Source: Thermus arciformis
GTDB lineage: Bacteria; Deinococcota; Deinococci; Deinococcales; Thermaceae
DNA length: 58,107 nt
Direction of reading: 5' to 3'
NCBI RefSeq assembly: GCF_900102145.1
Contig: NZ_FNBC01000014.1
Span: forward strand, 1-58,107
In this document: piece after piece, positions 1 through 58,107 of the stretch
Position numbering within the stretch: position 1 is the first letter of the stretch
How the letters are laid out: each line of letters begins with the position of its first letter
Notes under the pieces: model-generated
Databases searched by the model: none
The model's input: the letters and a program-made list of their open reading frames with translations, nothing else
What the model was told of the DNA's origin: nothing
Made by a program: the position numbers and the translations under genes

Positions 1-79
1 CCTCTTCGCCCTGGGGCTTTGGGCCATGGCCTACATGTACCGCCTGGTGCGCAGGCGGGGTATATTGGGGAGGTTCTAG
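1..79 (+). CDS. ABC-2 transporter permease, C-terminal end (partial)
   Basis: Only the last 25 codons are in the window, read in the frame beginning at base 2 and ending with TAG at 77-79. They give a hydrophobic stretch followed by a basic tail ending R-R-R-G-I-L-G-R-F. The next gene ends almost the same way (R-R-R-G-L-L-G-R-Y), so the two are probably paralogous membrane subunits of one exporter. The identification rests on this tail and on the downstream permease and ATPase genes. Confidence 0.6.
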   Translation, partial: LFALGLWAMAYMYRLVRRRGILGRF

Positions 80-87
80 GAGGTGTG

Positions 88-849
88 ATGCTCTGCTGGC
101 AACTCTGGAGCGAGTTTCTCCTGGAGTGGAACCTGACCAGGCGCTACTGGTTTGACACCCTGGCGGGGCTTTTGGCCTCCGTCCTCTTCTTCTACTCCAT
201 GGTCCTCGGCCTGGAGAACCTGACCCCCGAGGGGCTGGCGAGCCTAGGTCTGGACCTGGGCCCCCTCCTCCTGGTCTTCGCCGCCTTCAACCTGGTGGTG
301 GGCACCTTTCAGTCCATCGCCTATTCCGTCCAGTCCGAGGCCGCCTTAGGCACCCTGGAGCATCTGGGCCTGGCCCGGGGAGGGCTTCTCCGACAGCTCC
401 TCCTGCGCGCCCTCGTACGGGGACTTCAGGGCATCACCACAAGCGCTCTTGTCCTCCTTCCCCTCGCCCTTCTCCTCGGGGTGCGGCTCGCCCCCGCCCC
501 CTGGTGGCCTTTGAGCCTTTTGCTTCTCTACCTCGCCGCCCTAGGCTTCGCCCTGGGCATGGGAGCCCTCGCCCTTCACTTCAAGCAGGTGGAGGGCTTC
601 TTCACCATTGTCCAGTTCCTCTTCCTTCCTTACTTCTTCTCCCTGGTTCGCTTCGCTCCCTGGATGACCCCCCTCCCCTTTGCCCCGGGGACGCAGCTCC
701 TGAAGCTCGCCCTCACCGGGGAGGGGGCGTCCCCCGGGCTTCTCCTCCTCGCCTTCGTGCAGGCCCTCCTCTTCCTCGGGGCGGGGCTTTTCGCCATGGC
801 CTGGGTCTACGCGGGGGTGCGGCGAAGGGGCCTTTTAGGGAGGTACTGA
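88..849 (+). CDS. ABC-2 type transporter permease
   Basis: A 253-aa integral membrane protein with about six hydrophobic segments (roughly residues 25-45, 58-76, 115-133, 140-165, 180-195 and 215-240). It is probably the membrane subunit of an ABC-2 exporter driven by the ATPase encoded next. The start at 88 has an aggaggtg ribosome site and lies 8 nt after the previous stop. An in-frame extension back to base 19 would run through the end of the previous gene and is not used. The stop overlaps the ATPase ATG by one base, so the operon is permease-permease-ATPase. The substrate cannot be inferred. Confidence 0.8.
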   Translation: MLCWQLWSEFLLEWNLTRRYWFDTLAGLLASVLFFYSMVLGLENLTPEGLASLGLDLGPLLLVFAAFNLVVGTFQSIAYSVQSEAALGTLEHLGLARGGLLRQLLLRALVRGLQGITTSALVLLPLALLLGVRLAPAPWWPLSLLLLYLAALGFALGMGALALHFKQVEGFFTIVQFLFLPYFFSLVRFAPWMTPLPFAPGTQLLKLALTGEGASPGLLLLAFVQALLFLGAGLFAMAWVYAGVRRRGLLGRY

Positions 850-1775
850 TGCGGCTTTTGGTGCAGAACGTCCACAAGCGCTTCGGGAAACTGGAGGCCC
901 TCAAAGGGGTGAGCCTGGAGCTTGGGGCCGGGGAGATCCTGGGCCTTTTGGGCCCCAACGGGGCGGGCAAGACCACCCTCATCAAGGTCGTCCTCGGCCT
1001 CCTCCTCCCCGACGCCGGGGAGGTGGTCTTGGAGGGGGGCGGGGCGCGGCGCAGGCCCCAGGGCCACGAGTTTGGCGTCCTCCTGGAAGGAAGCCGCAAC
1101 CTCTACGTCAACCTGAGCCTCCTGGTGAACGCCCTCTACTTCGGGGGCATCCGGGGGCTTGCCCCAAAGGAAGTCCGCCCCCGGTTTGAGGCCTGGCTGG
1201 AGCGCTTCGGCCTAAAGGACCGCCTCCACGCCCCCCTCGCTTCCCTCTCCCGGGGCATGCAGCAGAAGGCAGCCCTGGCCCTGGCCCTGGCCCTCAAGCC
1301 CCGCTTCCTCCTCCTGGACGAACCCACCCTGGGCCTGGACCCCGTGAGCCGGAGGGAGTTTGAGGGCATCCTCTTGGAGCTCAAGAAAGAGGGGTGGGGG
1401 ATCCTCCTCACCTCCCACGACCTGGAAGTGGTGGAGCGGGTGAGCGACCGGGTGGCCTTCCTCCACCGGGGGGAGGTGCGGCGGCAGGGCCCCACCCGGG
1501 CCCTCCTCCGGGACTGGGCCGGGGAGGGGTACCGGGTGCGCCTCGCCGAGCCCAAGGCGGAGGCCCTCCTCCAGGCCTTAGGCCCCGGCTGGAGCGCCGA
1601 GGGCCCCGAGGTCCTCTTCTTCCTCGGGCCGTGGGAGGCGCTGCGGGAGGCCTTGGGAACTCTTCCCGTGGAGGTCCTCGAGGTCTCCAGGGGAACGCCG
1701 AGCCTGGAGGCCCTCTTCCTCCACCTCTTCGGGGAGGCCCGCCCTTCCCCTGGCGCACAACCTCGCACTGTCTAG
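849..1775 (+). CDS. ABC transporter ATP-binding protein
   Basis: A 308-aa cytoplasmic ATPase powering the adjacent ABC-2 permeases. In order it has Walker A GPNGAGKTT (about residues 35-43), the signature LSRGM (about 132), Walker B FLLLDEP (about 153-159) and the H-loop histidine in TSHD (about 188). A C-terminal regulatory-type extension of about 90 residues follows, as in multidrug/antibiotic ABC-2 exporters. The ATG overlaps the permease stop (ctgATG). The frame stays open upstream to 504, but that part lies over the permease in GC-rich shadow sequence. No terminator with a T-run is evident after the stop. Confidence 0.9.
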   Translation: MRLLVQNVHKRFGKLEALKGVSLELGAGEILGLLGPNGAGKTTLIKVVLGLLLPDAGEVVLEGGGARRRPQGHEFGVLLEGSRNLYVNLSLLVNALYFGGIRGLAPKEVRPRFEAWLERFGLKDRLHAPLASLSRGMQQKAALALALALKPRFLLLDEPTLGLDPVSRREFEGILLELKKEGWGILLTSHDLEVVERVSDRVAFLHRGEVRRQGPTRALLRDWAGEGYRVRLAEPKAEALLQALGPGWSAEGPEVLFFLGPWEALREALGTLPVEVLEVSRGTPSLEALFLHLFGEARPSPGAQPRTV

Positions 1776-1908
1776 CCGCACGGGGGATAGGGGGGTGTTG
1801 CCGGTCCTCGAGGGGGTCGGCGAGGGACCGCCCCCCACCCGGGTCGGCCCAGGGGATTGGCCCAAAAACGCGATGGCGGAAGGGCCTCTCGAGGCGCCCC
1901 CCTTCCCG

Positions 1909-1937
1909 TTGACCCCTTACCCAACCTGTGGTAGGGT
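1909..1937 (+). promoter_or_regulatory. Promoter for the riboswitch-nrd transcript
   Basis: TTGACC (1909-1914), a 17-bp spacer and TAGGGT (1932-1937) lie just before the cobalamin riboswitch. Spacing is optimal for the housekeeping sigma factor. A perfect 9-bp hairpin (GTCTTGGGC / GCCCAAGAC, 1936-1958) begins at the -10 box and could form the first structure of the transcript. Confidence 0.6.
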
Positions 1938-1958
1938 CTTGGGCAGGACGCCCAAGAC

Positions 1959-2170
1959 TTAGGGTGTCCTGGCCGCGATGCCAGGCCGACAGGCCTGGAC
2001 GCCCAAAGGCGGTGGGGGAAGTCCGGTGAAAGTCCGGCGCTGTCCCGCAACGGTAACCGGCCCAAGCGTCGCGCCCTCCGCCCCGGCCGGAAGCCCGAGT
2101 ACCCGCTTCGCGGCCCTGCCCCGTAGCCCTCGAGGCAAGGGTGAAGGTGGTGAGACCCGTGGGACCTTAG
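1959..2170 (+). ncRNA. Cobalamin (B12) riboswitch
   Basis: The conserved core of the AdoCbl/B12 aptamer is readable: GGGGGAAGTCCGGTGAAAGT (2014-2033), then CCGGCGCTGTCCCGCAACGG (2034-2053), then after a variable arm GCCGGAAGCCCGAGTACCCG (2086-2105). A hairpin CCAGGCC/GGCCTGG (1981-1998) precedes the core. The leader sits between a promoter at 1909-1937 and the thioesterase-nrdB-nrdA operon. When B12 is bound, this class of RNA normally lowers expression of downstream genes. I see no run of Ts near the start codon, so control is more likely at ribosome binding (aaggagg at about 2244) than by intrinsic termination. The outer boundaries are approximate. Confidence 0.88.
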
Positions 2171-2254
2171 CCTAACCCCCAAAACCCGTCACGGGCCCAG
2201 CGCCCGAAAGAGGCCCTTCGGCTCTAGGAAGCTTTTCCCGCCCAAGGAGGCGCT

Positions 2255-2656
2255 ATGCGGGAGACGCGGATGGTCTACCCCGTCTTCCCCGGGGAGACCA
2301 ACCACTACGGAACCCTGTTTGGCGGAACGGTTCTGGCCTGGATGGACCAGGCGGCCTTTGTGGCCGCCACGCGCCACGCGCGCAAGAAGGTGGTAACGGT
2401 ACACGCGGACGCGGTGGACTTCAAGCGCCCCGTCCCCCTGGGGGCCATCGTGGAGCTGGTGGCCCGGGTGCGGGAGGTGGGGCGCACCTCCATGCGGGTG
2501 GAGGTGGAGATGTGGGTGGAGCCGGTGAAGGAAGGCGAGGAGGCCTACCTGGCCGCCCGGGGCGGGTTTGTCCTGGTGGCGGTGGACGAAAGGGGGAGGC
2601 CAAGCCCGGTGCCTCCCCTGGAAGGAGGTGAGGCCCGTGCCCCTCACGGCGCCTAG
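2255..2656 (+). CDS. Acyl-CoA thioesterase (hotdog fold, YciA/BFIT-like)
   Basis: A 133-aa single hotdog-domain protein, about the usual length for the YciA/ACOT group, which hydrolyses acyl-CoA to free acid and CoA. The N-terminal NHYGTLFGG..L.WMDQAA motif (about residues 15-33) is the characteristic helix region with the catalytic Asp; the strand HADAVDFKRPV follows. The ATG has an aaggagg site. It is the first gene after the B12 riboswitch and overlaps the nrdB start by 20 nt, so it should be co-regulated with the reductase. Why a thioesterase rides with nrd genes is not evident. Confidence 0.82.
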   Translation: MRETRMVYPVFPGETNHYGTLFGGTVLAWMDQAAFVAATRHARKKVVTVHADAVDFKRPVPLGAIVELVARVREVGRTSMRVEVEMWVEPVKEGEEAYLAARGGFVLVAVDERGRPSPVPPLEGGEARAPHGA

Positions 2657-3611
2657 GCTCGCCTACCGCCCCTACGAGTACCCCGAGCTCCTCCGCTTCC
2701 GGGACGCCATCCGGCACAGCTACTGGGTGCACACGGAGTTCAGCTTCCAGTCCGACCTTCAGGACCACGCCCTGGCCGACGAGAAGGAGCGCTCCCTGGT
2801 GGAGCGCGCCCTCCTCGCCATCGCTCAGGTGGAGCTCGCCGTCAAGCTCTTCTGGGCCCGGGTCTACGACCGCTTTCCCAAGCCCGAGATCGCCGAGGTG
2901 GGCCTCACCTTCGCCGAGAGCGAGGTACGGCACGCCAACGCTTACGCCCACCTCCTGGAGCTTTTGGGCCTGGAGGAGGCCTTTGGACAGGCCCTGGAGG
3001 GGGCGAGCGCCCTCCGGGATCGGGCCCAAGCCCTGGGAGAGGCCCTTCGGCGCGCCCAGGGGAAGGACCTGCGGGAATACGCCCTCGCCCTCTTCCTCTT
3101 CTCCGCCTTCACGGAACACGTCTCCCTCTTCTCCCAGTTCTACGTCCTCATGGCCCTAAACCGCCGCGGCAACCGCTACAAAGGGATCTCCAACGCCATT
3201 GAGGCCACCAGCAAGGAGGAGAACGTCCACGGCCTCTTTGGGGTGGAGCTCCTCCGTCTCCTCAGGACGGAGCACCCCGAGGCCCTGGGGGAGGAATTTC
3301 AGGAAGAGTCTCTACGCCTCGCCCAGAAGCTCTTCCGGGCCGAGGAAAACCTCCTGGACTGGCTCTTCGCCATGGGGGAACCCTCTTTGGTGGGGCACGG
3401 AGAAACCCTGGAGTTCCTCAAGGGACGCTTCAACGAAGTCCTCGCCCTCCATGGACTCCCCGAAGCCTTCCCTGTGGACCGGGCGAGGCTTCGGGACACG
3501 GAGTGGTTCACCCTGGAGCTCCTCGCCGACAAGGAGGTGGACTTCTTCAACAAGCGGAGCGTGGCCTACGCGCGCAGGGTACAAAGCTTTGATCCGGAGG
3601 AGCTTTTCTGA
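2637..3611 (+). CDS. nrdB: Ribonucleotide reductase, class Ia-type beta subunit
   Basis: A 324-aa radical-generating subunit that delivers a tyrosyl radical to NrdA for reduction of ribonucleotides to deoxyribonucleotides. The iron-ligand and radical pattern E-x-x-H-x-x-x-Y is present (E96, H99, Y103), and the second helix has EENVH (E-x-x-H). The radical Tyr is therefore retained, arguing for a class Ia-type rather than Ic enzyme. The start is placed at GTG 2637, with aaggaggtgag just upstream and translational coupling to the thioesterase; the frame is open further upstream without support. nrdA follows 10 nt after the stop. Confidence 0.92.
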   Translation: MPLTAPRLAYRPYEYPELLRFRDAIRHSYWVHTEFSFQSDLQDHALADEKERSLVERALLAIAQVELAVKLFWARVYDRFPKPEIAEVGLTFAESEVRHANAYAHLLELLGLEEAFGQALEGASALRDRAQALGEALRRAQGKDLREYALALFLFSAFTEHVSLFSQFYVLMALNRRGNRYKGISNAIEATSKEENVHGLFGVELLRLLRTEHPEALGEEFQEESLRLAQKLFRAEENLLDWLFAMGEPSLVGHGETLEFLKGRFNEVLALHGLPEAFPVDRARLRDTEWFTLELLADKEVDFFNKRSVAYARRVQSFDPEELF

Positions 3612-3621
3612 AGGAGGAGGC

Positions 3622-5301
3622 ATGACCAAGACCAAGCGGACCTACGAGCCCTGGTACTGGGCCAACGAGCACACCCGCCTCTACATGCGCCGGGGCTACC
3701 TGCTGCCCGGGGTGAGCGTGGAGGAGCGGGTGAGGGAGATCGCCCAGCGGGCCGAGGCCCTCACCAAGGTGGAGGGGTTTGGCCGCAAGTTCCAGGAGTA
3801 CGTGGCCCGGGGCTGGTACTCCCTCGCCACCCCCATCTGGGCCAACTACGGCCTCAGGCGGGGCCTTCCCATCTCCTGCTACGGCACCTACGTGGAGGAC
3901 GACACCGCTTCCATCCTGAGGGCGGTGGCTGAGGTGGGGATGATGAGCAAGCAGGGGGGAGGGACCTCCCTCTACCTGGGAAGGCTCCGCCCACGGGGGG
4001 CCCCCATCCGGGACAACGGGGAGAGCAACGGCTCGTTTGCCTTCGCCTCCCTCTTTGACCGGGTGATCGAGGTCTTCAACCAGGGCTCCACCCGCAGGGG
4101 CCAGTGCGCCGCCTACCTGGACATAGAGCACCCTGACCTCGAGGAGTGGCTTTCCATCCAGCGGGAGCACTCCCCGGTTCAGTCCCTCTTCTGGGGGGTG
4201 AGCGTGGGGGACCGCTGGCTTGAGGAGATGATCGCCGGGGACGGGGAGAAGCGGGCCCGCTGGGCCAAGGTCCTGAAGAGCCGGGCCGAGGTGGGCATCC
4301 CCTACCTCTTCTTCCGGGACAACGCCAACCAAAAGGCCCCCGAGGTCTTCAAAACCCTCGGCAAGACCATCTGGGCCAGCAACCTCTGCACGGAGATCAT
4401 GCTCCCCTCCTCGGAGGAAGAGAGCTTCGTCTGTTGCCTCTCCTCCCTGAACCTCCTCCACTACGAGGAGTGGAAGGACACGGACGCGGTGGAGACCCTG
4501 GTCATTTTCCTGGACTCCGTGCTGGACGACTTCATTGAGAAGGCGGAGGGCATCCCCTACATGGAGCGGGCGGTGCGCTTCGCCAAGCGCTACCGGGCCA
4601 TCGGCCTCGGGGTCCTGGGCTGGCACAGCTACCTCCAGTCCCAAAGAATCCCCCTGGAAAGCCCCGAGGCCTTCCGTAGGAACGCCGAGATCTTCAAGAC
4701 CATACGGGAGCGGGCCGAGGAGGCCTCGAGGTGGCTGAGGAAGCGGCACCCCGAGGACGAGCTCGCCGGGGTGGGGGAGCTTAAGGAAAGGCGCAACGCC
4801 ACCCTCCTCGCCATCGCTCCCACCAAGTCCAGCGCCTTCATCCTGGGCCAGGTCTCTCCCTCCATAGAGCCCTACACCAGCAACTACTACCTGAAGGACC
4901 TACAGAAAGCTCGCGTCCCCTTCAAGAACCCCTTCCTGGAGGAGGTGCTGAGGGAAAAGGGCAAGGACGAGGAAAAAGTCTGGCGGAGCATCCTGGAGCA
5001 CAACGGTTCCGTGCAGCACCTGGACTTCCTCACCGATGAGGAAAAGGCGGTGTTCAAGACCTTCGCCGAAGTCTCGCAGATGACCCTGGTGAACCTGGCG
5101 GCCTCGAGGCAGAAGCACATTGACCAGGGGCAGTCCCTGAACCTTGTGATCCACCCGGAGGCCCCGCCCAAGGACGTGAACGCCCTGGTCCTCCACGCTT
5201 GGCGCTCGGGCCTCAAGGCCCTCTATTACCAGTTCAGCCAGAGCGTGGCCCAGGCCTACAGCCGGGACCTCCTCCTCTCCTGCCAAGCCTGCGAGAGCTG
5301 A
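3622..5301 (+). CDS. nrdA: Ribonucleotide reductase, alpha (catalytic) subunit, short form
   Basis: A 559-aa catalytic subunit. Substrate-site residues are visible: C86 (ISCYG), N254-x-C256-x-E258 (NLCTE) and C271/C272 (CCLSSLN). The radical-transfer pair Y535-Y536 and the C-terminal redox pair C554/C557 (CQAC) are also present. It is clearly shorter than the roughly 750-residue E. coli type and begins directly at the ten-helix barrel region, so the N-terminal ATP-cone (allosteric activity site) is missing. The ATG at 3622 has an aaggaggagg site. It is the last gene of the riboswitch operon; a hairpin follows at 5323. Confidence 0.92.
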   Translation: MTKTKRTYEPWYWANEHTRLYMRRGYLLPGVSVEERVREIAQRAEALTKVEGFGRKFQEYVARGWYSLATPIWANYGLRRGLPISCYGTYVEDDTASILRAVAEVGMMSKQGGGTSLYLGRLRPRGAPIRDNGESNGSFAFASLFDRVIEVFNQGSTRRGQCAAYLDIEHPDLEEWLSIQREHSPVQSLFWGVSVGDRWLEEMIAGDGEKRARWAKVLKSRAEVGIPYLFFRDNANQKAPEVFKTLGKTIWASNLCTEIMLPSSEEESFVCCLSSLNLLHYEEWKDTDAVETLVIFLDSVLDDFIEKAEGIPYMERAVRFAKRYRAIGLGVLGWHSYLQSQRIPLESPEAFRRNAEIFKTIRERAEEASRWLRKRHPEDELAGVGELKERRNATLLAIAPTKSSAFILGQVSPSIEPYTSNYYLKDLQKARVPFKNPFLEEVLREKGKDEEKVWRSILEHNGSVQHLDFLTDEEKAVFKTFAEVSQMTLVNLAASRQKHIDQGQSLNLVIHPEAPPKDVNALVLHAWRSGLKALYYQFSQSVAQAYSRDLLLSCQACES

Positions 5302-5322
5302 GGGCAGGCTACCCCAAGCAAG

Positions 5323-5351
5323 GCCCGGGGGAAGGGAACCCTCCCCCGGGC
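5323..5351. terminator. Strong hairpin between convergent operons
   Basis: GCCCGGGGG (5323-5331) pairs with CCCCCGGGC (5343-5351), and an inner AGGG/CCCT extends the stem around a two-base loop. It lies between the nrdA stop and the convergent ssb gene, so it probably ends transcription from both sides. No T-run follows on either strand. Confidence 0.6.
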
Positions 5352-5419
5352 ACTAAAGGGGCCTCAGAACGGTAGCTCCTCAAACCCCCACACCTCGCTC
5401 TCCGCCGCCCCCCTGCCCT

Positions 5420-5767
5420 CTAGAACAGGTCCTCGCTCGGCGTTCCCTCCGCCCCTTCTGCCTTCTTGGGCCGCACCAGAAGGGCGAAGTCGTCCAGGAC
5501 CAGGGTGAGCCGGGTCTTCTTCCCGTCCTTTCCCTCGTAGGTCTCCGTTTGGAGCCTGCCCTCCAGGTGGGCGTAAGTCCCCTTGGGCGGGTCCATCTCC
5601 GCCAGGGCCTCGGCGAGGCCGCCCAAGGCCAGGACCTCGAGGAAGACCGCCTCGTCCTCCTTCCGCCGCCCCCGCACCGCCACGGAGGTCTTCCAAATCG
5701 CCGTCCCTTGGTTGGTGTAGACCAGCTCGGGCTTCCTCGCCAGGTACGCCTTCAGAATCGCCTTCAT
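5420..5767 (-). CDS. ssb: Short single-stranded DNA-binding protein (OB fold)
   Basis: A 115-aa protein with an SSB/PriB-like OB-fold pattern: a beta strand with aromatic residues, a central loop with basic residues (RGRRKEDE), and the characteristic LEGRLQTETYEGKDGKK segment followed by a hydrophobic strand. The acidic C-terminal tip ends E-D-L-F, like the protein-docking tail of SSBs. It is much shorter than Thermus chromosomal SSB, which has two OB folds. It is probably an element-borne SSB protecting transferred or replicating single strands. It is the last gene of a minus-strand run and is separated from the next gene by a GC hairpin. Confidence 0.72.
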   Translation of the reverse strand: MKAILKAYLARKPELVYTNQGTAIWKTSVAVRGRRKEDEAVFLEVLALGGLAEALAEMDPPKGTYAHLEGRLQTETYEGKDGKKTRLTLVLDDFALLVRPKKAEGAEGTPSEDLF

Positions 5768-5793
5768 CCTTCCTCCTTTCGCCGGGCCTACGG

Positions 5794-5813
5794 GGGGGGG
5801 CTAAAGCCCCCCC
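5794..5813 (-). repeat. Intercistronic GC hairpin
   Basis: GGGGGGG-CTAAAG-CCCCCCC stem-loop in the 51-nt gap between the 61-aa gene and ssb. In the minus direction it follows the stop codon and precedes the ribosome site of ssb, the same arrangement as the other hairpins in this region. Confidence 0.55.
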
Positions 5814-5818
5814 TGCCC

Positions 5819-6004
5819 TTAGCGCCTGACCAGGTAGTAGCTCCCCGCGGGGCTCTTCCTAAGCCCCTCTTCCTTGAGCCACGCCTTCAGGGCCTCCTTC
5901 ACCTCCCGGAGGGTCCGGGGAAGCTCGCCCTCCCAGTCCTCCTCCGCCTGGAGGAGGTTGAGGAGGGCCACGGCCTGCTCGGGGGTGAGCCTGAGCTCGT
6001 TCAT
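5819..6004 (-). CDS. Hypothetical protein, 61 aa
   Basis: A small acidic-to-basic protein starting MNELRLTPEQAVALLNLLQ, predicted mostly helical, with a possible winged-helix-like end (AGSYYLVRR). No family is recognised. The ATG has a strong ggaggtgga site. It lies in a co-directional run of small genes spaced by GC hairpins, suggesting co-transcription with ssb. Confidence 0.6.
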   Translation of the reverse strand: MNELRLTPEQAVALLNLLQAEEDWEGELPRTLREVKEALKAWLKEEGLRKSPAGSYYLVRR

Positions 6005-6029
6005 CCTCCACCTCCCGTCCTTCTCCCGT

Positions 6030-6045
6030 GGGGCCTTCAGGCCCC
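6030..6045 (-). repeat. Intercistronic GC hairpin
   Basis: GGGGCC-TTCA-GGCCCC, immediately after the stop of the 53-aa gene (6046) and before the ribosome site of the 61-aa gene. Confidence 0.55.
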
Positions 6046-6207
6046 CTAGCCCTCCTCGTCCACCTCCGGGGAGAAGTTGTTCTCCCGGGCGGCCTGGAAG
6101 ATGGCCTCGAGGGCCTCCCGGTCGGTGAGGAGCCCCCTGAGCCAGTCCTCAAGGATCCCCTTGGCCTCCTCGGCGAAGGCAGATGCGTCCCAACAGCCGC
6201 CTTTCAC
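6046..6207 (-). CDS. Hypothetical protein, 53 aa
   Basis: Short acidic helical protein starting M(GTG)-K-G-G-C-W-D-A-S and ending P-E-V-D-E-E-G. The GTG at 6205-6207 has an aaggagggc site 4 nt upstream. No family is recognised. It sits between two other small genes of the same strand. The 14-bp inverted repeat at 6279-6325 lies 72 nt upstream of the start. Confidence 0.5.
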   Translation of the reverse strand: MKGGCWDASAFAEEAKGILEDWLRGLLTDREALEAIFQAARENNFSPEVDEEG

Positions 6208-6278
6208 TTTGCCCTCCTTTCCGTCCTCTCCCGTGGGGCCGTTGTCAGCGAAGCTACCTTGCGGTCCCCGGGCTCCCG

Positions 6279-6325
6279 GTCTTAGCTACACGAAGGGGAA
6301 AGGGGAGGGAGCGTGTAGCTAAGAC
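6279..6325. repeat. 14-bp inverted repeat, copy 1
   Basis: GTCTTAGCTACACG (6279-6292) and its exact complement CGTGTAGCTAAGAC (6312-6325) flank a purine-rich 19-nt spacer (aagggg-type). An identical pair of arms occurs at 12642-12689. It is a protein-binding dyad or an RNA hairpin; the poly-purine loop is also similar in the two copies. Confidence 0.8.
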
Positions 6326-6350
6326 AACCCCCTCCCCTCCTCCAGGCCCC

Positions 6351-6662
6351 CTACTCCAGGAAGTCCTCCAGGGAGACCTCCTCCCTGCGGAGGACCTCGT
6401 AGCCGTAGTCCTGCTCTTCCAAGACCTCCACCACTACCCGGCCCGCCTCCAGGTCCAAGGTGAAGGCCCCTGGCCCGTCCGCCCACCGCGCGGTGGCCTC
6501 GAGGAGGAGGGCCGCCACCTCCTCCTCGTAGAAGTCCTGGAGGGGCCTTCCTTGGCTTCCGAAGAACCAGACCGCTTCATGGCCCCACTCGGGCTCCACC
6601 ACGCCTTCCACCCGGGCCACGCCGTCCGCCCTAAGCCTCTGGACCACCTCTTTAGCTTTCAT
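6351..6662 (-). CDS. Hypothetical protein, 103 aa
   Basis: Starts MKAKEVVQRLRADGVARVEG and is highly acidic toward the C-terminus. It shows alternating beta-rich segments (FTLDLEAGRVVVEVLEE). No known family is recognised. The ATG follows an aaggaggcg site. It is co-directional with its neighbours, with a GC hairpin between it and the upstream 235-aa gene. Confidence 0.6.
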   Translation of the reverse strand: MKAKEVVQRLRADGVARVEGVVEPEWGHEAVWFFGSQGRPLQDFYEEEVAALLLEATARWADGPGAFTLDLEAGRVVVEVLEEQDYGYEVLRREEVSLEDFLE

Positions 6663-6686
6663 CGCGCCTCCTTCGGTCCCCCCCGA

Positions 6687-6702
6687 GGGGCCGGAAGGCC
6701 CC
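6687..6702 (-). repeat. Intercistronic GC hairpin
   Basis: GGGGCC-GGAA-GGCCCC, in the 63-nt gap between the 235-aa gene (stop 6726) and the 103-aa gene. The stem and loop are identical to the copy at 8263-8278. Confidence 0.55.
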
Positions 6703-6725
6703 CCTGCCCTGGGGGGCCCTCCCCT

Positions 6726-7433
6726 TCACCCTCGCTTGTAGAACCCCTCCCTGGCCCAGCGCCGGGGAAGCTCCTCCTGGGGGAGGTGCACCTCCCCGAG
6801 GACCCGGTACGGCCCCCGGAAGGGCCAGGGGATGCGCCCTTCCCGGTTCATGTCCATGCGCTCCCGGGCCCGGAGCCAGTCGTCTAGCTCCCTGTCGTCC
6901 TCTTTCCACCGCTCCAGGAGGAAGCGGCGGCCTCGGGCGTCCTCCACCTCCAGGAGCCGCGCCCCAAGGAGCCCGTAGAGGTCTACGGGGAGGGCTAGGA
7001 CCCCCTCCACCAGGAGGGCGGCCTCCGCCCAGTCGGCGAGGGGCGCGTCCGAGGCCACCTGGACGAGGTCCCCGCCACGCTCCGGTCCGTCCCCCGCAGC
7101 ATCCAGGTGGAGCTTGGCGAGGAGGAGGAAGACTCGGACGGCGAGGTCGTAGGGGCGCTTGTCCTCCCAGGCAAACCCCGTCTTGCAGAACCCGAAGGAC
7201 CACTCCTTCTTCTCCTCCCACCAGGGGAAGACGAAGGACTCGTAGTCCTCCGGGGCGGGGCCGTTGAAGGCCACCTCGGGAGGGTAGAGGACTGGCCCCC
7301 CCGTCCCGTCCGGCCCCGCTAGGGGAGGAAGGTGGGGAAGGAGCCGGGCGAAGTCCTCGAGGACGGCCCCAAGCCTCTTCTCCACCGCTTCCTTCGCCTC
7401 CGTCCTGATCCGCCAGTAGTGCGTGTGGCCCAT
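6726..7433 (-). CDS. Phage/plasmid-type hypothetical protein, 235 aa
   Basis: Starts MGHTHYWRIR. It then carries FNGPAPEDYESFVFPWW, a CKTGF...RPYDLAV segment and a region ending SDAPLADW. I recall this combination (HYW start, FNG, FCKT...PYD, SDG/W) from a widespread family of uncharacterised phage and plasmid proteins; function is unknown. The gene ends just before a GC hairpin, and its start is 1 nt from the stop of the next upstream gene, so the two are translationally linked. Confidence 0.65.
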   Translation of the reverse strand: MGHTHYWRIRTEAKEAVEKRLGAVLEDFARLLPHLPPLAGPDGTGGPVLYPPEVAFNGPAPEDYESFVFPWWEEKKEWSFGFCKTGFAWEDKRPYDLAVRVFLLLAKLHLDAAGDGPERGGDLVQVASDAPLADWAEAALLVEGVLALPVDLYGLLGARLLEVEDARGRRFLLERWKEDDRELDDWLRARERMDMNREGRIPWPFRGPYRVLGEVHLPQEELPRRWAREGFYKRG

Positions 7434-7434
7434 G

Positions 7435-7695
7435 TCAGACCTCCCCGAAAAGCTCCCGCCTGAGCGCCACCGCCGAGTTGTCCTCGTAGGGGGCCTTGAG
7501 CCTGGCCTCGAGGGCGTAGAGCCGGGAGGCCAGCCCTCTGAGCCCTTCCACCGCCTCCTTCACCTCCCGGGCCACCCGCTCCGCCTCCAGGGGGTGCTCG
7601 GAGAGGAAGGCGTGGAGGTCTTCGGCGTAGAGGGCGAGGGCCCGGGCCGCCTGGGCCATCTCCTCTAGGTGCTTTCTGACTCGGATTCGCCGCAT
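7435..7695 (-). CDS. Hypothetical helical protein, 86 aa
   Basis: Starts MRRIRVRKHLEEMAQAARAL and is almost entirely helical with heptad-like spacing, probably a small coiled-coil protein. The start at 7693-7695 is chosen because of the ggtggaggtggg site and the loss of natural composition upstream (a Gly/Pro/Arg shadow). Its stop is 1 nt before the ATG of the 235-aa gene. Confidence 0.6.
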   Translation of the reverse strand: MRRIRVRKHLEEMAQAARALALYAEDLHAFLSEHPLEAERVAREVKEAVEGLRGLASRLYALEARLKAPYEDNSAVALRRELFGEV

Positions 7696-7719
7696 CTCCC
7701 ACCTCCACCCGGGTGCGAA

Positions 7720-7739
7720 GGGGGGCCACCCGGCCCCCC
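7720..7739 (-). repeat. Intercistronic GC hairpin
   Basis: GGGGGGCC-ACCC-GGCCCCCC (8-bp stem, 4-nt loop) between the 80-aa gene stop (7746) and the 86-aa gene ribosome site. Confidence 0.55.
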
Positions 7740-7745
7740 CTGGCC

Positions 7746-7988
7746 CTAAGCCACCTCCAGGACCACCCACCCGGCCCGGCTCGGCACGAAGACCTTCTCC
7801 CCCGGAAGGGGCTGGACCTCCAGGACCTCCACGTGGCCCAGGGCCTCGAGGTCCTCCAGGTCCACCCACCCCTCCTCCACCAGCCGGGGGTGGACATAGG
7901 CCCCGTGCCGCCGGATGAGGCCCTCCAGGGCCCGGTCCGAGAGCCTGGCCTTGGGAACGCCGTCCGTGTTGGGCAGGAGCGCGACCAT
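7746..7988 (-). CDS. Hypothetical protein, 80 aa
   Basis: Starts MVALLPNTDGVPKARLSDRA. It has a central acidic region (GWVDLEDLEALGHVEVLEV) and a beta-rich C-terminus (EKVFVPSRAGWVVLEVA). No family is recognised. The ATG follows an aggaggtgc site, and the upstream gap carries another GC hairpin. Confidence 0.58.
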   Translation of the reverse strand: MVALLPNTDGVPKARLSDRALEGLIRRHGAYVHPRLVEEGWVDLEDLEALGHVEVLEVQPLPGEKVFVPSRAGWVVLEVA

Positions 7989-8012
7989 CTTGCACCTCCT
8001 GCCCCTGGCCGT

Positions 8013-8028
8013 GGGGCCGCTAGGCCCC
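8013..8028 (-). repeat. Intercistronic GC hairpin overlapping a stop codon
   Basis: GGGGCC-GCTA-GGCCCC; the loop contains the stop codon (TAG on the minus strand, 8020-8022) of the 75-aa gene. The same 16 bases recur at 36323-36338. Confidence 0.6.
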
Positions 8029-8247
8029 CAGGCCCTCTTCCCTATACGCCACCCGCACCCGCTCCGGGCTCACCAGGACGAGGCCGCTCTTCCCCGGAGC
8101 GAAGGCCCGCACCACCTCTTCCGCGAGCTCCATAAGGAAGGCGTGGTCCTGGGGCCGGGGCCTTCCAGCCACCTTCACGGGCTTCCCCTCCTCAAAGACC
8201 ACGGCGAAGCTCCCGCTCACCCGGGCGAACCGCTTTAGCGCTTCCAT
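8020..8247 (-). CDS. Hypothetical protein, 75 aa
   Basis: Starts MEALKRFARVSGSFAVVFEE and has alternating strand/helix composition (PVKVAGRPRPQDHAF, LVLVSPERVRVAY). No family is recognised. The upstream flank holds another GC hairpin at 8263-8278, but no intact gene lies beyond it: the frame above is interrupted at 8320. A gene may have been lost there. Confidence 0.55.
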   Translation of the reverse strand: MEALKRFARVSGSFAVVFEEGKPVKVAGRPRPQDHAFLMELAEEVVRAFAPGKSGLVLVSPERVRVAYREEGLGA

Positions 8248-8262
8248 AGCGGCCTTCCCCGA

Positions 8263-8278
8263 GGGGCCGGAAGGCCCC
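8263..8278 (-). repeat. GC hairpin upstream of the 75-aa gene
   Basis: GGGGCC-GGAA-GGCCCC, identical in stem and loop to 6687-6702. A TGA (8284-8286, minus strand) sits just before it, but only about 11 open codons precede that stop, so it looks like the remnant of a removed gene. Confidence 0.5.
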
Positions 8279-8286
8279 CCCGCTCA

Positions 8287-8647
8287 TCTGGGCCGTTCCA
8301 CCCCGGGCGCTCCGTCGGTCTAGGTGCTCCACCTGACCTCGAGGCCGCCCAAGGTGTTCCAGGGGTGTTCCGGCGAGCCGTTCCGGTGTTCTGTGGGGTG
8401 TCCCGGGCCCGTACCGCCCTGGCACAACCGGTGGCACAACTGGTGGCACAGGTGTGTCAAAGCCTCTCCAGGAGCCACCTGAGCCCCCCGAGGAGGGCGA
8501 GGTGGCGGGGTAGAAGGCGCAGGCCGCCCACCAGGGGAGCCGCCTGCCGGGGGGGGAGCCTCGAGGCTGTGTCCTTTCCGGGGGGACGGTGGTGTCCCCG
8601 TCTTACCCAGGAGGACACCGGGGAGGGGCGCGGGAAAGGTGGGCGTC
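8287..8647. other. Non-coding stretch upstream of the repeat array
   Basis: No convincing gene on either strand; the open frames here have shadow-type Gly/Pro/Arg/His composition. The only structure I see is the short tandem repeat at 8420-8454. With the array at 8648-8809, it forms a roughly 600-bp gene-free region compatible with a replication or partition locus. Confidence 0.5.
8420..8454. repeat. 12-bp short tandem repeats
   Basis: TGGCACAACCGG (8420-8431), TGGCACAACTGG (8432-8443) and a partial TGGCACAGG (8444-8452). Two full units are direct and contiguous. It lies about 200 bp from the iteron-like array. Confidence 0.65.
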
Positions 8648-8809
8648 TGAGAAGGTGCCCGGTAGACACTATGTTGCGTCTGAGCATCTGCTCGGTAGAC
8701 ACAATGTTGTGCCTGAGCAAATGCTCGGTAGAAACCATGTTGCGGGTGAGCAAAATGCTCAGTAAACACAATGTCGTGCCTGAGCAAATGCTCGGTCGCA
8801 ACAAGCGGG
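8648..8809. repeat. Iteron-like array, five 33-34 bp direct repeats
   Basis: Contiguous units begin at 8648, 8681, 8714, 8747 and 8781 (the last shortened). The consensus has a first half TGAGCAaaTGCTC, itself a dyad (GAGCA/TGCTC), followed by GGTAGACACAATGTTGTGCC. The unit at 8681 contains CACAATGTTGTG, 11 of 12 bases matching the centre of the palindrome inside parB (CACAACGTTGTG). Regular helical-period direct repeats in a gene-free region are typical of plasmid iterons or partition sites. There is no spacer diversity, so this is not CRISPR. Confidence 0.75.
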
Positions 8810-8837
8810 AGGGAAAATCGGGGAAGGAGGGGTGTCG

Positions 8838-8853
8838 GGCAACCTGCGTTGCC
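8838..8853. repeat. Small dyad next to the repeat array
   Basis: GGCAAC-CTGC-GTTGCC (6-bp arms) between the array and the terminator of the 329-aa gene. It could be an accessory site of the same locus. Confidence 0.4.
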
Positions 8854-8880
8854 AAAAGAGGATGTCCGCCAAACAGAAAA

Positions 8881-8910
8881 CCCCGGAAGGATAAGGTGGT
8901 CCTTCCAGGG
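8881..8910 (-). terminator. Intrinsic terminator after the 329-aa gene
   Basis: On the minus strand: arm CCC-T-GGAAGGA, loop CCACCTTA, arm TCCTTCC-G-GGG, followed by TTTTCTGTTT. It begins 13 nt past the stop at 8924. It belongs to a family of three (also 9968-9997 and 11927-11956) sharing the loop ending CTTA. Confidence 0.75.
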
Positions 8911-8923
8911 CAAAGAAGGGTGT

Positions 8924-9913
8924 CTACCCGATGACCGGGGTCCGGTAGACGGGCTCCCCGGTGGCAGGGTCGCGGTAGACGGCGATCGCCCTGCCCCGCC
9001 CCAGTTCGTCCAGGTGGTACTTGGCCTTGCGGAGGGTGCCGATGGCCTCAAGCTCCGCCAAGAGCCCCCTCAGGTGGGTGTCCACCTCGGCCACCGCTTC
9101 CAAGTGGCGGCGCACCTCGGGGACCTTCCAGGAGGGGTTCTTCACGAGCTCCTGCAGGAGGCCGACGGCCATAACGGCCTTCATCGCCTCCCTAGAGATG
9201 CTCTGCCGCACCTCCCACCCGATAGGGGTCTTCAGGGCCACCACCTGGCCCTTCTCGCGGTCCACCAGGGCGGAGATGGACCGCACCGCCTCTACGAAAG
9301 CCTTCTCCCTGGCGGTGAGGCTCGCCACCAGGGCCTGGAGGGTCCTCAAGGAGCCGTCCCAGCCCAGGAGCCTGAGCCGGGCCTCCAGGTCCTCGGGGAT
9401 GAGGTCCTCGCGGCGGAAGTGGGGGTTGTCCTCGTGCTCCAGGGCCTCCTCGAGGGGGCTCCTGCCCTCCTCGTACTCCACCCCGGAGAGGAACCGCTCC
9501 AACCACTTGGCCGCGTCCTCCACCCGCTTGTCCCGAAGGCCCCAATGCTTCTCCTCCCTCGGGGTAAGGTCGTACACCTCCACGGCGTACCTCACTCCCT
9601 CGGGGGACTCCCAGACCATGGGCTTGCGCTCCTCCTTGGCCTTGCCCGTGCCCTTCACGAGCAAGGTGGAGGGCGTCTCCTCCTTCAGGCGCTCCCGGAG
9701 GCGGGCCAGGGCCACCCTGACCGCGGCCACGAAGGGGGCGGGCACGTCCCGGGTGTCCACCAGGACGTAGCCCTCCTTCGCCGCCTTGGTCATCAGGTCC
9801 CTCACGCTCCCGTCCTCCTTCCAGAGCCGCCGAAGGGCCTCGAGGGCCTCCTCCACCGAAGCCGCCGCCTTGCCGCTCGCCCAGAAGAGGCTACGAACGC
9901 TGACCTTGGTCAT
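8924..9913 (-). CDS. Hypothetical protein, 329 aa, beside the iteron-like array
   Basis: A soluble, charged, largely helical protein starting MTKVSVRSLFWASGKAA. The central half is acidic (EALEHEDNPHFRRED). No domain is recognised, and I cannot see a Rep winged helix or RCR motif. It is a monocistronic unit: its own promoter (9931-9959) lies directly after the terminator of the sigma-factor gene, and its own terminator is at 8881-8910. Its position next to the repeats makes a DNA-binding or replication role possible, but that is context only. The ATG follows a ggaggtaaaag site. Confidence 0.65.
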   Translation of the reverse strand: MTKVSVRSLFWASGKAAASVEEALEALRRLWKEDGSVRDLMTKAAKEGYVLVDTRDVPAPFVAAVRVALARLRERLKEETPSTLLVKGTGKAKEERKPMVWESPEGVRYAVEVYDLTPREEKHWGLRDKRVEDAAKWLERFLSGVEYEEGRSPLEEALEHEDNPHFRREDLIPEDLEARLRLLGWDGSLRTLQALVASLTAREKAFVEAVRSISALVDREKGQVVALKTPIGWEVRQSISREAMKAVMAVGLLQELVKNPSWKVPEVRRHLEAVAEVDTHLRGLLAELEAIGTLRKAKYHLDELGRGRAIAVYRDPATGEPVYRTPVIG

Positions 9914-9930
9914 CTTTTACCTCCAACCTC

Positions 9931-9959
9931 ATGCTACCTGTTTTCGCCTCTTCTGGCAA
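9931..9959 (-). promoter_or_regulatory. Promoter of the 329-aa gene
   Basis: Minus strand TTGCCA (9954-9959), a 17-bp spacer and TAGCAT (9931-9936). The ATG is 17 nt below the -10 box with ggaggt between them. The same hexamer pair TTGCCA/TAGCAT recurs at 18715-18743. Confidence 0.7.
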
Positions 9960-9967
9960 TAACGAAA

Positions 9968-9997
9968 CCTTGGAGGGATAAGGGGGTCCCTCCAAGG
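9968..9997 (-). terminator. Intrinsic terminator after the sigma-like gene
   Basis: On the minus strand: CCTTGGAGGGA, loop CCCCCTTA, TCCCTCCAAGG, then TTTCGTTATTG. The 11-bp stem is perfect, with stem bases changed in a compensated way relative to the other two family members. Confidence 0.78.
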
Positions 9998-10021
9998 CGA
10001 GGTGCAAGGTGCCGAAACCGC

Positions 10022-10774
10022 CTAGACTGCTTGGGTCCTCGTCATGGCCTCCTTCAGGGCCGCTTCAAGCTCCTCAAGCCCCTCTTCCTCCAAGCCGCCC
10101 TCTAGGAAGCGCTCCAAGAGCTCCGCCTCCTTCTCGCCCAGCTTCCGCCGGAGGCCATAGCGCTCGATGGCCTCTTCCAGGGCTTTGAAGGCGAAGTCCC
10201 TCTCCTCCTCGCGCTCCCAGGGGTCGTGGCCCACGAACTCCTCCAGCCGGGTGCCCTCTTCGGTGGTGTTGTCCAGGCTGAGGATGGCCTCCGCCTCCGC
10301 CACGGCCAAGGCCTCCTCCACCACCTCCAAGGGGATCCCGAGCCTCTCGGCGACTTCCTCCGGCGTGGGTTCACGCCCGAGCTCCGCCTGAAGCCCTTCC
10401 GTGGCCCGCTTGACCTTGGCCACGAGCCGGGAGTTCGTGTACCCCACCCCCCGGTTCCGGTAGAACCACTCCCGCACAGCGCGGTCGGCTTCCACCATCA
10501 CCCAGAAGGTGAGGTTCTTGGAGGGAGAGGGGAGCTTGCGCTCGCCCGTCCGCCAGGCCTTGAGGGAGCCGTGGACCCTGAGGGCCACCTCCTGGGCGAG
10601 GTCCAACGCCTCGTCCCCGAGGAGGTGGAACCGGGAGAAGCCCTCCTTGAGGGCCAGGGCGTAGTAGTGCCGCCCCAGCGCCTCGTAGTCCTCCGCGACG
10701 AACGCCCTCATGACCTGCTCCCTCGTCAAAAGCCGAACGCCTTCCGCCATGAGCCGGACGCTGTCGGTGCGCAT
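10022..10774 (-). CDS. Sigma-70-family-like transcription factor
   Basis: A 250-aa protein. A region-2-like segment (DEALDLAQEVALRVHGSLKAW, about residues 53-73) is followed by a classic region-3 helix-turn-helix (ELGREPTPEEVAERLGIPLE, about 133-152). The C-terminus is acidic and helical, and a region 4 for -35 recognition is weak or absent. It is probably an element-encoded sigma factor or sigma-like regulator directing transcription of accessory or transfer genes. It has its own promoter (10792-10820) and terminator (9968-9997). The ATG follows ggaggtaaaaa. Confidence 0.78.
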   Translation of the reverse strand: MRTDSVRLMAEGVRLLTREQVMRAFVAEDYEALGRHYYALALKEGFSRFHLLGDEALDLAQEVALRVHGSLKAWRTGERKLPSPSKNLTFWVMVEADRAVREWFYRNRGVGYTNSRLVAKVKRATEGLQAELGREPTPEEVAERLGIPLEVVEEALAVAEAEAILSLDNTTEEGTRLEEFVGHDPWEREEERDFAFKALEEAIERYGLRRKLGEKEAELLERFLEGGLEEEGLEELEAALKEAMTRTQAV

Positions 10775-10791
10775 TTTTTACCTCCGCCCTC

Positions 10792-10820
10792 ATGGTACCT
10801 CTTAAGGCGGAGGAAAGCAA
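10792..10820 (-). promoter_or_regulatory. Promoter of the sigma-like gene
   Basis: Minus strand TTGCTT (10815-10820), 17 bp, TACCAT (10792-10797), followed by GAGG.GGAGGTAAAAA and the ATG. The arrangement matches the 329-aa gene promoter almost base for base downstream of -10. Confidence 0.65.
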
Positions 10821-10891
10821 GCTTGTGTGGCTACCTCTTGCGCTGAAGGGCCCTCCTCGGCTAAACTGAAAGGGCCGAAGCCGCTTGCTGG

Positions 10892-10913
10892 CTGTCGGTC
10901 GTTTTTTACCTCC
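10892..10913 (-). repeat. Degenerate copy of the sigma-gene start region
   Basis: CTGTCGGT, two bases, TTTTTTACCTCC (plus-strand reading) duplicates CTGTCGGT, five bases, TTTTTTACCTCC at 10761-10785, where it forms the ribosome site and start of the sigma-like gene. In this copy the start codon is lost, and no gene follows it. Confidence 0.5.
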
Positions 10914-10921
10914 ACCGAGTA

Positions 10922-10946
10922 GGCCCCTGGCCCTCCGCCGGGGGCC
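10922..10946 (-). terminator. Hairpin after the membrane-protein gene
   Basis: GGCCCC (10922-10927) pairs with GGGGCC (10941-10946), starting 8 nt beyond the stop at 10955. No T-run is seen, so this could be a weak terminator or a processing hairpin. Confidence 0.4.
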
Positions 10947-10954
10947 GAAAGGTT

Positions 10955-11260
10955 TTACCTTCCCCGCCTCAAGCGGCGCACCTCCTCCTTGAGCTCGCGC
11001 ACCTCCCGCCTGAGCCCTCGGGCCTCCTCCTCGAGGGACCAGAACGGGTCGAAGGGGTTGGAGAAGAGGGAGGGCCTGGAGAAGAGGAACCCGAGCACCA
11101 TGAGGAAGAGGAAGACCCCCGCCGCCAGGTACAGGAGCCAGGTCCCCTCCCGGGCCAGGTCCAGGACCACCCCTCCGGCCACCATGAGCCAGAAGAGGCG
11201 GCTACGGAAGACTTCCCTCACCGCTTGCTTCGCCAGTCGCTTGTTTTGTTCCCGAAGCAT
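10955..11260 (-). CDS. Small membrane protein with C-terminal coiled coil, 101 aa
   Basis: Two adjacent hydrophobic helices (about residues 22-38 and 43-60) follow a basic N-terminus, then an amphipathic Arg/Glu heptad region (EEEARGLRREVRELKEEVRR) ends the protein. No family is recognised. The ATG comes 2 nt after the vapC-like stop, so it is the third gene of the toxin-antitoxin transcription unit. Confidence 0.6.
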   Translation of the reverse strand: MLREQNKRLAKQAVREVFRSRLFWLMVAGGVVLDLAREGTWLLYLAAGVFLFLMVLGFLFSRPSLFSNPFDPFWSLEEEARGLRREVRELKEEVRRLRRGR

Positions 11261-11262
11261 CG

Positions 11263-11667
11263 CTACCCCCAGAGGCTCCTGGACCTAGCGTAGCGCCTCA
11301 GGCGCTCGTCCTTGGTCACCAGCACCGCCCCGAGCTTCAGGGTCGTGGCCAGGATGAACCGGTCCGCCGGATCCGGGTGGGGCAGGTCCAGGTAGGCCGC
11401 CTCCAGGGCGACCCCCGCGTCCAGGGGAACCACCCCGATCCCCCGCACCCGCAAGGCCTCCTCCAGCCAACGCCGGGGCTCCAGGGAAAAGGCGACCCGA
11501 CCCTTTTGGGCGAGGACCGCCACCTCCCAGGGGGTGATGGCCGAGATGTGGAGGGCTTCCCTCGCCCGGGCCTCGTCCAGGGTCCGCACCAGCCCCTTGG
11601 GGAGGACTTCCGGGCTCGCCAGGTACCAGACCCAGGCGTGGGTGTCCAGGACCAGGGGCCCCCTCAC
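11263..11667 (-). CDS. vapC: VapC-like PIN-domain toxin
   Basis: A 134-aa PIN ribonuclease. The acidic triad is visible: D8 (VLDTHAW), E48 (ITPWEVA) and D99/D102 (HPDPADRF), with the usual LVTKDERLRRY strand near the end. PIN toxins cleave RNA, usually tRNA or rRNA, and are held in check by the partner. The GTG start at 11665-11667 overlaps the antitoxin TGA (GTGA). An in-frame extension to 11922 lies over the antitoxin and is rejected. Confidence 0.88.
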   Translation of the reverse strand: MRGPLVLDTHAWVWYLASPEVLPKGLVRTLDEARAREALHISAITPWEVAVLAQKGRVAFSLEPRRWLEEALRVRGIGVVPLDAGVALEAAYLDLPHPDPADRFILATTLKLGAVLVTKDERLRRYARSRSLWG

Positions 11668-11888
11668 GCCAGGACCTCCCAGGCCTCTCCGGTGGGCTCC
11701 GTGGGGTCCTCGTAGCGGAGGAGGGTGCCCAAAAGTTTCTCCCTGGGGTCCTCCTCCCGGTAGGGGCGCACCTCCAGGACGGGACGGCCCCGGTGGGTGA
11801 GGAGGAGGGGCTCCCCGGTGGCTTCCACCCGGCGGAGGAGTTCCAGGGCGTGGGCCTTGAAGTAGGACTTGGAGACCTTCATGACCAT
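11664..11888 (-). CDS. Phd/YefM-type antitoxin
   Basis: A 74-aa protein beginning MVMKVSKSYFKAHALELLRR, with the Phd pattern of an N-terminal DNA-binding domain (RVEATGEPLLLTHRGRPVLEV) and a disordered acidic C-terminus for toxin binding. The ATG at 11886-11888 is preferred over the one at 11892-11894, because the latter overlaps the -10 box (TACAAT, 11893-11898); the mRNA would be leaderless. Autoregulation by the toxin-antitoxin complex is usual for the family. Confidence 0.85.
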   Translation of the reverse strand: MVMKVSKSYFKAHALELLRRVEATGEPLLLTHRGRPVLEVRPYREEDPREKLLGTLLRYEDPTEPTGEAWEVLA

Positions 11889-11892
11889 AGAC

Positions 11893-11922
11893 ATTGTACC
11901 TGGTCATAACGCGCCACGACAA
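11893..11922 (-). promoter_or_regulatory. Promoter of the toxin-antitoxin operon
   Basis: Minus strand TTGTCG (11917-11922), an 18-bp spacer and TACAAT (11893-11898); the antitoxin ATG follows after 4 nt. The -35 box abuts the terminator of the upstream gene. Confidence 0.6.
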
Positions 11923-11926
11923 GAAA

Positions 11927-11956
11927 CCCCGGAAGGATAAGGGCGTCCTTCCAGGG
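11927..11956 (-). terminator. Intrinsic terminator after the 68-aa gene
   Basis: Minus strand CCC-T-GGAAGGA, loop CGCCCTTA, TCCTTCC-G-GGG followed by TTTCTTG. Nearly identical over its length to the terminator at 8881-8910. Confidence 0.75.
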
Positions 11957-11974
11957 CAAAGAAGGGCGGAAGGC

Positions 11975-12181
11975 CTACTCCAGCACCACCTCGGGCTCGA
12001 AGCCCGCCCAGATGGCCGCGGCCAGGACGTGCGAGAGGTTCACCCCCCGCACCCTGAGGGCCGGCTTGGGCCACCCGTGGTCGGGGCGGATCACCGCCCG
12101 GCCCAGGCTCGCCCGCTCCAGCGCCTTACGGAAAGCCTCCTGGTGCCGCGTGTCCTTGAAGATCAACACCTTCTCTTCCAT
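11975..12181 (-). CDS. Hypothetical protein, 68 aa
   Basis: Starts MEEKVLIFKDTRHQEAFRKA. It is a small alpha/beta protein ending G-F-E-P-E-V-V-L-E, with no family recognised. It is a single-gene unit with its own promoter (12191-12219) and terminator (11927-11956), divergent from the 103-aa gene. Confidence 0.6.
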   Translation of the reverse strand: MEEKVLIFKDTRHQEAFRKALERASLGRAVIRPDHGWPKPALRVRGVNLSHVLAAAIWAGFEPEVVLE

Positions 12182-12190
12182 GGCAATTTA

Positions 12191-12240
12191 ATGCTACCAC
12201 TAAGACCGCTTTCAGACAATAAGGTACTTTGTGCTATACT
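12191..12240. promoter_or_regulatory. Divergent overlapping promoters
   Basis: Minus strand: TTGTCT (12214-12219), 17 bp, TAGCAT (12191-12196), serving the 68-aa gene 9 nt downstream. Plus strand: TATACT (12235-12240) six bases before the ATG at 12247, with a weak TTCAGA -35 (12211-12216). The two -35 boxes overlap, so the promoters should compete. Confidence 0.65.
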
Positions 12241-12246
12241 TGGGCC

Positions 12247-12558
12247 ATGCTCGCCGAAGCCTTCCGCGAGTACGCGAGGCCCAAGGGACAGGGCCGGGCC
12301 TACCTGGAGAACCTGGCGGGCTTCTTCCTGGCGGTGGCCCGGGACCAGGGGGAGGAGGAGCAGGTCCGCATGGTCATCGGCGAGGATCCCGTCCTCGGCC
12401 CCTACCTGGACGTGGACCTCCGGGAGGCCCCCAGGACCCACGCCTGGCTCTCCGCCTTCCGGGAAGCGGCCAAGGAAGGCGCCGCCCTAGCCCTCCAGGA
12501 GAACGAGGACGGCACCGTGGACGCCACCGTCCTCCCGCCGAGGAAGGCCGAGGCGTGA
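12247..12558 (+). CDS. Hypothetical protein, 103 aa
   Basis: Starts MLAEAFREYARPKGQGRAYLE. It is helical and acidic in the middle (RDQGEEEQVRMVIGEDPVLG), with no family recognised. The start is set by a -10 box ending 6 nt upstream, giving a leaderless transcript. It is the only plus-strand gene between nrdA and the virB10-like gene. Two consecutive hairpins with T-runs follow it. Confidence 0.65.
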   Translation: MLAEAFREYARPKGQGRAYLENLAGFFLAVARDQGEEEQVRMVIGEDPVLGPYLDVDLREAPRTHAWLSAFREAAKEGAALALQENEDGTVDATVLPPRKAEA

Positions 12559-12572
12559 TATACTGGATCTCG

Positions 12573-12633
12573 GAAGGCCGAAGCCTTCTTTTCCGTGGCA
12601 CCCCGGGGCGCTGAGCTCCGGGGTTTGGATTTT
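12573..12633 (+). terminator. Tandem intrinsic terminators
   Basis: First: GAAGGC-CGAA-GCCTTC followed by TTTT (12573-12592). Second: CCCCGG (12601-12606) pairs with CCGGGG (12618-12623), then TTTGGATTTT. Both end the 103-aa plus-strand gene. Confidence 0.75.
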
Positions 12634-12641
12634 GGTGGCGC

Positions 12642-12689
12642 GTCTTAGCTACACGGGGAAGGGAGAGGGGAACGGCGTGTAGCTAAGAC
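12642..12689. repeat. 14-bp inverted repeat, copy 2
   Basis: Same arms as at 6279-6325 (GTCTTAGCTACACG / CGTGTAGCTAAGAC) around a 20-nt purine-rich spacer. The right arm includes the stop codon (12683-12685) of the minus-strand protease gene. It lies between convergent genes, so a bidirectional terminator or a shared binding site are both possible. Confidence 0.8.
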
Positions 12690-13276
12690 CACCCCACGAG
12701 GAACCCCACGGCCACCAGGAGCCCGCCCAAGGGCACCGCCACGTAGGAGCCCGTGAGGGCGGCCATCACCCGCCTCGCCTCCTCCCTCCACTCCGGGGGC
12801 AGGACCTCGAGGCCCCGCCGGTTGGCGTCCACCTCTAGGGGAAGGCTCGCGAGGAAGAGGCCATACCCCCCGGTGAGGAAGGCCGCCCCGAGGGGGCTCG
12901 GGCCCACCAGGAACCCGAGGACGAGAAGCCCCAGGGCCAGGGTCAGGGCCCCCTGCGCGGCCCGCACCATCTCGGGGCGTTCACGCCATTGCAGGGCGTG
13001 CCCCACCTCGTGAACGGCCACGGCCAGGTGGTATAGGCTCTTCCCCTCGTACACGGCCCGGGTCAGGTAGACGCTCCGCTCCGGGTAGCGCACGCCGTTT
13101 CTCCGGCCCACCCGCACCCGGAAGCCCGTGAGGCCCTTCCGCAAAGCCTCCCCGGCGAAGGGGCCCGCCTCGAGGGGAACAGGGACACCCCGGTAGCGAA
13201 GGACGGTGAACGCCAGGTAGACGGCGTATCCCGCCACCAGGGCGAGTCCGGTGAGGGCGAGGAGCGCGCCGTTCAC
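12683..13276 (-). CDS. YugP-like membrane zinc metallopeptidase
   Basis: A 197-aa protein with an N-terminal membrane helix, then the zinc-binding HEVGHALQ motif (about residues 89-96), two further hydrophobic helices (about 108-145) and an end helix. The pattern SLPLEVDANRRGLEVL matches the YugP/Zn_peptidase_2 family. It probably processes or turns over envelope proteins. The GTG overlaps the upstream gene stop (GTGA). It is the distal gene of a minus-strand run starting at the SLH protein. Confidence 0.8.
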   Translation of the reverse strand: MNGALLALTGLALVAGYAVYLAFTVLRYRGVPVPLEAGPFAGEALRKGLTGFRVRVGRRNGVRYPERSVYLTRAVYEGKSLYHLAVAVHEVGHALQWRERPEMVRAAQGALTLALGLLVLGFLVGPSPLGAAFLTGGYGLFLASLPLEVDANRRGLEVLPPEWREEARRVMAALTGSYVAVPLGGLLVAVGFLVGWS

Positions 13277-13815
13277 CCGTTCACCACCTCCAGGAGCATG
13301 TTCCGGAGGAAGAGGACCCCCCCGTACACCAGGGCGGGCACGTCCATGCCCCGGAACCGCTCACCCCTCTCCAGACCCACCGTTTCCGCCGCCCAGGCTC
13401 CCAAGGAGAGGAGAAGTCCCGTCCACCCGTACACGCCCACCCCGGCCAGGGCCAGGGCGGCGTACCGCCATCCTCCGGGCAGGACCCCGGCCAGGACCAC
13501 CCCTAGGGGGGCGAGCCACAGGCCCCGGAAGAGGAGGCCCCCGAGGAGGAAGGCCAGGCCCGCCCCTAGGCGCCACCAGCCCCCCCGCCTCCAGAGGGCC
13601 AGGACCCCCTGCCCCACCCAGAGGGCGAGGAGGGGCGAGGCCCCCTTCATCCCCGCCGTGAGCCACCCGAGGCCGGAGAAGAAGGCCTCCCTCCACCCCA
13701 CCCGCCTGGCGAATAGGGCCCCGGTGAAGGGAGCCCCCCAGGGGCCATCCAGTAGCCCCGCCAGGGCCCCCAAAAGCTCAGGCCGAAGCCCTCTCCGTCC
13801 TGCGGTAGACGCCAT
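13273..13815 (-). CDS. Polytopic membrane protein, 180 aa
   Basis: Very hydrophobic, with about five Gly/Leu-rich membrane segments and few charges. No family is recognised. The listed ATG overlaps the upstream gene by 38 nt; a TTG near 13771 just after the upstream stop is an alternative start. It may be an inner-membrane accessory of the transfer machine by location only. Confidence 0.55.
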   Translation of the reverse strand: MASTAGRRGLRPELLGALAGLLDGPWGAPFTGALFARRVGWREAFFSGLGWLTAGMKGASPLLALWVGQGVLALWRRGGWWRLGAGLAFLLGGLLFRGLWLAPLGVVLAGVLPGGWRYAALALAGVGVYGWTGLLLSLGAWAAETVGLERGERFRGMDVPALVYGGVLFLRNMLLEVVNG

Positions 13816-14449
13816 CCCTCGCTTCTACCAGGCCCCGGCTCACCAGGCGCTGGAGCCTCTTGGCCACCGTGGACTTGGGCCACCCGAGCTCCCGGGCCAG
13901 GGCGCTCGGCCCCTTGGGGACCTCGAGGGCCCCCAGCAGGGAAAGCTCTTCTTTCTCCAGAGGAACGGGAAGGGCTTCCTCCCTCTCCTCCCTCCGGAGC
14001 TCCACGGCGTTCACGGCCCCGTTCACCTCCTGGAGCTCCCCCACCGGGAAAGCGGCGGGCGCCCGGGCGTCCACGCTCCGCTTCCGCTCCGCCAAGCCCA
14101 GGCTCATGGAGGTCAGGTTCCCCCAGAACACCACCCCGGCCCCGATGAGGCTCCCCCAGAGGGCCCAGGCGCTCCCCAGGACCACGGAGGCGAAGGAGAG
14201 GTAGAAGGTGGCCACCTCCACGGCGAAGGCGATGAAGGGGGAGGCCCGCACCCCCTCGCCGTCAAAGCGGGCGTAGTAGTGCCGGAGGTGGGCGTAGCTC
14301 GCGGCCAGGGCCACGGCGTAGACCACCACGCCCACCACCGCCAGGAGTGGGAACTTCGCCATAGCCTCCCCCACCACTTTTCCCGTGATGAAGCCCACCA
14401 CGGGCATCGCGGCGGCGCCGATGGCGGCCTGGGCGTAGACCCTGAGCAC
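13778..14449 (-). CDS. Membrane protein with C-terminal winged-helix domain
   Basis: A 223-aa protein (GTG start). The first about 115 residues form four hydrophobic segments. After a linker, the C-terminus (about 170-218) reads as a MarR-like winged helix: LLGALEVPKGPSALARELGW, then PKSTVAKRLQRLVSRGLVEA. This is a membrane-anchored DNA-binding protein, an unusual architecture that could couple the state of the membrane or transfer channel to transcription. It overlaps the next downstream gene and lies 3 nt after the upstream stop. Confidence 0.72.
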   Translation of the reverse strand: MLRVYAQAAIGAAAMPVVGFITGKVVGEAMAKFPLLAVVGVVVYAVALAASYAHLRHYYARFDGEGVRASPFIAFAVEVATFYLSFASVVLGSAWALWGSLIGAGVVFWGNLTSMSLGLAERKRSVDARAPAAFPVGELQEVNGAVNAVELRREEREEALPVPLEKEELSLLGALEVPKGPSALARELGWPKSTVAKRLQRLVSRGLVEARDGVYRRTERASA

Positions 14450-14452
14450 GGC

Positions 14453-14743
14453 TCACCTCAGGACCCGGTCCAGGGGCGTCCACCGCCTGCGTTCCCGCCA
14501 GGCGTTCACCGCCCGGAGGAGAAACAAGACCCCGAGTACCAGGACCAGGCTCAGGCCCGCCCCCAGGACCACCCCCGCCTTCACCCCTTCGTCCACGCCC
14601 ACGGCCCAGGCGGCGTAGATCACCTTGGCGGGCACCTGGTGTTCCCCCACCTGGACAACCCCGTTTACGTCCGCACGGAACATGCTCCGGGGAACGGTGA
14701 ACACCACGTCCCCCGCCTTGAACGCCACGTCTCCCCCGTTCAC
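14453..14743 (-). CDS. Single-pass membrane protein, 96 aa
   Basis: An N-terminal half rich in beta-type residues (FKAGDVVFTVPRSMF, VVQVGEHQVPAKVIY) is followed by one strong membrane helix (about 58-78) and a basic tail. The GTG start overlaps the upstream TGA (GTGA). No family is recognised. Confidence 0.58.
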   Translation of the reverse strand: MNGGDVAFKAGDVVFTVPRSMFRADVNGVVQVGEHQVPAKVIYAAWAVGVDEGVKAGVVLGAGLSLVLVLGVLFLLRAVNAWRERRRWTPLDRVLR

Positions 14744-15882
14744 CGATCACCTCCGAAGAGCCCGAAGAGGCCCCTCCGCCGCTCCTTAGCCTCGAGGGTG
14801 CGGCGGAAGGCCTCGGTGATGCGCTTGGCCCACTCCTCCAGGGCCTTGAGCCTCGGCTCCACCTCGCCCCGCCACAGGGCCGTGGCCCCCTGGATCCGCT
14901 CCTCCGCCTCCTGGATGGCTTCGGCCTTGGCCGCCCGCACCGCCGCCTCCAGCCGCTTCCAGTCCACGCCGTCCCCCGTTCTTAGGCCCTCCACCAGGGC
15001 CTTCAGGGCCCGGATCTCCTGGTGGTGGAGCCGAAGAGCGGCGTTCACCCCACCGAACCGGGAGGCCTCCTTCTGCACCGCCTCCTCCAGGCGCTCCACC
15101 CGCCTCGCCAGGTCCTCCAGCTGGGCGGAGAGCTTCCCCAGCTGGATGTAGGCCGCCCCCACGTCCACCTGCGGCTCCGAGCCCAGAAGCTCCCGGGCCC
15201 GGCCCCGGGACTCCTGGAGCCGCCGCTCCACCTCCCGAACCTCCTCGAAGGCCCGGCGCCGCCCCTGCTCCGGTCGGTAGAAGAGCAGGGCATGGGCCAG
15301 GCGCTCCCGGTAGAGGAGGGGGTCCTCCGAGGGGTCCTGGCCGAAGACCTCCTGGTAGGCCCGCCGCCACCTCGAGTCCCGCGCCGCCTCGTTTTGGTCC
15401 TGGGACCGGGAAGTCTTCTCCGCCCGGCTGGGAGGGGGAGGCGCCCCCGCTGGTTGCTTCCCCGTCAGGGGAACGCCTTGTGGAGAAGCTTGCCTCGGAG
15501 AAGGAGCTTCCACCGGAGGAGAAGGCGCCGGGGGAGAAGCCTCTACCGGAGGAGAAGCCTCCACCGGGGAAGGGGCCTGCGCCGCCTCTGCCGGAGGAGG
15601 AGCCTGCGAAGGAGCGGGGTCTTTCTGGGTCGGCTCCGCCTCCACCCCGAGGACGCCAAAGGCCTCCTCGTAGCTCCCCGCCAGCCCCTCCTCCACGAGG
15701 GCGGTAGCCACCCGAAGGAGGGGCTCCTCCAGGGGGGTGGCAGACCTCCCCGCGAGGGCCCGGAAGGCCTCCTTCGCCCTCCGGGTGGGGAAGACCCCCT
15801 TCGCCTTCTCCAAGACCTCCTTCGCCACCTCCTCCTCGAAGGAGGAAAGCTTGTCCGCGATTTCCTTCCAGAGCGCTTCCAT
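14740..15882 (-). CDS. Coiled-coil protein with Pro-rich linker, 380 aa
   Basis: Three parts: a helical N-terminal domain (1-85), a Pro/Ala/Ser/Glu low-complexity linker with repeated SPPVEA units (about 88-150), and a long charged coiled-coil C-terminal half (about 185-370) ending R-R-G-L-F-G-L-F-G-G-D-R. No signal peptide is seen, so it is probably cytoplasmic. It may be a scaffold or filament-like accessory of the transfer locus. The ATG directly abuts the upstream TAG. Confidence 0.6.
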   Translation of the reverse strand: MEALWKEIADKLSSFEEEVAKEVLEKAKGVFPTRRAKEAFRALAGRSATPLEEPLLRVATALVEEGLAGSYEEAFGVLGVEAEPTQKDPAPSQAPPPAEAAQAPSPVEASPPVEASPPAPSPPVEAPSPRQASPQGVPLTGKQPAGAPPPPSRAEKTSRSQDQNEAARDSRWRRAYQEVFGQDPSEDPLLYRERLAHALLFYRPEQGRRRAFEEVREVERRLQESRGRARELLGSEPQVDVGAAYIQLGKLSAQLEDLARRVERLEEAVQKEASRFGGVNAALRLHHQEIRALKALVEGLRTGDGVDWKRLEAAVRAAKAEAIQEAEERIQGATALWRGEVEPRLKALEEWAKRITEAFRRTLEAKERRRGLFGLFGGDR

Positions 15883-16224
15883 CTACACCCCCAGAAGCAG
15901 GTAGAAGCCCAGGAGGGCCGGGAAGAAGGCCACCAGGAAGCCATAGCCTTCCTCCTCCCCTCGGAGGAAGCCGTCCGCCGCCAGCGCCAGGGCCAGGTAG
16001 GCCATAGCGGCGTAGGAGCCGCCCAGCCTCCACACCATGGCCCCGGCCAGGCCCAGGACCGCCCCCCCGTAGTAGACCCCCACCCTTCCCCGGAAGAGGG
16101 CCCGGAGGAGGGGGGAGAGGGCGAGGAGGAAGGGCAGGACCCCCTGGCCCACCAAGGCTTGGAGGAACCAGGCCCCGAGGAGGGCGAGGGCCGCCATCCC
16201 GAGGAGGGAGACCCACTCCCTCAC
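15883..16224 (-). CDS. Polytopic membrane protein, 113 aa
   Basis: Three to four hydrophobic segments with a short basic loop (FRGRVGVYYGG). The GTG at 16222-16224 overlaps the upstream lipoprotein TGA (GTGA). A longer open frame up to 17208 lies over the lipoprotein gene and has shadow composition. No family is recognised. Confidence 0.58.
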   Translation of the reverse strand: MREWVSLLGMAALALLGAWFLQALVGQGVLPFLLALSPLLRALFRGRVGVYYGGAVLGLAGAMVWRLGGSYAAMAYLALALAADGFLRGEEEGYGFLVAFFPALLGFYLLLGV

Positions 16225-17327
16225 GGCAGGACCACCCTCCGGTCGCCGTCCAGGAGGTCCACCACCCCCGCCGTGGTGCGGTTCCCCACCAGCCGGAAGA
16301 GGACCATCCGCCCCGTGGGGGCGGAAAGCTCCGCCACCCCGTTCACCACCACGGCCCGGTCGGCCAGGCGGTAGCCCTCGTACCCGGGAGGCGGGGGGTC
16401 GCCGTAGAGGGCCACCCCCTCCTGGTCCTCCCCCCGGAGCCAGACCTCGCCCACCGCCTGCACGTCCGCCGTGAACCCGGGGGCGGTGAGCTCCACCCGC
16501 ACCCGCTTCCGGGCCAGGGGCACGGTCCGGCTCTCCCCGGAGCGGGCCACCACCCGCCCCTCCTGGAAGGGGAGGCCGTCCGCGTAGGCCACGAGGAGGA
16601 CCTCCCGGTACTCCCCGTCCGGGGGGCTCACGGCCAGGGCGAAGGGCGGGGTGCAGGACCGGGCCCGCTCCACGTCCCCGAGGAAGGCCGCCACGCACCC
16701 CACCCTCGAGGCCACCTCCTCCGGGGTCAGGTGGATGGGGGCGTACCGGGGCTCGGGCACCCGCACCACCCCGCCGTCCTGGGGCGAGGCCACCTCCACC
16801 CGGGCCTCCCCCGCCCCGTCCCGCACCCGGATCACCGCCCTGGGGGCCGTGGGCACCTGGAAGGAGGCCCCGCCCCGGTGGACCAGGACCATGCCCTCGA
16901 GGCCCGAGGGGGCCGGGTCGGGGTAGGCCGCCACCCCGAAGGCCCACTCCCCGTCCACCCAGGCCTCGTAGGTGGCGGCGCCGCTCGCCCAGGGGGCCTC
17001 CGCCCGCAAGGCGAGGGTCCTCCGGGCCACCTCCACCCGGGCCATGCCCCCGGGCCTGAGCTCCACCTCCCCTTGGTAGCCCTGGACCTCCACCCCCTGC
17101 CACTCCACCCGCACCTCCACGGGGACCTTCCCGAACACCCCCGTGAAGCGGAAGGTGTAGTCCCCACACCGGGTGGCGCTCTGGCCCCCCACCTTCACCG
17201 TGGCGCACGCCCCCTCCTTGACCCCCGCCACCTCGAGGCGGGCCGGGCCCTGGAACTCCCGCTGGAGCTCCGTGCAGGAGGAAAGGAGGAGGGCAAGGGC
17301 CAGGAAAGCGCTAGAAGCGAACCTCAT
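16221..17327 (-). CDS. Secreted lipoprotein, 368 aa
   Basis: A type II signal peptide with a lipobox ending LLLSSC (C18). The mature part is beta-rich, with repeated strand-turn segments built on an 'Arg-Val-Glu-Val/Leu' theme, suggesting tandem Ig-like or carboxypeptidase-regulatory-like domains. Paired cysteines (C41/C54 and two in the middle) could form disulfides. It overlaps the end of the SLH-barrel gene by 17 nt and probably works with it in the outer envelope, perhaps at the exit side of the conjugation channel. Confidence 0.68.
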   Translation of the reverse strand: MRFASSAFLALALLLSSCTELQREFQGPARLEVAGVKEGACATVKVGGQSATRCGDYTFRFTGVFGKVPVEVRVEWQGVEVQGYQGEVELRPGGMARVEVARRTLALRAEAPWASGAATYEAWVDGEWAFGVAAYPDPAPSGLEGMVLVHRGGASFQVPTAPRAVIRVRDGAGEARVEVASPQDGGVVRVPEPRYAPIHLTPEEVASRVGCVAAFLGDVERARSCTPPFALAVSPPDGEYREVLLVAYADGLPFQEGRVVARSGESRTVPLARKRVRVELTAPGFTADVQAVGEVWLRGEDQEGVALYGDPPPPGYEGYRLADRAVVVNGVAELSAPTGRMVLFRLVGNRTTAGVVDLLDGDRRVVLP

Positions 17328-18708
17328 AGCTCAACCGCACGCCCCCGTAGAAGCCCGTGGCCGTGGTGAAGCGGAAGCGGTCCACGTGGGAGGCCACGCC
17401 CCTCCCCCAAAGCCCGTCCCGGTACCCCGCCTGGAGGCTCACCCGGAAGGGCGCGAGGGGGAAGCCCACCTCTCCCTCCACCAGAAGGCCCCGGTCCCGC
17501 CCGATGTCCTCCTGGGGCACGGCGTAGGCCAGGCGCGCCTCCCCAAAGAAGCCCTCCCCGGGGTAGACCAGGGTGGCGAAGAGGGCGGAGAAGGGGGTGT
17601 CCCCGCTCCCGAGGCCAAAGTAGCGTCCGTAGCCCAGGGTCAGGTCCACGGGGCCCAGGAAGGCGCCTCCTTGCGCCTCCACGAAGTACCGCCCGGGCTC
17701 GCCCCCCACGAGGCCCGCGCCGAGGCCGATGCGGGCGTGCACCCCGGGGAGGAGGCCGCCTTCGGGCTCGTGCTCCACGTAGCCCGCCCCGAAGTAGTAG
17801 CCGCCGTCCCCCGCCCCGAGCTCCCCCACCAGGCGGATGCCCTGGAAGAGCCCGGCCCGGGCGGTGGCCTCGCTCCGGCCCTCCAGGCTCCGGTAGGCCA
17901 CCCGCACGCTTCCCGCCCCGAAGGAGGCCTCCACCCGGTCGGTGCCCAGGTGCACCTGGGCCTCCTTCCACTCCAGGGCGAGGCCTCCGAAGGGGCCCCT
18001 CTCCCCCACTCCGGCGTAGACCTGGGCCCTCGCCCGGGAGTCCACCCGCTCCTCCAAGGCCTTGGTCCTCTCCTCCAGGGCGTAGACCCGCTTGCCCGTG
18101 GCCTGGGCGTCCTTCACCCGGGCCGCCTCGTTCTCCTGGACCTTTTGGGTGAGCTCGGCGAGGGCGGCCTCGAGGGCCTTCACCCGGGCCTCCATCTGGG
18201 CGAGGGCCGCCTTCTGCGCCCCCAGCTCCTTCTCCAGGCGGCTCACCGCCCCCTCCAGGGCCTCCAGGTCCTTGAGGGCGGCCTGGGCCTCCAGGGCGGT
18301 GAGGAGGGCCTGGCGCACCTCCTCCAGGTCCTTCTCCATGGCCTCCAGGCGCACCCCCTGGTCCTCCAGGGCCCGCCTCACCTCCGGCACCACCTCCAGG
18401 AGGTCGGCCACCTGCCCGTAGAGCTCGGCGATCCGCTCCGGGGCCGCCCCCGCCTCCTCCAGGGCCTTCCGCACCCGGGCCAGGACCTCCTCCGTCCAGG
18501 TGAGGTAGGCCCGGTAGAGCAGGACCGCCGCCTGGTAGCGGTTCACCGCCTGGTTCCCCCGGAAGGTGCCGTCCGGGAAGCCCGTGAGGACGCCCTTCTC
18601 CAGGAGGGCCCGCACCGCCCCCTCGGCCCAATGCCCTGGGGGCACGTCCGCCATCTGGGCCTTCACCGAACCCGCCAACAAAAGGGTGGCTAGGGCAACT
18701 CGCCGCAT
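17311..18708 (-). CDS. SLH-domain outer-membrane beta-barrel protein
   Basis: A 465-aa protein: signal peptide (1-18, ending VKAQ), one SLH domain (DVPPGHWAEGAVRALLEKGV, about 21-65, with GFPDGTFRGNQ), a long coiled coil (about 70-215), then an aromatic-alternating beta barrel (about 225-465) ending in a C-terminal Phe. This is the architecture of Thermus SlpA/Omp-alpha-type proteins, which tie the outer membrane to the cell wall. The ATG at 18706-18708 lies 6 nt after a TAGCAT -10, so the mRNA is probably leaderless. It heads the operon through the lipoprotein to the protease. Confidence 0.85.
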   Translation of the reverse strand: MRRVALATLLLAGSVKAQMADVPPGHWAEGAVRALLEKGVLTGFPDGTFRGNQAVNRYQAAVLLYRAYLTWTEEVLARVRKALEEAGAAPERIAELYGQVADLLEVVPEVRRALEDQGVRLEAMEKDLEEVRQALLTALEAQAALKDLEALEGAVSRLEKELGAQKAALAQMEARVKALEAALAELTQKVQENEAARVKDAQATGKRVYALEERTKALEERVDSRARAQVYAGVGERGPFGGLALEWKEAQVHLGTDRVEASFGAGSVRVAYRSLEGRSEATARAGLFQGIRLVGELGAGDGGYYFGAGYVEHEPEGGLLPGVHARIGLGAGLVGGEPGRYFVEAQGGAFLGPVDLTLGYGRYFGLGSGDTPFSALFATLVYPGEGFFGEARLAYAVPQEDIGRDRGLLVEGEVGFPLAPFRVSLQAGYRDGLWGRGVASHVDRFRFTTATGFYGGVRLSYEVRF

Positions 18709-18714
18709 AGCCAC

Positions 18715-18743
18715 ATGCTACCACTCTCTAACTTTTATGGCAA
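18715..18743 (-). promoter_or_regulatory. Leaderless promoter of the SLH-protein operon
   Basis: Minus strand TTGCCA (18738-18743), 17 bp, TAGCAT (18715-18720); the ATG follows 6 nt later. The -35 box lies immediately below the stop of the ATPase gene (18748). Confidence 0.75.
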
Positions 18744-18747
18744 CACA

Positions 18748-19680
18748 TTACACGCTAAGCTCCACCCCCTCCGGCTCCCTCCCCTGGAGGAGGTCGTCCA
18801 GAGCCTGGGCCAGGTCGGGATAGACGAGGTAGCGCCCCTTCGCCACCACCTGGAGGGCCATCCCGAAGGAGGGCCGGGTCCTCCGCCTCCCTTCCCTCAG
18901 GTCCGGCTCCCCGAGAACGGGGTGCAGGGCGGGGTTTTCCAGCGCGTCCAGAAGCCTCTCCCCGTGGGCCGTGGCCACCACCCGCACCCCCCTCCGGGAG
19001 GCGGTGAGGCACTCCTGCACGTCCTCGTTGTAGCCGATCTCGTCCACCACCACTACCTCCGGGGAGTGGTTTGCGATGGCCTGGTAGATGATCCGCCCCT
19101 GGTTCCTGGAGGGAGGGTCCGGCACCTGCATCCTCCGGGCGGGCCGGATCCCCGGGTGGGCGGTGAGCCCGTCCCCCCCGATCTCGTTGGAGGTGTCCAC
19201 CACCACCACACGGGGCCCCCACCGCTCCGCCAGGATGCGCACGATGTCCCTGAGGAGGGTGGTCTTCCCCGTGCGGGGCGGCCCCACCACGAGGAGGCTT
19301 CCCCCGCTTTCCAGGAGGTAGGGCCTGAGGGGCTCCGCCACCCCCTCCACGAACTTCCCCACCCGGATGGTGATCCCCGTCATCTCCCCCAGGGCCGACT
19401 GAATGCGGGAGACCCGGTGGAGGGTGCCCTCGATCCCGGCCCGGTTATTCTCCTTGAACCCCCCCACCCGGTGAAGGACGAAGCTCAGGTCCTCCTTGGT
19501 GATCTCCCGCTCCGAGAAGCGGGGGGCCCCGTCCACGGTGTAGGCCAGGGGGGCCCCGAGGTCCATGGCGATCTCCTCCAGCTTCGCCCCGTGGGGCTCC
19601 ACCTCCTTGCGTACCCAGGGGGGAAGCTTCTCCATGAGCGCCGCGAACTCCCTGTCAAACCCCTCGCGAAGCCGCACCAT
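18748..19680 (-). CDS. SpoIIIAA/Ycf45-type secretion-like ATPase
   Basis: A 310-aa AAA+ ATPase. The hallmark segment NRAGIEGTLHRVSRIQ (about residues 79-94) precedes Walker A GPPRTGKTT (about 133-141). VDTSNEIGGDG, RRMQVP, Walker B VVVVDEIG (about 210) and ATAHGE follow. These are the signatures of the SpoIIIAA/Ycf45 group rather than of canonical VirB11. SpoIIIAA proteins are distant relatives of type II/IV secretion ATPases and drive a secretion-like channel in sporulating Firmicutes. Here the gene sits in a virB-type cluster with no other VirB11, so it may power assembly or transfer. It is separated by 3 nt from the gene before it. Confidence 0.82.
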   Translation of the reverse strand: MVRLREGFDREFAALMEKLPPWVRKEVEPHGAKLEEIAMDLGAPLAYTVDGAPRFSEREITKEDLSFVLHRVGGFKENNRAGIEGTLHRVSRIQSALGEMTGITIRVGKFVEGVAEPLRPYLLESGGSLLVVGPPRTGKTTLLRDIVRILAERWGPRVVVVDTSNEIGGDGLTAHPGIRPARRMQVPDPPSRNQGRIIYQAIANHSPEVVVVDEIGYNEDVQECLTASRRGVRVVATAHGERLLDALENPALHPVLGEPDLREGRRRTRPSFGMALQVVAKGRYLVYPDLAQALDDLLQGREPEGVELSV

Positions 19681-19683
19681 GCG

Positions 19684-19998
19684 TTATTCCCAACGGTCCG
19701 AAAGCCCGGACAAAAAGCCCACCACCGCCCCCAGGGAGAGGCCCGTGGGGAGGCCGGAGAGGAAGGCCCACACCTCCTTGGAGGCCGCCCCAAGGTGGTG
19801 GGCGAGCCTCTCCAGGTCCGCCCGCCCGAGGAGGGCCGCCCCCAGGTAGAGGAGGGCCGTCCAGGGGAGGAGGACCCGGGCCACCCGGCCCAGGGCGTAC
19901 CCCGAGAGGGCCCCCACCCCGAGCAAGACCCAGGCCTCCTTCTGGGAGAAGGCCCGGCCCAGGGCCTCGAGGGCGTGGAAGGCAGGCAAGGCCTCCAT
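19684..19998 (-). CDS. Membrane protein, 104 aa
   Basis: About three hydrophobic helices (residues 22-38, 41-58, 85-100) with a short polar loop. The ATG overlaps the transglycosylase TGA (TGATG). No family is recognised. It is co-translated with the lytic enzyme and the ATPase. Confidence 0.58.
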   Translation of the reverse strand: MEALPAFHALEALGRAFSQKEAWVLLGVGALSGYALGRVARVLLPWTALLYLGAALLGRADLERLAHHLGAASKEVWAFLSGLPTGLSLGAVVGFLSGLSDRWE

Positions 19999-20444
19999 CA
20001 CCCCCTCCGCCAGGCCCGGTAGACCGAAAGCACCCGCTCCACGTACCTCTGGGTGGAGGCGGGAATGGCCCCTCTCCTCACCGCTCCGAGCCCGGCGTTG
20101 TAGGCGGCGAGGGCCAGCCGCCAGTCCCGGGTGGCCTCCCAGAGCTCCCGGAGGTGCTTCGCCGTGGCCCAGAGCGCCCAGTCGGGGTGGGCCCGCCACT
20201 CCACGGGAGCCCCCGTGGTGCGCGCCCAGGTCCCCGGCATGAACTGGCCCAGGCCCACTTCTCCGGCCCGCCCTACTGCTCCCGGGCAGTAGCCGCTTTC
20301 CACCCACACCACGGCGGCCACCAGGTAGGGGTCCACCCCCCAGGCCCGGGCGTACTCCCACGTCTTCGCCCAGAGGTCCTGGGGGACGTGGCCGCACGCG
20401 AAGGCCGCCCCCAGGAGGAGGACCAGGTAGGCCGCTCGCCTCAC
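19998..20444 (-). CDS. Lytic transglycosylase (VirB1-like)
   Basis: A 148-aa exported protein with signal peptide and Cys (AFAC, C17) at the cleavage region. The SLT fold motifs are VVWVESGY (catalytic Glu49), GEVGLGQFMPGTW and LALAAYNAG. It cleaves peptidoglycan glycan strands, giving local passage for the secretion channel, as VirB1 does in conjugation systems. The GTG start overlaps the upstream TGA (GTGA). Confidence 0.87.
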   Translation of the reverse strand: MRRAAYLVLLLGAAFACGHVPQDLWAKTWEYARAWGVDPYLVAAVVWVESGYCPGAVGRAGEVGLGQFMPGTWARTTGAPVEWRAHPDWALWATAKHLRELWEATRDWRLALAAYNAGLGAVRRGAIPASTQRYVERVLSVYRAWRRG

Positions 20445-20647
20445 CCCTTCTCCACCTCCCTCTCCAGGAGGGCCCGCACCGCCTTGAGTTCCCCGTAGAC
20501 CCCGGCGAGGAGGGCGAGGCCCACCCCGTAGAGGAGGACCACGAGCCCCGCCCCCACCCCGGCCCCGTCCAGCCGGAAGAGGCCGAGAAGGAAGAGCCCG
20601 GCCCCCAAGACGGCCACCGCCTTACCCAGAAGCTCCGCCCACTTCAC
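20441..20647 (-). CDS. Two-helix membrane protein, 68 aa
   Basis: Two hydrophobic helices (about 8-25 and 30-50) and an amphipathic C-terminus (ELKAVRALLEREVEKG). GTG start in a GTGA overlap. A small T4SS-type membrane protein by position; no family is recognised. Confidence 0.55.
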   Translation of the reverse strand: MKWAELLGKAVAVLGAGLFLLGLFRLDGAGVGAGLVVLLYGVGLALLAGVYGELKAVRALLEREVEKG

Positions 20648-21132
20648 CTTCCACCTCCTTTCACGTACTCCCGGATGTAGAGCCGGTGCACCCAGTCCTC
20701 CACCGCGAAGGGCACCCCCCGGAGGAAGGCGAAGTAGAAGCGCTCCACCAGGGGAGCGGGCTCCGCCCCCTCCAGGGAGAGGCCCACGTAGCCCCGAAGG
20801 AGGCGGATGGCCTCCTTCCGGTCCACCACCACGAACTCCCCGTCCACCCGGGGGGCGAAGCGCACCACGGCCCCCGCCAGGGCCAGGGAGGGCCCGTAGC
20901 TCTTCGGGTGGGTGAGGCCGCTATCCGTGGTGAGCAGGTACACCTTCACCCCTCCCTTCACCATGGCCTCCCTTAGGGCCTCCGTCAGGGGCTTCAGGTC
21001 CAGGACCGCCACCTGCACCAGGACCTCCCCCGTGGCCCGCCTCACCGCCTCCGCCGCCTCCTCCAGGGTGTAGCTCCTTCCCAGGGCAACGGAGGCCGCC
21101 AAGGCCAAGACTGGGACGAACCAGGACCTCAT
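20644..21132 (-). CDS. Exported protein with weak PLD-like features, 162 aa
   Basis: An N-terminal signal peptide (cleavage near ALGR, residue 19) is followed by a compact alpha/beta domain: VLVQVAVLDLKPLTEAL, GVKVYLLTTDSG, DGEFVVVDRKEAI. The order resembles half of a phospholipase-D-type domain (strand, 'G-V-x-V-x-L-L', then 'F-V-V-V-D'), but the HxK motif is not complete, so catalytic activity is doubtful. Its ATG lies within the extended 3' end of the coupling-protein frame (212-nt overlap). Confidence 0.5.
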   Translation of the reverse strand: MRSWFVPVLALAASVALGRSYTLEEAAEAVRRATGEVLVQVAVLDLKPLTEALREAMVKGGVKVYLLTTDSGLTHPKSYGPSLALAGAVVRFAPRVDGEFVVVDRKEAIRLLRGYVGLSLEGAEPAPLVERFYFAFLRGVPFAVEDWVHRLYIREYVKGGGR

Positions 21133-23347
21133 CCTCCTTCACCTCCACCGCTTCGCCGCAAAGCTTCCCCAAAAGCACCTGCTCCCCCTCCTCCCGGGGG
21201 AAGGCCAGGACCTCGGGCACGGGCGCCTCCCGGCGCTCCTTCTTCCACCGCTCCACCGCCCGGCACCACCGGAGGAGGGCCCGGTACCCCTCCCGGTCTG
21301 CCCCCTGGATGGCCTTGAGGCCCTTCTGGGTGATGGAGAGGCGCACGGGCTCCCCCTCCACCTCGCACCAGCCCAGCTTCACCCAGGCGGGCTCGGGGGT
21401 GGGGAAGCCTTCGGGGAGGCGGAGGTCCAGGCGAAGGGTCTCCGAGCCCCGGTAGTACCGCTTGAACTCGGGCACCCGCCGGGTGAGGGCTTCCAGGTAG
21501 AGGAGGAGGCTTTCGGGCCTCGAGGGGTCCCGGCTCCAGGGGGCGGCCTCCCCTTCGGGCGAAGCGGAGGCGGGGAGGGAGACGGGCCCCCGCGTCCGGG
21601 GAAGGGGGAAGCCCGCCTCCTCCACCCGCGCCTCCCGCGCCTTCTTCCAGAGGCGGTGCAGGAGGTGTTCCTTCCGCCACATGCCGAAGAGGTTCATGCG
21701 GGCCGGAGGAGCGCCCTCCAGCAGGACCACCGCCTCCCCCTTGGGGGCGGTGCGCATCTCCTCCGGGGAGAGGAGGGGCCGGGCCACCTCCCGCTCCCCC
21801 ACGGTTCGGCTCGTGGGGATGGGGAGAAGGCCCCTCCGGCTCACCCCCCGCACCTCCTGCATCACCGAGGTCTCCCCCAGGACCTCCGAGAGGCGGGCGG
21901 CGTCGTTGTCGGAGAGGCCGGAGAGGAAGTAGACCCGCTGGGCGAAGGTGCCCTCTATGGCCTCCCACTCCTCCCCGTAGACGGCCCGCCCCTGGTCCGT
22001 GTTCTGCACGGCGATGTGGTAGGCCACCCTCCGGGAGCGCATGGTGCCCAGGTTCTCCTTGATCCCGGGGAGGAAGCCGAAGTTGGGGAACTCGTCCCAG
22101 TAGACGCTCACGGGCACCTTGAGCCTGCCCCCGTTCCGGTTAGCGTGCTGGAGGGTCTTCAGGTCCACGATGCGCTTCAGGAGCTTGAGGAGCACGTACC
22201 CCGAGGCGTTGTCCCCGATGAGCTCCTGGGGCACGCCGATGTAGACCAGGCTGGGCTCGGAGAAAACCTTCGCCCAGGGGACCTCCATGGGCCCGGGCTC
22301 CGTGGCGGCGGCGAGGCCCGGGTCCAGCCAGATGGAGAGGCGGTTCCGGGCCCCGTTCAGGATCCCCGCCAGCTGGTCCTGCCGCATCTCCAGGAGGGTC
22401 TTGAGTTCCACCTGCAGGTAGGGCCGCACCTCCACGTAGGCCTTGAGCCCGGCCACCCCGTCCCCCAGGACCCGGTAGACGTGGGCCAGGGAGTACCGCC
22501 CCTCCACCCCCTCGGCGTGGATCAGGGCCTGGAGCAGGGTCCGCTCGAGGCCCGGGTAGAACTCCTTGGAGTCCGGGACCTTAGGGTTCCGGGGCACGAA
22601 GATCTCGGCGATGAGCTTGGCCTGGGTGATGTCCTCGGCCCCCTCCAGGAAGTTGATGCGGTAGGACCTTTCCCCCCACGGGGTGAAGGGGTAGACGGCC
22701 CGCCCGTGGTGGGCGTAGTAGGTCATGGCCTCCATGAGGCCTTCCCGGTCCGGGTACTTCAGGTCGTAGACGATGGCCGTCCACCCGTCCTTGGCGTCCA
22801 GGAGGAGGTTGGGCAGGTAGTACCCCGAGGTCTTCCCGTGCCCCGGCTTCCCCACCACCAGGGTGTGGGCCACCCGCTGGCCCTCGGAGACCCGGAGGGG
22901 CCTCTTCCCGAGCTGGCCGTACCAGCCCACGCCCTTGGGGTTGAGGTAGGGCTCGAGGTCCCTCTCCGTGGCCCACCGCCCCTGCCCCGGGAGTTTCCTG
23001 GGCCTCGCGGGGCTGTAGACGAAGGGGGCGAGGCCCCCCACGAACCCCAGGACCAGGACGAGCCGGAGGAGGTCGTAGTTGAGCCGGGCCGCCCAGAGCC
23101 GATTGAACTCGCCTCCGCACGGGGTGGCCACGTTGAGCATGCAGGCGGTGGCGAACTCCAGGCCCCTCGCCCCGGGCCTGCCCACGGCCTGGTCCCAGCC
23201 CGCCTCGGCCAGGGCGTTCGCCGCCTCGAGGGCCCCCCGCGCCCCCAGGTAGAAGACGAGGCCCAGGGTGGCGAGGAAGAGGAGGAACCCCAAAGCCCGA
23301 AGGGCCTTGAGGGGGCGTGGGGTCTCGAAGAGGGAAGCGGCCTCCAC
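20921..23347 (-). CDS. virD4: VirD4/TraG-type coupling ATPase
   Basis: An 808-aa protein. Two N-terminal membrane helices (about 15-37 and 92-112) precede a TraG/VirD4 ATPase domain with Walker A GKPGHGKTSGY (about 166-175), Walker B YWDEFPNFG (about 415) and the sensor-like AVQNTDQ. Residues about 600-735 form an extra C-terminal domain. Coupling proteins recruit the relaxosome to the channel and pump DNA. The final roughly 70 residues lie over the next gene in another frame and turn Gly/Pro-rich; either the protein really overlaps by 212 nt or a sequence change removed the usual stop near 21129. GTG start. Confidence 0.88.
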   Translation of the reverse strand: MEAASLFETPRPLKALRALGFLLFLATLGLVFYLGARGALEAANALAEAGWDQAVGRPGARGLEFATACMLNVATPCGGEFNRLWAARLNYDLLRLVLVLGFVGGLAPFVYSPARPRKLPGQGRWATERDLEPYLNPKGVGWYGQLGKRPLRVSEGQRVAHTLVVGKPGHGKTSGYYLPNLLLDAKDGWTAIVYDLKYPDREGLMEAMTYYAHHGRAVYPFTPWGERSYRINFLEGAEDITQAKLIAEIFVPRNPKVPDSKEFYPGLERTLLQALIHAEGVEGRYSLAHVYRVLGDGVAGLKAYVEVRPYLQVELKTLLEMRQDQLAGILNGARNRLSIWLDPGLAAATEPGPMEVPWAKVFSEPSLVYIGVPQELIGDNASGYVLLKLLKRIVDLKTLQHANRNGGRLKVPVSVYWDEFPNFGFLPGIKENLGTMRSRRVAYHIAVQNTDQGRAVYGEEWEAIEGTFAQRVYFLSGLSDNDAARLSEVLGETSVMQEVRGVSRRGLLPIPTSRTVGEREVARPLLSPEEMRTAPKGEAVVLLEGAPPARMNLFGMWRKEHLLHRLWKKAREARVEEAGFPLPRTRGPVSLPASASPEGEAAPWSRDPSRPESLLLYLEALTRRVPEFKRYYRGSETLRLDLRLPEGFPTPEPAWVKLGWCEVEGEPVRLSITQKGLKAIQGADREGYRALLRWCRAVERWKKERREAPVPEVLAFPREEGEQVLLGKLCGEAVEVKEDEVLVRPSLGLGGLRCPGKELHPGGGGGGGEAGHGGGPGAGGGPGPEAPDGGPKGGHGEGRGEGVPAHHG

Positions 23348-23509
23348 CTACCTCCTCCCCCGCGCCCGGGCGATCCACCTTCCTGGGGCCTTAGGGGCCA
23401 GGGGCCGGGCGCGAAGCGCCGCCAAGGCCTCCTCGCTCAGGCGGAACTCCACCCTGGGCAAGGGGTCCCTTTTGACCCACTTCGGTCCACGGTCAATCCA
23501 GCGCTTCAC
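23348..23509 (-). CDS. Small basic protein with RWIDR motifs, 53 aa
   Basis: Starts M(GTG)-K-R-W-I-D-R-G-P-K-W and ends A-P-G-R-W-I-A-R-A-R-G-R-R. It is very basic. The two P/K-R-W-I-[DA]-R motifs are the same as those in the C-terminal tail of the VirB6-like protein encoded directly upstream, whose TGA it overlaps (GTGA). Its TAG is immediately followed by the coupling-protein GTG. It may be a tail fragment that became its own gene or a small linker between VirB6 and VirD4. Confidence 0.55.
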   Translation of the reverse strand: MKRWIDRGPKWVKRDPLPRVEFRLSEEALAALRARPLAPKAPGRWIARARGRR

Positions 23510-25338
23510 TCCTCATCACCTCCCTTCCTGTAAGCGCTCCTGTCAATCCACCTGCCCGGAGGCGGCCCCCCTGCGGGAAGGGTGGTGCCCGAGGGGGTCT
23601 CCGGGGGCCGCACCTCCCGGGCCCGGTCGGTCCACCTTCCCGGGGCCTCAGGGGCTCCCTTGTAGGAGGGGACCTCCCCGGGACCCGTGTAGCCCACGCT
23701 CTGCCCCACCCCGGGGGCGGGCCGCACCACGGCGGGCTCCACACCCTGACCGTACTCGGCCCGGTGCATGTACGGCACCCCCGTCCCGGGGGCCTGGACC
23801 TCCACCGTGCGCTGGTAGGCGGGAGGCACCTCCTGGCCCCCACCGCTTGCGGTTGAAGAGAAGCCTCCGCCGCCTGCGCCCGAGGGAAGGGCCCTCGAGG
23901 GCCCCCCAAGCCCCCGGCCCAGACTCCCCGCGGCCTGGCCCATCCCCTCCAGGGCGCTCGCGGCCCCGCCCATGGCCCTGCCCACGGCCTGGGTCGCCAT
24001 CCCCGTGGCGTAGCTGACGGCCGCCGCCGTCACGGCCAGGGAAAGCCCACCGAAGAAGGTGGCCACCAGGCTGGAGAGATAGCCCGCGATGAGGAGGGCC
24101 GCCGCCATGCCTCCCACGGTCATCAGCAGGGTCTGGGCCCAGGCCTGGAACATGTCCACGAGCCCTTTGCCGATGCCCAGGGCGAAGGTGCCCATCTGGC
24201 GCATTCCCTGGGCGATGGCCTCCTTGGTCATGGTTCCGCACGCCACGGGGGAGAGGAGGGCCTTGCCGTCCGGGGGGACGTTCCGGTAGTTGAGCTTCCC
24301 GTCCGTGTCCACGAAGACCTCAAAGCCGCACACCCGGGGGTCCCACCCGTTCTGGACGGCCAGGTTCTGCAGGGTCTCGGCGAAGATGCGGCGGTTCTCC
24401 CGGAACTGCCCGGTGAGCTGTTCCACGGTGGTGTCCACGATCTCCTTGGCCTGGGAGACGATGTAGGCCGCCGGACGGGAGACCCCGAGCTCCATGCCCC
24501 CCCGCACCACGAAAGGCCCGACGGCCCCCATGATGAAGGCCCACACCACCACGGAAAGCCACCGCCCGAAAAGCTGGGGCCCGAGGCCGATGGGAAGGGC
24601 CAGGCTCCCCGCCACGATGGGCCAGAAGGCGGAGGCCAGCATGAACATGGTGCTGATGAGCACCGTGAGGACCATGGCGATGATGACGAAGGGAACGAGG
24701 AGGAGGGAGGCGGGGTTGAGAAGCTGGGCCGCCGCCCCGATGCCCGCGAGGATCTGCTGGGCCCAGTCGGGCATGTTCGTCCCGTCGTTCAGGCCCGTCC
24801 CCACGAGGTGGACGACGCCCGCCTCCACGATGGCCACGATGGTGAAGAGGGGGTTGATGACCGCCCCCAGGGCCTTGAGGTTGTTGGCGGCCTCCGTCAT
24901 GGCGTCCGCGAGCTCCGTGCGGAAGGTGTTCGTGACGGCGTAGTACACGCCCTGCGTCCCGCCGAAGCTCTCGTCCAGGACCTCCCCGAACCAGAGGAAC
25001 CCCCCCGCCAGGACCACCCGGGCCATGGCCCCCAGGACCTCCTCCAGGCTCCCGTAGTAGACCGCCCGGATCAGGCTCCAGATGAGGCCCACCACGATGA
25101 GGCTCCGCCCGATGGTGTAGGCCCCCGCCTGGAAGTCCCGGAGGCTCGCCTTGAAGAGGGCGATCCAGTCGTTGAGGTTGAGCATGGCGTTGAGGATGCC
25201 CGTGAGGAAGTCCCGAACCCCCTGGTCGATCTGTCCCCGGGGCGGCGGGGGCGGGTCCGCCAGGGCCAGGAGGAAGAGGAAGGGGAGGAGGGCGAGAAGC
25301 CTCGCGCCCCACCCCTTGGGAAGAAGGGCCCGCCTCAC
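23506..25338 (-). CDS. virB6: VirB6/TrbL-like polytopic T4SS protein
   Basis: A 610-aa protein with a signal-like first helix (about 13-28) and roughly seven further membrane segments (about 75-95, 105-125, 190-230, 240-265, 400-425 and 430-450). A periplasmic loop has cysteines in DPRVCGFEVF and PVACGTM. The tail after residue 470 is Gly/Pro-rich and disordered, with APGRWTDR and PPGRWIDRS. VirB6-family proteins form part of the inner-membrane DNA channel. GTG start overlapping the upstream stop (GTGA). Confidence 0.78.
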   Translation of the reverse strand: MRRALLPKGWGARLLALLPFLFLLALADPPPPPRGQIDQGVRDFLTGILNAMLNLNDWIALFKASLRDFQAGAYTIGRSLIVVGLIWSLIRAVYYGSLEEVLGAMARVVLAGGFLWFGEVLDESFGGTQGVYYAVTNTFRTELADAMTEAANNLKALGAVINPLFTIVAIVEAGVVHLVGTGLNDGTNMPDWAQQILAGIGAAAQLLNPASLLLVPFVIIAMVLTVLISTMFMLASAFWPIVAGSLALPIGLGPQLFGRWLSVVVWAFIMGAVGPFVVRGGMELGVSRPAAYIVSQAKEIVDTTVEQLTGQFRENRRIFAETLQNLAVQNGWDPRVCGFEVFVDTDGKLNYRNVPPDGKALLSPVACGTMTKEAIAQGMRQMGTFALGIGKGLVDMFQAWAQTLLMTVGGMAAALLIAGYLSSLVATFFGGLSLAVTAAAVSYATGMATQAVGRAMGGAASALEGMGQAAGSLGRGLGGPSRALPSGAGGGGFSSTASGGGQEVPPAYQRTVEVQAPGTGVPYMHRAEYGQGVEPAVVRPAPGVGQSVGYTGPGEVPSYKGAPEAPGRWTDRAREVRPPETPSGTTLPAGGPPPGRWIDRSAYRKGGDEE

Positions 25339-26885
25339 GGGCTACCCCCCGAGGGCGGCGGGGTGCCGCTTTGCGCTCTCCATTGCCGCGCGAGGATCTC
25401 CAGGGCCTCCCCCGCCGCCACGTACTTGGCCGAGGTCTTCTCCGCCTGGGAGGCCACCTGGCCCATGAGGGCCCGTAGCTGGTCCTCGGCGCTACGCTCC
25501 TGCTTCCTGATGAGCTCCACCAAGTTCTGGTTCACCTGGACCAGTTGCTCCACGGTCATGGCCTGCTGGGCGGCGAGGTTCTTCATCTCCTGCACGGCCC
25601 GGAAAGAGTCCTGGGCCTGCAGGCGGATGAGCTCGGCGAAGCCCTTCACCACCACCTCCGTCACCTCCCGGGTGGAGGGGGCGGTCTGGGCCTCGGAGAT
25701 GAGCTCCTCCGTGATGCCGGGGTCCATCACGCCCCCCGAGCCGGAGCCGCTGGTGCCGCCCGAGCCGGAGGTGCCCCCGGAGCCCCCCGGGGTGTTCTGG
25801 GCCCCAAGGGCGCCTCCCGGGGAAGCGCTTTGCGCCCCCACCACGCTCGCCCCGGAAAGCCCCCCGGTGAGGGAGGCCCACCCCTTGGACACCGCCTCGG
25901 CGATGAAGTTCCAGGCGGCCCCCAGGGTGTCCCAGAGGTCCTGGAGGGTGCTCTCCAGGCTCAGGTTCTCCTGCTGGTTCTTCACGTTCTGGGCCACCCG
26001 GGACTGGTTCTCCAGGAGCTGGGCCGTGCGCTGGAGGTCGGCGAGGCTCTGGGTCGTGGCCTGGAAGCCCAGCTGGGGCACCACCCCGGAGATGAGCCGG
26101 GTCCACCACTCCGGGCCCCAGTAGAGGGGGTCGTCCCCGGGCTTCCAGGCGTCCAGTTCCCGCAACTGCTCCGCCCGCGCCCGGGCCAGGGCGTTCAGGA
26201 TGGCGTTCTTCTGGCGGCGGATGTCGCTCATGAGGTCCGTCAGGGCCTGGTCCACCTGGTCCACCAGGGGGTTGAGCTGGTGGAGGCCAAGCCCCTTGCC
26301 CAGCCAGTCCAGGGCCAGCCCGGTGCCGTAGTAGATGGCCTGGTTCTTGAAGTCCTCCCACATGTCCCCGAGCTGGTTCCAGTAGTTGATGGCCTTCTTC
26401 ACGGTCCGGTGGGCGGTGCACAGCCACCGCACCGAGGAGAGCTCGTAGAAGCCGATGAAGCGGCAGGCCTGGGCGATGAAGCCGTCCAGGTCCTCCATGA
26501 GGCCCTGGGCCTGGAGGTTCTGGCCCGAAAGCCCCGTCCCCTGGACCTGGAGGGCGAGGAGGGCGTAGGCCGTGCCCGTCTTCTCCCCGGTGTAGTCCAC
26601 CTCCAGGCGAAGCGCCGTGGTGCCGCCAAAGCCCCCGGTGTCCCAGTACCGCTTCACCTGGAGGGAGGTGGTGCGGAAGACCTCCCGCCCCGAAGGAAGG
26701 GCCACACCCCTCACCTCGAGGACCCTCTCCCCCGGCTCGGGCTCCACCCGGGCCTCCACCACCAGGACCCGCCCCTCCGGGTAGGTCCCGGGCCTCGGGG
26801 AAAGCCACGCCACCCTCACCGCGAGGGCGGGGAGGAGGGCGAAGGCGAAGGTCAGCGAAGCGATCTTGGGGATCCAAGCCCTCAT
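25335..26885 (-). CDS. Secreted T4SS-associated protein, 516 aa
   Basis: A signal peptide (1-22) is followed by a beta-rich N-domain (about 25-115), a helical body with long amphipathic segments (about 160-340), a Gly/Ser linker (about 360-385) and a second coiled-coil region (about 400-505). Its place between VirB4 and VirB6 is where VirB5-type adhesins/chaperones lie in many systems, but the protein is twice the usual VirB5 length and I do not claim homology. ATG start in an ATGA overlap with virB4. Confidence 0.6.
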   Translation of the reverse strand: MRAWIPKIASLTFAFALLPALAVRVAWLSPRPGTYPEGRVLVVEARVEPEPGERVLEVRGVALPSGREVFRTTSLQVKRYWDTGGFGGTTALRLEVDYTGEKTGTAYALLALQVQGTGLSGQNLQAQGLMEDLDGFIAQACRFIGFYELSSVRWLCTAHRTVKKAINYWNQLGDMWEDFKNQAIYYGTGLALDWLGKGLGLHQLNPLVDQVDQALTDLMSDIRRQKNAILNALARARAEQLRELDAWKPGDDPLYWGPEWWTRLISGVVPQLGFQATTQSLADLQRTAQLLENQSRVAQNVKNQQENLSLESTLQDLWDTLGAAWNFIAEAVSKGWASLTGGLSGASVVGAQSASPGGALGAQNTPGGSGGTSGSGGTSGSGSGGVMDPGITEELISEAQTAPSTREVTEVVVKGFAELIRLQAQDSFRAVQEMKNLAAQQAMTVEQLVQVNQNLVELIRKQERSAEDQLRALMGQVASQAEKTSAKYVAAGEALEILARQWRAQSGTPPPSGGSP

Positions 26886-29425
26886 GCCCGCCCCTCCGCG
26901 AGGTCCACCACCGCCTTGAGGACATCCCCCCCGTACCTCTCCACCAAGGCCTTCCTCCGGGCCGCTTCCTCCTGGGCGCTGGTGAAGAGCCAGTAGTCGT
27001 AGGGCGTGGGCCACAGCTGGAGCACGTCCCCCTCCTTCCGGTCGTCTCGCACCGCCCACACCATCACCTCCCCGTAAAGCCCCTTGACGCCCCCCAAGGA
27101 ATTCCACACGGCCATGGCCCGGTCGGAGAGGCCGAAGACTCTTCGCACGTGCTCCTCCTCCCCCTGCACCCGGAAGAGGAAGACCCAGGTGGTGTTCTGG
27201 AGAATCCTCCCCGCGCTCTCCCCGCTGTAGTCCTGGAGGCTTTGGGTGATGCTCCAAATCCCGCCACCCAGGTGCCGGAACCGGCGGTAGAGCTCCTCCA
27301 CCAGGCTCGCGGCGTAGGGGTTCTTGAACACCTTCCAGGCCTCGTCCAGGACCACCAGGAGGTTCCGCTCCTCCCCCCGCTTCTTCCCCTCCTTCGCCCG
27401 CTTCCAGATGAGGTCGGCCATGAGCACCGTGCCCACCACGTCCAGGCCCTCGTAGGCGTCCAGGCCCTCGAGCTCGTAGCACACCACCCGGGCCGTGCTC
27501 ACGGGGACGGAGGTGGGGCGGTCCACGAAACTGCCCATGGGGGAGTCCCCGGTCCAGGACTGGAGCCGGAGGGCGAGGCTTCGGGCCACCTCCTTCTCCG
27601 AGGGGGACACCCCCCGCCCCCCGATCTCGTCCAGGGTGAGGAGGGTCTTCACCAGGTCGGAGAGCCTGGCCCCGAGGTAGCGCTTCTCCTCGGTGCCGTC
27701 CTCCCTCAGGTCCACGGTGGTGGCCCGCTTGTAGGTCTGGTCTATGGCCGCCTCCAGGATGGCGTTCTCCACCGCCTCCTGGGTGGGGTCGCCCCCGGGG
27801 GGGACCATGGCCCGGAGGAGCTTCAGGAGGTCCCCCTTCTTCTCCGGGGTGGGCTCCACCTCCCCCTCCTCGAGGTCAAAGGGGTTGATGCTGGTGCCCG
27901 CCCCGGGGCGGATCTCCACCATGGCCCCGCCGAAGGCCTCCACCAGGGCCTGGTAGTTCTTGCCCCGGTCCAGGATGACCACGCTCGCCTTCTCGTCCCG
28001 CAAGAGCTCCGAGAGGAGGTACTGCACCGCGAAGGTCTTCCCCGAGCCCGAGCCCCCCACCACGATGCCGTTGTAGTTCCGCATCCGCTTGTCGAAGGGG
28101 TCCACGGAGACCAGGGCCCCCTGGCGGGTCCGGAAGAGGGCCACGGGCCTCGGGCTTCCCGTCCAGGCCCCTGTGGTGGGGAAGAAGTGGGCGGCGTTGG
28201 TCTCCAGGAGGTAGACCTTCTCCTCCGCCACGCCCCCGGAAAAGGGGGCCTGGGCCAGCCACGGGGCGAGGAGGCCGTTCCTGAGGACCCGGAAGGGGTT
28301 CCCCGGAACCTGGCTCAGGGTGCTCACCGCCTGGCTCACCCGCTCCTCCAGGGTCTCCCGGTCCCGCTCCAGGAGGACCAGGCTCGCCCCCACCTGGAAG
28401 ATGTGGTCCCCCGTCTGGGAGACGTGGGTGATGGCCCCCTCCGTCTCCACCTGCCCCACCCGCACGTTGGGGTCCACGTAGGTCCCCGACTGGGAGGCGG
28501 AGTAGTACCGCCTCGCCCGGGCCTTGAGGGCCCGGATGGCGAGCTCGAAGGGCTCGTGGAGGAAGTCCATGACCAGGTAGAAGCGGTCCCCCCCGGCCTG
28601 GGCCAGCACGTCCCCCATCTCCGCGTAGGTCTCGTCCGGCACCGTGTAGAGGGAGAGGACCCCCGCCCACATCCCCCCCACGTAGAGGGCGTCCCGGTAG
28701 GAGTTGTCCACCTCACTCCGGGCGATCTGGGCCCGGAGGGTGGGGGGCCTGAGAGAAGGGATGCGGCGGATGGCCTCCCGGGGGTAGCGTTGCCAGGTCT
28801 GTTGGTACTGGGGCACCTCCGCAAGGGCCAGGGCGGGGTTGAAGTAGCGGTAGAGGACGGCGAAGAGCTCCTGGTCGCCCATGGGGAAGGCGAGGACGCG
28901 GTAGGCGGAAGCCGCGCGGATGATCCGGGTCCGCACCCGCTCCGCCTCCGCCACCACCTCCTTCCACTCCTCCGGGGTGAAGGGCACCCGGCGCCGCTTG
29001 TGCCGGGGCCTGCCCAGGAGGACGCTGAGGTAGACCCGCTTCTCCAGGACCTGCCCCTTCTGCCACCGCTCCCGCCAGGCCTCGTAGCGCCTTTCCTGCA
29101 GGAAGCGGGCCGTGGGGTGGGAGGGCTCGAGGCTCCGGTACCGCTCCACCCGGGCGAAGGGGGCCGGGGAGACCTCCACCACGAGCCGGGCCCGGCTTCC
29201 CTCGGGCACGCCGCTCCGAAGGATGGTCTTGATGACCCCCACCAGGCCCTCCATGTAGGCGGTGCTGGCGAAGAGGGTGGGCTGGAGCTCGAGCCTGACC
29301 CCCACCTCCACCCGCCCGTCGTTCAGAACCACGAGGCCGTCCTGGATCTCCCAGTACGGCAAGAGCGCGGTGAGGGAGTCCTCCCGCGCCCGGGAGAAGA
29401 GGCTACCTCTGGAAGCGCTCGTCAT
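26882..29425 (-). CDS. virB4: VirB4-type T4SS ATPase
   Basis: An 847-aa protein. The N-terminal CagE/TrbE/VirB-like half (about 1-430) is followed by Walker A GGSGSGKTFA (about 453-462), the VVILDRGKNYQ strand, a Walker B-type LLVVLDEAWK (about 680) and SITQSLQDYSG. This is the universal T4SS energising ATPase and the best marker that the cluster is a conjugation-type system. The start overlaps the virB3-like gene by 23 nt. Large antisense open frames over this gene are GC-rich shadows. Confidence 0.93.
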   Translation of the reverse strand: MTSASRGSLFSRAREDSLTALLPYWEIQDGLVVLNDGRVEVGVRLELQPTLFASTAYMEGLVGVIKTILRSGVPEGSRARLVVEVSPAPFARVERYRSLEPSHPTARFLQERRYEAWRERWQKGQVLEKRVYLSVLLGRPRHKRRRVPFTPEEWKEVVAEAERVRTRIIRAASAYRVLAFPMGDQELFAVLYRYFNPALALAEVPQYQQTWQRYPREAIRRIPSLRPPTLRAQIARSEVDNSYRDALYVGGMWAGVLSLYTVPDETYAEMGDVLAQAGGDRFYLVMDFLHEPFELAIRALKARARRYYSASQSGTYVDPNVRVGQVETEGAITHVSQTGDHIFQVGASLVLLERDRETLEERVSQAVSTLSQVPGNPFRVLRNGLLAPWLAQAPFSGGVAEEKVYLLETNAAHFFPTTGAWTGSPRPVALFRTRQGALVSVDPFDKRMRNYNGIVVGGSGSGKTFAVQYLLSELLRDEKASVVILDRGKNYQALVEAFGGAMVEIRPGAGTSINPFDLEEGEVEPTPEKKGDLLKLLRAMVPPGGDPTQEAVENAILEAAIDQTYKRATTVDLREDGTEEKRYLGARLSDLVKTLLTLDEIGGRGVSPSEKEVARSLALRLQSWTGDSPMGSFVDRPTSVPVSTARVVCYELEGLDAYEGLDVVGTVLMADLIWKRAKEGKKRGEERNLLVVLDEAWKVFKNPYAASLVEELYRRFRHLGGGIWSITQSLQDYSGESAGRILQNTTWVFLFRVQGEEEHVRRVFGLSDRAMAVWNSLGGVKGLYGEVMVWAVRDDRKEGDVLQLWPTPYDYWLFTSAQEEAARRKALVERYGGDVLKAVVDLAEGRA

Positions 29426-29720
29426 AGATCAGGGGAGTCGTGTCCTCGTCCCGCTCGGGGCGGTAGCGCTCCTTCTGGGTGAGCCAGGCGATTTCCTGCC
29501 AGAGGCTCGCCCCGGGGAAGCGCATCCGCAAGCGGTCGGAAAACTTCACCGCCAGAAAGCCCGCCACGCCCGCCAGCACCAGGCCCAGGGCCGGGTGCGG
29601 CAGGCTCCCGCCCACCTGGAGCCCCAGGGTCATGGCCACGGCCCCGAGGAAGAGTTGCCAGAGCTCGAGGCCGAGGAGCGTCAGGGGCTGGTAGAGCCGC
29701 CACACCCGGAGCCTGAGCAT
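29403..29720 (-). CDS. virB3: VirB3/TrbD-like membrane protein
   Basis: A 105-aa protein. MLRLRVWRLYQPLTLLGLEL leads into two membrane helices (about 15-35 and 42-60), with a charged C-terminal tail. Size, N-terminal W/Y-rich amphipathic start and position between pilin and VirB4 all match VirB3/PrgI-like proteins. Three bases separate it from the pilin stop. Confidence 0.72.
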   Translation of the reverse strand: MLRLRVWRLYQPLTLLGLELWQLFLGAVAMTLGLQVGGSLPHPALGLVLAGVAGFLAVKFSDRLRMRFPGASLWQEIAWLTQKERYRPERDEDTTPLIYDERFQR

Positions 29721-29723
29721 GGT

Positions 29724-30104
29724 TCAGAAGAGGCTCGTGCAGGCCGAGGCGTTGGCCGAAGCGGTGGCGTTCCCGAAGAACATCTTGGCGAAGTAGGGTG
29801 CGGCGGCGATGATGATGCCCCCGATGCCCGCCCCGATCATGAGGGGCATGGCGTTGCGCCCACCGATGGCGAGGGATATGCCACCCACGGCGAACATGAG
29901 GATGATGATGCCAAGGCCCACGGGGCCTTTCAGGTAGCTCACGATGGTGCAGATGACGTTCGCCACGTTGCCGAAGGCCTGGTCGGCGGGGTTGCTGGTG
30001 GTCTGCGCCTCCGCCACCCCGAAGAGGGTGAGGCCCACCGCCAACGCCAAGGCGAAGAACCGGAAGTGCTCCGTCTTAAGACCCTTAGCCAGCTTCTTCA
30101 GCAC
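29724..30104 (-). CDS. virB2: VirB2/TrbC-like pilin
   Basis: A 126-aa protein. A long signal peptide ends at about residue 33 (VAEA-Q). Two hydrophobic helices (about 55-78 and 85-108) are joined by a short basic loop (GGRNA). Cysteines at both ends of the mature part (ICTIV and SACTSLF) could be disulfide-bonded, which would suit a thermophile pilus. The GTG start has an excellent aggaggtgaag site. It is the first gene of the minus-strand transfer operon. Confidence 0.8.
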   Translation of the reverse strand: MLKKLAKGLKTEHFRFFALALAVGLTLFGVAEAQTTSNPADQAFGNVANVICTIVSYLKGPVGLGIIILMFAVGGISLAIGGRNAMPLMIGAGIGGIIIAAAPYFAKMFFGNATASANASACTSLF

Positions 30105-30205
30105 GCTTCACCTCCTAAGGAAGAACCACGAGCCTGAAGTCTGAAACCCGTCCGCCATGAACTCTTCCGCCCGCTCTCACCCCCTTTCAACCTCATACGA
30201 CTGCC

Positions 30206-30236
30206 ATTATAGCAAAACCCTGCCCTTTTGTGGCAA
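30206..30236 (-). promoter_or_regulatory. Strong promoter of the virB2-virD4 operon
   Basis: Minus strand TATAAT (30206-30211) with an extended TGC in front, and TTGCCA (30231-30236) 19 bp upstream. The leader to the pilin start is about 95 nt, unusually long for this window, leaving room for post-transcriptional control. Confidence 0.68.
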
Positions 30237-30248
30237 CATGAGGGCGTG
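30231..30248 (+). promoter_or_regulatory. TGGCAACATGAGGGC motif at the virB10-like start
   Basis: TGGCAACATGAGGGCGTG ends in the GTG start codon. The same string with ATG precedes the virB9-like gene on the minus strand (34345-34362). It contains a CAACAT that could serve as a -10 six bases before the start. It also overlaps the -35 box of the divergent virB2 promoter. Confidence 0.5.
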
Positions 30249-31838
30249 AGGCTGAACCCAGAGGTGCGCAAGGAAGCGGAGGAAAAGCTCGGCAAGAAGC
30301 TCCCCGGGCCAGACGAGCCCGGCTTCTACGCCCTACTGGAGGAGCTCAGGGAGAAGGACCCGGAGCTCGCCGCCCTCCTGGAGGAGGGGATCGAGTTCGA
30401 GCAGGTCAGGCCCCCGGAGGAGGAGGTCCGCCAGGAGGTGAAGAAGCGGGCCTTCCTCCGGGACCTCTACAACCGCCTCTTTAACCGGTATGACGAGCTC
30501 ACCGGGGAGTGGGTGCCCTCCCGTCCCAAGCAGATCCTAATCGGGGTGGGGGGCCTGATGGGCCTCGTCGTCTTCATGTGGGCCCTGAACAACCTGGGAG
30601 GCCCCAAGCGCCCGGCCCAGGCTCACCCCTCCCCCCAGGTCCAGCAGGCGGCCACCGCTCCCCAGGCGGCCTCCGGAACGCCCCCTCAGGCCCAGGCCCA
30701 GGAGGCTCCCGCACCCCCGGCTGGCGCTTCCGGGGCCACGGGGGAGGCCGCGCCCCAGTCCCAGTCCACGGCCACCCCGGTCGCTTCTCCGTCAGGAGAA
30801 CGCCTCGAGGCCGTCCCCCCTCCGCCCACGCCCTCGGCCACCGGGGAGGTGCCTCCCCCGCCCCAGACCCTGGGAGGCGCGGGAGCCTACTCCGCCCAGG
30901 CCGCGCCCATGCCCACGGAGGGGCCCTCCCTCACCCTCTACCTCCGTCCCACCGGGGAGGCCCAGGCCGCCTCGCCCTCCATGGCCCTCTACATGGGCCA
31001 GGCCCAGGAGGCCCCCGAAAAGCCCTCCCTCTCCGTGCCCCTGAAGGCCCAGGCCCAGGAGGCCCCCGCCGGTCCGGGCCTCGCCGTCTACCAGGGCCAG
31101 GCGGGTAGCGCCTCGGGCCAGGTGGCCCCCGTCTCCTCCTTCGTGGCCTACAGGAAGACCGAGGCGCCCCAGGCGGTCCCCTCCTCTCCCGCCCCGCCCC
31201 AGGCCCCTGGGGGGCCTGGCCTCTTCGAGGCCAACCTGCCCGAGGTCTTCGGGGGGAGGCAGGCCCCCTCCACGCCTCCTTCCACGGCCTCTTCCACGCC
31301 TCCCGCCACGGCCTCCTCCCCCTACCTCCCCGGGGCGCGCCTCGAGGGGAGGCTCGCGGTGAGGCTCGTGGTGCCCGAGGGGCAGGAGGTCCCCGTGGCC
31401 CTGGAGACGGAGGACGGGGCCACCTTCCTGGGCAAGGCCAAGCTCTCCCCCACCCGCCGGGTGGAGGTGAACCTGGACCAGGCGGTCCTGGCGGGGAAGG
31501 TCTTCCCCGTGCGGGCCGTGGTCCTGGGTTCTGACCTCGCCCAGGGCCTCCCCGCCCAGGTCCGGGAGGAAGCCCCCTCCCTGGTGGCCGACCTGGTGCG
31601 GGGCTCCCTGCGGGGCCTCTCCGACTACGTGCGGGCCCGGAGCCAGCAGACCACCGTCACCACCACGCCCTCGGGCACGGTGATCCAGCAGGGGCAGACC
31701 CCGCCCCTGGAGCTCTTCTTGGGGGCGGCGGCGGCAGACCTTTTCTCCGTCCCGGAGGGCACGAGGGCCGTGGTCCGGGTGGCGGAGGTGGCTCAGGGGA
31801 CGCCCCTCACGGTCCTGGTGCTGGGGGCCGGGCAATGA
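30246..31838 (+). CDS. virB10: VirB10/TrbI-like T4SS channel protein
   Basis: A 530-aa protein. Cytoplasmic N-terminal region (1-94), one membrane helix (about 95-115), a very long Pro/Ala/Gln-rich periplasmic spacer with repeated QAQEAP units (about 120-355), and a C-terminal VirB10-type beta domain (about 365-530) with GSDLAQGLPAQVREE and ending VAQGTPLTVLVLG. VirB10 spans inner and outer membranes. GTG at 30246 is preferred over an upstream TTG (30228), since a -10-like CAACAT ends 6 nt before it. Confidence 0.82.
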   Translation: MRLNPEVRKEAEEKLGKKLPGPDEPGFYALLEELREKDPELAALLEEGIEFEQVRPPEEEVRQEVKKRAFLRDLYNRLFNRYDELTGEWVPSRPKQILIGVGGLMGLVVFMWALNNLGGPKRPAQAHPSPQVQQAATAPQAASGTPPQAQAQEAPAPPAGASGATGEAAPQSQSTATPVASPSGERLEAVPPPPTPSATGEVPPPPQTLGGAGAYSAQAAPMPTEGPSLTLYLRPTGEAQAASPSMALYMGQAQEAPEKPSLSVPLKAQAQEAPAGPGLAVYQGQAGSASGQVAPVSSFVAYRKTEAPQAVPSSPAPPQAPGGPGLFEANLPEVFGGRQAPSTPPSTASSTPPATASSPYLPGARLEGRLAVRLVVPEGQEVPVALETEDGATFLGKAKLSPTRRVEVNLDQAVLAGKVFPVRAVVLGSDLAQGLPAQVREEAPSLVADLVRGSLRGLSDYVRARSQQTTVTTTPSGTVIQQGQTPPLELFLGAAAADLFSVPEGTRAVVRVAEVAQGTPLTVLVLGAGQ

Positions 31839-32329
31839 GCGTGAACCCCCTCGCCGTGGACCTCGCCTGGTCCGAGGGGCAGGTCCGGCGCTGGGGCCTC
31901 GTCCCCCCCGAAGAGGCGGTGCGGGTGGAGGGCTACCTGGGCCTCACCTACTACCGGAAGGAGGAGCCCGTGGCCTTCTGGGCCCACCCGAGCGTGGCCC
32001 GCTACCCCCTCACCGCCCTCCGCCACCTGGCGGGCCTGGCGGAGATGCGCCTCCTCCTCGAGGCGCCCCCTGATCCTCGGGTGTGGCGGGTGAGCCCCAG
32101 GCCCCGCCACCCCGTGGAGGAGCCCGATGGGGTCTGGCTCACCTCCGAAGGCCCCGTGGCCCTGGAGTACGACGCCGGGGCCTATGCCCGGGCCCGGGTC
32201 CGGGCCAAGGGGGAGGCCTTCGCCCTGAGGTTCGTGGGGCAGGTCTGGGGCGCCCCCGTCCCGGAGCGGGTGGCCTACCTGAGGCGGTTCCTCCCGGGGG
32301 CGAGGGTCCTCCTGGCCCCGTGGGCCTAG
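31835..32329 (+). CDS. Hypothetical protein with replication-relaxation-like segment, 164 aa
   Basis: Begins MSVNPLAVDLAWSEGQVRRWG and overlaps the virB10-like stop (ATGA). The segment EEPDGVWLTSEGPVALEYDA, then GAYARARVRAKGEAF, resembles the 'P-D ... E-x-D ... K' nuclease-like core of plasmid replication-relaxation proteins. If real, it could supply a DNA-processing step for transfer, but the similarity is read by eye and is weak. It converges with the broken vapC at 32326. Confidence 0.5.
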   Translation: MSVNPLAVDLAWSEGQVRRWGLVPPEEAVRVEGYLGLTYYRKEEPVAFWAHPSVARYPLTALRHLAGLAEMRLLLEAPPDPRVWRVSPRPRHPVEEPDGVWLTSEGPVALEYDAGAYARARVRAKGEAFALRFVGQVWGAPVPERVAYLRRFLPGARVLLAPWA

Positions 32330-32495
32330 CGCACCACCGCCACCTCCCGCGCACCTTCCCAGCGGCCAGGCAGGCCCGGTCGCCCAGGGAAAGGCCCAGG
32401 GGCCGGGTCAGGGGGTCCAGGGCCCCCGCCTCCAGGGCCTCCTCCAGGGTGAAGGGCAGGACCTCGAGGCCCATGGCCACAAGCCGCCCCACCAT
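32326..32495 (-). pseudogene. VapC-like PIN toxin remnant
   Basis: Codons from 32495 downward give a PIN-type C-terminal half (GLEVLPFTLEEALEAGAL, then PLTRPLGLSLGDRACLAAG). The reading frame must then shift to reach the usual ending (...REVAVVR stop at 32326). The N-terminal half with the first catalytic Asp is absent. It is a truncated and frameshifted relic between two T4SS genes. Confidence 0.6.
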
Positions 32496-32507
32496 TGCGC
32501 CCTTTTC

Positions 32508-32849
32508 TCATGAGCCCCCACACGAGAGGCCCTTCACGGGCTTCTCGTCGGGGGAAGGGGTGTACCGGGGAGGGGAGCCGATGAAGGTGCAGGCCCCGTA
32601 CCCCCCGGTGAGCATGCGGATAAGAGGGTAGAAGGCCGCCGTCCTCCCGCCCTGCCCGTTCGGCACCGGAGCGAGGAGCCCGGCCAGCAGGAGGAGGGCC
32701 GCCAGGCTCCACTTGGCCCGCCGGAGGTCCCCCATCACCACTCGGTAGCCCAGGAAGATCACCGCCAAGAGGACGAGCGCCCCCACCAGGACCACAGGGG
32801 GGGTGAGGGCGCACACCAGCCGGCTCACGACACAAAGGACCTCGTTCAT
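32508..32849 (-). CDS. Membrane protein, 113 aa
   Basis: Three hydrophobic stretches (about 5-22, 20-36, 46-64) and a polar C-terminus with two cysteines (GACTF and GLSCGG). Its ATG overlaps the upstream TGA (ATGA). It lies in a four-gene run headed by the virB9-like gene. Size and topology resemble a second VirB2/TrbC-like subunit, but this is not certain. Confidence 0.58.
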   Translation of the reverse strand: MNEVLCVVSRLVCALTPPVVLVGALVLLAVIFLGYRVVMGDLRRAKWSLAALLLLAGLLAPVPNGQGGRTAAFYPLIRMLTGGYGACTFIGSPPRYTPSPDEKPVKGLSCGGS

Positions 32850-33061
32850 ACTCCAAACAGGCTCAGGAGGGCCCTGGCGTTCCAGGCGAGGATCCCCCCG
32901 AGGAGGGCGGCGATGAGATAGCCTACCCCCCGGTCCCGCTCCCCGATGGCGATGAGGAGGCCGCCCAGGGCGAGGCCCAGGGTGGTGATGGCGAAGACCA
33001 GCGCCTTAGGGGGCTCCACGCTCAGCACCAGGCCGTTCATGGCGCTCGCCACCTCAGACAT
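32846..33061 (-). CDS. Two-helix VirB2/TrbC-like small protein, 71 aa
   Basis: Starts MSEVASAMNGLVLSVEPP, then two membrane helices (about 20-40 and 48-66) joined by a charged GERDRG loop, the topology of TrbC/VirB2-like pilin-type proteins without a long signal. The ATG at 33059-33061 overlaps the upstream gene. Function by context only. Confidence 0.58.
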   Translation of the reverse strand: MSEVASAMNGLVLSVEPPKALVFAITTLGLALGGLLIAIGERDRGVGYLIAALLGGILAWNARALLSLFGV

Positions 33062-33506
33062 ACACCACCTCTGCGCCACCTCGCTTAGGCGCCTCGTGCG
33101 TCAGAACGATCACCCGCCCGGCGGAGGCCTCCAGCTCGTCCCTGGGAGCGGGCCTCTTGGTGGGGTCCCCCCTCTTCCCCACCAGGAGCACCCGCTCCCC
33201 CTCCCGCTCCAGGACGGCCCTGCTCCCCTCCCGCCTGAGCATGCGCCAGCCCTCCCTCTCCATGGCCTCCGCGTGCCGCCGCACCAGGAGGGCCATCTCC
33301 AGGGCCCCCGCCCTGGGGGTGTAGTACCGGGTGAGCCCGAGGCGCTTCCGGCCCTTGGCCGCCGGGACCAGGACGGGGCCGAGCCGGGTCATCACCGGCT
33401 TCAGCACCCGTTGCCTCAGGGCCTCCCCCACCAGGGCCTCCCCGTAGCGCTCCAGGGCCTCCTGTAGGGTGTAGGGGCCTTCCCGCCAAGGCGCGAGGAG
33501 GTCCAT
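33054..33506 (-). CDS. Hypothetical DNA-binding-like protein, 150 aa
   Basis: Starts MDLLAPWREGPYTLQEALER. The N-terminal half (YGEALVGEALRQRVLKPVM, LGPVLVPAAKGRKRLGL) is winged-helix-like. The rest has alternating strands (RAVLEREGERVLLVGKRG) like a small nuclease-type or OB domain. No family is assigned. It lies 1 nt below the virB9-like stop, so it is in the same transcript. Confidence 0.55.
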   Translation of the reverse strand: MDLLAPWREGPYTLQEALERYGEALVGEALRQRVLKPVMTRLGPVLVPAAKGRKRLGLTRYYTPRAGALEMALLVRRHAEAMEREGWRMLRREGSRAVLEREGERVLLVGKRGDPTKRPAPRDELEASAGRVIVLTHEAPKRGGAEVVYV

Positions 33507-33507
33507 T

Positions 33508-34347
33508 CTACCTCCCTTCCGTCTGGACCTCGATGGTCTTGCCCAAAAGCCGCCTCTCCAGGAGGAAGCTCCTCCCGGGCCCGAGCTCCACCCCCCGCCA
33601 CCTGAGGAGGAGTTCCCCGGGCCTCGCCCCGTGGACCACGATGACCCCGCTCTGCCCCTCTCCGGGGTTCAGGACCGCCTTTAGGGGGTCCCGGCGCACC
33701 TCAAACCGGAGGGGCTTCCCCTCCTGCAGGATCTGGAGATCGTTGAGGGCGAAGCTCACGGGGCGGCTTCCCCGGTTCTCCAGGGTGAAGAAGACGCTCA
33801 CCCTCCCCTCCTCCCCGGAAGGGGCCTCCACGGTGGTGGTGAAGTGCACCGCCGGGGCCTGAACCTGAGGGCTGGGGGTGGGAGAAGGAGCGGGGGAGGA
33901 GCTTTGGGCAGGCCCCGCCGTGGGAGTGGAAGGAGTCTGGGAGAGAGGGGCGTAGGTCCCCCCCTGGGTCCGCTTGAGGAGCACCTGGTACCGCCTCGGG
34001 TACTCCCCCGGCCCGATGCGCACCGTGAAGAGGAGGGTCCTCCCCCCCACCTCCACCACCAGGTCGGTCATCCCGCTCTTCACGGGCACCGCCCCCGTCT
34101 GGGTGCCCATCATCCCCGTGGAGAGGAGGAGCCTGCTCCCGCCCCCCTCGAGGCGAAGGAGCTCCCGCTTGGCGGAGAAGGCGGCGTCCACCGTGTCCCA
34201 GAAGTCGATGACCGTGGTGAAGCCTGGGCTTACCTCCAGAAGCCCCGGGGTCTTTACCAGGTCCTCCGCGTAATAGGTCTTGAGCACCACCTGGGCCTGG
34301 GCCGGAAGGGCCATGGTTAGAGCCAGCAACACGGCACGCAACCGCAT
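33508..34347 (-). CDS. virB9: VirB9/TrbG-like secreted T4SS protein
   Basis: A 279-aa protein: signal peptide (cleavage AQA-QV, residue 18), a beta N-domain (about 20-120; LEVSPGFTTVIDFWDTVDAA, then LVVEVGGRTLLFTVRIGPG), a Pro/Ser/Gln linker (about 135-165), and a beta-sandwich C-domain (about 170-270). Two beta domains with a proline linker suit VirB9/TrbG, which pairs with VirB10 in the outer-membrane core. No lipobox is seen. The ATG is 6 nt from a -10 box. Confidence 0.65.
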   Translation of the reverse strand: MRLRAVLLALTMALPAQAQVVLKTYYAEDLVKTPGLLEVSPGFTTVIDFWDTVDAAFSAKRELLRLEGGGSRLLLSTGMMGTQTGAVPVKSGMTDLVVEVGGRTLLFTVRIGPGEYPRRYQVLLKRTQGGTYAPLSQTPSTPTAGPAQSSSPAPSPTPSPQVQAPAVHFTTTVEAPSGEEGRVSVFFTLENRGSRPVSFALNDLQILQEGKPLRFEVRRDPLKAVLNPGEGQSGVIVVHGARPGELLLRWRGVELGPGRSFLLERRLLGKTIEVQTEGR

Positions 34348-34353
34348 GCCCTC

Positions 34354-34382
34354 ATGTTGCCATATATTGGGTAGCTAGGCAA
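34354..34382 (-). promoter_or_regulatory. Leaderless promoter of the virB9-like operon
   Basis: Minus strand TTGCCT (34377-34382), 17 bp, CAACAT (34354-34359), six bases before the ATG. The motif TGGCAACATGAGGGC is shared with the virB10-like start. Confidence 0.55.
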
Positions 34383-34392
34383 GCCTTTGTTG

Positions 34393-35376
34393 CTAGTCCT
34401 CCCCCAGGTGTCCCCCCAGGAGGGCCAGGAGGCCCAAGGCAGCGAGGGCGAGCCCCAGGGGCACGGCGTAAAGGAAGGCCAGGGGGGTGAGGAGGGCGGC
34501 GGGCCCCAGGGCATCCCCCACGGCCTGGGCGTAGAGGCGGGCGGGGCGGCCCAGGGGGAGGGACCAGAGGCTCGCCGCCACCCCGTAGAGGGCGGGGAGG
34601 AGGGCCCAGGCCAGGCCCCCCGCCAGGGAGAGGAGAACCCCGTGGACTGCTCCCCCCAGGAGGGCCACCAGGGCCAGGCCGAAGAGGAGCCCCTTGAAGG
34701 CGTCCACGTACTCCCGGGCAGTCCCCCCGCGCTTAAGCAGGCGGTCCTGCACCAGGAGGAGGTTCAGGGCGGGAAAGAGGGCCAGGGCTCCGGGGATGGC
34801 CCCCGCAAAGGCGGGGTAGAGGACGAGGGGAAGGGAGGCGGCGAGGAGGAGAAGGGGCACCAGGGGAGACCGCCTCTCCCTGGGGGAAGAGGGGAAGGCC
34901 CCGCGTTCTCCTGGCGGAGAAGGGGTCCGCTCCTGGATGAAGAGCCTTCCCATTTCCCGCCGGGAGGCCTCAGGGGGCGCCTCCTGAGGCAGTGGGGGCA
35001 GTCCGGTCTGGGTCTCCTCCCGAGGAGGCACCTCCCGTGGGGTTTCCGGGCGGCCCGGCTGGAGGAGGCGCGCCTCCGGCCTCTCCCCTTCCCCCTTGAG
35101 GAAGGCGGCGATCCGGCCCACGTCCGCCGGGGAGAGGACCCGGGGAAGCGCCTGGAGGTGCTCCTCCAGGGAGGCCACGTGGAGGACCCCCTCGTGGTAG
35201 CCCCGCCGGTAGCTCCCCACCACCAGGGGCACCACGGGGAGGGCGAGGAGGGCGTAGGCCTCCCGGCCTAGGGCCTCGGCCTGGCGCGCCTCCTTCGCCA
35301 GGGCGAAGACCCCCGCCTCCGAGACCAGGAGGTGGCCCCCGCCGAAGGGGACCAGGTGGGCTTCCATAGACCGCAT
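34393..35376 (-). CDS. NERD-like N-domain fused to a membrane domain, 327 aa
   Basis: The N-terminal about 100 residues (EAHLVPFGGGHLLVSEAGVF, ALAKEAR, then LPVVPLVVGSYRR) resemble the core of the NERD nuclease-related domain. A Pro/Arg-rich linker (about 115-185) leads to about five hydrophobic helices (190-327). The role is unknown; NERD proteins are linked to DNA processing. The ATG at 35374-35376 is 1 nt after the primase TAA, and a second ATG lies 3 codons in. The frame continues upstream over the primase gene without support. Confidence 0.58.
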   Translation of the reverse strand: MRSMEAHLVPFGGGHLLVSEAGVFALAKEARQAEALGREAYALLALPVVPLVVGSYRRGYHEGVLHVASLEEHLQALPRVLSPADVGRIAAFLKGEGERPEARLLQPGRPETPREVPPREETQTGLPPLPQEAPPEASRREMGRLFIQERTPSPPGERGAFPSSPRERRSPLVPLLLLAASLPLVLYPAFAGAIPGALALFPALNLLLVQDRLLKRGGTAREYVDAFKGLLFGLALVALLGGAVHGVLLSLAGGLAWALLPALYGVAASLWSLPLGRPARLYAQAVGDALGPAALLTPLAFLYAVPLGLALAALGLLALLGGHLGED

Positions 35377-35377
35377 C

Positions 35378-36310
35378 TTACACACCTTCCCTTTCCAGGA
35401 AGGCCTCGGCCACCCGGGCGAGGACCTCCTTCCTGAGGGCTTCCCGGCCCAGGGCCTCGGCCACCTCGCACGCGTCGCCGCCCTCGAGGGGGGCGAGCAG
35501 GTAGCCCCCAAGCTCCTGCTGCCACATCTCCGCCGCCTTCCTCCCCGCCTCGTCCCCGTCCAGGAGGAGAAAGGTGGGCCTGCCGTCCGGCTCCGGGAGG
35601 GTGCCGTTCACCCCGGCCACCCCCACCACGTCCAGGAGGTCCCCCACGGCGAGGTAGAGGGCCACGGCGTTGAGCTCCCCCTCCACCACCAGGACCCCCG
35701 CCCGCTTCCCGTAGCCCGGGCCGTACCAGGGCGGCGTGCCGCACCCCCGGGTGAGGTAGCGATAGCGCTGGCCGTCCCTGGGCCTCAGGTGGCGCACCTT
35801 CACCGCCACCAGCCTTCCCTCGGGGTCGTGGATGGGGAGGTAGAGGTCCCCCTCGGGGGAAAGCCCCATCCCGAGGAGGACCGCTTCCCTCAGGGTGAGC
35901 CCCCGCCCCTTCAGGACCTCGGGGAGCTCCCTGGCTTCCCTGAGGCGGGCCTGGGCCTCGGAAAGGGCGGCCCCCAGGTCCACCGGGGGCTTGGGCTTCT
36001 CCTTCCCGCGCCGGAGCCGCTTCGGGAGCTCAGGGAGGGGCCTTTCTCCGAGGAGGATCTCCACCGCCTCCGCCTTGGAGAAGCCCGCGGCGAGGAGCAG
36101 GTGGTAGGCGTTGCCGCTCTCCCCGGTGGCGTGGTCCCGGAAGAACCACACTCCCCCGGCCTTGAAGAGGGAGAGGGAGGGCTTCCTGTCCCCCCGCCAG
36201 ACCGCCCGGTAGAGCCCGGGCCTGCCGGGCCTGGCCCCGGACTCTGGGAAGAGCCGGGCCACGAGCTCCGGCAGGTCCACCGTGTCGATCGCCTGGGTGA
36301 GTGGGTCCAC
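35378..36310 (-). CDS. DnaG-like primase with TOPRIM domain
   Basis: A 310-aa protein (GTG start). The N-terminal CHC2-like fold is recognisable (VWRGDRKPSLSLFK, GGVWFFRDHATGESG, NAYHLLL), but the zinc-binding Cys/His set is absent. A TOPRIM domain follows with GVLVVEGELNAVAL (acidic Glu) and FLLLDGDEAGRKAA (DxD). It probably synthesises primers for the transferred or replicating strand. The helicase-binding C-domain of chromosomal DnaG is missing. A GC hairpin precedes the start, as in the 5.8-8.3 kb region. Confidence 0.78.
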   Translation of the reverse strand: MDPLTQAIDTVDLPELVARLFPESGARPGRPGLYRAVWRGDRKPSLSLFKAGGVWFFRDHATGESGNAYHLLLAAGFSKAEAVEILLGERPLPELPKRLRRGKEKPKPPVDLGAALSEAQARLREARELPEVLKGRGLTLREAVLLGMGLSPEGDLYLPIHDPEGRLVAVKVRHLRPRDGQRYRYLTRGCGTPPWYGPGYGKRAGVLVVEGELNAVALYLAVGDLLDVVGVAGVNGTLPEPDGRPTFLLLDGDEAGRKAAEMWQQELGGYLLAPLEGGDACEVAEALGREALRKEVLARVAEAFLEREGV

Positions 36311-36322
36311 GCCCCTTCCCGT

Positions 36323-36338
36323 GGGGCCGCTAGGCCCC
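36323..36338 (-). repeat. Intercistronic GC hairpin
   Basis: GGGGCC-GCTA-GGCCCC between the 128-aa gene stop (36346) and the primase start (36310). Identical in 16 of 16 bases to 8013-8028, which lies 28 kb away, linking the two regions as parts of one element. Confidence 0.6.
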
Positions 36339-36345
36339 CGGGCCC

Positions 36346-36732
36346 TTAGAGCACCTCCTCGGGTTCCAAGAAGGCCTCCAGCACCACCCCCGCCCCGTCC
36401 AGGTCCAGTCTCGCCCAAACCAGGGGGATCTCCTCCTGGAGGAAGAAGACCTCCGCCGCCACCTCCCCCTTGGGCCGCCTGAAGGTCCGAGCATAGCCCA
36501 GGGTCTCCAGCTGCAGCCGCTCCTCGGGGAGCAGGCTGGCCATAGACACCACGCTGGCCTCGCCATGGGCCAGCCTGCGGAAGGAGCCCTCGGGAAGGCG
36601 CAAAAGCCCCTCGAGGGCGCTTTCGCGTAGAACCACCACCAACCGCTCCCGCGAGGGGAGCAACCGCAACAGCCGGAACCCTGACCTCCCTTCCTCTTCA
36701 ACCCGAACGCGGAAAAGGGCTTCAGTGCTCAT
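36346..36732 (-). CDS. Hypothetical protein, 128 aa
   Basis: Starts MSTEALFRVRVEEEGRSGFR. It is a mixed alpha/beta soluble protein with two beta-rich stretches (ERLVVVLRESALEGLLRL and ARLDLDGAGVVLEAFLEP). No family is recognised. It overlaps the lexA-like stop by 11 nt, so it is translated with the repressor and may belong to the same damage-induced transcript. Confidence 0.58.
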   Translation of the reverse strand: MSTEALFRVRVEEEGRSGFRLLRLLPSRERLVVVLRESALEGLLRLPEGSFRRLAHGEASVVSMASLLPEERLQLETLGYARTFRRPKGEVAAEVFFLQEEIPLVWARLDLDGAGVVLEAFLEPEEVL

Positions 36733-37366
36733 AGCTCCACCTCAAAAGAAGCCGCATCGCCTCGAGGGCCTCCCTTCCCCTCAGGAGGAAGCGAAACACT
36801 CCCTGGACCTCCACCTCCGAGGCGGGCAAGCGTAGGGTGGGATAGGCGGGGTTGTGGGGTTTGAGGACCACCATGTCCCCTTCGGGGTAGATGTACTTGA
36901 GCGTGGTCTTCCCCTCGTGAAGCACGGCGGCAATCTCCCCTCGCCTCGGCCTTACTCCCCGCTCCACCACCACCACGTCCCCATCCAGGAGGTACTCCGC
37001 CATGCTGTCCCCTTCCACCACGAGGGCGAAAAGGTTAGGGCGTGCGGGCAGGGGGATGAGGCCCTCCACCTCCTCCAGAGCCTCCTCCAGGGGCCCCGCA
37101 GGAACCCTTCCCACCACCGGAATGGCGAGGCCCGCAAGCAGCCTCCCCTCCGGCGTAAGCTCCACGTGGGTGGGGCGGCCGTGCCCTTGGGGATAGAGGA
37201 CCACCAGGCCCTTCCGGGCCAGGGCCTCCAGGTGCTGGCGCACGGTCTGCGGCCGCAAGCCCAAGGCCCGGGTCAGGTCATGGGCCGTGGGGGAAAGGCC
37301 CTGGCGCAGGAGCCGCGCCGCTTCTAAAAAGACCCGCTTTTGCCCTTCCGGCAAGGGGGGTGCCAT
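36722..37366 (-). CDS. lexA: LexA-family repressor
   Basis: A 214-aa protein. An N-terminal winged helix (about 1-70; PTAHDLTRALGLRPQTVRQH) precedes a self-cleaving S24 peptidase domain. It has an Ala90-Gly91 cleavage site (RVPAGP), nucleophile S121 (EGDSMAEYLLDGD) and general base K157 (TTLKYIYPEGD). It probably represses its own operon and perhaps transfer or replication genes, being inactivated on DNA damage. A dyad operator covers its -10 box. Confidence 0.88.
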   Translation of the reverse strand: MAPPLPEGQKRVFLEAARLLRQGLSPTAHDLTRALGLRPQTVRQHLEALARKGLVVLYPQGHGRPTHVELTPEGRLLAGLAIPVVGRVPAGPLEEALEEVEGLIPLPARPNLFALVVEGDSMAEYLLDGDVVVVERGVRPRRGEIAAVLHEGKTTLKYIYPEGDMVVLKPHNPAYPTLRLPASEVEVQGVFRFLLRGREALEAMRLLLRWSYEH

Positions 37367-37380
37367 AGCTCCTCCTCTAC

Positions 37381-37413
37381 CTGTTTTATAACAGTACCCC
37401 CCTCAAGGTGCAA
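37381..37413 (-). promoter_or_regulatory. LexA-like promoter with self-operator
   Basis: Minus strand TTGCAC (37408-37413), 17 bp, TATAAA (37385-37390). The dyad CTGTT-TTAT-AACAG (37381-37394) covers the -10, so a dimer bound there would block transcription: the expected autoregulatory operator. No second full copy was found in the window. Confidence 0.7.
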
Positions 37414-37556
37414 GCCCTCCACCCAAGGTTCTTCGGTCAGCGGGCAAAACGGCGTAGGGCACTCCAATCTCCGCGAGAAGGAGCACAGGAAGGCATGCGC
37501 TGACCGACTACAAAGTCTAGGCGCGCGGGGCGGCTCCTGAGTATACTGAGGGGCGC

Positions 37557-37862
37557 ATGGTCCTGACCGAGCGGATCCCCCTAGTGGCGGACGAGGCCGG
37601 AGGCCTCCGGGTAGAGGGCACCCGGGTCTACCTGGAAGACCTCCTGGACGCCTACGAGGGGGGGCTCTCCCCCGAGGAGATGGTCCTGGCCTACCCCAGC
37701 CTAAGCCTTGCGGACGTGTACGCCGTCCTGGCTTGGGCTCTGCGCCACCCGGAGGAGGTGGCCGCCTACCGGGAGAGGGCGAAGAGGGCGGCTCTGGAGG
37801 CGGAGGAGCGGGCCCGGGTCCACTTCCCCAAGGCCCTTCTCGCCCGGCTGGGTAGGGCGTGA
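37557..37862 (+). CDS. DUF433-type antitoxin
   Basis: A 101-aa protein. The core GTRVYLEDLLDAYEGGLSPEEM, then LAYPSLSLADVYAVLAWAL, is the DUF433 winged-helix pattern; the C-terminal helix is charged and probably wraps the toxin. A TATACT -10 (37542-37547, with extended TGAG) lies 9 nt before the ATG. The partner toxin gene overlaps its stop. Confidence 0.82.
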   Translation: MVLTERIPLVADEAGGLRVEGTRVYLEDLLDAYEGGLSPEEMVLAYPSLSLADVYAVLAWALRHPEEVAAYRERAKRAALEAEERARVHFPKALLARLGRA

Positions 37863-38206
37863 AGCTCCTTTTGGACGAGAACGTGGAAAGGGCCCTCTTC
37901 CTGGGCCTGAAGCGGCGCCACCCCGGGCTAGACGTGGTTCGGGTAGTGGACGTGGGCCTTGGGGGGAGATCAGACGCTGAGGTCCTGGAGTGGGCCGCCC
38001 GGGAAGGACGGGTGCTGGTGTCCAGGGACCACGCCACCCTGAGCGCCGAGGCCGCGCGGCGCATAGAGGAGGGCAGGCCCATGTCTGGGCTCATCCTCTT
38101 GCGCCGGGGGGTCGGCGTGGGCCGGATCTTGGAGGATCTGGAGCTCCTTCTGACTGCCGCGCGACCTGGGGAGCTGGAGAACGCCATCCTGTATCTGCCC
38201 TTCTAG
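37859..38206 (+). CDS. DUF5615/PIN-like toxin
   Basis: A 115-aa protein (GTG start, GTGA overlap with the antitoxin). KLLLDENVERALFLGLKRR supplies the first acidic Asp, followed by SDAEVLEWAAREGRVLVSRD with the second; both are typical of the DUF5615 (Mut7-C/PIN-like) toxin group that pairs with DUF433. A stabilisation module is its likely role on a plasmid or element. Confidence 0.83.
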   Translation: MKLLLDENVERALFLGLKRRHPGLDVVRVVDVGLGGRSDAEVLEWAAREGRVLVSRDHATLSAEAARRIEEGRPMSGLILLRRGVGVGRILEDLELLLTAARPGELENAILYLPF

Positions 38207-38209
38207 AGT

Positions 38210-38769
38210 TGGCCTTCGCGTTTCCTTCAAGGAGGTCCACCAGCTCCTTTTGGGCCCCTCGGTCACAAGCCAGGAGCTTAAAGGTCTCCGGCTTCTGGTG
38301 GACCTCTACCTGCTGAGGCGCCTGCCTCCCCTTGAGGCCAACGTGGGGAAGCGCCTGGTGAAAAGCTCCAAGCTCTACCTGCGGGACAGCGGTCTGGTCC
38401 ACGCCCTCCTGGGGCTCCGCACTTTGGAGGACCTCCTTGCCCACCCCGTGGTGGGGAGGAGCTATGAGGGCTTCGTGGTGGAGAACCTCCTCCAGGTGCT
38501 TCCCGAGGGGGGCGAGGCCTACTTCTACCGCACCCGGGCCGGGGCGGAGGTGGACCTGGTCCTCCTCCTGCCCGGGGGGAGGCTCTGGGCCGTGGAGGTC
38601 AAGCGGAGCCTTGATCCCCGGCCTTCCCGGGGGTTCCACGAGGCGCTGAAGGACCTCAAGCCCCAGGAGGCCTTCGTGATTTACCCGGGAGGGGAGACCT
38701 TCCCCGTTGGGGGAGGGAGTCTTCGCCGCTCCCCTTGGGGCGATGATGGAGCGGCTCTGGAGGAGGTAA
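38210..38769 (+). pseudogene. Truncated, frameshifted DUF4143 ATP-binding protein
   Basis: Only the C-terminal DUF4143 part remains: LVDLYLLRRLPPLEANVGKR, then LVKSSKLYLRDSGLVHALLG, EGFVVENLL and GAEVDLVLLLPGGRLWAVEVK (a D...E-x-K core). The N-terminal AAA domain is missing: the sequence starts right after the toxin stop. Near 38712 the frame must shift for the natural ending (GVFAAPLGAMMERLWRR, stop 38767-38769). It is non-functional. Confidence 0.75.
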
Positions 38770-38883
38770 GCGCCCGCCCTCGGGTTTCGCGGCCCGGGTC
38801 TATCCGGCCACACTGCCCTTGCTGGTGAGCGGTTGGCCAGGGCCGCGTGGCTCCCGGTGGGGGACCTTTACGACGGCCTTCAA

Positions 38884-39289
38884 CCCACATTCCGCATCCC
38901 TCCTCCCCTGGCCTTAGGATTTTGGGATGGAAGCCACACCCGATCTGCGGGTGTACGACCTCGGCCACCTGGGCCTGGTGGCCAGCACCGTGGACCGTAT
39001 CGGGCTGGTCCCCCTGGTGGACGAACGGGTGGGCCCCCGCCCGGGGGAAAAGGTGAGCACGGGGGTGGCCCTGGTCAGCCCCGAAGGGGCTACCTTGTAA
39101 GCGGCCATTATGAACGCCCTAGGCTTTGTCTCTTCTCCCCTCTACCTCTTCGGCCACTACTGGGAGGGTAAGCCCACGGAGTGGCTTCTGGGAAAGGGCG
39201 TCACCCCAGGCCTCCTCAACGACGACCGCATGGGCCGCATGCTGGACACCCTCATTACCTGCTGGAGTAAAGGGGGTGCGGAATGTGGG
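38884..39289 (+). mobile_element. Internally deleted IS1634-like element (MITE-like)
   Basis: Terminal repeats CCCACATTCCGCA (38884-38896) and TGCGGAATGTGGG (39277-39289) bound about 406 bp. Inside, the N-terminal part of an IS1634-type transposase begins at 38927 (VYDLGHLGLVASTVDRIG), shifts frame near 39090 (then GFVSSPLYLFGHYWEGKPTE, LNDDRMGRMLDTL) and is joined directly to the last codons (Y-L-L-E-stop, 39255-39269). The same terminal repeat and YYLLE end occur at 57853-57900, showing what was deleted. Confidence 0.75.
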
Positions 39290-39637
39290 GTGTACAAGGG
39301 GACGGGGGAAGTACGGCGCGCGGCGAGCTACGCCCTCCCCAGCCTGGGGACCGAGGAAGCAGACGCGAGGCGGCTTGGGGAGCTTCTCCTTTCCCGGTGG
39401 AAGATGGAGAACCGGTCCTTTTGGGTACGGGACGTCCTCCTCTATGAGGACGCCTGCCAGGTGCGGAACGTGGGGGCGCAGGTCTTGGCCGCCCTCCGGG
39501 CCTTTCTGGTGTCCCTGCTGCACCGCAGGGGGATGCGGGAGAAGATCACGCGCCAGCGTACCTTGAAAGCGGCCCTGGAGACCTTCTCCTTCCATCCCCT
39601 CTCCGCCCTCAGGTTCCTGGGGCTCTATGCGGCATAA
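39290..39637 (+). pseudogene. Transposase C-terminal remnant (ISAs1-like)
   Basis: After the deleted element, the open frame continues with an unrelated transposase end: GEVRRAASYALPSLGTEEAD, then LLLSRWKMENRSFWVRDVLL, YEDACQVRNVGAQVLAALRA. The 'W-x-x-E-N-x-x-x-W-V-x-D-V' pattern is the last DDE part of ISAs1/IS4-like transposases. No N-terminal half is present. The apparent single frame across 39110-39637 is a chance fusion of two relics. Confidence 0.65.
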
Positions 39638-39700
39638 CGGTCAAGTCTGCCCGGGCTTGCCTTGCAAAGGTCGGGATGACGGGCGTATACTCGCGCCCCG

Positions 39701-39853
39701 ATGGGCAAGCGCGGCTTCGTTTGCCGGGAGGCAAGCCCCAAGGAGGTCCTGGAGCACTGCCTGCGCCTGGCCCAGGAGGTGGCCCCGCCCACCCCCAAGG
39801 GCAAGCGGGGCCGCTCCTGGCGCTACGACCACGCCCGCAAAGTGTTCTCCTGA
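39701..39853 (+). CDS. Short ORF, 50 aa, possible transposase N-terminus
   Basis: MGKRGFVCREASPKEVLEHC leads to KGKRGRSWRYDHARKVFS and a stop. The 'K-R-G-R-x-W-R-Y-D' stretch looks like the beginning of several transposases, so this may be a truncated relic. It does have good upstream signals: TTGCAA (39662-39667), 18 bp, TATACT (39686-39691), then ATG after 9 nt. Confidence 0.4.
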   Translation: MGKRGFVCREASPKEVLEHCLRLAQEVAPPTPKGKRGRSWRYDHARKVFS

Positions 39854-40319
39854 CGGGGAAAGAGTTATCTGGCCCCACTCCTCAAGCGGAGGTGCGGCCG
39901 GTTATCCGGCTTCGGGGCGCGAGCGCTTTTGGAGCTCATCGCTTACGGCCTTAGGGTTCTTCTCTCCCTCCTCCCGCCCCCTCCGGGGTACAAGGCGATT
40001 TGCTAGGCAAGCCCGCACCTCGTTGACAAGGCTTTCCCTCTCGGCCACCCTGTTAACTAGGGACTGGGCCCGGGGTTTCCCCGGGCTTAGTACGTTAGGG
40101 AAAGATCCAAAGCTGCTCCCACGAAGCTGGATCCCTCAAAAGGGCGAACACTTCGGAGGTCACGTCCCGGGCAAAAAGGCGACCTTGTCTCCCCGTACTC
40201 GTCCGCGTAGATCGCGAAAGCCAGTTCCACCGGGGCCAGTTTACCCGGAAGAATCTGCACGAACCCCCCTTGCGCCCGCACGGGAAGCGCTATGCCCCAA
40301 CCGCTTCCCAGAATTGCCG
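39854..40319. other. Gene-poor stretch after IS relics
   Basis: I see no supported gene, clear repeat or terminator with a T-run. The base composition is less biased than in the neighbouring genes. A minus-strand frame (40087-40356) exists but is not convincing. Probably decayed mobile-element sequence. Confidence 0.4.
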
Positions 40320-40348
40320 TTGCGCCAGAAGAGGACAGGCCGTATCGT
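40320..40348 (+). promoter_or_regulatory. Leaderless promoter of the XRE regulator
   Basis: TTGCGC (40320-40325), 17 bp, TATCGT (40343-40348), six bases before the ATG at 40355. Confidence 0.7.
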
Positions 40349-40354
40349 GTGGTC

Positions 40355-41002
40355 ATGCCGCGCACCAGCAAACGCCCCCTTCCCCGCCACGTCCTCCGCA
40401 TCGGCGAGAGGCGGCGGGAGCTTGGCCTTACCCAGGAAGAGCTCGCCCGCATGGCGGGCTTCTCCACCAGCCTCATGGCCAAGATCGAGCGGGGCGCCGT
40501 GGACCCCAAGACCCTCTCCGCCCAGTACCTGGTGGGCCTCGCCAGGGCCCTCGGCCTCACCCTCTCCCAGGTCATGGGGGAGGATGTCCCCGGGGACGAC
40601 CTGGGCTTCGTCCCCTTCACCCTTCCCGTCTACACCTCTCCCAAAGAGCTGGAGGAAGGCAAGCCCGCCTCCCGGGCCTTCCTCGCTCCGGCCGAGCTTC
40701 CCCGGGGGGCGGTGGTGGAGCGCCTCGCCTTCCTGGAAGTCCCGGGGAGGTGGCTCGCCACCCTGGACCTCCCCTTCCCCACCGCCCGGAGGGTCTGGGT
40801 CCTCACCGAGCTCAGGCCTCTTCTCCAGCCCCAGGCCGTCTACCTGGGGAAGGCCCAGGGCCACGCCGCCTTCTTCCCTCACGAAGCCCTGGAGAGGGAT
40901 CCTCTGGCCCTCTACCCCCTCCACCCGGACCTCCCCACCCTCTGGCTCAAGGAGGAGCGCCCCGAGGTCTTGGGCCTGGTGCGGGGGTGGCGGGTGCTGT
41001 AA
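40355..41002 (+). CDS. XRE-family transcriptional regulator
   Basis: A 215-aa protein. The N-terminal HTH is clear: IGERRRELGLTQEELARMAG, then STSLMAKIERGAVDP (about residues 17-52). The C-terminal about 120 residues form an unrecognised beta-rich sensor-like domain with no Ser/Lys peptidase pair. The ATG at 40355 is fixed by a promoter whose -10 ends 6 nt upstream; an in-frame ATG at 40292 lies before the promoter and is rejected. It stands directly upstream of the replication/partition genes and may control them. Confidence 0.78.
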   Translation: MPRTSKRPLPRHVLRIGERRRELGLTQEELARMAGFSTSLMAKIERGAVDPKTLSAQYLVGLARALGLTLSQVMGEDVPGDDLGFVPFTLPVYTSPKELEEGKPASRAFLAPAELPRGAVVERLAFLEVPGRWLATLDLPFPTARRVWVLTELRPLLQPQAVYLGKAQGHAAFFPHEALERDPLALYPLHPDLPTLWLKEERPEVLGLVRGWRVL

Positions 41003-41012
41003 AGGCCAGGTA

Positions 41013-41081
41013 TTGCCAAAACCGGTGATATATGCTAACCTCCGGTTGTGGCTAGCCAACTCTGGGGGGACGTGCTAAACT
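41013..41081 (+). promoter_or_regulatory. Tandem promoter candidates before the rep-like gene
   Basis: P1: TTGCCA (41013-41018), 17 bp, TAACCT (41036-41041). P2: TAGCCA (41053-41058), 17 bp, TAAACT (41076-41081). P2 is followed by aaggaggtgag at about 41090, which leads only into a very short frame (VRGRLRTRSGR stop). The rep-like gene would then have a leader of about 200 nt. Confidence 0.5.
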
Positions 41082-41176
41082 CCAGGGTTAAGGAGGTGAG
41101 AGGTCGCCTAAGGACGCGTAGCGGTAGGTAAAAGCAGGAAGACCGGGGTTTCCCCCGATCCCTTCACCGCAAGCAT

Positions 41177-41215
41177 CTTGGTACTCTCGAGATCCCCTAA
41201 TCCGAGGGTACCAAG
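41177..41215. repeat. 13-bp inverted repeat in the rep leader
   Basis: CTTGGTACTCTCG (41177-41189) and CGAGGGTACCAAG (41203-41215), complementary at 12 of 13 positions (the exception is a T-G wobble in RNA). A long hairpin in the leader or a dyad binding site could set initiator expression. A smaller hairpin CGGGG/CCCCG lies near 41143-41157. Confidence 0.6.
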
Positions 41216-41290
41216 CGGAAGGGAAAATGTCAACCCGGGTGGAAGCCCCACGGGCCCCAGGGCCGGGGGTAAGCGGCCCAGAAGGCAACC

Positions 41291-42367
41291 GTGGGAGCGC
41301 GAATCGGCTGGACCCATCTGGAATCGCCAAACGGATTCACCCTCATCCCCAACCCCCTCTTGAACAGGCTCCTCTCGGCTAGGTTGCCGGACGCCGCCCA
41401 CTCCGTCTTCCTCGCCCTCGCCTCTCGCCGCAACCTCTACTTCCACAAGGCCTCCACGAAGGACCTGGCCCGCCTCCTCGGGCGGGACCGCCGCACCGTG
41501 GAGAAGGCCCTCCTCGCCCTCTGGGAGGCGGGCCTGGTGGAGCGGGACGCCACGGGGTGGTGGCTTTCCGATGCCCCGCCCGGGCAGGACCTGCAGGCCC
41601 CCGTGCACGCCGTGCAGACCCCCTTGCAAGCTTTGCAAGGCACGGGTGAGGAAAACGCCCTCCAGGACGGGCTTCTCTCGGTGCGGGAAATAAAGGAAAA
41701 AGAAACAACTACTGAAGAAAAAAATCCTCCTCATCCTCACGCCCAAGCGGCGGAGGCGGAGGAGGCTGAAGAGGTAGAGGCTGACCGCAAAGCCCCGGAG
41801 GAAAGGGCGGTCTCCGCCTCTCCCTCAGAGGGAGGAGGGGAAGCGACCTTCCCGGTTCCTTCGCCGTCTCCGGCCTCCCCTTCCCCTTCTGGATCTTCCC
41901 CGGCGCTCGTGAATGAAGGCACGAAGTACCGCCTCCAGGCCCGCCTCAAGGAAGCGGGGCTCTGGGTGGACTTCTACCGGGTCTTCCGCCCGGGCTTCGC
42001 CCACGGGGGGCTTTGGCGGGCCTACCTGGAGCGCCTGGAGCGGGAGGCCCTGCCCCTGGGGGAGGCCTTCGTCCAGGCCCTGGACCGCACCCTGAAGGGA
42101 GCCCGCCTCGGCGCGGTCCGCTACCCGGCGGCCTACCTGGACCGCCTTCTCCAAGACCTCGCCCCGCCCGAGCGCTCCGAGCACCCCTCCCCTCCCCCGC
42201 CCTCGTTGGAAGAGGTGCCCAAGGACGCCCTTCTCCTCCTCCCCGACGGGAGGCGGGGGTACTTCGCCGGGTGGACCTCGGGCGGGGCCAAGGCCTTCGT
42301 GGAGGTGGACGGGGTGGCCTACCTGGTGGACCGGGAGAGCGTCCTCCAGGCGCGTGTGCTAGGGTAG
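41291..42367 (+). CDS. Replication-initiator-like winged-helix protein, 358 aa
   Basis: GTG start. The N-terminal region NGFTLIPNPLLNRLLSARLP is followed by a winged helix (TKDLARLLGRDRRTVEKALL ALWEAGLVERD, about residues 55-85). A low-complexity acidic/Pro-Ser linker (about 120-205) follows, then a helical domain (210-305) and a small beta end domain. This layout (HTH, linker, helical domain) is common in plasmid replication proteins of the DnaD/RepA-like kind. Position upstream of parAB and behind a structured leader supports a replication role; direct family proof is lacking. Confidence 0.6.
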   Translation: MGARIGWTHLESPNGFTLIPNPLLNRLLSARLPDAAHSVFLALASRRNLYFHKASTKDLARLLGRDRRTVEKALLALWEAGLVERDATGWWLSDAPPGQDLQAPVHAVQTPLQALQGTGEENALQDGLLSVREIKEKETTTEEKNPPHPHAQAAEAEEAEEVEADRKAPEERAVSASPSEGGGEATFPVPSPSPASPSPSGSSPALVNEGTKYRLQARLKEAGLWVDFYRVFRPGFAHGGLWRAYLERLEREALPLGEAFVQALDRTLKGARLGAVRYPAAYLDRLLQDLAPPERSEHPSPPPPSLEEVPKDALLLLPDGRRGYFAGWTSGGAKAFVEVDGVAYLVDRESVLQARVLG

Positions 42368-42373
42368 AGGGGA

Positions 42374-42955
42374 ATGGTCACGACGCCCCCTTCACCTTCC
42401 CTGAGCCGGGTTCCCATAAGGTTTGGCGCCCACTACGCCGCCGTGGTGATGGTGGAAGGGCAGGTCTTCGTGAAGGAGAGCCAGGCCCCGAACGGCCAGG
42501 TCTACACCTTCTACCGCCTCCGCCTCCCGGACGGGAGCTTCCTCCGCCTGCCTAGGGCCCACCGGGGCCGGCCCATGGCCGAGCTGGTGGGGGCGCGCAT
42601 CCGGGGCACCTTTTGGCCCCGCACGAACGGCCAGGGCCTTCTGGAGAAGTCCCTTCGCCTTGGTCGGATCGGGGTTCCCAGGGGGGACGGGAAGGGACAC
42701 CCCTTGATGGCCGCCCAGGGCCGCGTGGCCTTCGTGGACCGGGAGGAGGGGAGGTTTGGCCTCGAGGTGCGGCCCAATCCCAAGGGGCGCCTCAAGGAGC
42801 CCTTCACCCTCGTCCTCTGGGCCCCCCTGAGCCTCCTGGAGGCCCTGCCCCCCGTGGGAAGCGGGGTCTATGTGGAGGGGGAGGCCCGCTTGAAGACCCG
42901 GCGGCTCGTGGCGAAGAAGGTGGAGCCTGCCAGGCTCTGGGACGATCCTTCCTGA
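42374..42955 (+). CDS. Hypothetical OB-fold-like protein, 193 aa
   Basis: Beta-rich throughout, with basic residues between strands (FYRLRLPDGSFLRLPRAHRG; GRVAFVDREEGRFGLEVRPN) and an ending VGSGVYVEGEARLKTRRLVA that is typical of an OB-fold barrel. It may bind nucleic acid. Six bases separate it from the rep-like gene, so the two are co-transcribed. Confidence 0.55.
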   Translation: MVTTPPSPSLSRVPIRFGAHYAAVVMVEGQVFVKESQAPNGQVYTFYRLRLPDGSFLRLPRAHRGRPMAELVGARIRGTFWPRTNGQGLLEKSLRLGRIGVPRGDGKGHPLMAAQGRVAFVDREEGRFGLEVRPNPKGRLKEPFTLVLWAPLSLLEALPPVGSGVYVEGEARLKTRRLVAKKVEPARLWDDPS

Positions 42956-43046
42956 AGGAGGGGGTGGTCCCCGCCGGCCTCGAGGCCACGGCAGGGAGGC
43001 CGAAAGGCTCTTATCCGGGTGATTTAGAACACACCCGCTGTGGGAT

Positions 43047-43075
43047 TTGACTCACGGCGTGAGGCGGGTTATATT
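43047..43075 (+). promoter_or_regulatory. parAB promoter with internal dyad
   Basis: TTGACT (43047-43052), 17 bp, TATATT (43070-43075), the closest to consensus in the window; the ATG follows after 10 nt. CTCACG-G-CGTGAG (43051-43063), a perfect dyad, lies between the two boxes and is a likely autoregulatory operator. Confidence 0.78.
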
Positions 43076-43085
43076 GCTTCCAACC

Positions 43086-44045
43086 ATGAAGAAGACCGTC
43101 CTTATTCCCCTCAAGGACTGGGCGATGGAGCAGGGGCTCTCCTACTCCGGCGCCCTCAAGCAGATCCAGGAGGGGAGGCTCAACGCGCGGCGCCTTGGCC
43201 GCTACTGGTACGTGGTCAAGGAGGTGGAGGCCCCGGGGGGAGAAGGGGTGGTGCTCACCCTCTTCACCCACGCCGGGGGGGCGGGGAAGACCTCCCTGGC
43301 CCGGGACCTGGGGTACGAGATGGCCTCTAGGGGCAAGCGCGTTCTTCTCGTGGACGTGGACCCCCAGGCCAACCTCTCCGCCTGGCTCGGCATCGTGGAC
43401 GCTCCGGTAGAGGAGACCCTTCTCGGGCTCCTAGAGGGTAAGGGACGCTTCAGGCCGAGGGAGGTGCTTCCGGGGGTTAGCCTCATCCCCGCGCATGTGG
43501 AACTTGCCCGGGCCGAGCTCGTCCTCATCCGTGAGCCCTACAAGATGTTCGCCCTGAGGAAGGCCCTGGAAGCTTTCCGGCAGGAGTACGACCTCATCCT
43601 CGTTGACTCCTTGCCCTCTCTGGGTTCCTTAGCCGGGGTTGCGGGCATGGCCGGGGACGGCCTCCTGGTTCCCGTGGAGGCCTCACCCAAGGGTCTTCAG
43701 GCCCTGCCCACGGTGCTTTCCGTGGCCCAGGACTACGCCGAGGGGTTGGCCTCTCTGGGGATGTGGGGCGGGGGCGCCTTCGTCCGCGCCCTCATCCCTA
43801 ACGGGCTGGAAGGGACGGTCCGGGACCGGGAGGTTTTGGCCCAGCTCGAGGGCCTTGGAGGGCGGATCCCCTTAGCACCCCCCTTGGTGCGCCGTCCGGC
43901 GGTGTACCGGGAGGCTCAAGTACAGCGGCTTCCGGTGCAGGCGGTGGGCGGGGAGGAGGTGCGGCGGGAGATGCGGGCCCTCGGGGACTTCCTGGAGGGG
44001 ATCCTGGAGCAGGTCAAGGCTGAGCTACACAAGGAGGTGGCCTGA
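43086..44045 (+). CDS. parA: ParA partition ATPase
   Basis: A 319-aa protein. The N-terminal about 45 residues form a small MerR/excisionase-like helix-turn-helix (IPLKDWAMEQGLSYSGALKQ, then RLNARRLGRYWYV). A ParA/MinD ATPase follows, with Walker A HAGGAGKTS (62-70), DVDPQANLS and ILVDSLPSLGSL. The Lys that normally begins the deviant Walker motif (KGGVGKT) is Ala63 here. ParA with ParB segregates low-copy replicons; the extra DNA-binding domain suits promoter autoregulation. The ATG at 43086 is set by the promoter. Confidence 0.88.
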   Translation: MKKTVLIPLKDWAMEQGLSYSGALKQIQEGRLNARRLGRYWYVVKEVEAPGGEGVVLTLFTHAGGAGKTSLARDLGYEMASRGKRVLLVDVDPQANLSAWLGIVDAPVEETLLGLLEGKGRFRPREVLPGVSLIPAHVELARAELVLIREPYKMFALRKALEAFRQEYDLILVDSLPSLGSLAGVAGMAGDGLLVPVEASPKGLQALPTVLSVAQDYAEGLASLGMWGGGAFVRALIPNGLEGTVRDREVLAQLEGLGGRIPLAPPLVRRPAVYREAQVQRLPVQAVGGEEVRREMRALGDFLEGILEQVKAELHKEVA

Positions 44046-44953
44046 TGAGCCGTAAGCCGAGCCCCATGGACCCCTTCCTGGCCAGGGCGCTTTCTGCCTT
44101 GGAGGAGATGGAGGGGAAGCCCGTGCAGGCTGGCGGGAGGGTGCTTCCCCTCGAGGCTCTCGTCCCTTCCGCCCAGCCCCGGAGGCGCTTTGAGAACCTG
44201 GAAGCCCTCGCCGAGAGCATCCGGGAGAAAGGGGTCCTCCAGCCCCTCCTGGTGCGGCCCTTGGGGGACGGGAAGTACGCCATCGTGGCCGGGGAGAGGC
44301 GGTACCGGGCCGCGAGGATGGCGGGGCTTTCCGAGGTTCCGGTGCGGGTGGTGGAGCTCTCCGAGAAGGAGGCGAGGCTTCTCGCCCTCGTGGAGAACCT
44401 CCAGCGGGACGACCTGAACCCTTACGAGGAGACCATAGGGGTCCTCGCCCTCCTATCGGAAGACTTGGGGAGGTCCGTGGAGGAGGTGGTGGGGCTCCTC
44501 GAGCGGATGCGGAAGGAGAAGCGGGGGGTGGTTGCCCACAACGTTGTGGGCAGCCCCGAGGCCCAGAGGGTGGAGGAGGTCTTCAGGGCCCTGGGTCGGA
44601 TGTCTTGGGAGTCCTTCGTGCAGCATCGCCTCCCCCTCCTCTCCCTCCCCGAGGACCTGAGGGCGGCCCTGGAGGAGGGGGCGATCCCCTACACCGCCGC
44701 CCTGGAGCTCAAGAAGGTGAAGGACGAGCCCTCGCGGAAGGCCCTCCTAGAGGAAGCGAGGGCGGGCCTCTCCTTGCGGGAGCTGAAGGCCCGGGTGCGG
44801 GAGGTCTTGCGGAAGGAGAAGGCCCCCAAGCCCTGGCACCGGGAGGTGGTGGCGAAGCTTGCCCGGCTTGACCTCGAGGCCCTCCCTCCCGAGCGGCGGG
44901 AGCGGGTGGAGGGTCTCCTCTCCGAGCTCAGGAGGGTCCTGGAGGAGGCATGA
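44045..44953 (+). CDS. parB: ParB partition protein
   Basis: A 302-aa protein. The N-terminal CTP-binding/nuclease-like core has the hallmark GERRYRAARMAG (about residues 82-93) and ALVENLQRDDLNPYEE. A central HTH region binds the centromere, and the C-terminus is a helical dimerisation domain ending RRVLEEA. ATG overlaps the parA stop (TGATG). A 20-bp perfect palindrome lies inside the gene at 44533-44552. Confidence 0.92.
   Translation: MSRKPSPMDPFLARALSALEEMEGKPVQAGGRVLPLEALVPSAQPRRRFENLEALAESIREKGVLQPLLVRPLGDGKYAIVAGERRYRAARMAGLSEVPVRVVELSEKEARLLALVENLQRDDLNPYEETIGVLALLSEDLGRSVEEVVGLLERMRKEKRGVVAHNVVGSPEAQRVEEVFRALGRMSWESFVQHRLPLLSLPEDLRAALEEGAIPYTAALELKKVKDEPSRKALLEEARAGLSLRELKARVREVLRKEKAPKPWHREVVAKLARLDLEALPPERRERVEGLLSELRRVLEEA
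44533..44552. promoter_or_regulatory. Perfect 20-bp palindrome in parB (parS candidate)
   Basis: TGCCCACAACGTTGTGGGCA, self-complementary over all 20 bases, centred on a CG like canonical parS sites. It encodes A-H-N-V-V-G in parB. A matching core CACAATGTTGTG occurs in the repeat array at 8681-8713. Confidence 0.6.
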
Positions 44954-45126
44954 GGTTCCACGGACCAGCCCTTATGTTCCCCCTGGCCCTCCTCGCGGGG
45001 TGCGGCCTCGAGAGGGGCGGGAGCGTGGGAGCGCCCCGGGAGGCAAACCTCCGTTTCTCCGGAGGTGCGCTGGGAAGTAGCTCTGCAGGCCAAGGAACCC
45101 AGGCTTTCCCTGCTCTTCTAAGATAG
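44950..45126 (+). CDS. Small lipoprotein-like ORF, 58 aa
   Basis: ATG overlaps the parB TGA (ATGA, the standard coupling in this window). MRFHGPALMFPLALLAGC gives a short hydrophobic helix and an ideal lipobox LAGC (C18). The remainder is Gly/Ser/Ala-rich without clear structure. It could be a real small lipoprotein, a truncated gene, or a chance ORF. A hairpin ACCTCCG/CGGAGGT (45047-45066) lies within it. Confidence 0.4.
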   Translation: MRFHGPALMFPLALLAGCGLERGGSVGAPREANLRFSGGALGSSSAGQGTQAFPALLR

Positions 45127-45133
45127 TTAAGCG

Positions 45134-47902
45134 ATGGACCACCGCCTCGGTTCCCTCGTCGCCTACCGCGGGCGCCCCTGGATCCTTGCCGACCGGGAGG
45201 GGGATCTCCTCTATCTCCGTCCCCTGGGGGCCGAAGACCTCCTCCCGGTGCGGCTGGACCTCGTGGCGGCCCTCCGCGAGGTCCTCCCCCACGAGGACCT
45301 CTCCCCCGCCTCCTTTCCCCTGCCCAAGGCAACCCCTCTGGCCTCGCCCCAGGAGTTCCGCCTCTTTCTGCAGGGAGCGAGGCTTCTCCTCCGGGATGGC
45401 ACCGCTCCCTTGAGAAGCCTAGGCCGGGTTGGGGTGCGCCCCAGAACTTACCAGCTCGTCCCCCTCCTTATGGCCCTAAAGCTCCACCCCGTGCGCCTCC
45501 TCATCGCCGACGACGTGGGGGTGGGGAAGACCGTGGAGGCGGGCCTCGTAGCCCGGGAGCTCCTGGACCGGAAGCTCGCCCGAAGGCTCGCCGTCCTGGC
45601 CCCGCCCCACCTCCTGGACCAGTGGGCCGAAGAGCTACGGGACAAGTTCGCCCTCGATGCCGTGGTGGTTTCGGCGGGGGGCCTCGCCCGCCTGGAGCGG
45701 AGCCTCCCCCCTGGGGAGAACCTCTACCGCCACTTCCCGGTGGTGGTGGCGAGCATCGACTTCGTGAAGCACGAGCGGCACAAGGCCCTCTTCCTGGAGG
45801 GGGCTCCGGAGCTTGTCATCGTGGACGAGGCCCACGGGGCAGTGGGCGGCCCCAGCGAGGCGTTGCAGAAGCGCTACGAGTTGGTGCGGGCCCTGGCGGA
45901 GGACCCAAACCGCCACCTCCTCCTCCTCACCGCCACCCCTCACAGCGGCCTCCCCGAGGCCTTCAGCCGCCTCCTAGGCCTCCTCTCCCCTGAGTTCGCC
46001 ACCTGGGACCTCGCCCGCCTGGACGAGGAGAAGCGGGCCCGCCTAGCCCAGCACTTTGTCCAGCGCACCCGGAAGGACATCGCCGCCGCCTGGGAGGGGG
46101 CTTCCCTCTTCCCCGAGCGGGAGGTGCGCTACGAAACCTACCTCCTCTCCCCTGAATACCGCGCCCTCTACGAGGCCACCTACCGCTACGCCCGCGAGGT
46201 GGTGCGCCAAAGCGAGGGTCTCGCCGAGGGGCGGAGGCGTATGCGGTGGTGGGCGGCCCTCACCCTGCTCCGCACGGTCATGTCCAGCCCCCAAAGCGCC
46301 AGGGCCGCCCTGGAGCGGAGGGGGATCCCTCTGGAAGATGAGGAGGCCCTCCTGGACCTCGCCCCCCAGGTTTACGAGGGCTCGGAGACCACGCCTACGG
46401 ACGAAGTGCCCGAGGCCCTGGTGGACCTCGCCGAGCGGGAGGCCTCGGGGCTGGTGGAGGGGGCGGGAAGGAAGCGCCTCTCCGGCCTAAAGCGCCTGGT
46501 GGAGGCCCTGACCCCGGAGAAGGACACCAAGCTCCAGGGCCTCCTCTCGCTCCTCTCGGACCTCCTCCGCAAGGGGCACCATCCCGTGGTCTGGTGCCAC
46601 TTTGTGGACACGGCGGAGTACGTGGGGGAGGCGGTGCGGAAGGCTTTCCCCGAGGCCCACGTGGCCGTGGTCACCGGGCGGATGGACGGGGAGGCCCGCC
46701 GGGAGGCGGTGGAGGCCCTGATGGAGGAGGCCCCCAGGGTTCTGGTGGCCACGGACTGCGTTTCCGAGGGGGTTAACCTGCAACGGGGCTTCACCGCTGT
46801 GGTCCACTACGACCTGCCCTGGAACCCGAACCGCCTCGAGCAGCGGGAGGGGCGGGTGGACCGCTACGGCCAGAGGGCCAGGCGGGTGGTGGCCGTGCGC
46901 TACCGGGGGAAGGACAACCCCGTGGACGAGAAGGTGGTGGAAGTCCTCCTCAGGAAGGCGGAGGAGATCCGCAAGGCCCTCGGAGTCCACGTCCCCGTCC
47001 CCGAGGAGGAGCGCTACGTGGTGGACCGCATGGTGCGGAGCCTCTTCTACGAGGGGGAGCAGCCCCTCCTCTTCGCCGAGAGCACCTTCCTGGAGGAGCG
47101 CTGGGGCCGGGATGTGGAGCGGGAGCGGGAGAACCGTTCCCGCTTCGCCCAGCGGGCCCTCCGCCCTGAGGAGGCCCTGAAGGCCCTCGAGGGCACCGAC
47201 GCCGTCCTCGGGAGCCCCGAGGAGGTGCGGGACTTCGTCCTCCTTGCGGCCAAGGTGGTGGGCCTCGAGGTCAGGGAGAGGGACGGGGGCTACGAGTTCC
47301 GCCCCTCTCCCACCCTGCCTGAACCCCTGCTCGCCCCTTTCCGGGACGCCAAGGGGAAGGAGCGTCCCCTCTTCCTGGCCTTCCAGGACCCCCCTCCCGA
47401 GGGGGCGAGCTTTGCCGGGCGCGCCCATCCCCTGGTGGTGGCCCTGGCCCGCCACTTCCTGGAAGGGGCCCTCCGGGGGGAGAGGGGGCGGTATGCGGTG
47501 CGGCGGGTGGCAGGGATAGGCCGGGCCCACTACCTCTACCTCCTCCGCCCCCGGTTCCTCCTGAGGAGCCGGGAAGGGGAAGTGGTCGGGGAGGAGGTCC
47601 TCCTCCTCGCCTTGGGTCCTGAGGGGCTCCTTAAGGGAGAGCAGGCGAGGGAGCTTCTCTCCCTCGAGGCCAAGGGGAACGTCTCCTCCGAGGAGGCGCG
47701 AGAGTTCTTCACGCTTGCCCTCAAGCGGTACGAGGAGGGCAGGGGAGCGGTGGAGGCGTACCTGGGGGAGCGGGCCCGGGAGATTCGGGAGGCCCACCGG
47801 GCCCTGAGGCGGGCGGCGAGGGAGCGGGTGGGGGACCTCGAGGTGGAGCCCGTCCCGCCCCCCGACCTGCTTGGGGTCTTGGCCCTGGTTCCCGCGAGGT
47901 GA
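45134..47902 (+). CDS. SNF2/DrmD-like helicase
   Basis: A 922-aa SF2 ATPase of the SNF2/HepA type. Motifs in order: I DDVGVGKTVEAGL (about 124-136), II IVDEAH (about 229-234), III LLLTATPH, V SEGVNLQ (about 544) and VI REGRVDRYGQ (about 568-577). The C-terminal about 300 residues are an accessory region. It resembles DrmD, the first gene of class 1 DISARM. It would translocate on DNA, probably with the methylase encoded next. A TAAGAT -10 (45119-45124) sits 9 nt before the ATG. Confidence 0.83.
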   Translation: MDHRLGSLVAYRGRPWILADREGDLLYLRPLGAEDLLPVRLDLVAALREVLPHEDLSPASFPLPKATPLASPQEFRLFLQGARLLLRDGTAPLRSLGRVGVRPRTYQLVPLLMALKLHPVRLLIADDVGVGKTVEAGLVARELLDRKLARRLAVLAPPHLLDQWAEELRDKFALDAVVVSAGGLARLERSLPPGENLYRHFPVVVASIDFVKHERHKALFLEGAPELVIVDEAHGAVGGPSEALQKRYELVRALAEDPNRHLLLLTATPHSGLPEAFSRLLGLLSPEFATWDLARLDEEKRARLAQHFVQRTRKDIAAAWEGASLFPEREVRYETYLLSPEYRALYEATYRYAREVVRQSEGLAEGRRRMRWWAALTLLRTVMSSPQSARAALERRGIPLEDEEALLDLAPQVYEGSETTPTDEVPEALVDLAEREASGLVEGAGRKRLSGLKRLVEALTPEKDTKLQGLLSLLSDLLRKGHHPVVWCHFVDTAEYVGEAVRKAFPEAHVAVVTGRMDGEARREAVEALMEEAPRVLVATDCVSEGVNLQRGFTAVVHYDLPWNPNRLEQREGRVDRYGQRARRVVAVRYRGKDNPVDEKVVEVLLRKAEEIRKALGVHVPVPEEERYVVDRMVRSLFYEGEQPLLFAESTFLEERWGRDVERERENRSRFAQRALRPEEALKALEGTDAVLGSPEEVRDFVLLAAKVVGLEVRERDGGYEFRPSPTLPEPLLAPFRDAKGKERPLFLAFQDPPPEGASFAGRAHPLVVALARHFLEGALRGERGRYAVRRVAGIGRAHYLYLLRPRFLLRSREGEVVGEEVLLLALGPEGLLKGEQARELLSLEAKGNVSSEEAREFFTLALKRYEEGRGAVEAYLGERAREIREAHRALRRAARERVGDLEVEPVPPPDLLGVLALVPAR

Positions 47903-47943
47903 GAGATGTGGGATTACACCAGGTACATCGAGGAGGGAAGGCC

Positions 47944-50900
47944 GTGATCGGACTGGTCGCCGAACCGAAGGCTTCCAGGAGGAGGGGGGAGGAGAGCGCC
48001 CTCCGCCTCGAGGGCGGCCTCTTCGGCCCCGAGTTCCTGGCCCTTCTGGAGAAAGGAACCGTGCCCTTCCAGACCCCGAGGGACTTTGGCCTGCCTAGGG
48101 GGCGCTCTCTCCAGGAGGAGATCGCCGAGAGCTACCGGGAGGCCAAGACCCTCTACGCCCTCTTCCGGGCGAGGCTGGAGCGGGCCCTGGGCACCGAGGC
48201 CGAGGGGGAGGTGACCCGGGAGCGCTGGGTGAAGCCCTTCCTCTCCCTCCTGGGCTACCGCCTGAGCTACCGGGGGCACGCCGAGGCGGGGGACAGGAAG
48301 TACGAGATCCTCTACCGGGCGGACGAGATGGAGGAGGCCCCCCCGGTCCACGTGGTGCCCTGGGGTCAGGACCTCTCCCGGGCCACCCGGAGGGGCCGTT
48401 CTCCCCACGGCCTCCTGCAGGACTACCTGAACGCCTCGGAACACCTCTGGGGCCTCGTGACCAACGGCCGCGTCCTCCGCCTCCTGCGTAAGACCCCCTT
48501 CGTGAGGCGCCAGGCCTACTTGGAGGTGGACCTCGAGGCCCTCATGGAGGAGGACCGCTTCGGCGAGTTCGCCCTGGTCTACCGCCTCCTGCACCGCTCT
48601 CGCCTGCCGCGGGATGCCGCCACCGCCCACGAGGCCCCCGTGGAGCGCTACCACCTGATGGCCGTGGAGCAGGGCGAGCGGGTCCGGGAGGGCCTCCGGG
48701 AGGCGGTGGAGGGCTTCCTCCAGGAACTCGGCACGGGCTTCCTTCGGGGACCCATGGGCGAGGAGCTCGCCCGGGATCCCGAGGCCCTCTACCACGACCT
48801 CCTCCGCCTCGCCTACCGGGTCCTCTTCCTCCTGGTGGCCGAGGCCAGGGGAGTTCTGGGCGGGGACGAGGTCTACCGGGAGGCCTTCGGCCTTCACCGC
48901 CTCCTCCGCCTCTCCGAGAGGCGGGAGGCCTACACCGAGGACCCCGACCTCTGGCTCGGGCTCAAGACCCTCTTCGAGCTCTTGAGGAACCCCGGGCTTC
49001 GGGTGAACGGAGCCCCCGCCGCCGAGGCGCTGGGCCTCGGCGTGCTCAACGGCGGTCTCTTCGGGGAGAGGCTCCGCTTGGAGGAGGCCCCTTTCTCCGT
49101 GGAGAACCGTCACCTGCTCGCCGCCTTCCGCCGCCTCGCCCTCTTCTACGACCCCGAGGCCAGGACCCTCAAGCGGGTGAACTACGCCGCCCTGGACGTT
49201 GAGGAGCTGGGCTCCGTGTACGAGAGCCTCCTGGACCACAGCCCCCAGGTGGTCTGGGAGGAGGGGGGGTGGGCCTTCCGCTTCGCGAGGGGAAGCGAGC
49301 GGAAGCGCACCGGGAGCTACTACACCCCCCACGAACTCGTGGACCTGGTGCTCAAGGAGGCCTTGGACCCGGTGGTGGAGGCCCGCCTGAAGGCCGCCGG
49401 GGACGATCCCAAGGCCCAGGAGGCGGCCCTCCTCTCCCTCAAGGTGCTGGACCCGGCCGCGGGGAGCGGGCACTTCCTCCTTGGAGCGGCGAGGCGCTTG
49501 GGGAGAAGGCTCGCCCAAATCCGCACCGGGGAAGAGGAGCCCTCGCCCGAGGCCTACCGGGAGGCGGTGCGTGACGTAGTGCAGAACTGCCTCTACGCCG
49601 TGGACAAAAACCCTTTGGCGGTGGAGCTCTGCCGCATGGCCCTCTGGATGGAAAGCTACGTGCCGGGGAAGCCCCTCTCTTTCCTGGACCATCGGGTGAA
49701 GTGCGGGGACTCTCTGGTGGGGGTACTGGACCCCAAGGTTCTGGTAGAGGGCATCCCGGACGGGGCTTACGAGGCCAAGGAGGGGGACGACAGGAGGTTT
49801 GCGAGGGAGGCGCGTGAGGCTAATCGCAGGGAGCGGGCTGGGGCGCAGGGGCTCTTTGACACGGACTTCTTCACTAAAGAAGAGGAGGACCATGCCAAGC
49901 TTCTGGAGGCCTTCGCTTGCCTCCCCGAGGACACCGCCGAGCAGGTAGCTGCCAAGGCCAGGCTCTACGAGGAGTTAAGGAGGAAGGGAACCTGGCGCAG
50001 GCTCCTCCTTGCTTCCCACCTCTGGACCGCCGCCTTCTTTCAACCCCTCCGGAGAGGAGAGCCTTTTATCACCTCGCGGCACGTGCGAGAAGTCTTGAAA
50101 GGGGGAAGGATCCCGGAAGCCGTGGAGGCTTTGGCCCATGTCTTTGCCGAACGCCACCGCTTCTTCCACTGGTGGCTGGAGTTCTCCGATGTCTTCCAGA
50201 AGGGCGGGTTTGACGTGGTGCTGGGGAACCCGCCTTGGGAGAGGCTGGAGGGTGAAACCCACTTTTACAGGCGCTCTGGAGCCTACCCATTGGCTTCTTC
50301 GGTTTCCAGCCTCAACACCTATCTCCTTTTCCTGGAGCGGATTCTTGCCCTTCGCCGCGGCGACGGTTTTATAGGCCTCTTGGTCCCCACGGGAATCGGC
50401 ACCGATGCTGGCGGAAAAGCCCTCTTCCAACATTTGTGGAACGGCGGCTTCCTCCAAAGGCTGTTAGACTTTGAAAACAGAAAGGGATTGTTTTCAGATG
50501 TAGACCGCCGTTTCCGGTTCTCCTTGGTGGTGGTGGGGCCCCCTCATCGGGAGAGGAGAGCAACGGTTGCTTTCTTCCTCCAGGAGCCTGAGGAGGCCAA
50601 TGACCCCCACCGGGTTTTTCCCCTAGACGACGAGGCCCTTTTCCTCTTCAACCCCAACAGCCGGACGCTTTCTTCTTTCCGCACGCGTCAGGATTACCTC
50701 TTGAACCGCCTGATTTACGAGCGGGCGGGGGTCTTCATACGGAGAGACGGAGAGGGGGGGGGAGTCAACCCCTGGATGGCCACTCCCGTCCTCTTGTTTT
50801 CTTCTGAAAGCAGTGCGGGCCACTTACTTCCTAAGAAGGGTGCTAGACGGGGCTCCTTTTGGACTCATGAGGGGAAGAGGTCCGTTCCCTTTATTGAGGC

Positions 50901-51879
50901 CAAGATGATCCACCAGTACGACCACCGCTACGCCACTTACGAGAACGGCCGGACCCGTTCTGTGGACTTGTCGGAGAAGAGGAATCCCTTCTATACTCCT
51001 GAACCCCAGTACCTGGTGGCGGAGGAGAGGCTTATCGATCGCCTGGGGAAGCTTGGGGCCGTTCCCCGATGGTTCCTGGCTTACCGAAACGTGGCTAGGG
51101 CTACCGACGAGCGTACTGTGATCGCCACGGCGGTTCCCTACAGCGCCGTCGGAGGGAAGGCCCCCGTCATTCTTTCCCCCCTCCCTGCCCCTAAGCGCTT
51201 GTGCCTTCTGGCAAACCTGAACAGCCTAGTCCTGGACTACGCCGCGCGTCAAAAGGTAGGGGGCACCGACATCACCGTCCAGCACCTGGAGCAACTCCCC
51301 ATTTTCCCTCCCGAAGCTTACAGGGAGAGGGAGATGGCCTTCATCGTCCCCCGCGTTCTGGAACTCCTTTACACCGCCTGGGACCTTGCTCCCTTGGTTC
51401 AAGAAGTCTGGGAAGAGGCAAGCGAGTTCTTGCGGGAGGTCATCCGAGCCTGGTGGAAAGATGCTCCAACCCATCCCGATGACCCACCTCCTTGGCTTGA
51501 GGAGTCTTACCCCTTCCCGCCCTTCCTCTGGGACGAGGAGCGGAGGGGGCGTATCCGAGCAGAACTGGATGCGTTCTACGCCAGGCTCTATGGTTTGAAT
51601 CGAAAGCAACTCCGGTACGTCTTGGACCCGAAGGACTTGACGGAGCGCGAGTTGGGCGACCTCCTCTCTCCTGAGGAGGAAGTGGAAGACCCTTTGGAAG
51701 AGGAAGGCTACCGGGCTCGCCAAGCCCGTAGCGCCTTTCACGGGGAAACCTTCCGGGTGATGAAGGAGAAAGAGATTCGGCGCTATGGGTTCTACCGCAC
51801 AAGGCGCCTGGTATTGGAAAGCTTCTTGGCGTTAGAGCTTTTTAAATCCAGGATGAAAGTGGCTTTGGAGGGGGAGTAG
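47944..51879 (+). CDS. Large N6-adenine DNA methyltransferase (DrmMI/PglX/Eco57I-like)
   Basis: A 1311-aa protein. The methylase core has KRTGSYYTPHELV (about 457-469), AdoMet motif I LDPAAGSGHF (about 501-510) and catalytic NPPW (about 762-765); N- and C-terminal regions probably hold specificity and helicase contacts. The start is uncertain. ATG 47906 has an ideal gaggtgag site but reads M-W-D-Y-T-R-Y-I-E-E-G-R-P then TGA, while GTG 47944 overlaps that stop in the long frame. Inserting one base would fuse them. GTG 47899 is a third option. The last third is visibly less GC-rich. Confidence 0.85.
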   Translation: MIGLVAEPKASRRRGEESALRLEGGLFGPEFLALLEKGTVPFQTPRDFGLPRGRSLQEEIAESYREAKTLYALFRARLERALGTEAEGEVTRERWVKPFLSLLGYRLSYRGHAEAGDRKYEILYRADEMEEAPPVHVVPWGQDLSRATRRGRSPHGLLQDYLNASEHLWGLVTNGRVLRLLRKTPFVRRQAYLEVDLEALMEEDRFGEFALVYRLLHRSRLPRDAATAHEAPVERYHLMAVEQGERVREGLREAVEGFLQELGTGFLRGPMGEELARDPEALYHDLLRLAYRVLFLLVAEARGVLGGDEVYREAFGLHRLLRLSERREAYTEDPDLWLGLKTLFELLRNPGLRVNGAPAAEALGLGVLNGGLFGERLRLEEAPFSVENRHLLAAFRRLALFYDPEARTLKRVNYAALDVEELGSVYESLLDHSPQVVWEEGGWAFRFARGSERKRTGSYYTPHELVDLVLKEALDPVVEARLKAAGDDPKAQEAALLSLKVLDPAAGSGHFLLGAARRLGRRLAQIRTGEEEPSPEAYREAVRDVVQNCLYAVDKNPLAVELCRMALWMESYVPGKPLSFLDHRVKCGDSLVGVLDPKVLVEGIPDGAYEAKEGDDRRFAREAREANRRERAGAQGLFDTDFFTKEEEDHAKLLEAFACLPEDTAEQVAAKARLYEELRRKGTWRRLLLASHLWTAAFFQPLRRGEPFITSRHVREVLKGGRIPEAVEALAHVFAERHRFFHWWLEFSDVFQKGGFDVVLGNPPWERLEGETHFYRRSGAYPLASSVSSLNTYLLFLERILALRRGDGFIGLLVPTGIGTDAGGKALFQHLWNGGFLQRLLDFENRKGLFSDVDRRFRFSLVVVGPPHRERRATVAFFLQEPEEANDPHRVFPLDDEALFLFNPNSRTLSSFRTRQDYLLNRLIYERAGVFIRRDGEGGGVNPWMATPVLLFSSESSAGHLLPKKGARRGSFWTHEGKRSVPFIEAKMIHQYDHRYATYENGRTRSVDLSEKRNPFYTPEPQYLVAEERLIDRLGKLGAVPRWFLAYRNVARATDERTVIATAVPYSAVGGKAPVILSPLPAPKRLCLLANLNSLVLDYAARQKVGGTDITVQHLEQLPIFPPEAYREREMAFIVPRVLELLYTAWDLAPLVQEVWEEASEFLREVIRAWWKDAPTHPDDPPPWLEESYPFPPFLWDEERRGRIRAELDAFYARLYGLNRKQLRYVLDPKDLTERELGDLLSPEEEVEDPLEEEGYRARQARSAFHGETFRVMKEKEIRRYGFYRTRRLVLESFLALELFKSRMKVALEGE

Positions 51880-51881
51880 GC

Positions 51882-52595
51882 ATGCGGAGTAACTTGTCCA
51901 AAGAGCTTTGGGAACTCACCCTGAAGATTAGGGAGTTAATGGAGGAAAAAGGGAAGTTCGCTTTCCCAGGCAGTGGCGTGCCTAGGGTTCTTCGCAATCG
52001 GGATACGTCCCCGCATGGGGCCAAGGGGCTTTTCTTGCTCTTGGCCAAAGCAGAAATTCCCTTCCCTGAAAGTTTGCCGCCCTTCTGGGAACGTGTTGTT
52101 TCTTGTCTTAAAGTTGAGGAAAAAGACCCTCACATTTTTACGCAAGGAAGACTACAAGAAACTTTCGAGGAAAAGACTTACAAGCTTATGGTTGAAAAGG
52201 GGTTCCGTGTCATAAGAACATGCAGTACAACGTGCCTCAAAGAATCGCAAGAGTGCTTAAAGCACGCCAATGCCTACGATTTTCTTATCATAGGCTCGGA
52301 CGAGGAGGGCGCACAGGGTGAAGCTTTGCTGGTGGAAGTCAAGAGCGACAGGAACATGCATACTGGGAACATCGCGTTGGAGCTGTTGCGTGACTTCCGC
52401 CCTAGGTCCCATGGAGTTGATGACGAGCGTAACCACGGATCTTTAATCAAAACAGGAGCTACTTTTTGGCAAGTGTACTACTATGACGAAAGGTCGGGGC
52501 ATATTAAGGCCGAAGTATTTAGCGTTCCCAAGCTAAAGGAAAGAGCCCATTCTGCTTTGTTAAAGATTGTTGAACTTTTTGATGAAATAAAATGA
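51882..52595 (+). CDS. PD-(D/E)XK-like nuclease of the defence operon
   Basis: A 237-aa protein. The core reads FEEKTYKLMVEKGFRVIRT, then NAYDFLII (D133) and ALLVEVKSDRNMHTGNIALE (E152-V-K154). The D...E-x-K set plus TGNIALE and a later 'IKTGATFWQVYYYD' resembles a PD-(D/E)XK family common in phages and restriction loci (VKxDR...TGN...E...T..D.W). It starts 2 nt after the methylase stop. Its codon use is much more AT-rich than its neighbours, so it was probably acquired separately. Confidence 0.65.
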   Translation: MRSNLSKELWELTLKIRELMEEKGKFAFPGSGVPRVLRNRDTSPHGAKGLFLLLAKAEIPFPESLPPFWERVVSCLKVEEKDPHIFTQGRLQETFEEKTYKLMVEKGFRVIRTCSTTCLKESQECLKHANAYDFLIIGSDEEGAQGEALLVEVKSDRNMHTGNIALELLRDFRPRSHGVDDERNHGSLIKTGATFWQVYYYDERSGHIKAEVFSVPKLKERAHSALLKIVELFDEIK

Positions 52596-52647
52596 GTGGG
52601 TATGTCCTGCTTTGGCTAAAATGAATCCGTTAAATTTGGAGGCGAGC

Positions 52648-55600
52648 ATGAGCGTGTTTGCACTCCACGCCAGGGCCCTCTCCACGTACAAGGACTTCGT
52701 CCGTTCCTTTGTCAAGATCGCCGACCCCCGCCTCCGCCAGTTCGTGGAGGAGGCCATTCTGGGGGACGCTGGGGGTCTTTGGCCCGAGCCCCTGGTCCAG
52801 CTCTCCCCCGCCTACGAGCAGGGAGCCACGGTGGACGAACTCGCAGAGGAAGGCCTCCTCCACCCCACCACCGCCAGGGTCTTTCGCAGGGCGGACGGAA
52901 GCCCCTTCCGCCTCTACCGCCACCAGGTGGAGGCCTTGCGCCGGGCGAGGGAAGGGAAGAGCTACGTCCTCACCTCGGGAACGGGCTCGGGGAAGAGCTT
53001 CGCCTACTTCATCCCCGTCCTGGACCTGGTGGCCCGGAACCCCGGCTTGAAGGGGCCTGTGGCCCTGGTGGTCTACCCCATGAACGCCCTGGTGAACTCC
53101 CAGCTCCACGCCCTCGAGGAACTCAAGGAGCGCTACGAGGCCCGGTACGGCGGACCTTTTCCCCTCCGCTTCGCCCGCTACACGGGCCAGACCACCGAGG
53201 ACGAGCGCCGGGCCATCCGGGAAAACCCGCCCCACCTTCTCCTCACCAACTACGTCATGGGCGAGTACCTGCTCACCCGGCCTGAGGACCACCCCCTGGT
53301 CTCCCCGCCTCCTTCCCCCCTTCCCTTCTTCCTGGTCTTTGACGAGCTCCACACCTACCGGGGGAGGCAGGGGGCGGACGTGGCCCTCCTGGCCCGGCGC
53401 TTCCGGGCGAGGGTAGGGGAAAGGCCCGTGGTCCACGTGGGCACCAGCGCCACCCTCATCGCCCGGGAGGGGGCCACCCCTGAGGAGCGGCGTGAGGCCG
53501 TGGCCCGCTTCGCCTCCACCTTCTTCGGACGGGACATTCCCCCGGAGGACGTGGTGGAGGAGTGCCTCACCCCCGCCACCCGGGGCGGGCCACCCTCGGA
53601 TGAGGAGCTCTGCGCCGGGGTGAGGACCCCGGTGCCCCGGCACCTCGAGGCCTTCTGCGCCCACCCTCTCGCCCGCTTTGTGGAGTACGCCTTGGGCCTG
53701 AAGGAGGAGGGAGGGGGCTATGCGAGAAGGAAGCCCAGGCCCCTCTCCGAGGTGGCGGCCGAGCTCGCCGAGCGAACGGGCCTCTCCCTCGAGGAGGCCA
53801 GGGGGCGCCTCGAGGAGGTTCTGGAGGTGGGGGCGGGGCTCGAGGAAGCGGGCCGCCCCCTCTTCGCCTTCAAGCTCCACCAGTTCGTTTCCCAGACCTC
53901 GGCGGTGCGGGCGAGCCTCGAGGGGGCGGAGACCCGGGAGTTCGGTCGGGAGCCCTTCGCGCCTTCCGGGAAGCTCCTCTTCCCCCTCTACTTCTGCCGG
54001 GGGTGTGGGCAGGACTACTACGCCGTGGTGAAGGTGGACGGACGCTTCCTCCCCAACGAGGACCTGGTGGGGGGCGAGGCCGAGGCAGGGGAGGTGGGCT
54101 ACCTGGCCTTCGTGGAGGACTTTGACCCCGAGAACGACCTCCCCGACTCCTGGTACGACAAGAGGGGGAGGCTGAAAAAAACCTGGGAGGGGCGGGCCCC
54201 CCGCCTCCTTTTCGTGGACCTTGAGGGCCGGATCGTGGCGGAGGGCACGCCGGAGGCCCGCCCCTTCTACTACCAGCCCGCTCCCTTCAGCCTCTGCCTC
54301 CGGTGCGGGGCGGACTGGACGGGGCAGGAGCGGGAGTTCACCAAGCTCACCTACCTGGGAAGCGAGGGGCGCACCTCGGCCACCACCGTCCTCGCCCTGA
54401 GCCTCCTGAGGAAGGCCCGGGAGGCGGGGGAGGGGAGAGACAAGCTCCTCTCCTTCACCGACAACCGCCAGGACGCCTCCCTGCAGGCGGGGCACTTCAA
54501 CGACTTCGTGCGCACGGTCATGGTGCGGGCCGCCCTGGTCCGGGCCCTGGAGCGGAGGGGCAGGCTAGACTACGTGGATCTCGCCCAGGAGGTGGTGAAG
54601 GCCCTCCCCTTGCGGGAGTTCGTCAAGAACAAGGAGCTTAAGGAGGACAGCCCCGCCATGGGGCGGGTGCGCCAGGTCCTGGAGGACCTCCTCCGCTACC
54701 GCCTCTACGCCGACCTGAGGCGGGGCTGGCGCTTCGCCCAGCCCAACCTGGAGGAGGTGGGCCTCCTGGAGGTGGGCTACCCCTACGCCGAGGGCGAGGG
54801 CTTCCTGCGGGAGGCGGCGCCCCTTTTCCCCCATCTCCCCGAAGAGGGGGTTCTGGAGGCCGTCCGCTTCTTTCTGGACCACCTGAGGCGCCACCTGGCG
54901 GTGGACTCTCCGGTCCTCAAGCGGGAGGGGTACGAGAGCCTGGTGAGGCGCACGGGGGAGCACTTGGACGAGTTCTGGGCCATCGACCCGACCACCGAAA
55001 CCCCCGTCCTCGCCGCCTCCTTCTCCCCCAAACCCGGCGAGGGCGAGGTGGGCTTCTCCCCGAGGGGGCGGGCGGGGCGGGAGTTCGCCCGGCGCTTCGG
55101 GGTGGTCCCGGACGCAGACTTCCTGGAACGCCTCGTTGCCCTCCTCATGGCCCACGACCTCCTCCGTAAGGTGGAGCCGGGCCGCTACCGCATCCCCGAG
55201 TCGGCCCTGGAGTGGCGCCGGGGGGGCGGAACCCCGCGCTTTGACCCCTTGCGATTCCGGGGCGGTGGGGCGCGGGAAGGGAACCGCTACTTCGCCCGCC
55301 TCTACCAGGAGAGCGCCGAGGTCCTGGCCCGCCTCGAGGCCCGGGAGCACACGGCCCAGGTGCGCCCCGAGGAGCGGGAGGTGCGGGAGAAGCGCTTCCG
55401 GGGCGAGGAGGAGCCCAGGCTTCCCTACCTCGTGGCCTCGCCCACCCTGGAGCTCGGGGTGGACATCGCCGACCTGGATATGGTCCACCTGCGGAACCTT
55501 CCCCCGACCCCGGCCAACTACGCCCAGCGGGTGGGGCGGGCGGGGAGGCAGGGCCAGCCCGGGCTTGTGGTGGCCTTCGCCGGGGCCTTCTCCCACCACG

Positions 55601-57570
55601 ACCGCTACTTCTTTGAGAGGCGAGGGGAGATGGTGGGCGGGAGCGTGCGCCCCCCCGCCCTGGAACTCGCCAACGAGTCCCTCCTCGGGGCCCACGTCCA
55701 CGCCGAGTGGCTCTCCGCCACGGGCCTGGCCCTGAGGGAGAGCCTCGAGTACACCCTGGACATCAACAAGGAGGACCTGCCCCTCTACCCCGAGGTGAGG
55801 GAGCGCCTCCGCCTCACCCCAGAGAGGCAGGAGGCCCTCCTTACCCACTTGAAGAAGGTCTTCGCCTACGACTGGGAGCGGCTTTCGGGCACGGGATGGT
55901 TCGGGGAAACCTGGCTCAGGAGAACGGTGGAGGAGGCCCCCCTCGCCTTTGACCGGGTCCTGGACACCTGGCGCCTCCTCTTCCGGGCGGCGAGGGAGAT
56001 GCGGGAACGGGGCCACAGGCTCGTGGACTCGAGGGTCCGGGAGGAGCGGGAGAGGGGAGAGGCCATGCGCAGGGAAGCCGAGCGCCAGCTCAACCTCCTC
56101 CTCCAGCGGGACGTGGCTCGGGAGGAGGGGGACTTCTACCCCTACCGCTACCTCGCCTCGGAGGAGTTCCTCCCGGGCTACAACCTCATGGCCCTCCCGG
56201 TGCGGGCCTACGTGCCCCGGGGCGAGGGGGAGTACCTCAACCGTCCGAGGGACGTGGCCATCACCGAGTTCGCCCCGGGGAACGTCGTCTACCACGAGGG
56301 GGGGAAGTGGACCCCCGTGGCCCTCTACGCCCCGCCGGGCGGGCTAAGGAGCCGCCTCGCCCAGGTCTGGGTCTGCGCGGCATGCCGCCACCTGGCCCAG
56401 AGGGAGAAGGAGGTCTGCCCGGGGTGCGGGGCGAGCCTCGCAGAGAGGGGGGAACTCCTCCAGGTCCTTGACCTCGTGGGGGTGAGGACGAAGCGCCGGG
56501 AGCGGATCACCGCCAACGAGGAGGAGCGCTTCCGGGGAGGGTACCGCCTCGAGGTGGCCTACGAGTTCTCCGGGCAGGGGAGGCGGGGAGCGGTGGTCTT
56601 GGAGGAGCTTAGGCTTCCCCTGGTCTACGCGTCCTCGGCGCGGGTGCACCGCATCAACCGGGGGCATAGGCGCTCGCAAAGCGAGGGCTTTTACGTGGAC
56701 CTGGAGGGCGGGGACCTCCTCAGCGAGGAGGAGGCCAGGAAGCGGTCCGGAGAGCCGGGAAGCGCCGTGGAGCGGGTGGCCCTCAGGGTCCAGACTACCC
56801 AGAACGCCCTTCTCCTGGATCTCTCGGGCCTACGGGAAGCGGAAGGAAAAGGAGAGGGCGATGCCTTTCTCTCCCTGGCCTTCGCCCTCAAGCGGGGGAT
56901 GGAGGCCCACTTCGGGGTGGAAGAGAGCGAGCTCGACCTGGTGGAGGTCGCCCCCGGGCGCTTCCTCTACCTCGAGGACGCCGAGGGAGGCCTCGGGATC
57001 CTCAGGCGTCTCGTGGAGGAGGAAGGGGTTCTCGCCGAGGTAGTGCGGAGGGCTCTCGAGGTCCTCCACTTCTCCCTCGAGGGCAAGGATGAGAAGCCCG
57101 AGTGCGCCCGGGCGTGCTACGAGTGCCTCCTCTCTTACAGCAACCAGCGCCTTGCCCCGCGTCTTCACCGCCATCGGGCCCTTCCCCTCCTCCTCCAGCT
57201 CCTCTCGGCGAGGGTGGAGGTGGAGGGGGGAAGGGGAGAGGAGCGTCTGGAAGCCCTCCTCGCCCGGTGCCAGTCCGAGCTTGAGCGGGACTTCCTGCGG
57301 CTTCTGAAGGCCAAGGGCCTCCCCCTACCAGACGAGGCCCAGTACCGGATCGGGGAGGCCCACACCGTGGCCGACTTCTTCTATCGACCGAACCTCCTGG
57401 TCTATGTGGACGGGCCCCACCACGATAGCGAGCGCCAGGCCAGGATCGACGAGCGCCAGCGGCGGACCCTGATGGAGCTGGGCTTCCGGGTGGAGGTGTT
57501 GCGTTACGAGGATCTAGAGAAGGGTGTTGAGAGGCTTAGAAACGCACTGGCTCACAGGGCGCAATCGTGA
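52648..57570 (+). CDS. Giant DEAD/DUF1998 helicase with C-terminal Vsr/DUF559-like nuclease
   Basis: A 1640-aa protein. N-terminal SF2 helicase: motif I TSGTGSGKS (about 108-116), II VFDELHTYRG (about 229-238), GTSATL, VI VGRAGRQG (about 960). Several zinc pairs follow: CRGCG (about 450), CLRCG (about 550) and CAACR...CPGCG (about 1241-1260). A DUF1998/MZB cysteine cluster has CARACYECLLSYSNQ (about 1488-1502). The last about 95 residues look like a DUF559/Vsr endonuclease fold (EAHTVADFFYRPNLLVYVDG, then HHDSERQ). The whole is like DrmA plus DrmB in one chain, or Druantia DruE. The start at 52648 has a ttggaggcg site. Confidence 0.82.
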   Translation: MSVFALHARALSTYKDFVRSFVKIADPRLRQFVEEAILGDAGGLWPEPLVQLSPAYEQGATVDELAEEGLLHPTTARVFRRADGSPFRLYRHQVEALRRAREGKSYVLTSGTGSGKSFAYFIPVLDLVARNPGLKGPVALVVYPMNALVNSQLHALEELKERYEARYGGPFPLRFARYTGQTTEDERRAIRENPPHLLLTNYVMGEYLLTRPEDHPLVSPPPSPLPFFLVFDELHTYRGRQGADVALLARRFRARVGERPVVHVGTSATLIAREGATPEERREAVARFASTFFGRDIPPEDVVEECLTPATRGGPPSDEELCAGVRTPVPRHLEAFCAHPLARFVEYALGLKEEGGGYARRKPRPLSEVAAELAERTGLSLEEARGRLEEVLEVGAGLEEAGRPLFAFKLHQFVSQTSAVRASLEGAETREFGREPFAPSGKLLFPLYFCRGCGQDYYAVVKVDGRFLPNEDLVGGEAEAGEVGYLAFVEDFDPENDLPDSWYDKRGRLKKTWEGRAPRLLFVDLEGRIVAEGTPEARPFYYQPAPFSLCLRCGADWTGQEREFTKLTYLGSEGRTSATTVLALSLLRKAREAGEGRDKLLSFTDNRQDASLQAGHFNDFVRTVMVRAALVRALERRGRLDYVDLAQEVVKALPLREFVKNKELKEDSPAMGRVRQVLEDLLRYRLYADLRRGWRFAQPNLEEVGLLEVGYPYAEGEGFLREAAPLFPHLPEEGVLEAVRFFLDHLRRHLAVDSPVLKREGYESLVRRTGEHLDEFWAIDPTTETPVLAASFSPKPGEGEVGFSPRGRAGREFARRFGVVPDADFLERLVALLMAHDLLRKVEPGRYRIPESALEWRRGGGTPRFDPLRFRGGGAREGNRYFARLYQESAEVLARLEAREHTAQVRPEEREVREKRFRGEEEPRLPYLVASPTLELGVDIADLDMVHLRNLPPTPANYAQRVGRAGRQGQPGLVVAFAGAFSHHDRYFFERRGEMVGGSVRPPALELANESLLGAHVHAEWLSATGLALRESLEYTLDINKEDLPLYPEVRERLRLTPERQEALLTHLKKVFAYDWERLSGTGWFGETWLRRTVEEAPLAFDRVLDTWRLLFRAAREMRERGHRLVDSRVREERERGEAMRREAERQLNLLLQRDVAREEGDFYPYRYLASEEFLPGYNLMALPVRAYVPRGEGEYLNRPRDVAITEFAPGNVVYHEGGKWTPVALYAPPGGLRSRLAQVWVCAACRHLAQREKEVCPGCGASLAERGELLQVLDLVGVRTKRRERITANEEERFRGGYRLEVAYEFSGQGRRGAVVLEELRLPLVYASSARVHRINRGHRRSQSEGFYVDLEGGDLLSEEEARKRSGEPGSAVERVALRVQTTQNALLLDLSGLREAEGKGEGDAFLSLAFALKRGMEAHFGVEESELDLVEVAPGRFLYLEDAEGGLGILRRLVEEEGVLAEVVRRALEVLHFSLEGKDEKPECARACYECLLSYSNQRLAPRLHRHRALPLLLQLLSARVEVEGGRGEERLEALLARCQSELERDFLRLLKAKGLPLPDEAQYRIGEAHTVADFFYRPNLLVYVDGPHHDSERQARIDERQRRTLMELGFRVEVLRYEDLEKGVERLRNALAHRAQS

Positions 57571-57852
57571 CCGGAGCCAGCACCCTACCCAGGGGCGGCC
57601 CGAGCTCCAAGGGGTGCTCGGGCAGGAGTTCATCAAGTCTCTCCAGGACCCCATGAGAAGCCCTCCTGATATTCGCAACGGCGGCGCTAACCTGGAGGTG
57701 CTGGACAGCGAGCCCATCTGGTAGGCTGTCGCCCAGTACCAGAGGCCTGTGGTGGTGGCAGTGGGCCACCAGGCGGACACGATGCCGGTCTGGCTGCCCC
57801 CGGGGATGGGGCGGGGTCAAACGAACACGTTTTCTCCCGCCGGGGGGTTATG
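57571..57852. other. Unassigned stretch between defence operon and IS end
   Basis: No convincing gene. Short frames exist on both strands but carry no recognisable motif. The GC pattern suggests decayed coding sequence. The terminal repeat of the IS begins at 57853. Confidence 0.4.
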
Positions 57853-58107
57853 CCCACATTCCGCACCCCCTTCACTCCAGCAGGTAATATCGCCCAGCCC
57901 CCAGGAGGCGCACCGCGGTCTCGTGATGGGGCGCCAGGTTGAGGACCAGCCACTTGCCCCCCAGCTCCACCAGGCGGACCCACATGAACAGTTGAAACAC
58001 CCAGCGCAAGGTGGGCTTGGCTGTGGGTCTCCCCTTCTGGTCCGGCAGGCTGGACCCCGTCTCCCAAAGCCTCCGCCTCAGCGCCCACTCCCCCAGGGCG
58101 TACACCA
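57853..58107 (-). mobile_element. IS1634-like insertion sequence, one end (partial)
   Basis: The terminal repeat CCCACATTCCGCA begins at 57853, identical to the left repeat at 38884. The element continues out of the window with its transposase on the minus strand. This intact end explains the deleted copy at 38884-39289, which retains the same final codons and repeat. Confidence 0.75.
57872..58107 (-). CDS. IS1634-like transposase, C-terminal part
   Basis: Only the last about 78 codons are present: YALGEWALRRRLWETGSSLP, then DQKGRPTAKPTLRWVFQLFM and LGAGRYYLLE before the stop at 57872-57874. The 'LPDQKGRPT.KPTLRWVFQLF' string is typical of the end of IS1634-family DDE transposases. The 5' part lies beyond the window, so intactness cannot be judged. 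Confidence 0.8.
   Translation of the reverse strand, partial: VYALGEWALRRRLWETGSSLPDQKGRPTAKPTLRWVFQLFMWVRLVELGGKWLVLNLAPHHETAVRLLGAGRYYLLE

Follow-up and report, generated by a model that had tools for sequence, protein, structure and literature searches.

Genes and surroundings of the Thermus arciformis locus

The window analyzed here (58,107 nucleotides) is the entire contig NZ_FNBC01000014.1 of Thermus arciformis. Its ORF list contains four intact, co-directional ORFs on the forward strand: armA (45134..47902), encoding a SNF2/RapA (BrxHII-like) helicase of 922 aa; armB (47899..51879), a PglX-like N6-adenine methylase of 1326 aa; ORF3 (51882..52595), a PD-(D/E)xK-like protein of 237 aa; and armC (52648..57570), a YprA/DruE-like DEAD helicase of 1640 aa with a DUF1998/MZB zinc module. 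The initial annotation correctly placed four genes on one strand, but its spacing of 2 to 50 nt does not hold throughout, since armA and armB overlap by 4 nt. A gap of 2 nt separates armB from ORF3, and 16 or 52 nt separate ORF3 from armC, depending on the armC start. The ATG at 52648 is the likelier start over a TTG at 52612 (52612-57570, 1652 aa), because the first residues of close homologs line up with it and it is preceded by a GGAGG-like site. Homologs of armB align only from residue ~17-30 of ArmB, so its true start may lie 50 to 90 nt downstream.

PADLOC, Pfam, and NCBIfam models recovered the domains originally proposed for the three large proteins (SNF2/Helicase_C; Eco57I N6 methylase; DEAD, Helicase_C, and MZB/DUF1998), together with Walker A/B, DPAxGSG, and NPPW motifs and a Cys cluster; no locus protein reached an NCBIfam cut-off. 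The defense-system HMM search that had been suggested matched these three proteins to DrmD/DpdE, DrmMI, and DruE models and ORF3 to none. ArmA (Walker A at 129, DEAH at 231) matched PADLOC DpdE/DrmD/BrxH models and Pfam Helicase_C and SNF2. Its best full-length PADLOC score was to PDLC02853, labeled DpdE (E=3.7e-158), and automatic defense annotation may therefore mislabel ARMADA as Dpd or DISARM. ArmB matched DrmMI (E=5.5e-74) and Eco57I, with a catalytic core at ~aa 450-780 (DPAAGSG at 518, NPPW at 777). ArmC matched DruE3 (E=3.5e-82) and MZB and carried a Walker A motif at 111, DELH at 232, DUF1998 cysteines at 1486-1493, and five CxxC motifs. The Vsr-like segment noted at its C-terminus is conserved across 20 homologs. 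This Vsr-type (PD-(D/E)xK superfamily) nuclease domain (~aa 1546-1640; 57283..57567, forward strand) has E1546, LP1560-1561, AQ1564-1565, and DF1576-1577 invariant in all 20 and a DG..H..D..R pattern in nearly all; its single-sequence fold was poor (pLDDT 48.5).

As originally reported, the operon lies beside parAB and an insertion sequence relic. A parA-like ATPase gene (43047..44045; Pfam AAA_31, E=5.7e-31) and a parB-like gene (44045..44953; ParB_N, E=1.7e-26), both on the forward strand, are directly upstream of armA. The contig ends in an IS1634-family relic (57780..58107, left edge approximate), whose overlapping reading frames hardly differ from those spanning the IS1634 transposases in T. 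brockianus SNM4-1; because the window is the full contig, nothing can be said beyond this right flank. ParA and ParB also precede armA in T. aquaticus and genome G015, and ParB alone in G005. A parAB pair or parB piece adjoins armA in several Thermus loci (window 43047-44953; L006:4756-6608; L025:3508-5339 and 19202-19555), and G015 has a second ParB piece downstream of armC. Conjugation genes, including a VirD4/TraG-like coupling protein and a VirB4/TraC-like ATPase, occupy 20921-29425 on the reverse strand of the window, which is therefore probably part of a conjugative plasmid or ICE. The best explanation is that the armA-armB-[ORF3]-armC operon sits on a Thermus conjugative or plasmid-like element.

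Identity of the three-gene core

The core of the locus is almost certainly an ARMADA type I anti-phage operon (armA-armB-armC), catalogued in 2025. As defined in a 2025 preprint (Bell et al. 2025, PMC12458937), ARMADA comprises the BrxHII/RapA-like helicase ArmA, the PglX-like methylase ArmB, and ArmC, a YprA-like helicase that ends in a Vsr-type nuclease. Type I is normally ordered C-A-B but is A-B-C in many archaea and cyanobacteria; type II always has the order A-B-C and nearly always carries armD, encoding a RelE-UvrD fusion, after armC (PMC12458937). The E. coli type II system is antiphage and non-abortive; all of its genes are required, as are most of the motifs examined in the helicases and the methylase. 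The phage tests in that work concern type II, not type I (PMC12458937).

Three defining features were found in the window: a BrxHII/RapA-like SNF2 helicase (by PADLOC, Pfam, NCBIfam, and motifs), a PglX-like adenine methylase with SAM and NPPW motifs, and, by sequence, a YprA/DruE-like helicase fused to DUF1998 and ending in a Vsr-type nuclease. ArmA is 97.5% identical to that of T. thermophilus AA1-1 and 42% to that of D. radiodurans. In a quick ArmC tree, the window protein grouped with other Thermus sequences at full support, and this clade stood among type I-like proteins from cyanobacteria, Deinococcus, and Rhodococcus. Tree and scores both placed it apart from E. coli ArmC-II and DruE-III, each represented by a single, long-branched reference. 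The type II reference was a plasmid locus adjoining Druantia III and Zorya II, and its ArmC shares 24% identity with the window protein over part of the length. The locus has the three protein types of type I and the A-B-C order of cyanobacteria and archaea. Type II resembles it in gene order and domain types but adds armD, which is absent in the nearest relatives of the window: none follows armC in AA1-1, and none was found in the window, where the contig end truncates the flank. ARMADA loci with an armD homolog do occur in Thermaceae, and their armB recognition halves resemble those of some type I loci. In at least eight further Deinococcota loci armC is directly followed by armA, and in others armB directly precedes armC; loci with adjacent armA and armC are mostly ordered C-A-B. 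The armA-armC adjacency across Deinococcota is far beyond chance.

The initial annotation interpreted the operon as a new compact hybrid of DISARM and Druantia, a reading we consider very improbable. It captured a real composition, in that relatives of drmD and drmMI stand beside a DruE-like helicase fusing DrmA and DrmB parts, and the mixed PADLOC matches (DrmD/DpdE, DrmMI, and DruE), with no NCBIfam cut-off reached, are what such a hybrid might give. Against it, the three-gene core, fusion architecture, Vsr tail, and gene order are those of published ARMADA type I (PMC12458937), and the core recurs across Deinococcota. The ARMADA authors themselves call the system a "missing link" between DISARM and Druantia (PMC12458937). 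Nor do nuclease modules replace DrmC here, as had been supposed: ArmC normally ends in a Vsr nuclease in ARMADA. Of the claimed novelty, only ORF3 falls outside a known system. A match to one catalogued system in the same gene order, named at the outset as refuting the hybrid, holds for the other three genes.

Membership in DISARM and in Druantia was rejected, since defining parts of each are missing. Class 1 DISARM shares drmD-like and drmMI-like genes, and its DrmA and DrmB correspond to the helicase and DUF1998 parts of ArmC. These parts are fused in the window, the helicase is closer to DruE, separate drmA and drmB genes and the drmC PLD nuclease are missing (no DrmC match), and the DrmD equivalog score was 341 versus the 610 needed. 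Druantia shares the giant DEAD helicase with DUF1998, for which DruE3 was the best PADLOC match, but ArmA and ArmB stand in place of its partners; no DruH, DruM-F-G, or DruA-D was present among the PADLOC matches listed.

ORF3 and the exchange of armB halves

Unlike published type I loci, the Thermus locus has an extra PD-(D/E)xK-like gene between armB and armC. ORF3 gave no match in Pfam, NCBIfam, PADLOC, PHROG, and PDB sequence searches; its T. aquaticus homolog alone matched the uncharacterized phrog_13596 (E=3.5e-5). The protein contains a PD-(D/E)xK-like D133 and E152-V-K154, together with TGN..E..RD and GSLxKTxAxxW motifs. The D...ExK signature flagged at the outset is borne out, as alignments with homologs 34-40% identical to ORF3 retain D133/E152/K154 as well as the TGN-E-RD and GSLxKT-W motifs. 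An AlphaFold model (pLDDT 65, three sequences) had a strand and helix order compatible with a restriction-endonuclease-like fold, and Foldseek returned no significant match. From its conserved signature, ORF3 is probably a nuclease.

An ORF3 homolog occupies the same slot in T. aquaticus plasmid pTA78 at 34% identity, versus 80% for armA, 64% for armB, and 71-76% for armC. In T. brockianus SNM4-1 the homolog is interrupted by insertion sequences within a decayed locus where armC was not found. Three Thermus genomes carry a solo chromosomal ORF3 between NSUN-like and NYN genes. At L070:1452-1550 (contig C49 of G022), a 33-aa ORF3 remnant lies beside the NSUN gene that flanks solo ORF3 elsewhere, a case of decay at a conserved site. 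The scan of contigs with exact short patterns, which recovered three loci, gives a lower bound on copy number since it needs exact matches. Whole-genome profile searches of 111 Deinococcota, 36 methanogen relatives, and 136 relatives of the Hydrogenothermaceae genome added no intact copy, and viral contig scans and phage records were searched for ORF3 without result. A 65-aa piece from a Hydrogenothermaceae MAG (L028:97-291), near Cmr-like genes and 89% identical to the methanogen ORF3, has non-homologous ends; it may be a chimeric assembly artifact and was left out of the evidence.

The expected co-occurrence of all four genes is thus partial: armA, armB, and armC recur together, and ORF3 is absent from the ARMADA loci of T. 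thermophilus AA1-1, G005, and G028 and replaced in that of G015. Being missing from most ARMADA loci, ORF3 was rejected as a constant fourth gene; it lies outside ARMADA as published and is optional, unlike armA and armC. This pattern brings in the main rival to a coupled nuclease, namely that ORF3 came as cargo with no tie to the operon, perhaps a solo nuclease or a toxin-like gene, into a permissive armB-armC gap of an ARMADA type I locus. The gap is empty at these three ORF3-free loci and also in Natrinema, holds an unrelated 644-aa gene in G015, and in cyanobacterial A-B-C loci contains Rpn, Uma2, or toxin-antitoxin (VapC/PIN) genes (L051:5979-8382; L060:7742-9116; L061:7498-9009; L062:8121-8844). 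The solo chromosomal copies also fit cargo. The methanogen locus argues the other way: in Methanothermococcus (L026:6772-13673) a type III mod overlaps an ORF3-like gene, with res 2 bases away, repeating the methylase-ORF3-helicase position. The homolog there is ~40% identical to ORF3, and the methylase and helicase differ from those of Thermus in being type III Mod and Res; a recognition domain common to this Mod and the ArmB recognition half was sought, and no similarity was found.

The armB gene itself is mosaic. DNA identity to AA1-1 reaches 92-98% across armA and the part of armB that encodes aa 1-600, is 95-99% for almost the whole of armC, and falls to 54-73%, where alignable, across ~49,700-52,700. 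This block (49700..52700, forward strand; 45-64% GC; flanks mostly 92-99% identical) comprises the armB 3' half, ORF3, which is absent in AA1-1, and the first bases of armC. GC content drops from 0.70 to 0.59 in armB aa 601-1326 and to 0.47 in ORF3 (GC3 0.52). That ORF3 and the armB 3' half form a single block is compatible with cargo that hitchhiked in a shared recombination tract.

The C-terminal half of ArmB (~aa 770-1326), presumed to be the specificity half, has been exchanged between lineages. ArmB of AA1-1 is chimeric: its N-terminal third shares 95% identity with the window protein and 38% with its counterpart in the T. thermophilus SNM1-7 ARMADA, whereas aa 881-1000 and 1121-1310 are 91% and 93% identical to that counterpart. 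The main breakpoint lies near residue 768 (permutation test, p < 5e-5). An armD homolog is present in SNM1-7 (31% across almost all of E. coli ArmD, with GajB-like matches), and the exchange therefore seems to have taken place across ARMADA types, even though the SNM1-7 ArmC lies closer to type I sequences than to the one type II reference, from E. coli. The SNM1-7 locus (L056:1-16234) also has a NYN-domain gene between armA and armB, and related loci occur in Thermaceae G030, G033, G040, and G020. In BREX, the C-terminal domain of PglX sets the motif (PMC11341690), and on that ground the ArmB exchanges may be read, by analogy, as swaps of specificity. In some loci armB is frameshifted (AA1-1, G015) or interrupted (TF21) (L005:6902-11022; L058:6704-12022; L025:8192-12050); armC is intact in all three, and armA in AA1-1 and TF21.

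A recognition class of ArmB and its association with ORF3

ArmB aa 771-1120 falls into two recognition classes in Thermaceae (TRD-A and TRD-B). In a careful tree of this region, all ORF3-bearing rows formed one clade with 100/100 support, where a row counts as ORF3-bearing if the gene is in its locus or genome (the window, T. aquaticus, T. brockianus SNM4-1, and three orphan fusions). The sole ORF3-free row in this TRD-B clade was G015, whose armB is frameshifted and lies in three frames. Among the sampled Thermaceae, ORF3 thus accompanied 6/6 rows with an intact TRD-B armB and no TRD-A row. Each locus was scored on its own: G005 combines an ORF3-free TRD-A ARMADA with an orphan fusion and a solo ORF3.

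The methylase-core tree conflicts with the recognition-domain tree: it intersperses ORF3-bearing and ORF3-free rows, placing the window beside AA1-1, T. aquaticus beside G015, and T. brockianus near G005, and on it the recognition class changes at least three times. ORF3 followed the class in two to three of three independent pairs and opposed it in none (sign test, p 0.25-0.5; significance is unreachable with three pairs). A Fisher test across 27 Thermus genomes linked intact TRD-B to ORF3 with p = 6e-5, a value that ignores relatedness and belongs to a grouping spotted before the test.

The orphan fusions are chromosomal proteins of ~1150 aa in G026, G007, and G005 (L086:9275-12769, reverse strand; L087:8105-11599 and L088:8517-11963, forward strand), with neighbors common to the three Thermus genomes. 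They consist of the N-terminal ~70 residues of ArmA fused to the part of ArmB that follows residue ~230, keep DPASGSG and NPPW intact, and are the nearest relatives of the C-terminal half of the window ArmB (56-59%). No armA core or armC is adjacent, and the solo ORF3 of each genome lies on a different contig. An orphan fusion together with an unlinked ORF3 is the strongest sign, at the level of a hint from sequence, that ORF3 and TRD-B ArmB belong together outside ARMADA. A single ancestral event may underlie all three cases, and G026 and G007 hardly differ at these loci.

These observations bear directly on ORF3 as cargo, where the class link would reflect hitchhiking or common ancestry. Hitchhiking leaves unexplained both the unlinked TRD-B methylase in all three genomes with chromosomal ORF3 and the frameshifted armB in the ORF3-free TRD-B locus. 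We regard cargo as plausible, though with clearly less than even probability. Another reading makes ORF3 a nuclease-fold modulator of ArmB, acting on specificity, stability, or self-protection rather than as a DNA-cutting effector. Its match to one recognition class and tight packing behind armB would suit a partner subunit, and ArmC already supplies a nuclease, but a purely structural role would not need the putative catalytic D, E, and K that are invariant in divergent homologs, and we judge this improbable.

On balance we moderately favor ARMADA type I with ORF3 as an accessory PD-(D/E)xK-type nuclease tied to TRD-B ArmB, a role suggested by its motif, position, and co-occurrence. Taken by itself, functional coupling of ORF3 to TRD-B ArmB falls slightly short of an even proposition. 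It is a more tentative, rather doubtful idea that Thermus ARMADA carries a swappable cassette, consisting of the methylase specificity half and, for one class, the cognate nuclease ORF3. The pair would then also exist outside ARMADA, as the chromosomal fusion and unlinked ORF3, and would amount to a dispersed restriction-modification system that either arose from ARMADA or contributes to it.

In the working we propose, ArmB would mark host DNA by methylating adenines within a motif that its C-terminal recognition domain specifies; we infer that this methylation marks self. By homology with type II, ArmA and ArmC would be DNA motor proteins acting on incoming DNA that lacks the modification, and the Vsr-type domain of ArmC would cut this DNA in a direct, non-abortive defense. 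ORF3, if tied to TRD-B ArmB, may give a second cut or cleavage at the sites that this ArmB recognizes.

Since its three-gene core had been described before, the locus is no new kind of system; the novelty lies in the additional gene and in its association with a specificity domain that appears to have been swapped. The main text of the ARMADA preprint mentions neither Thermus, Deinococcota, nor recognition-domain swapping (PMC12458937). The present results extend this very recently described system to Thermus plasmids. They also indicate that lineages exchange the specificity half of the methylase, even across the divide between type I and armD-bearing ARMADA, much as happens in type I restriction systems. 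Should ORF3 be a cognate nuclease, ARMADA would be a platform for swapped specificity-plus-cutter cassettes.
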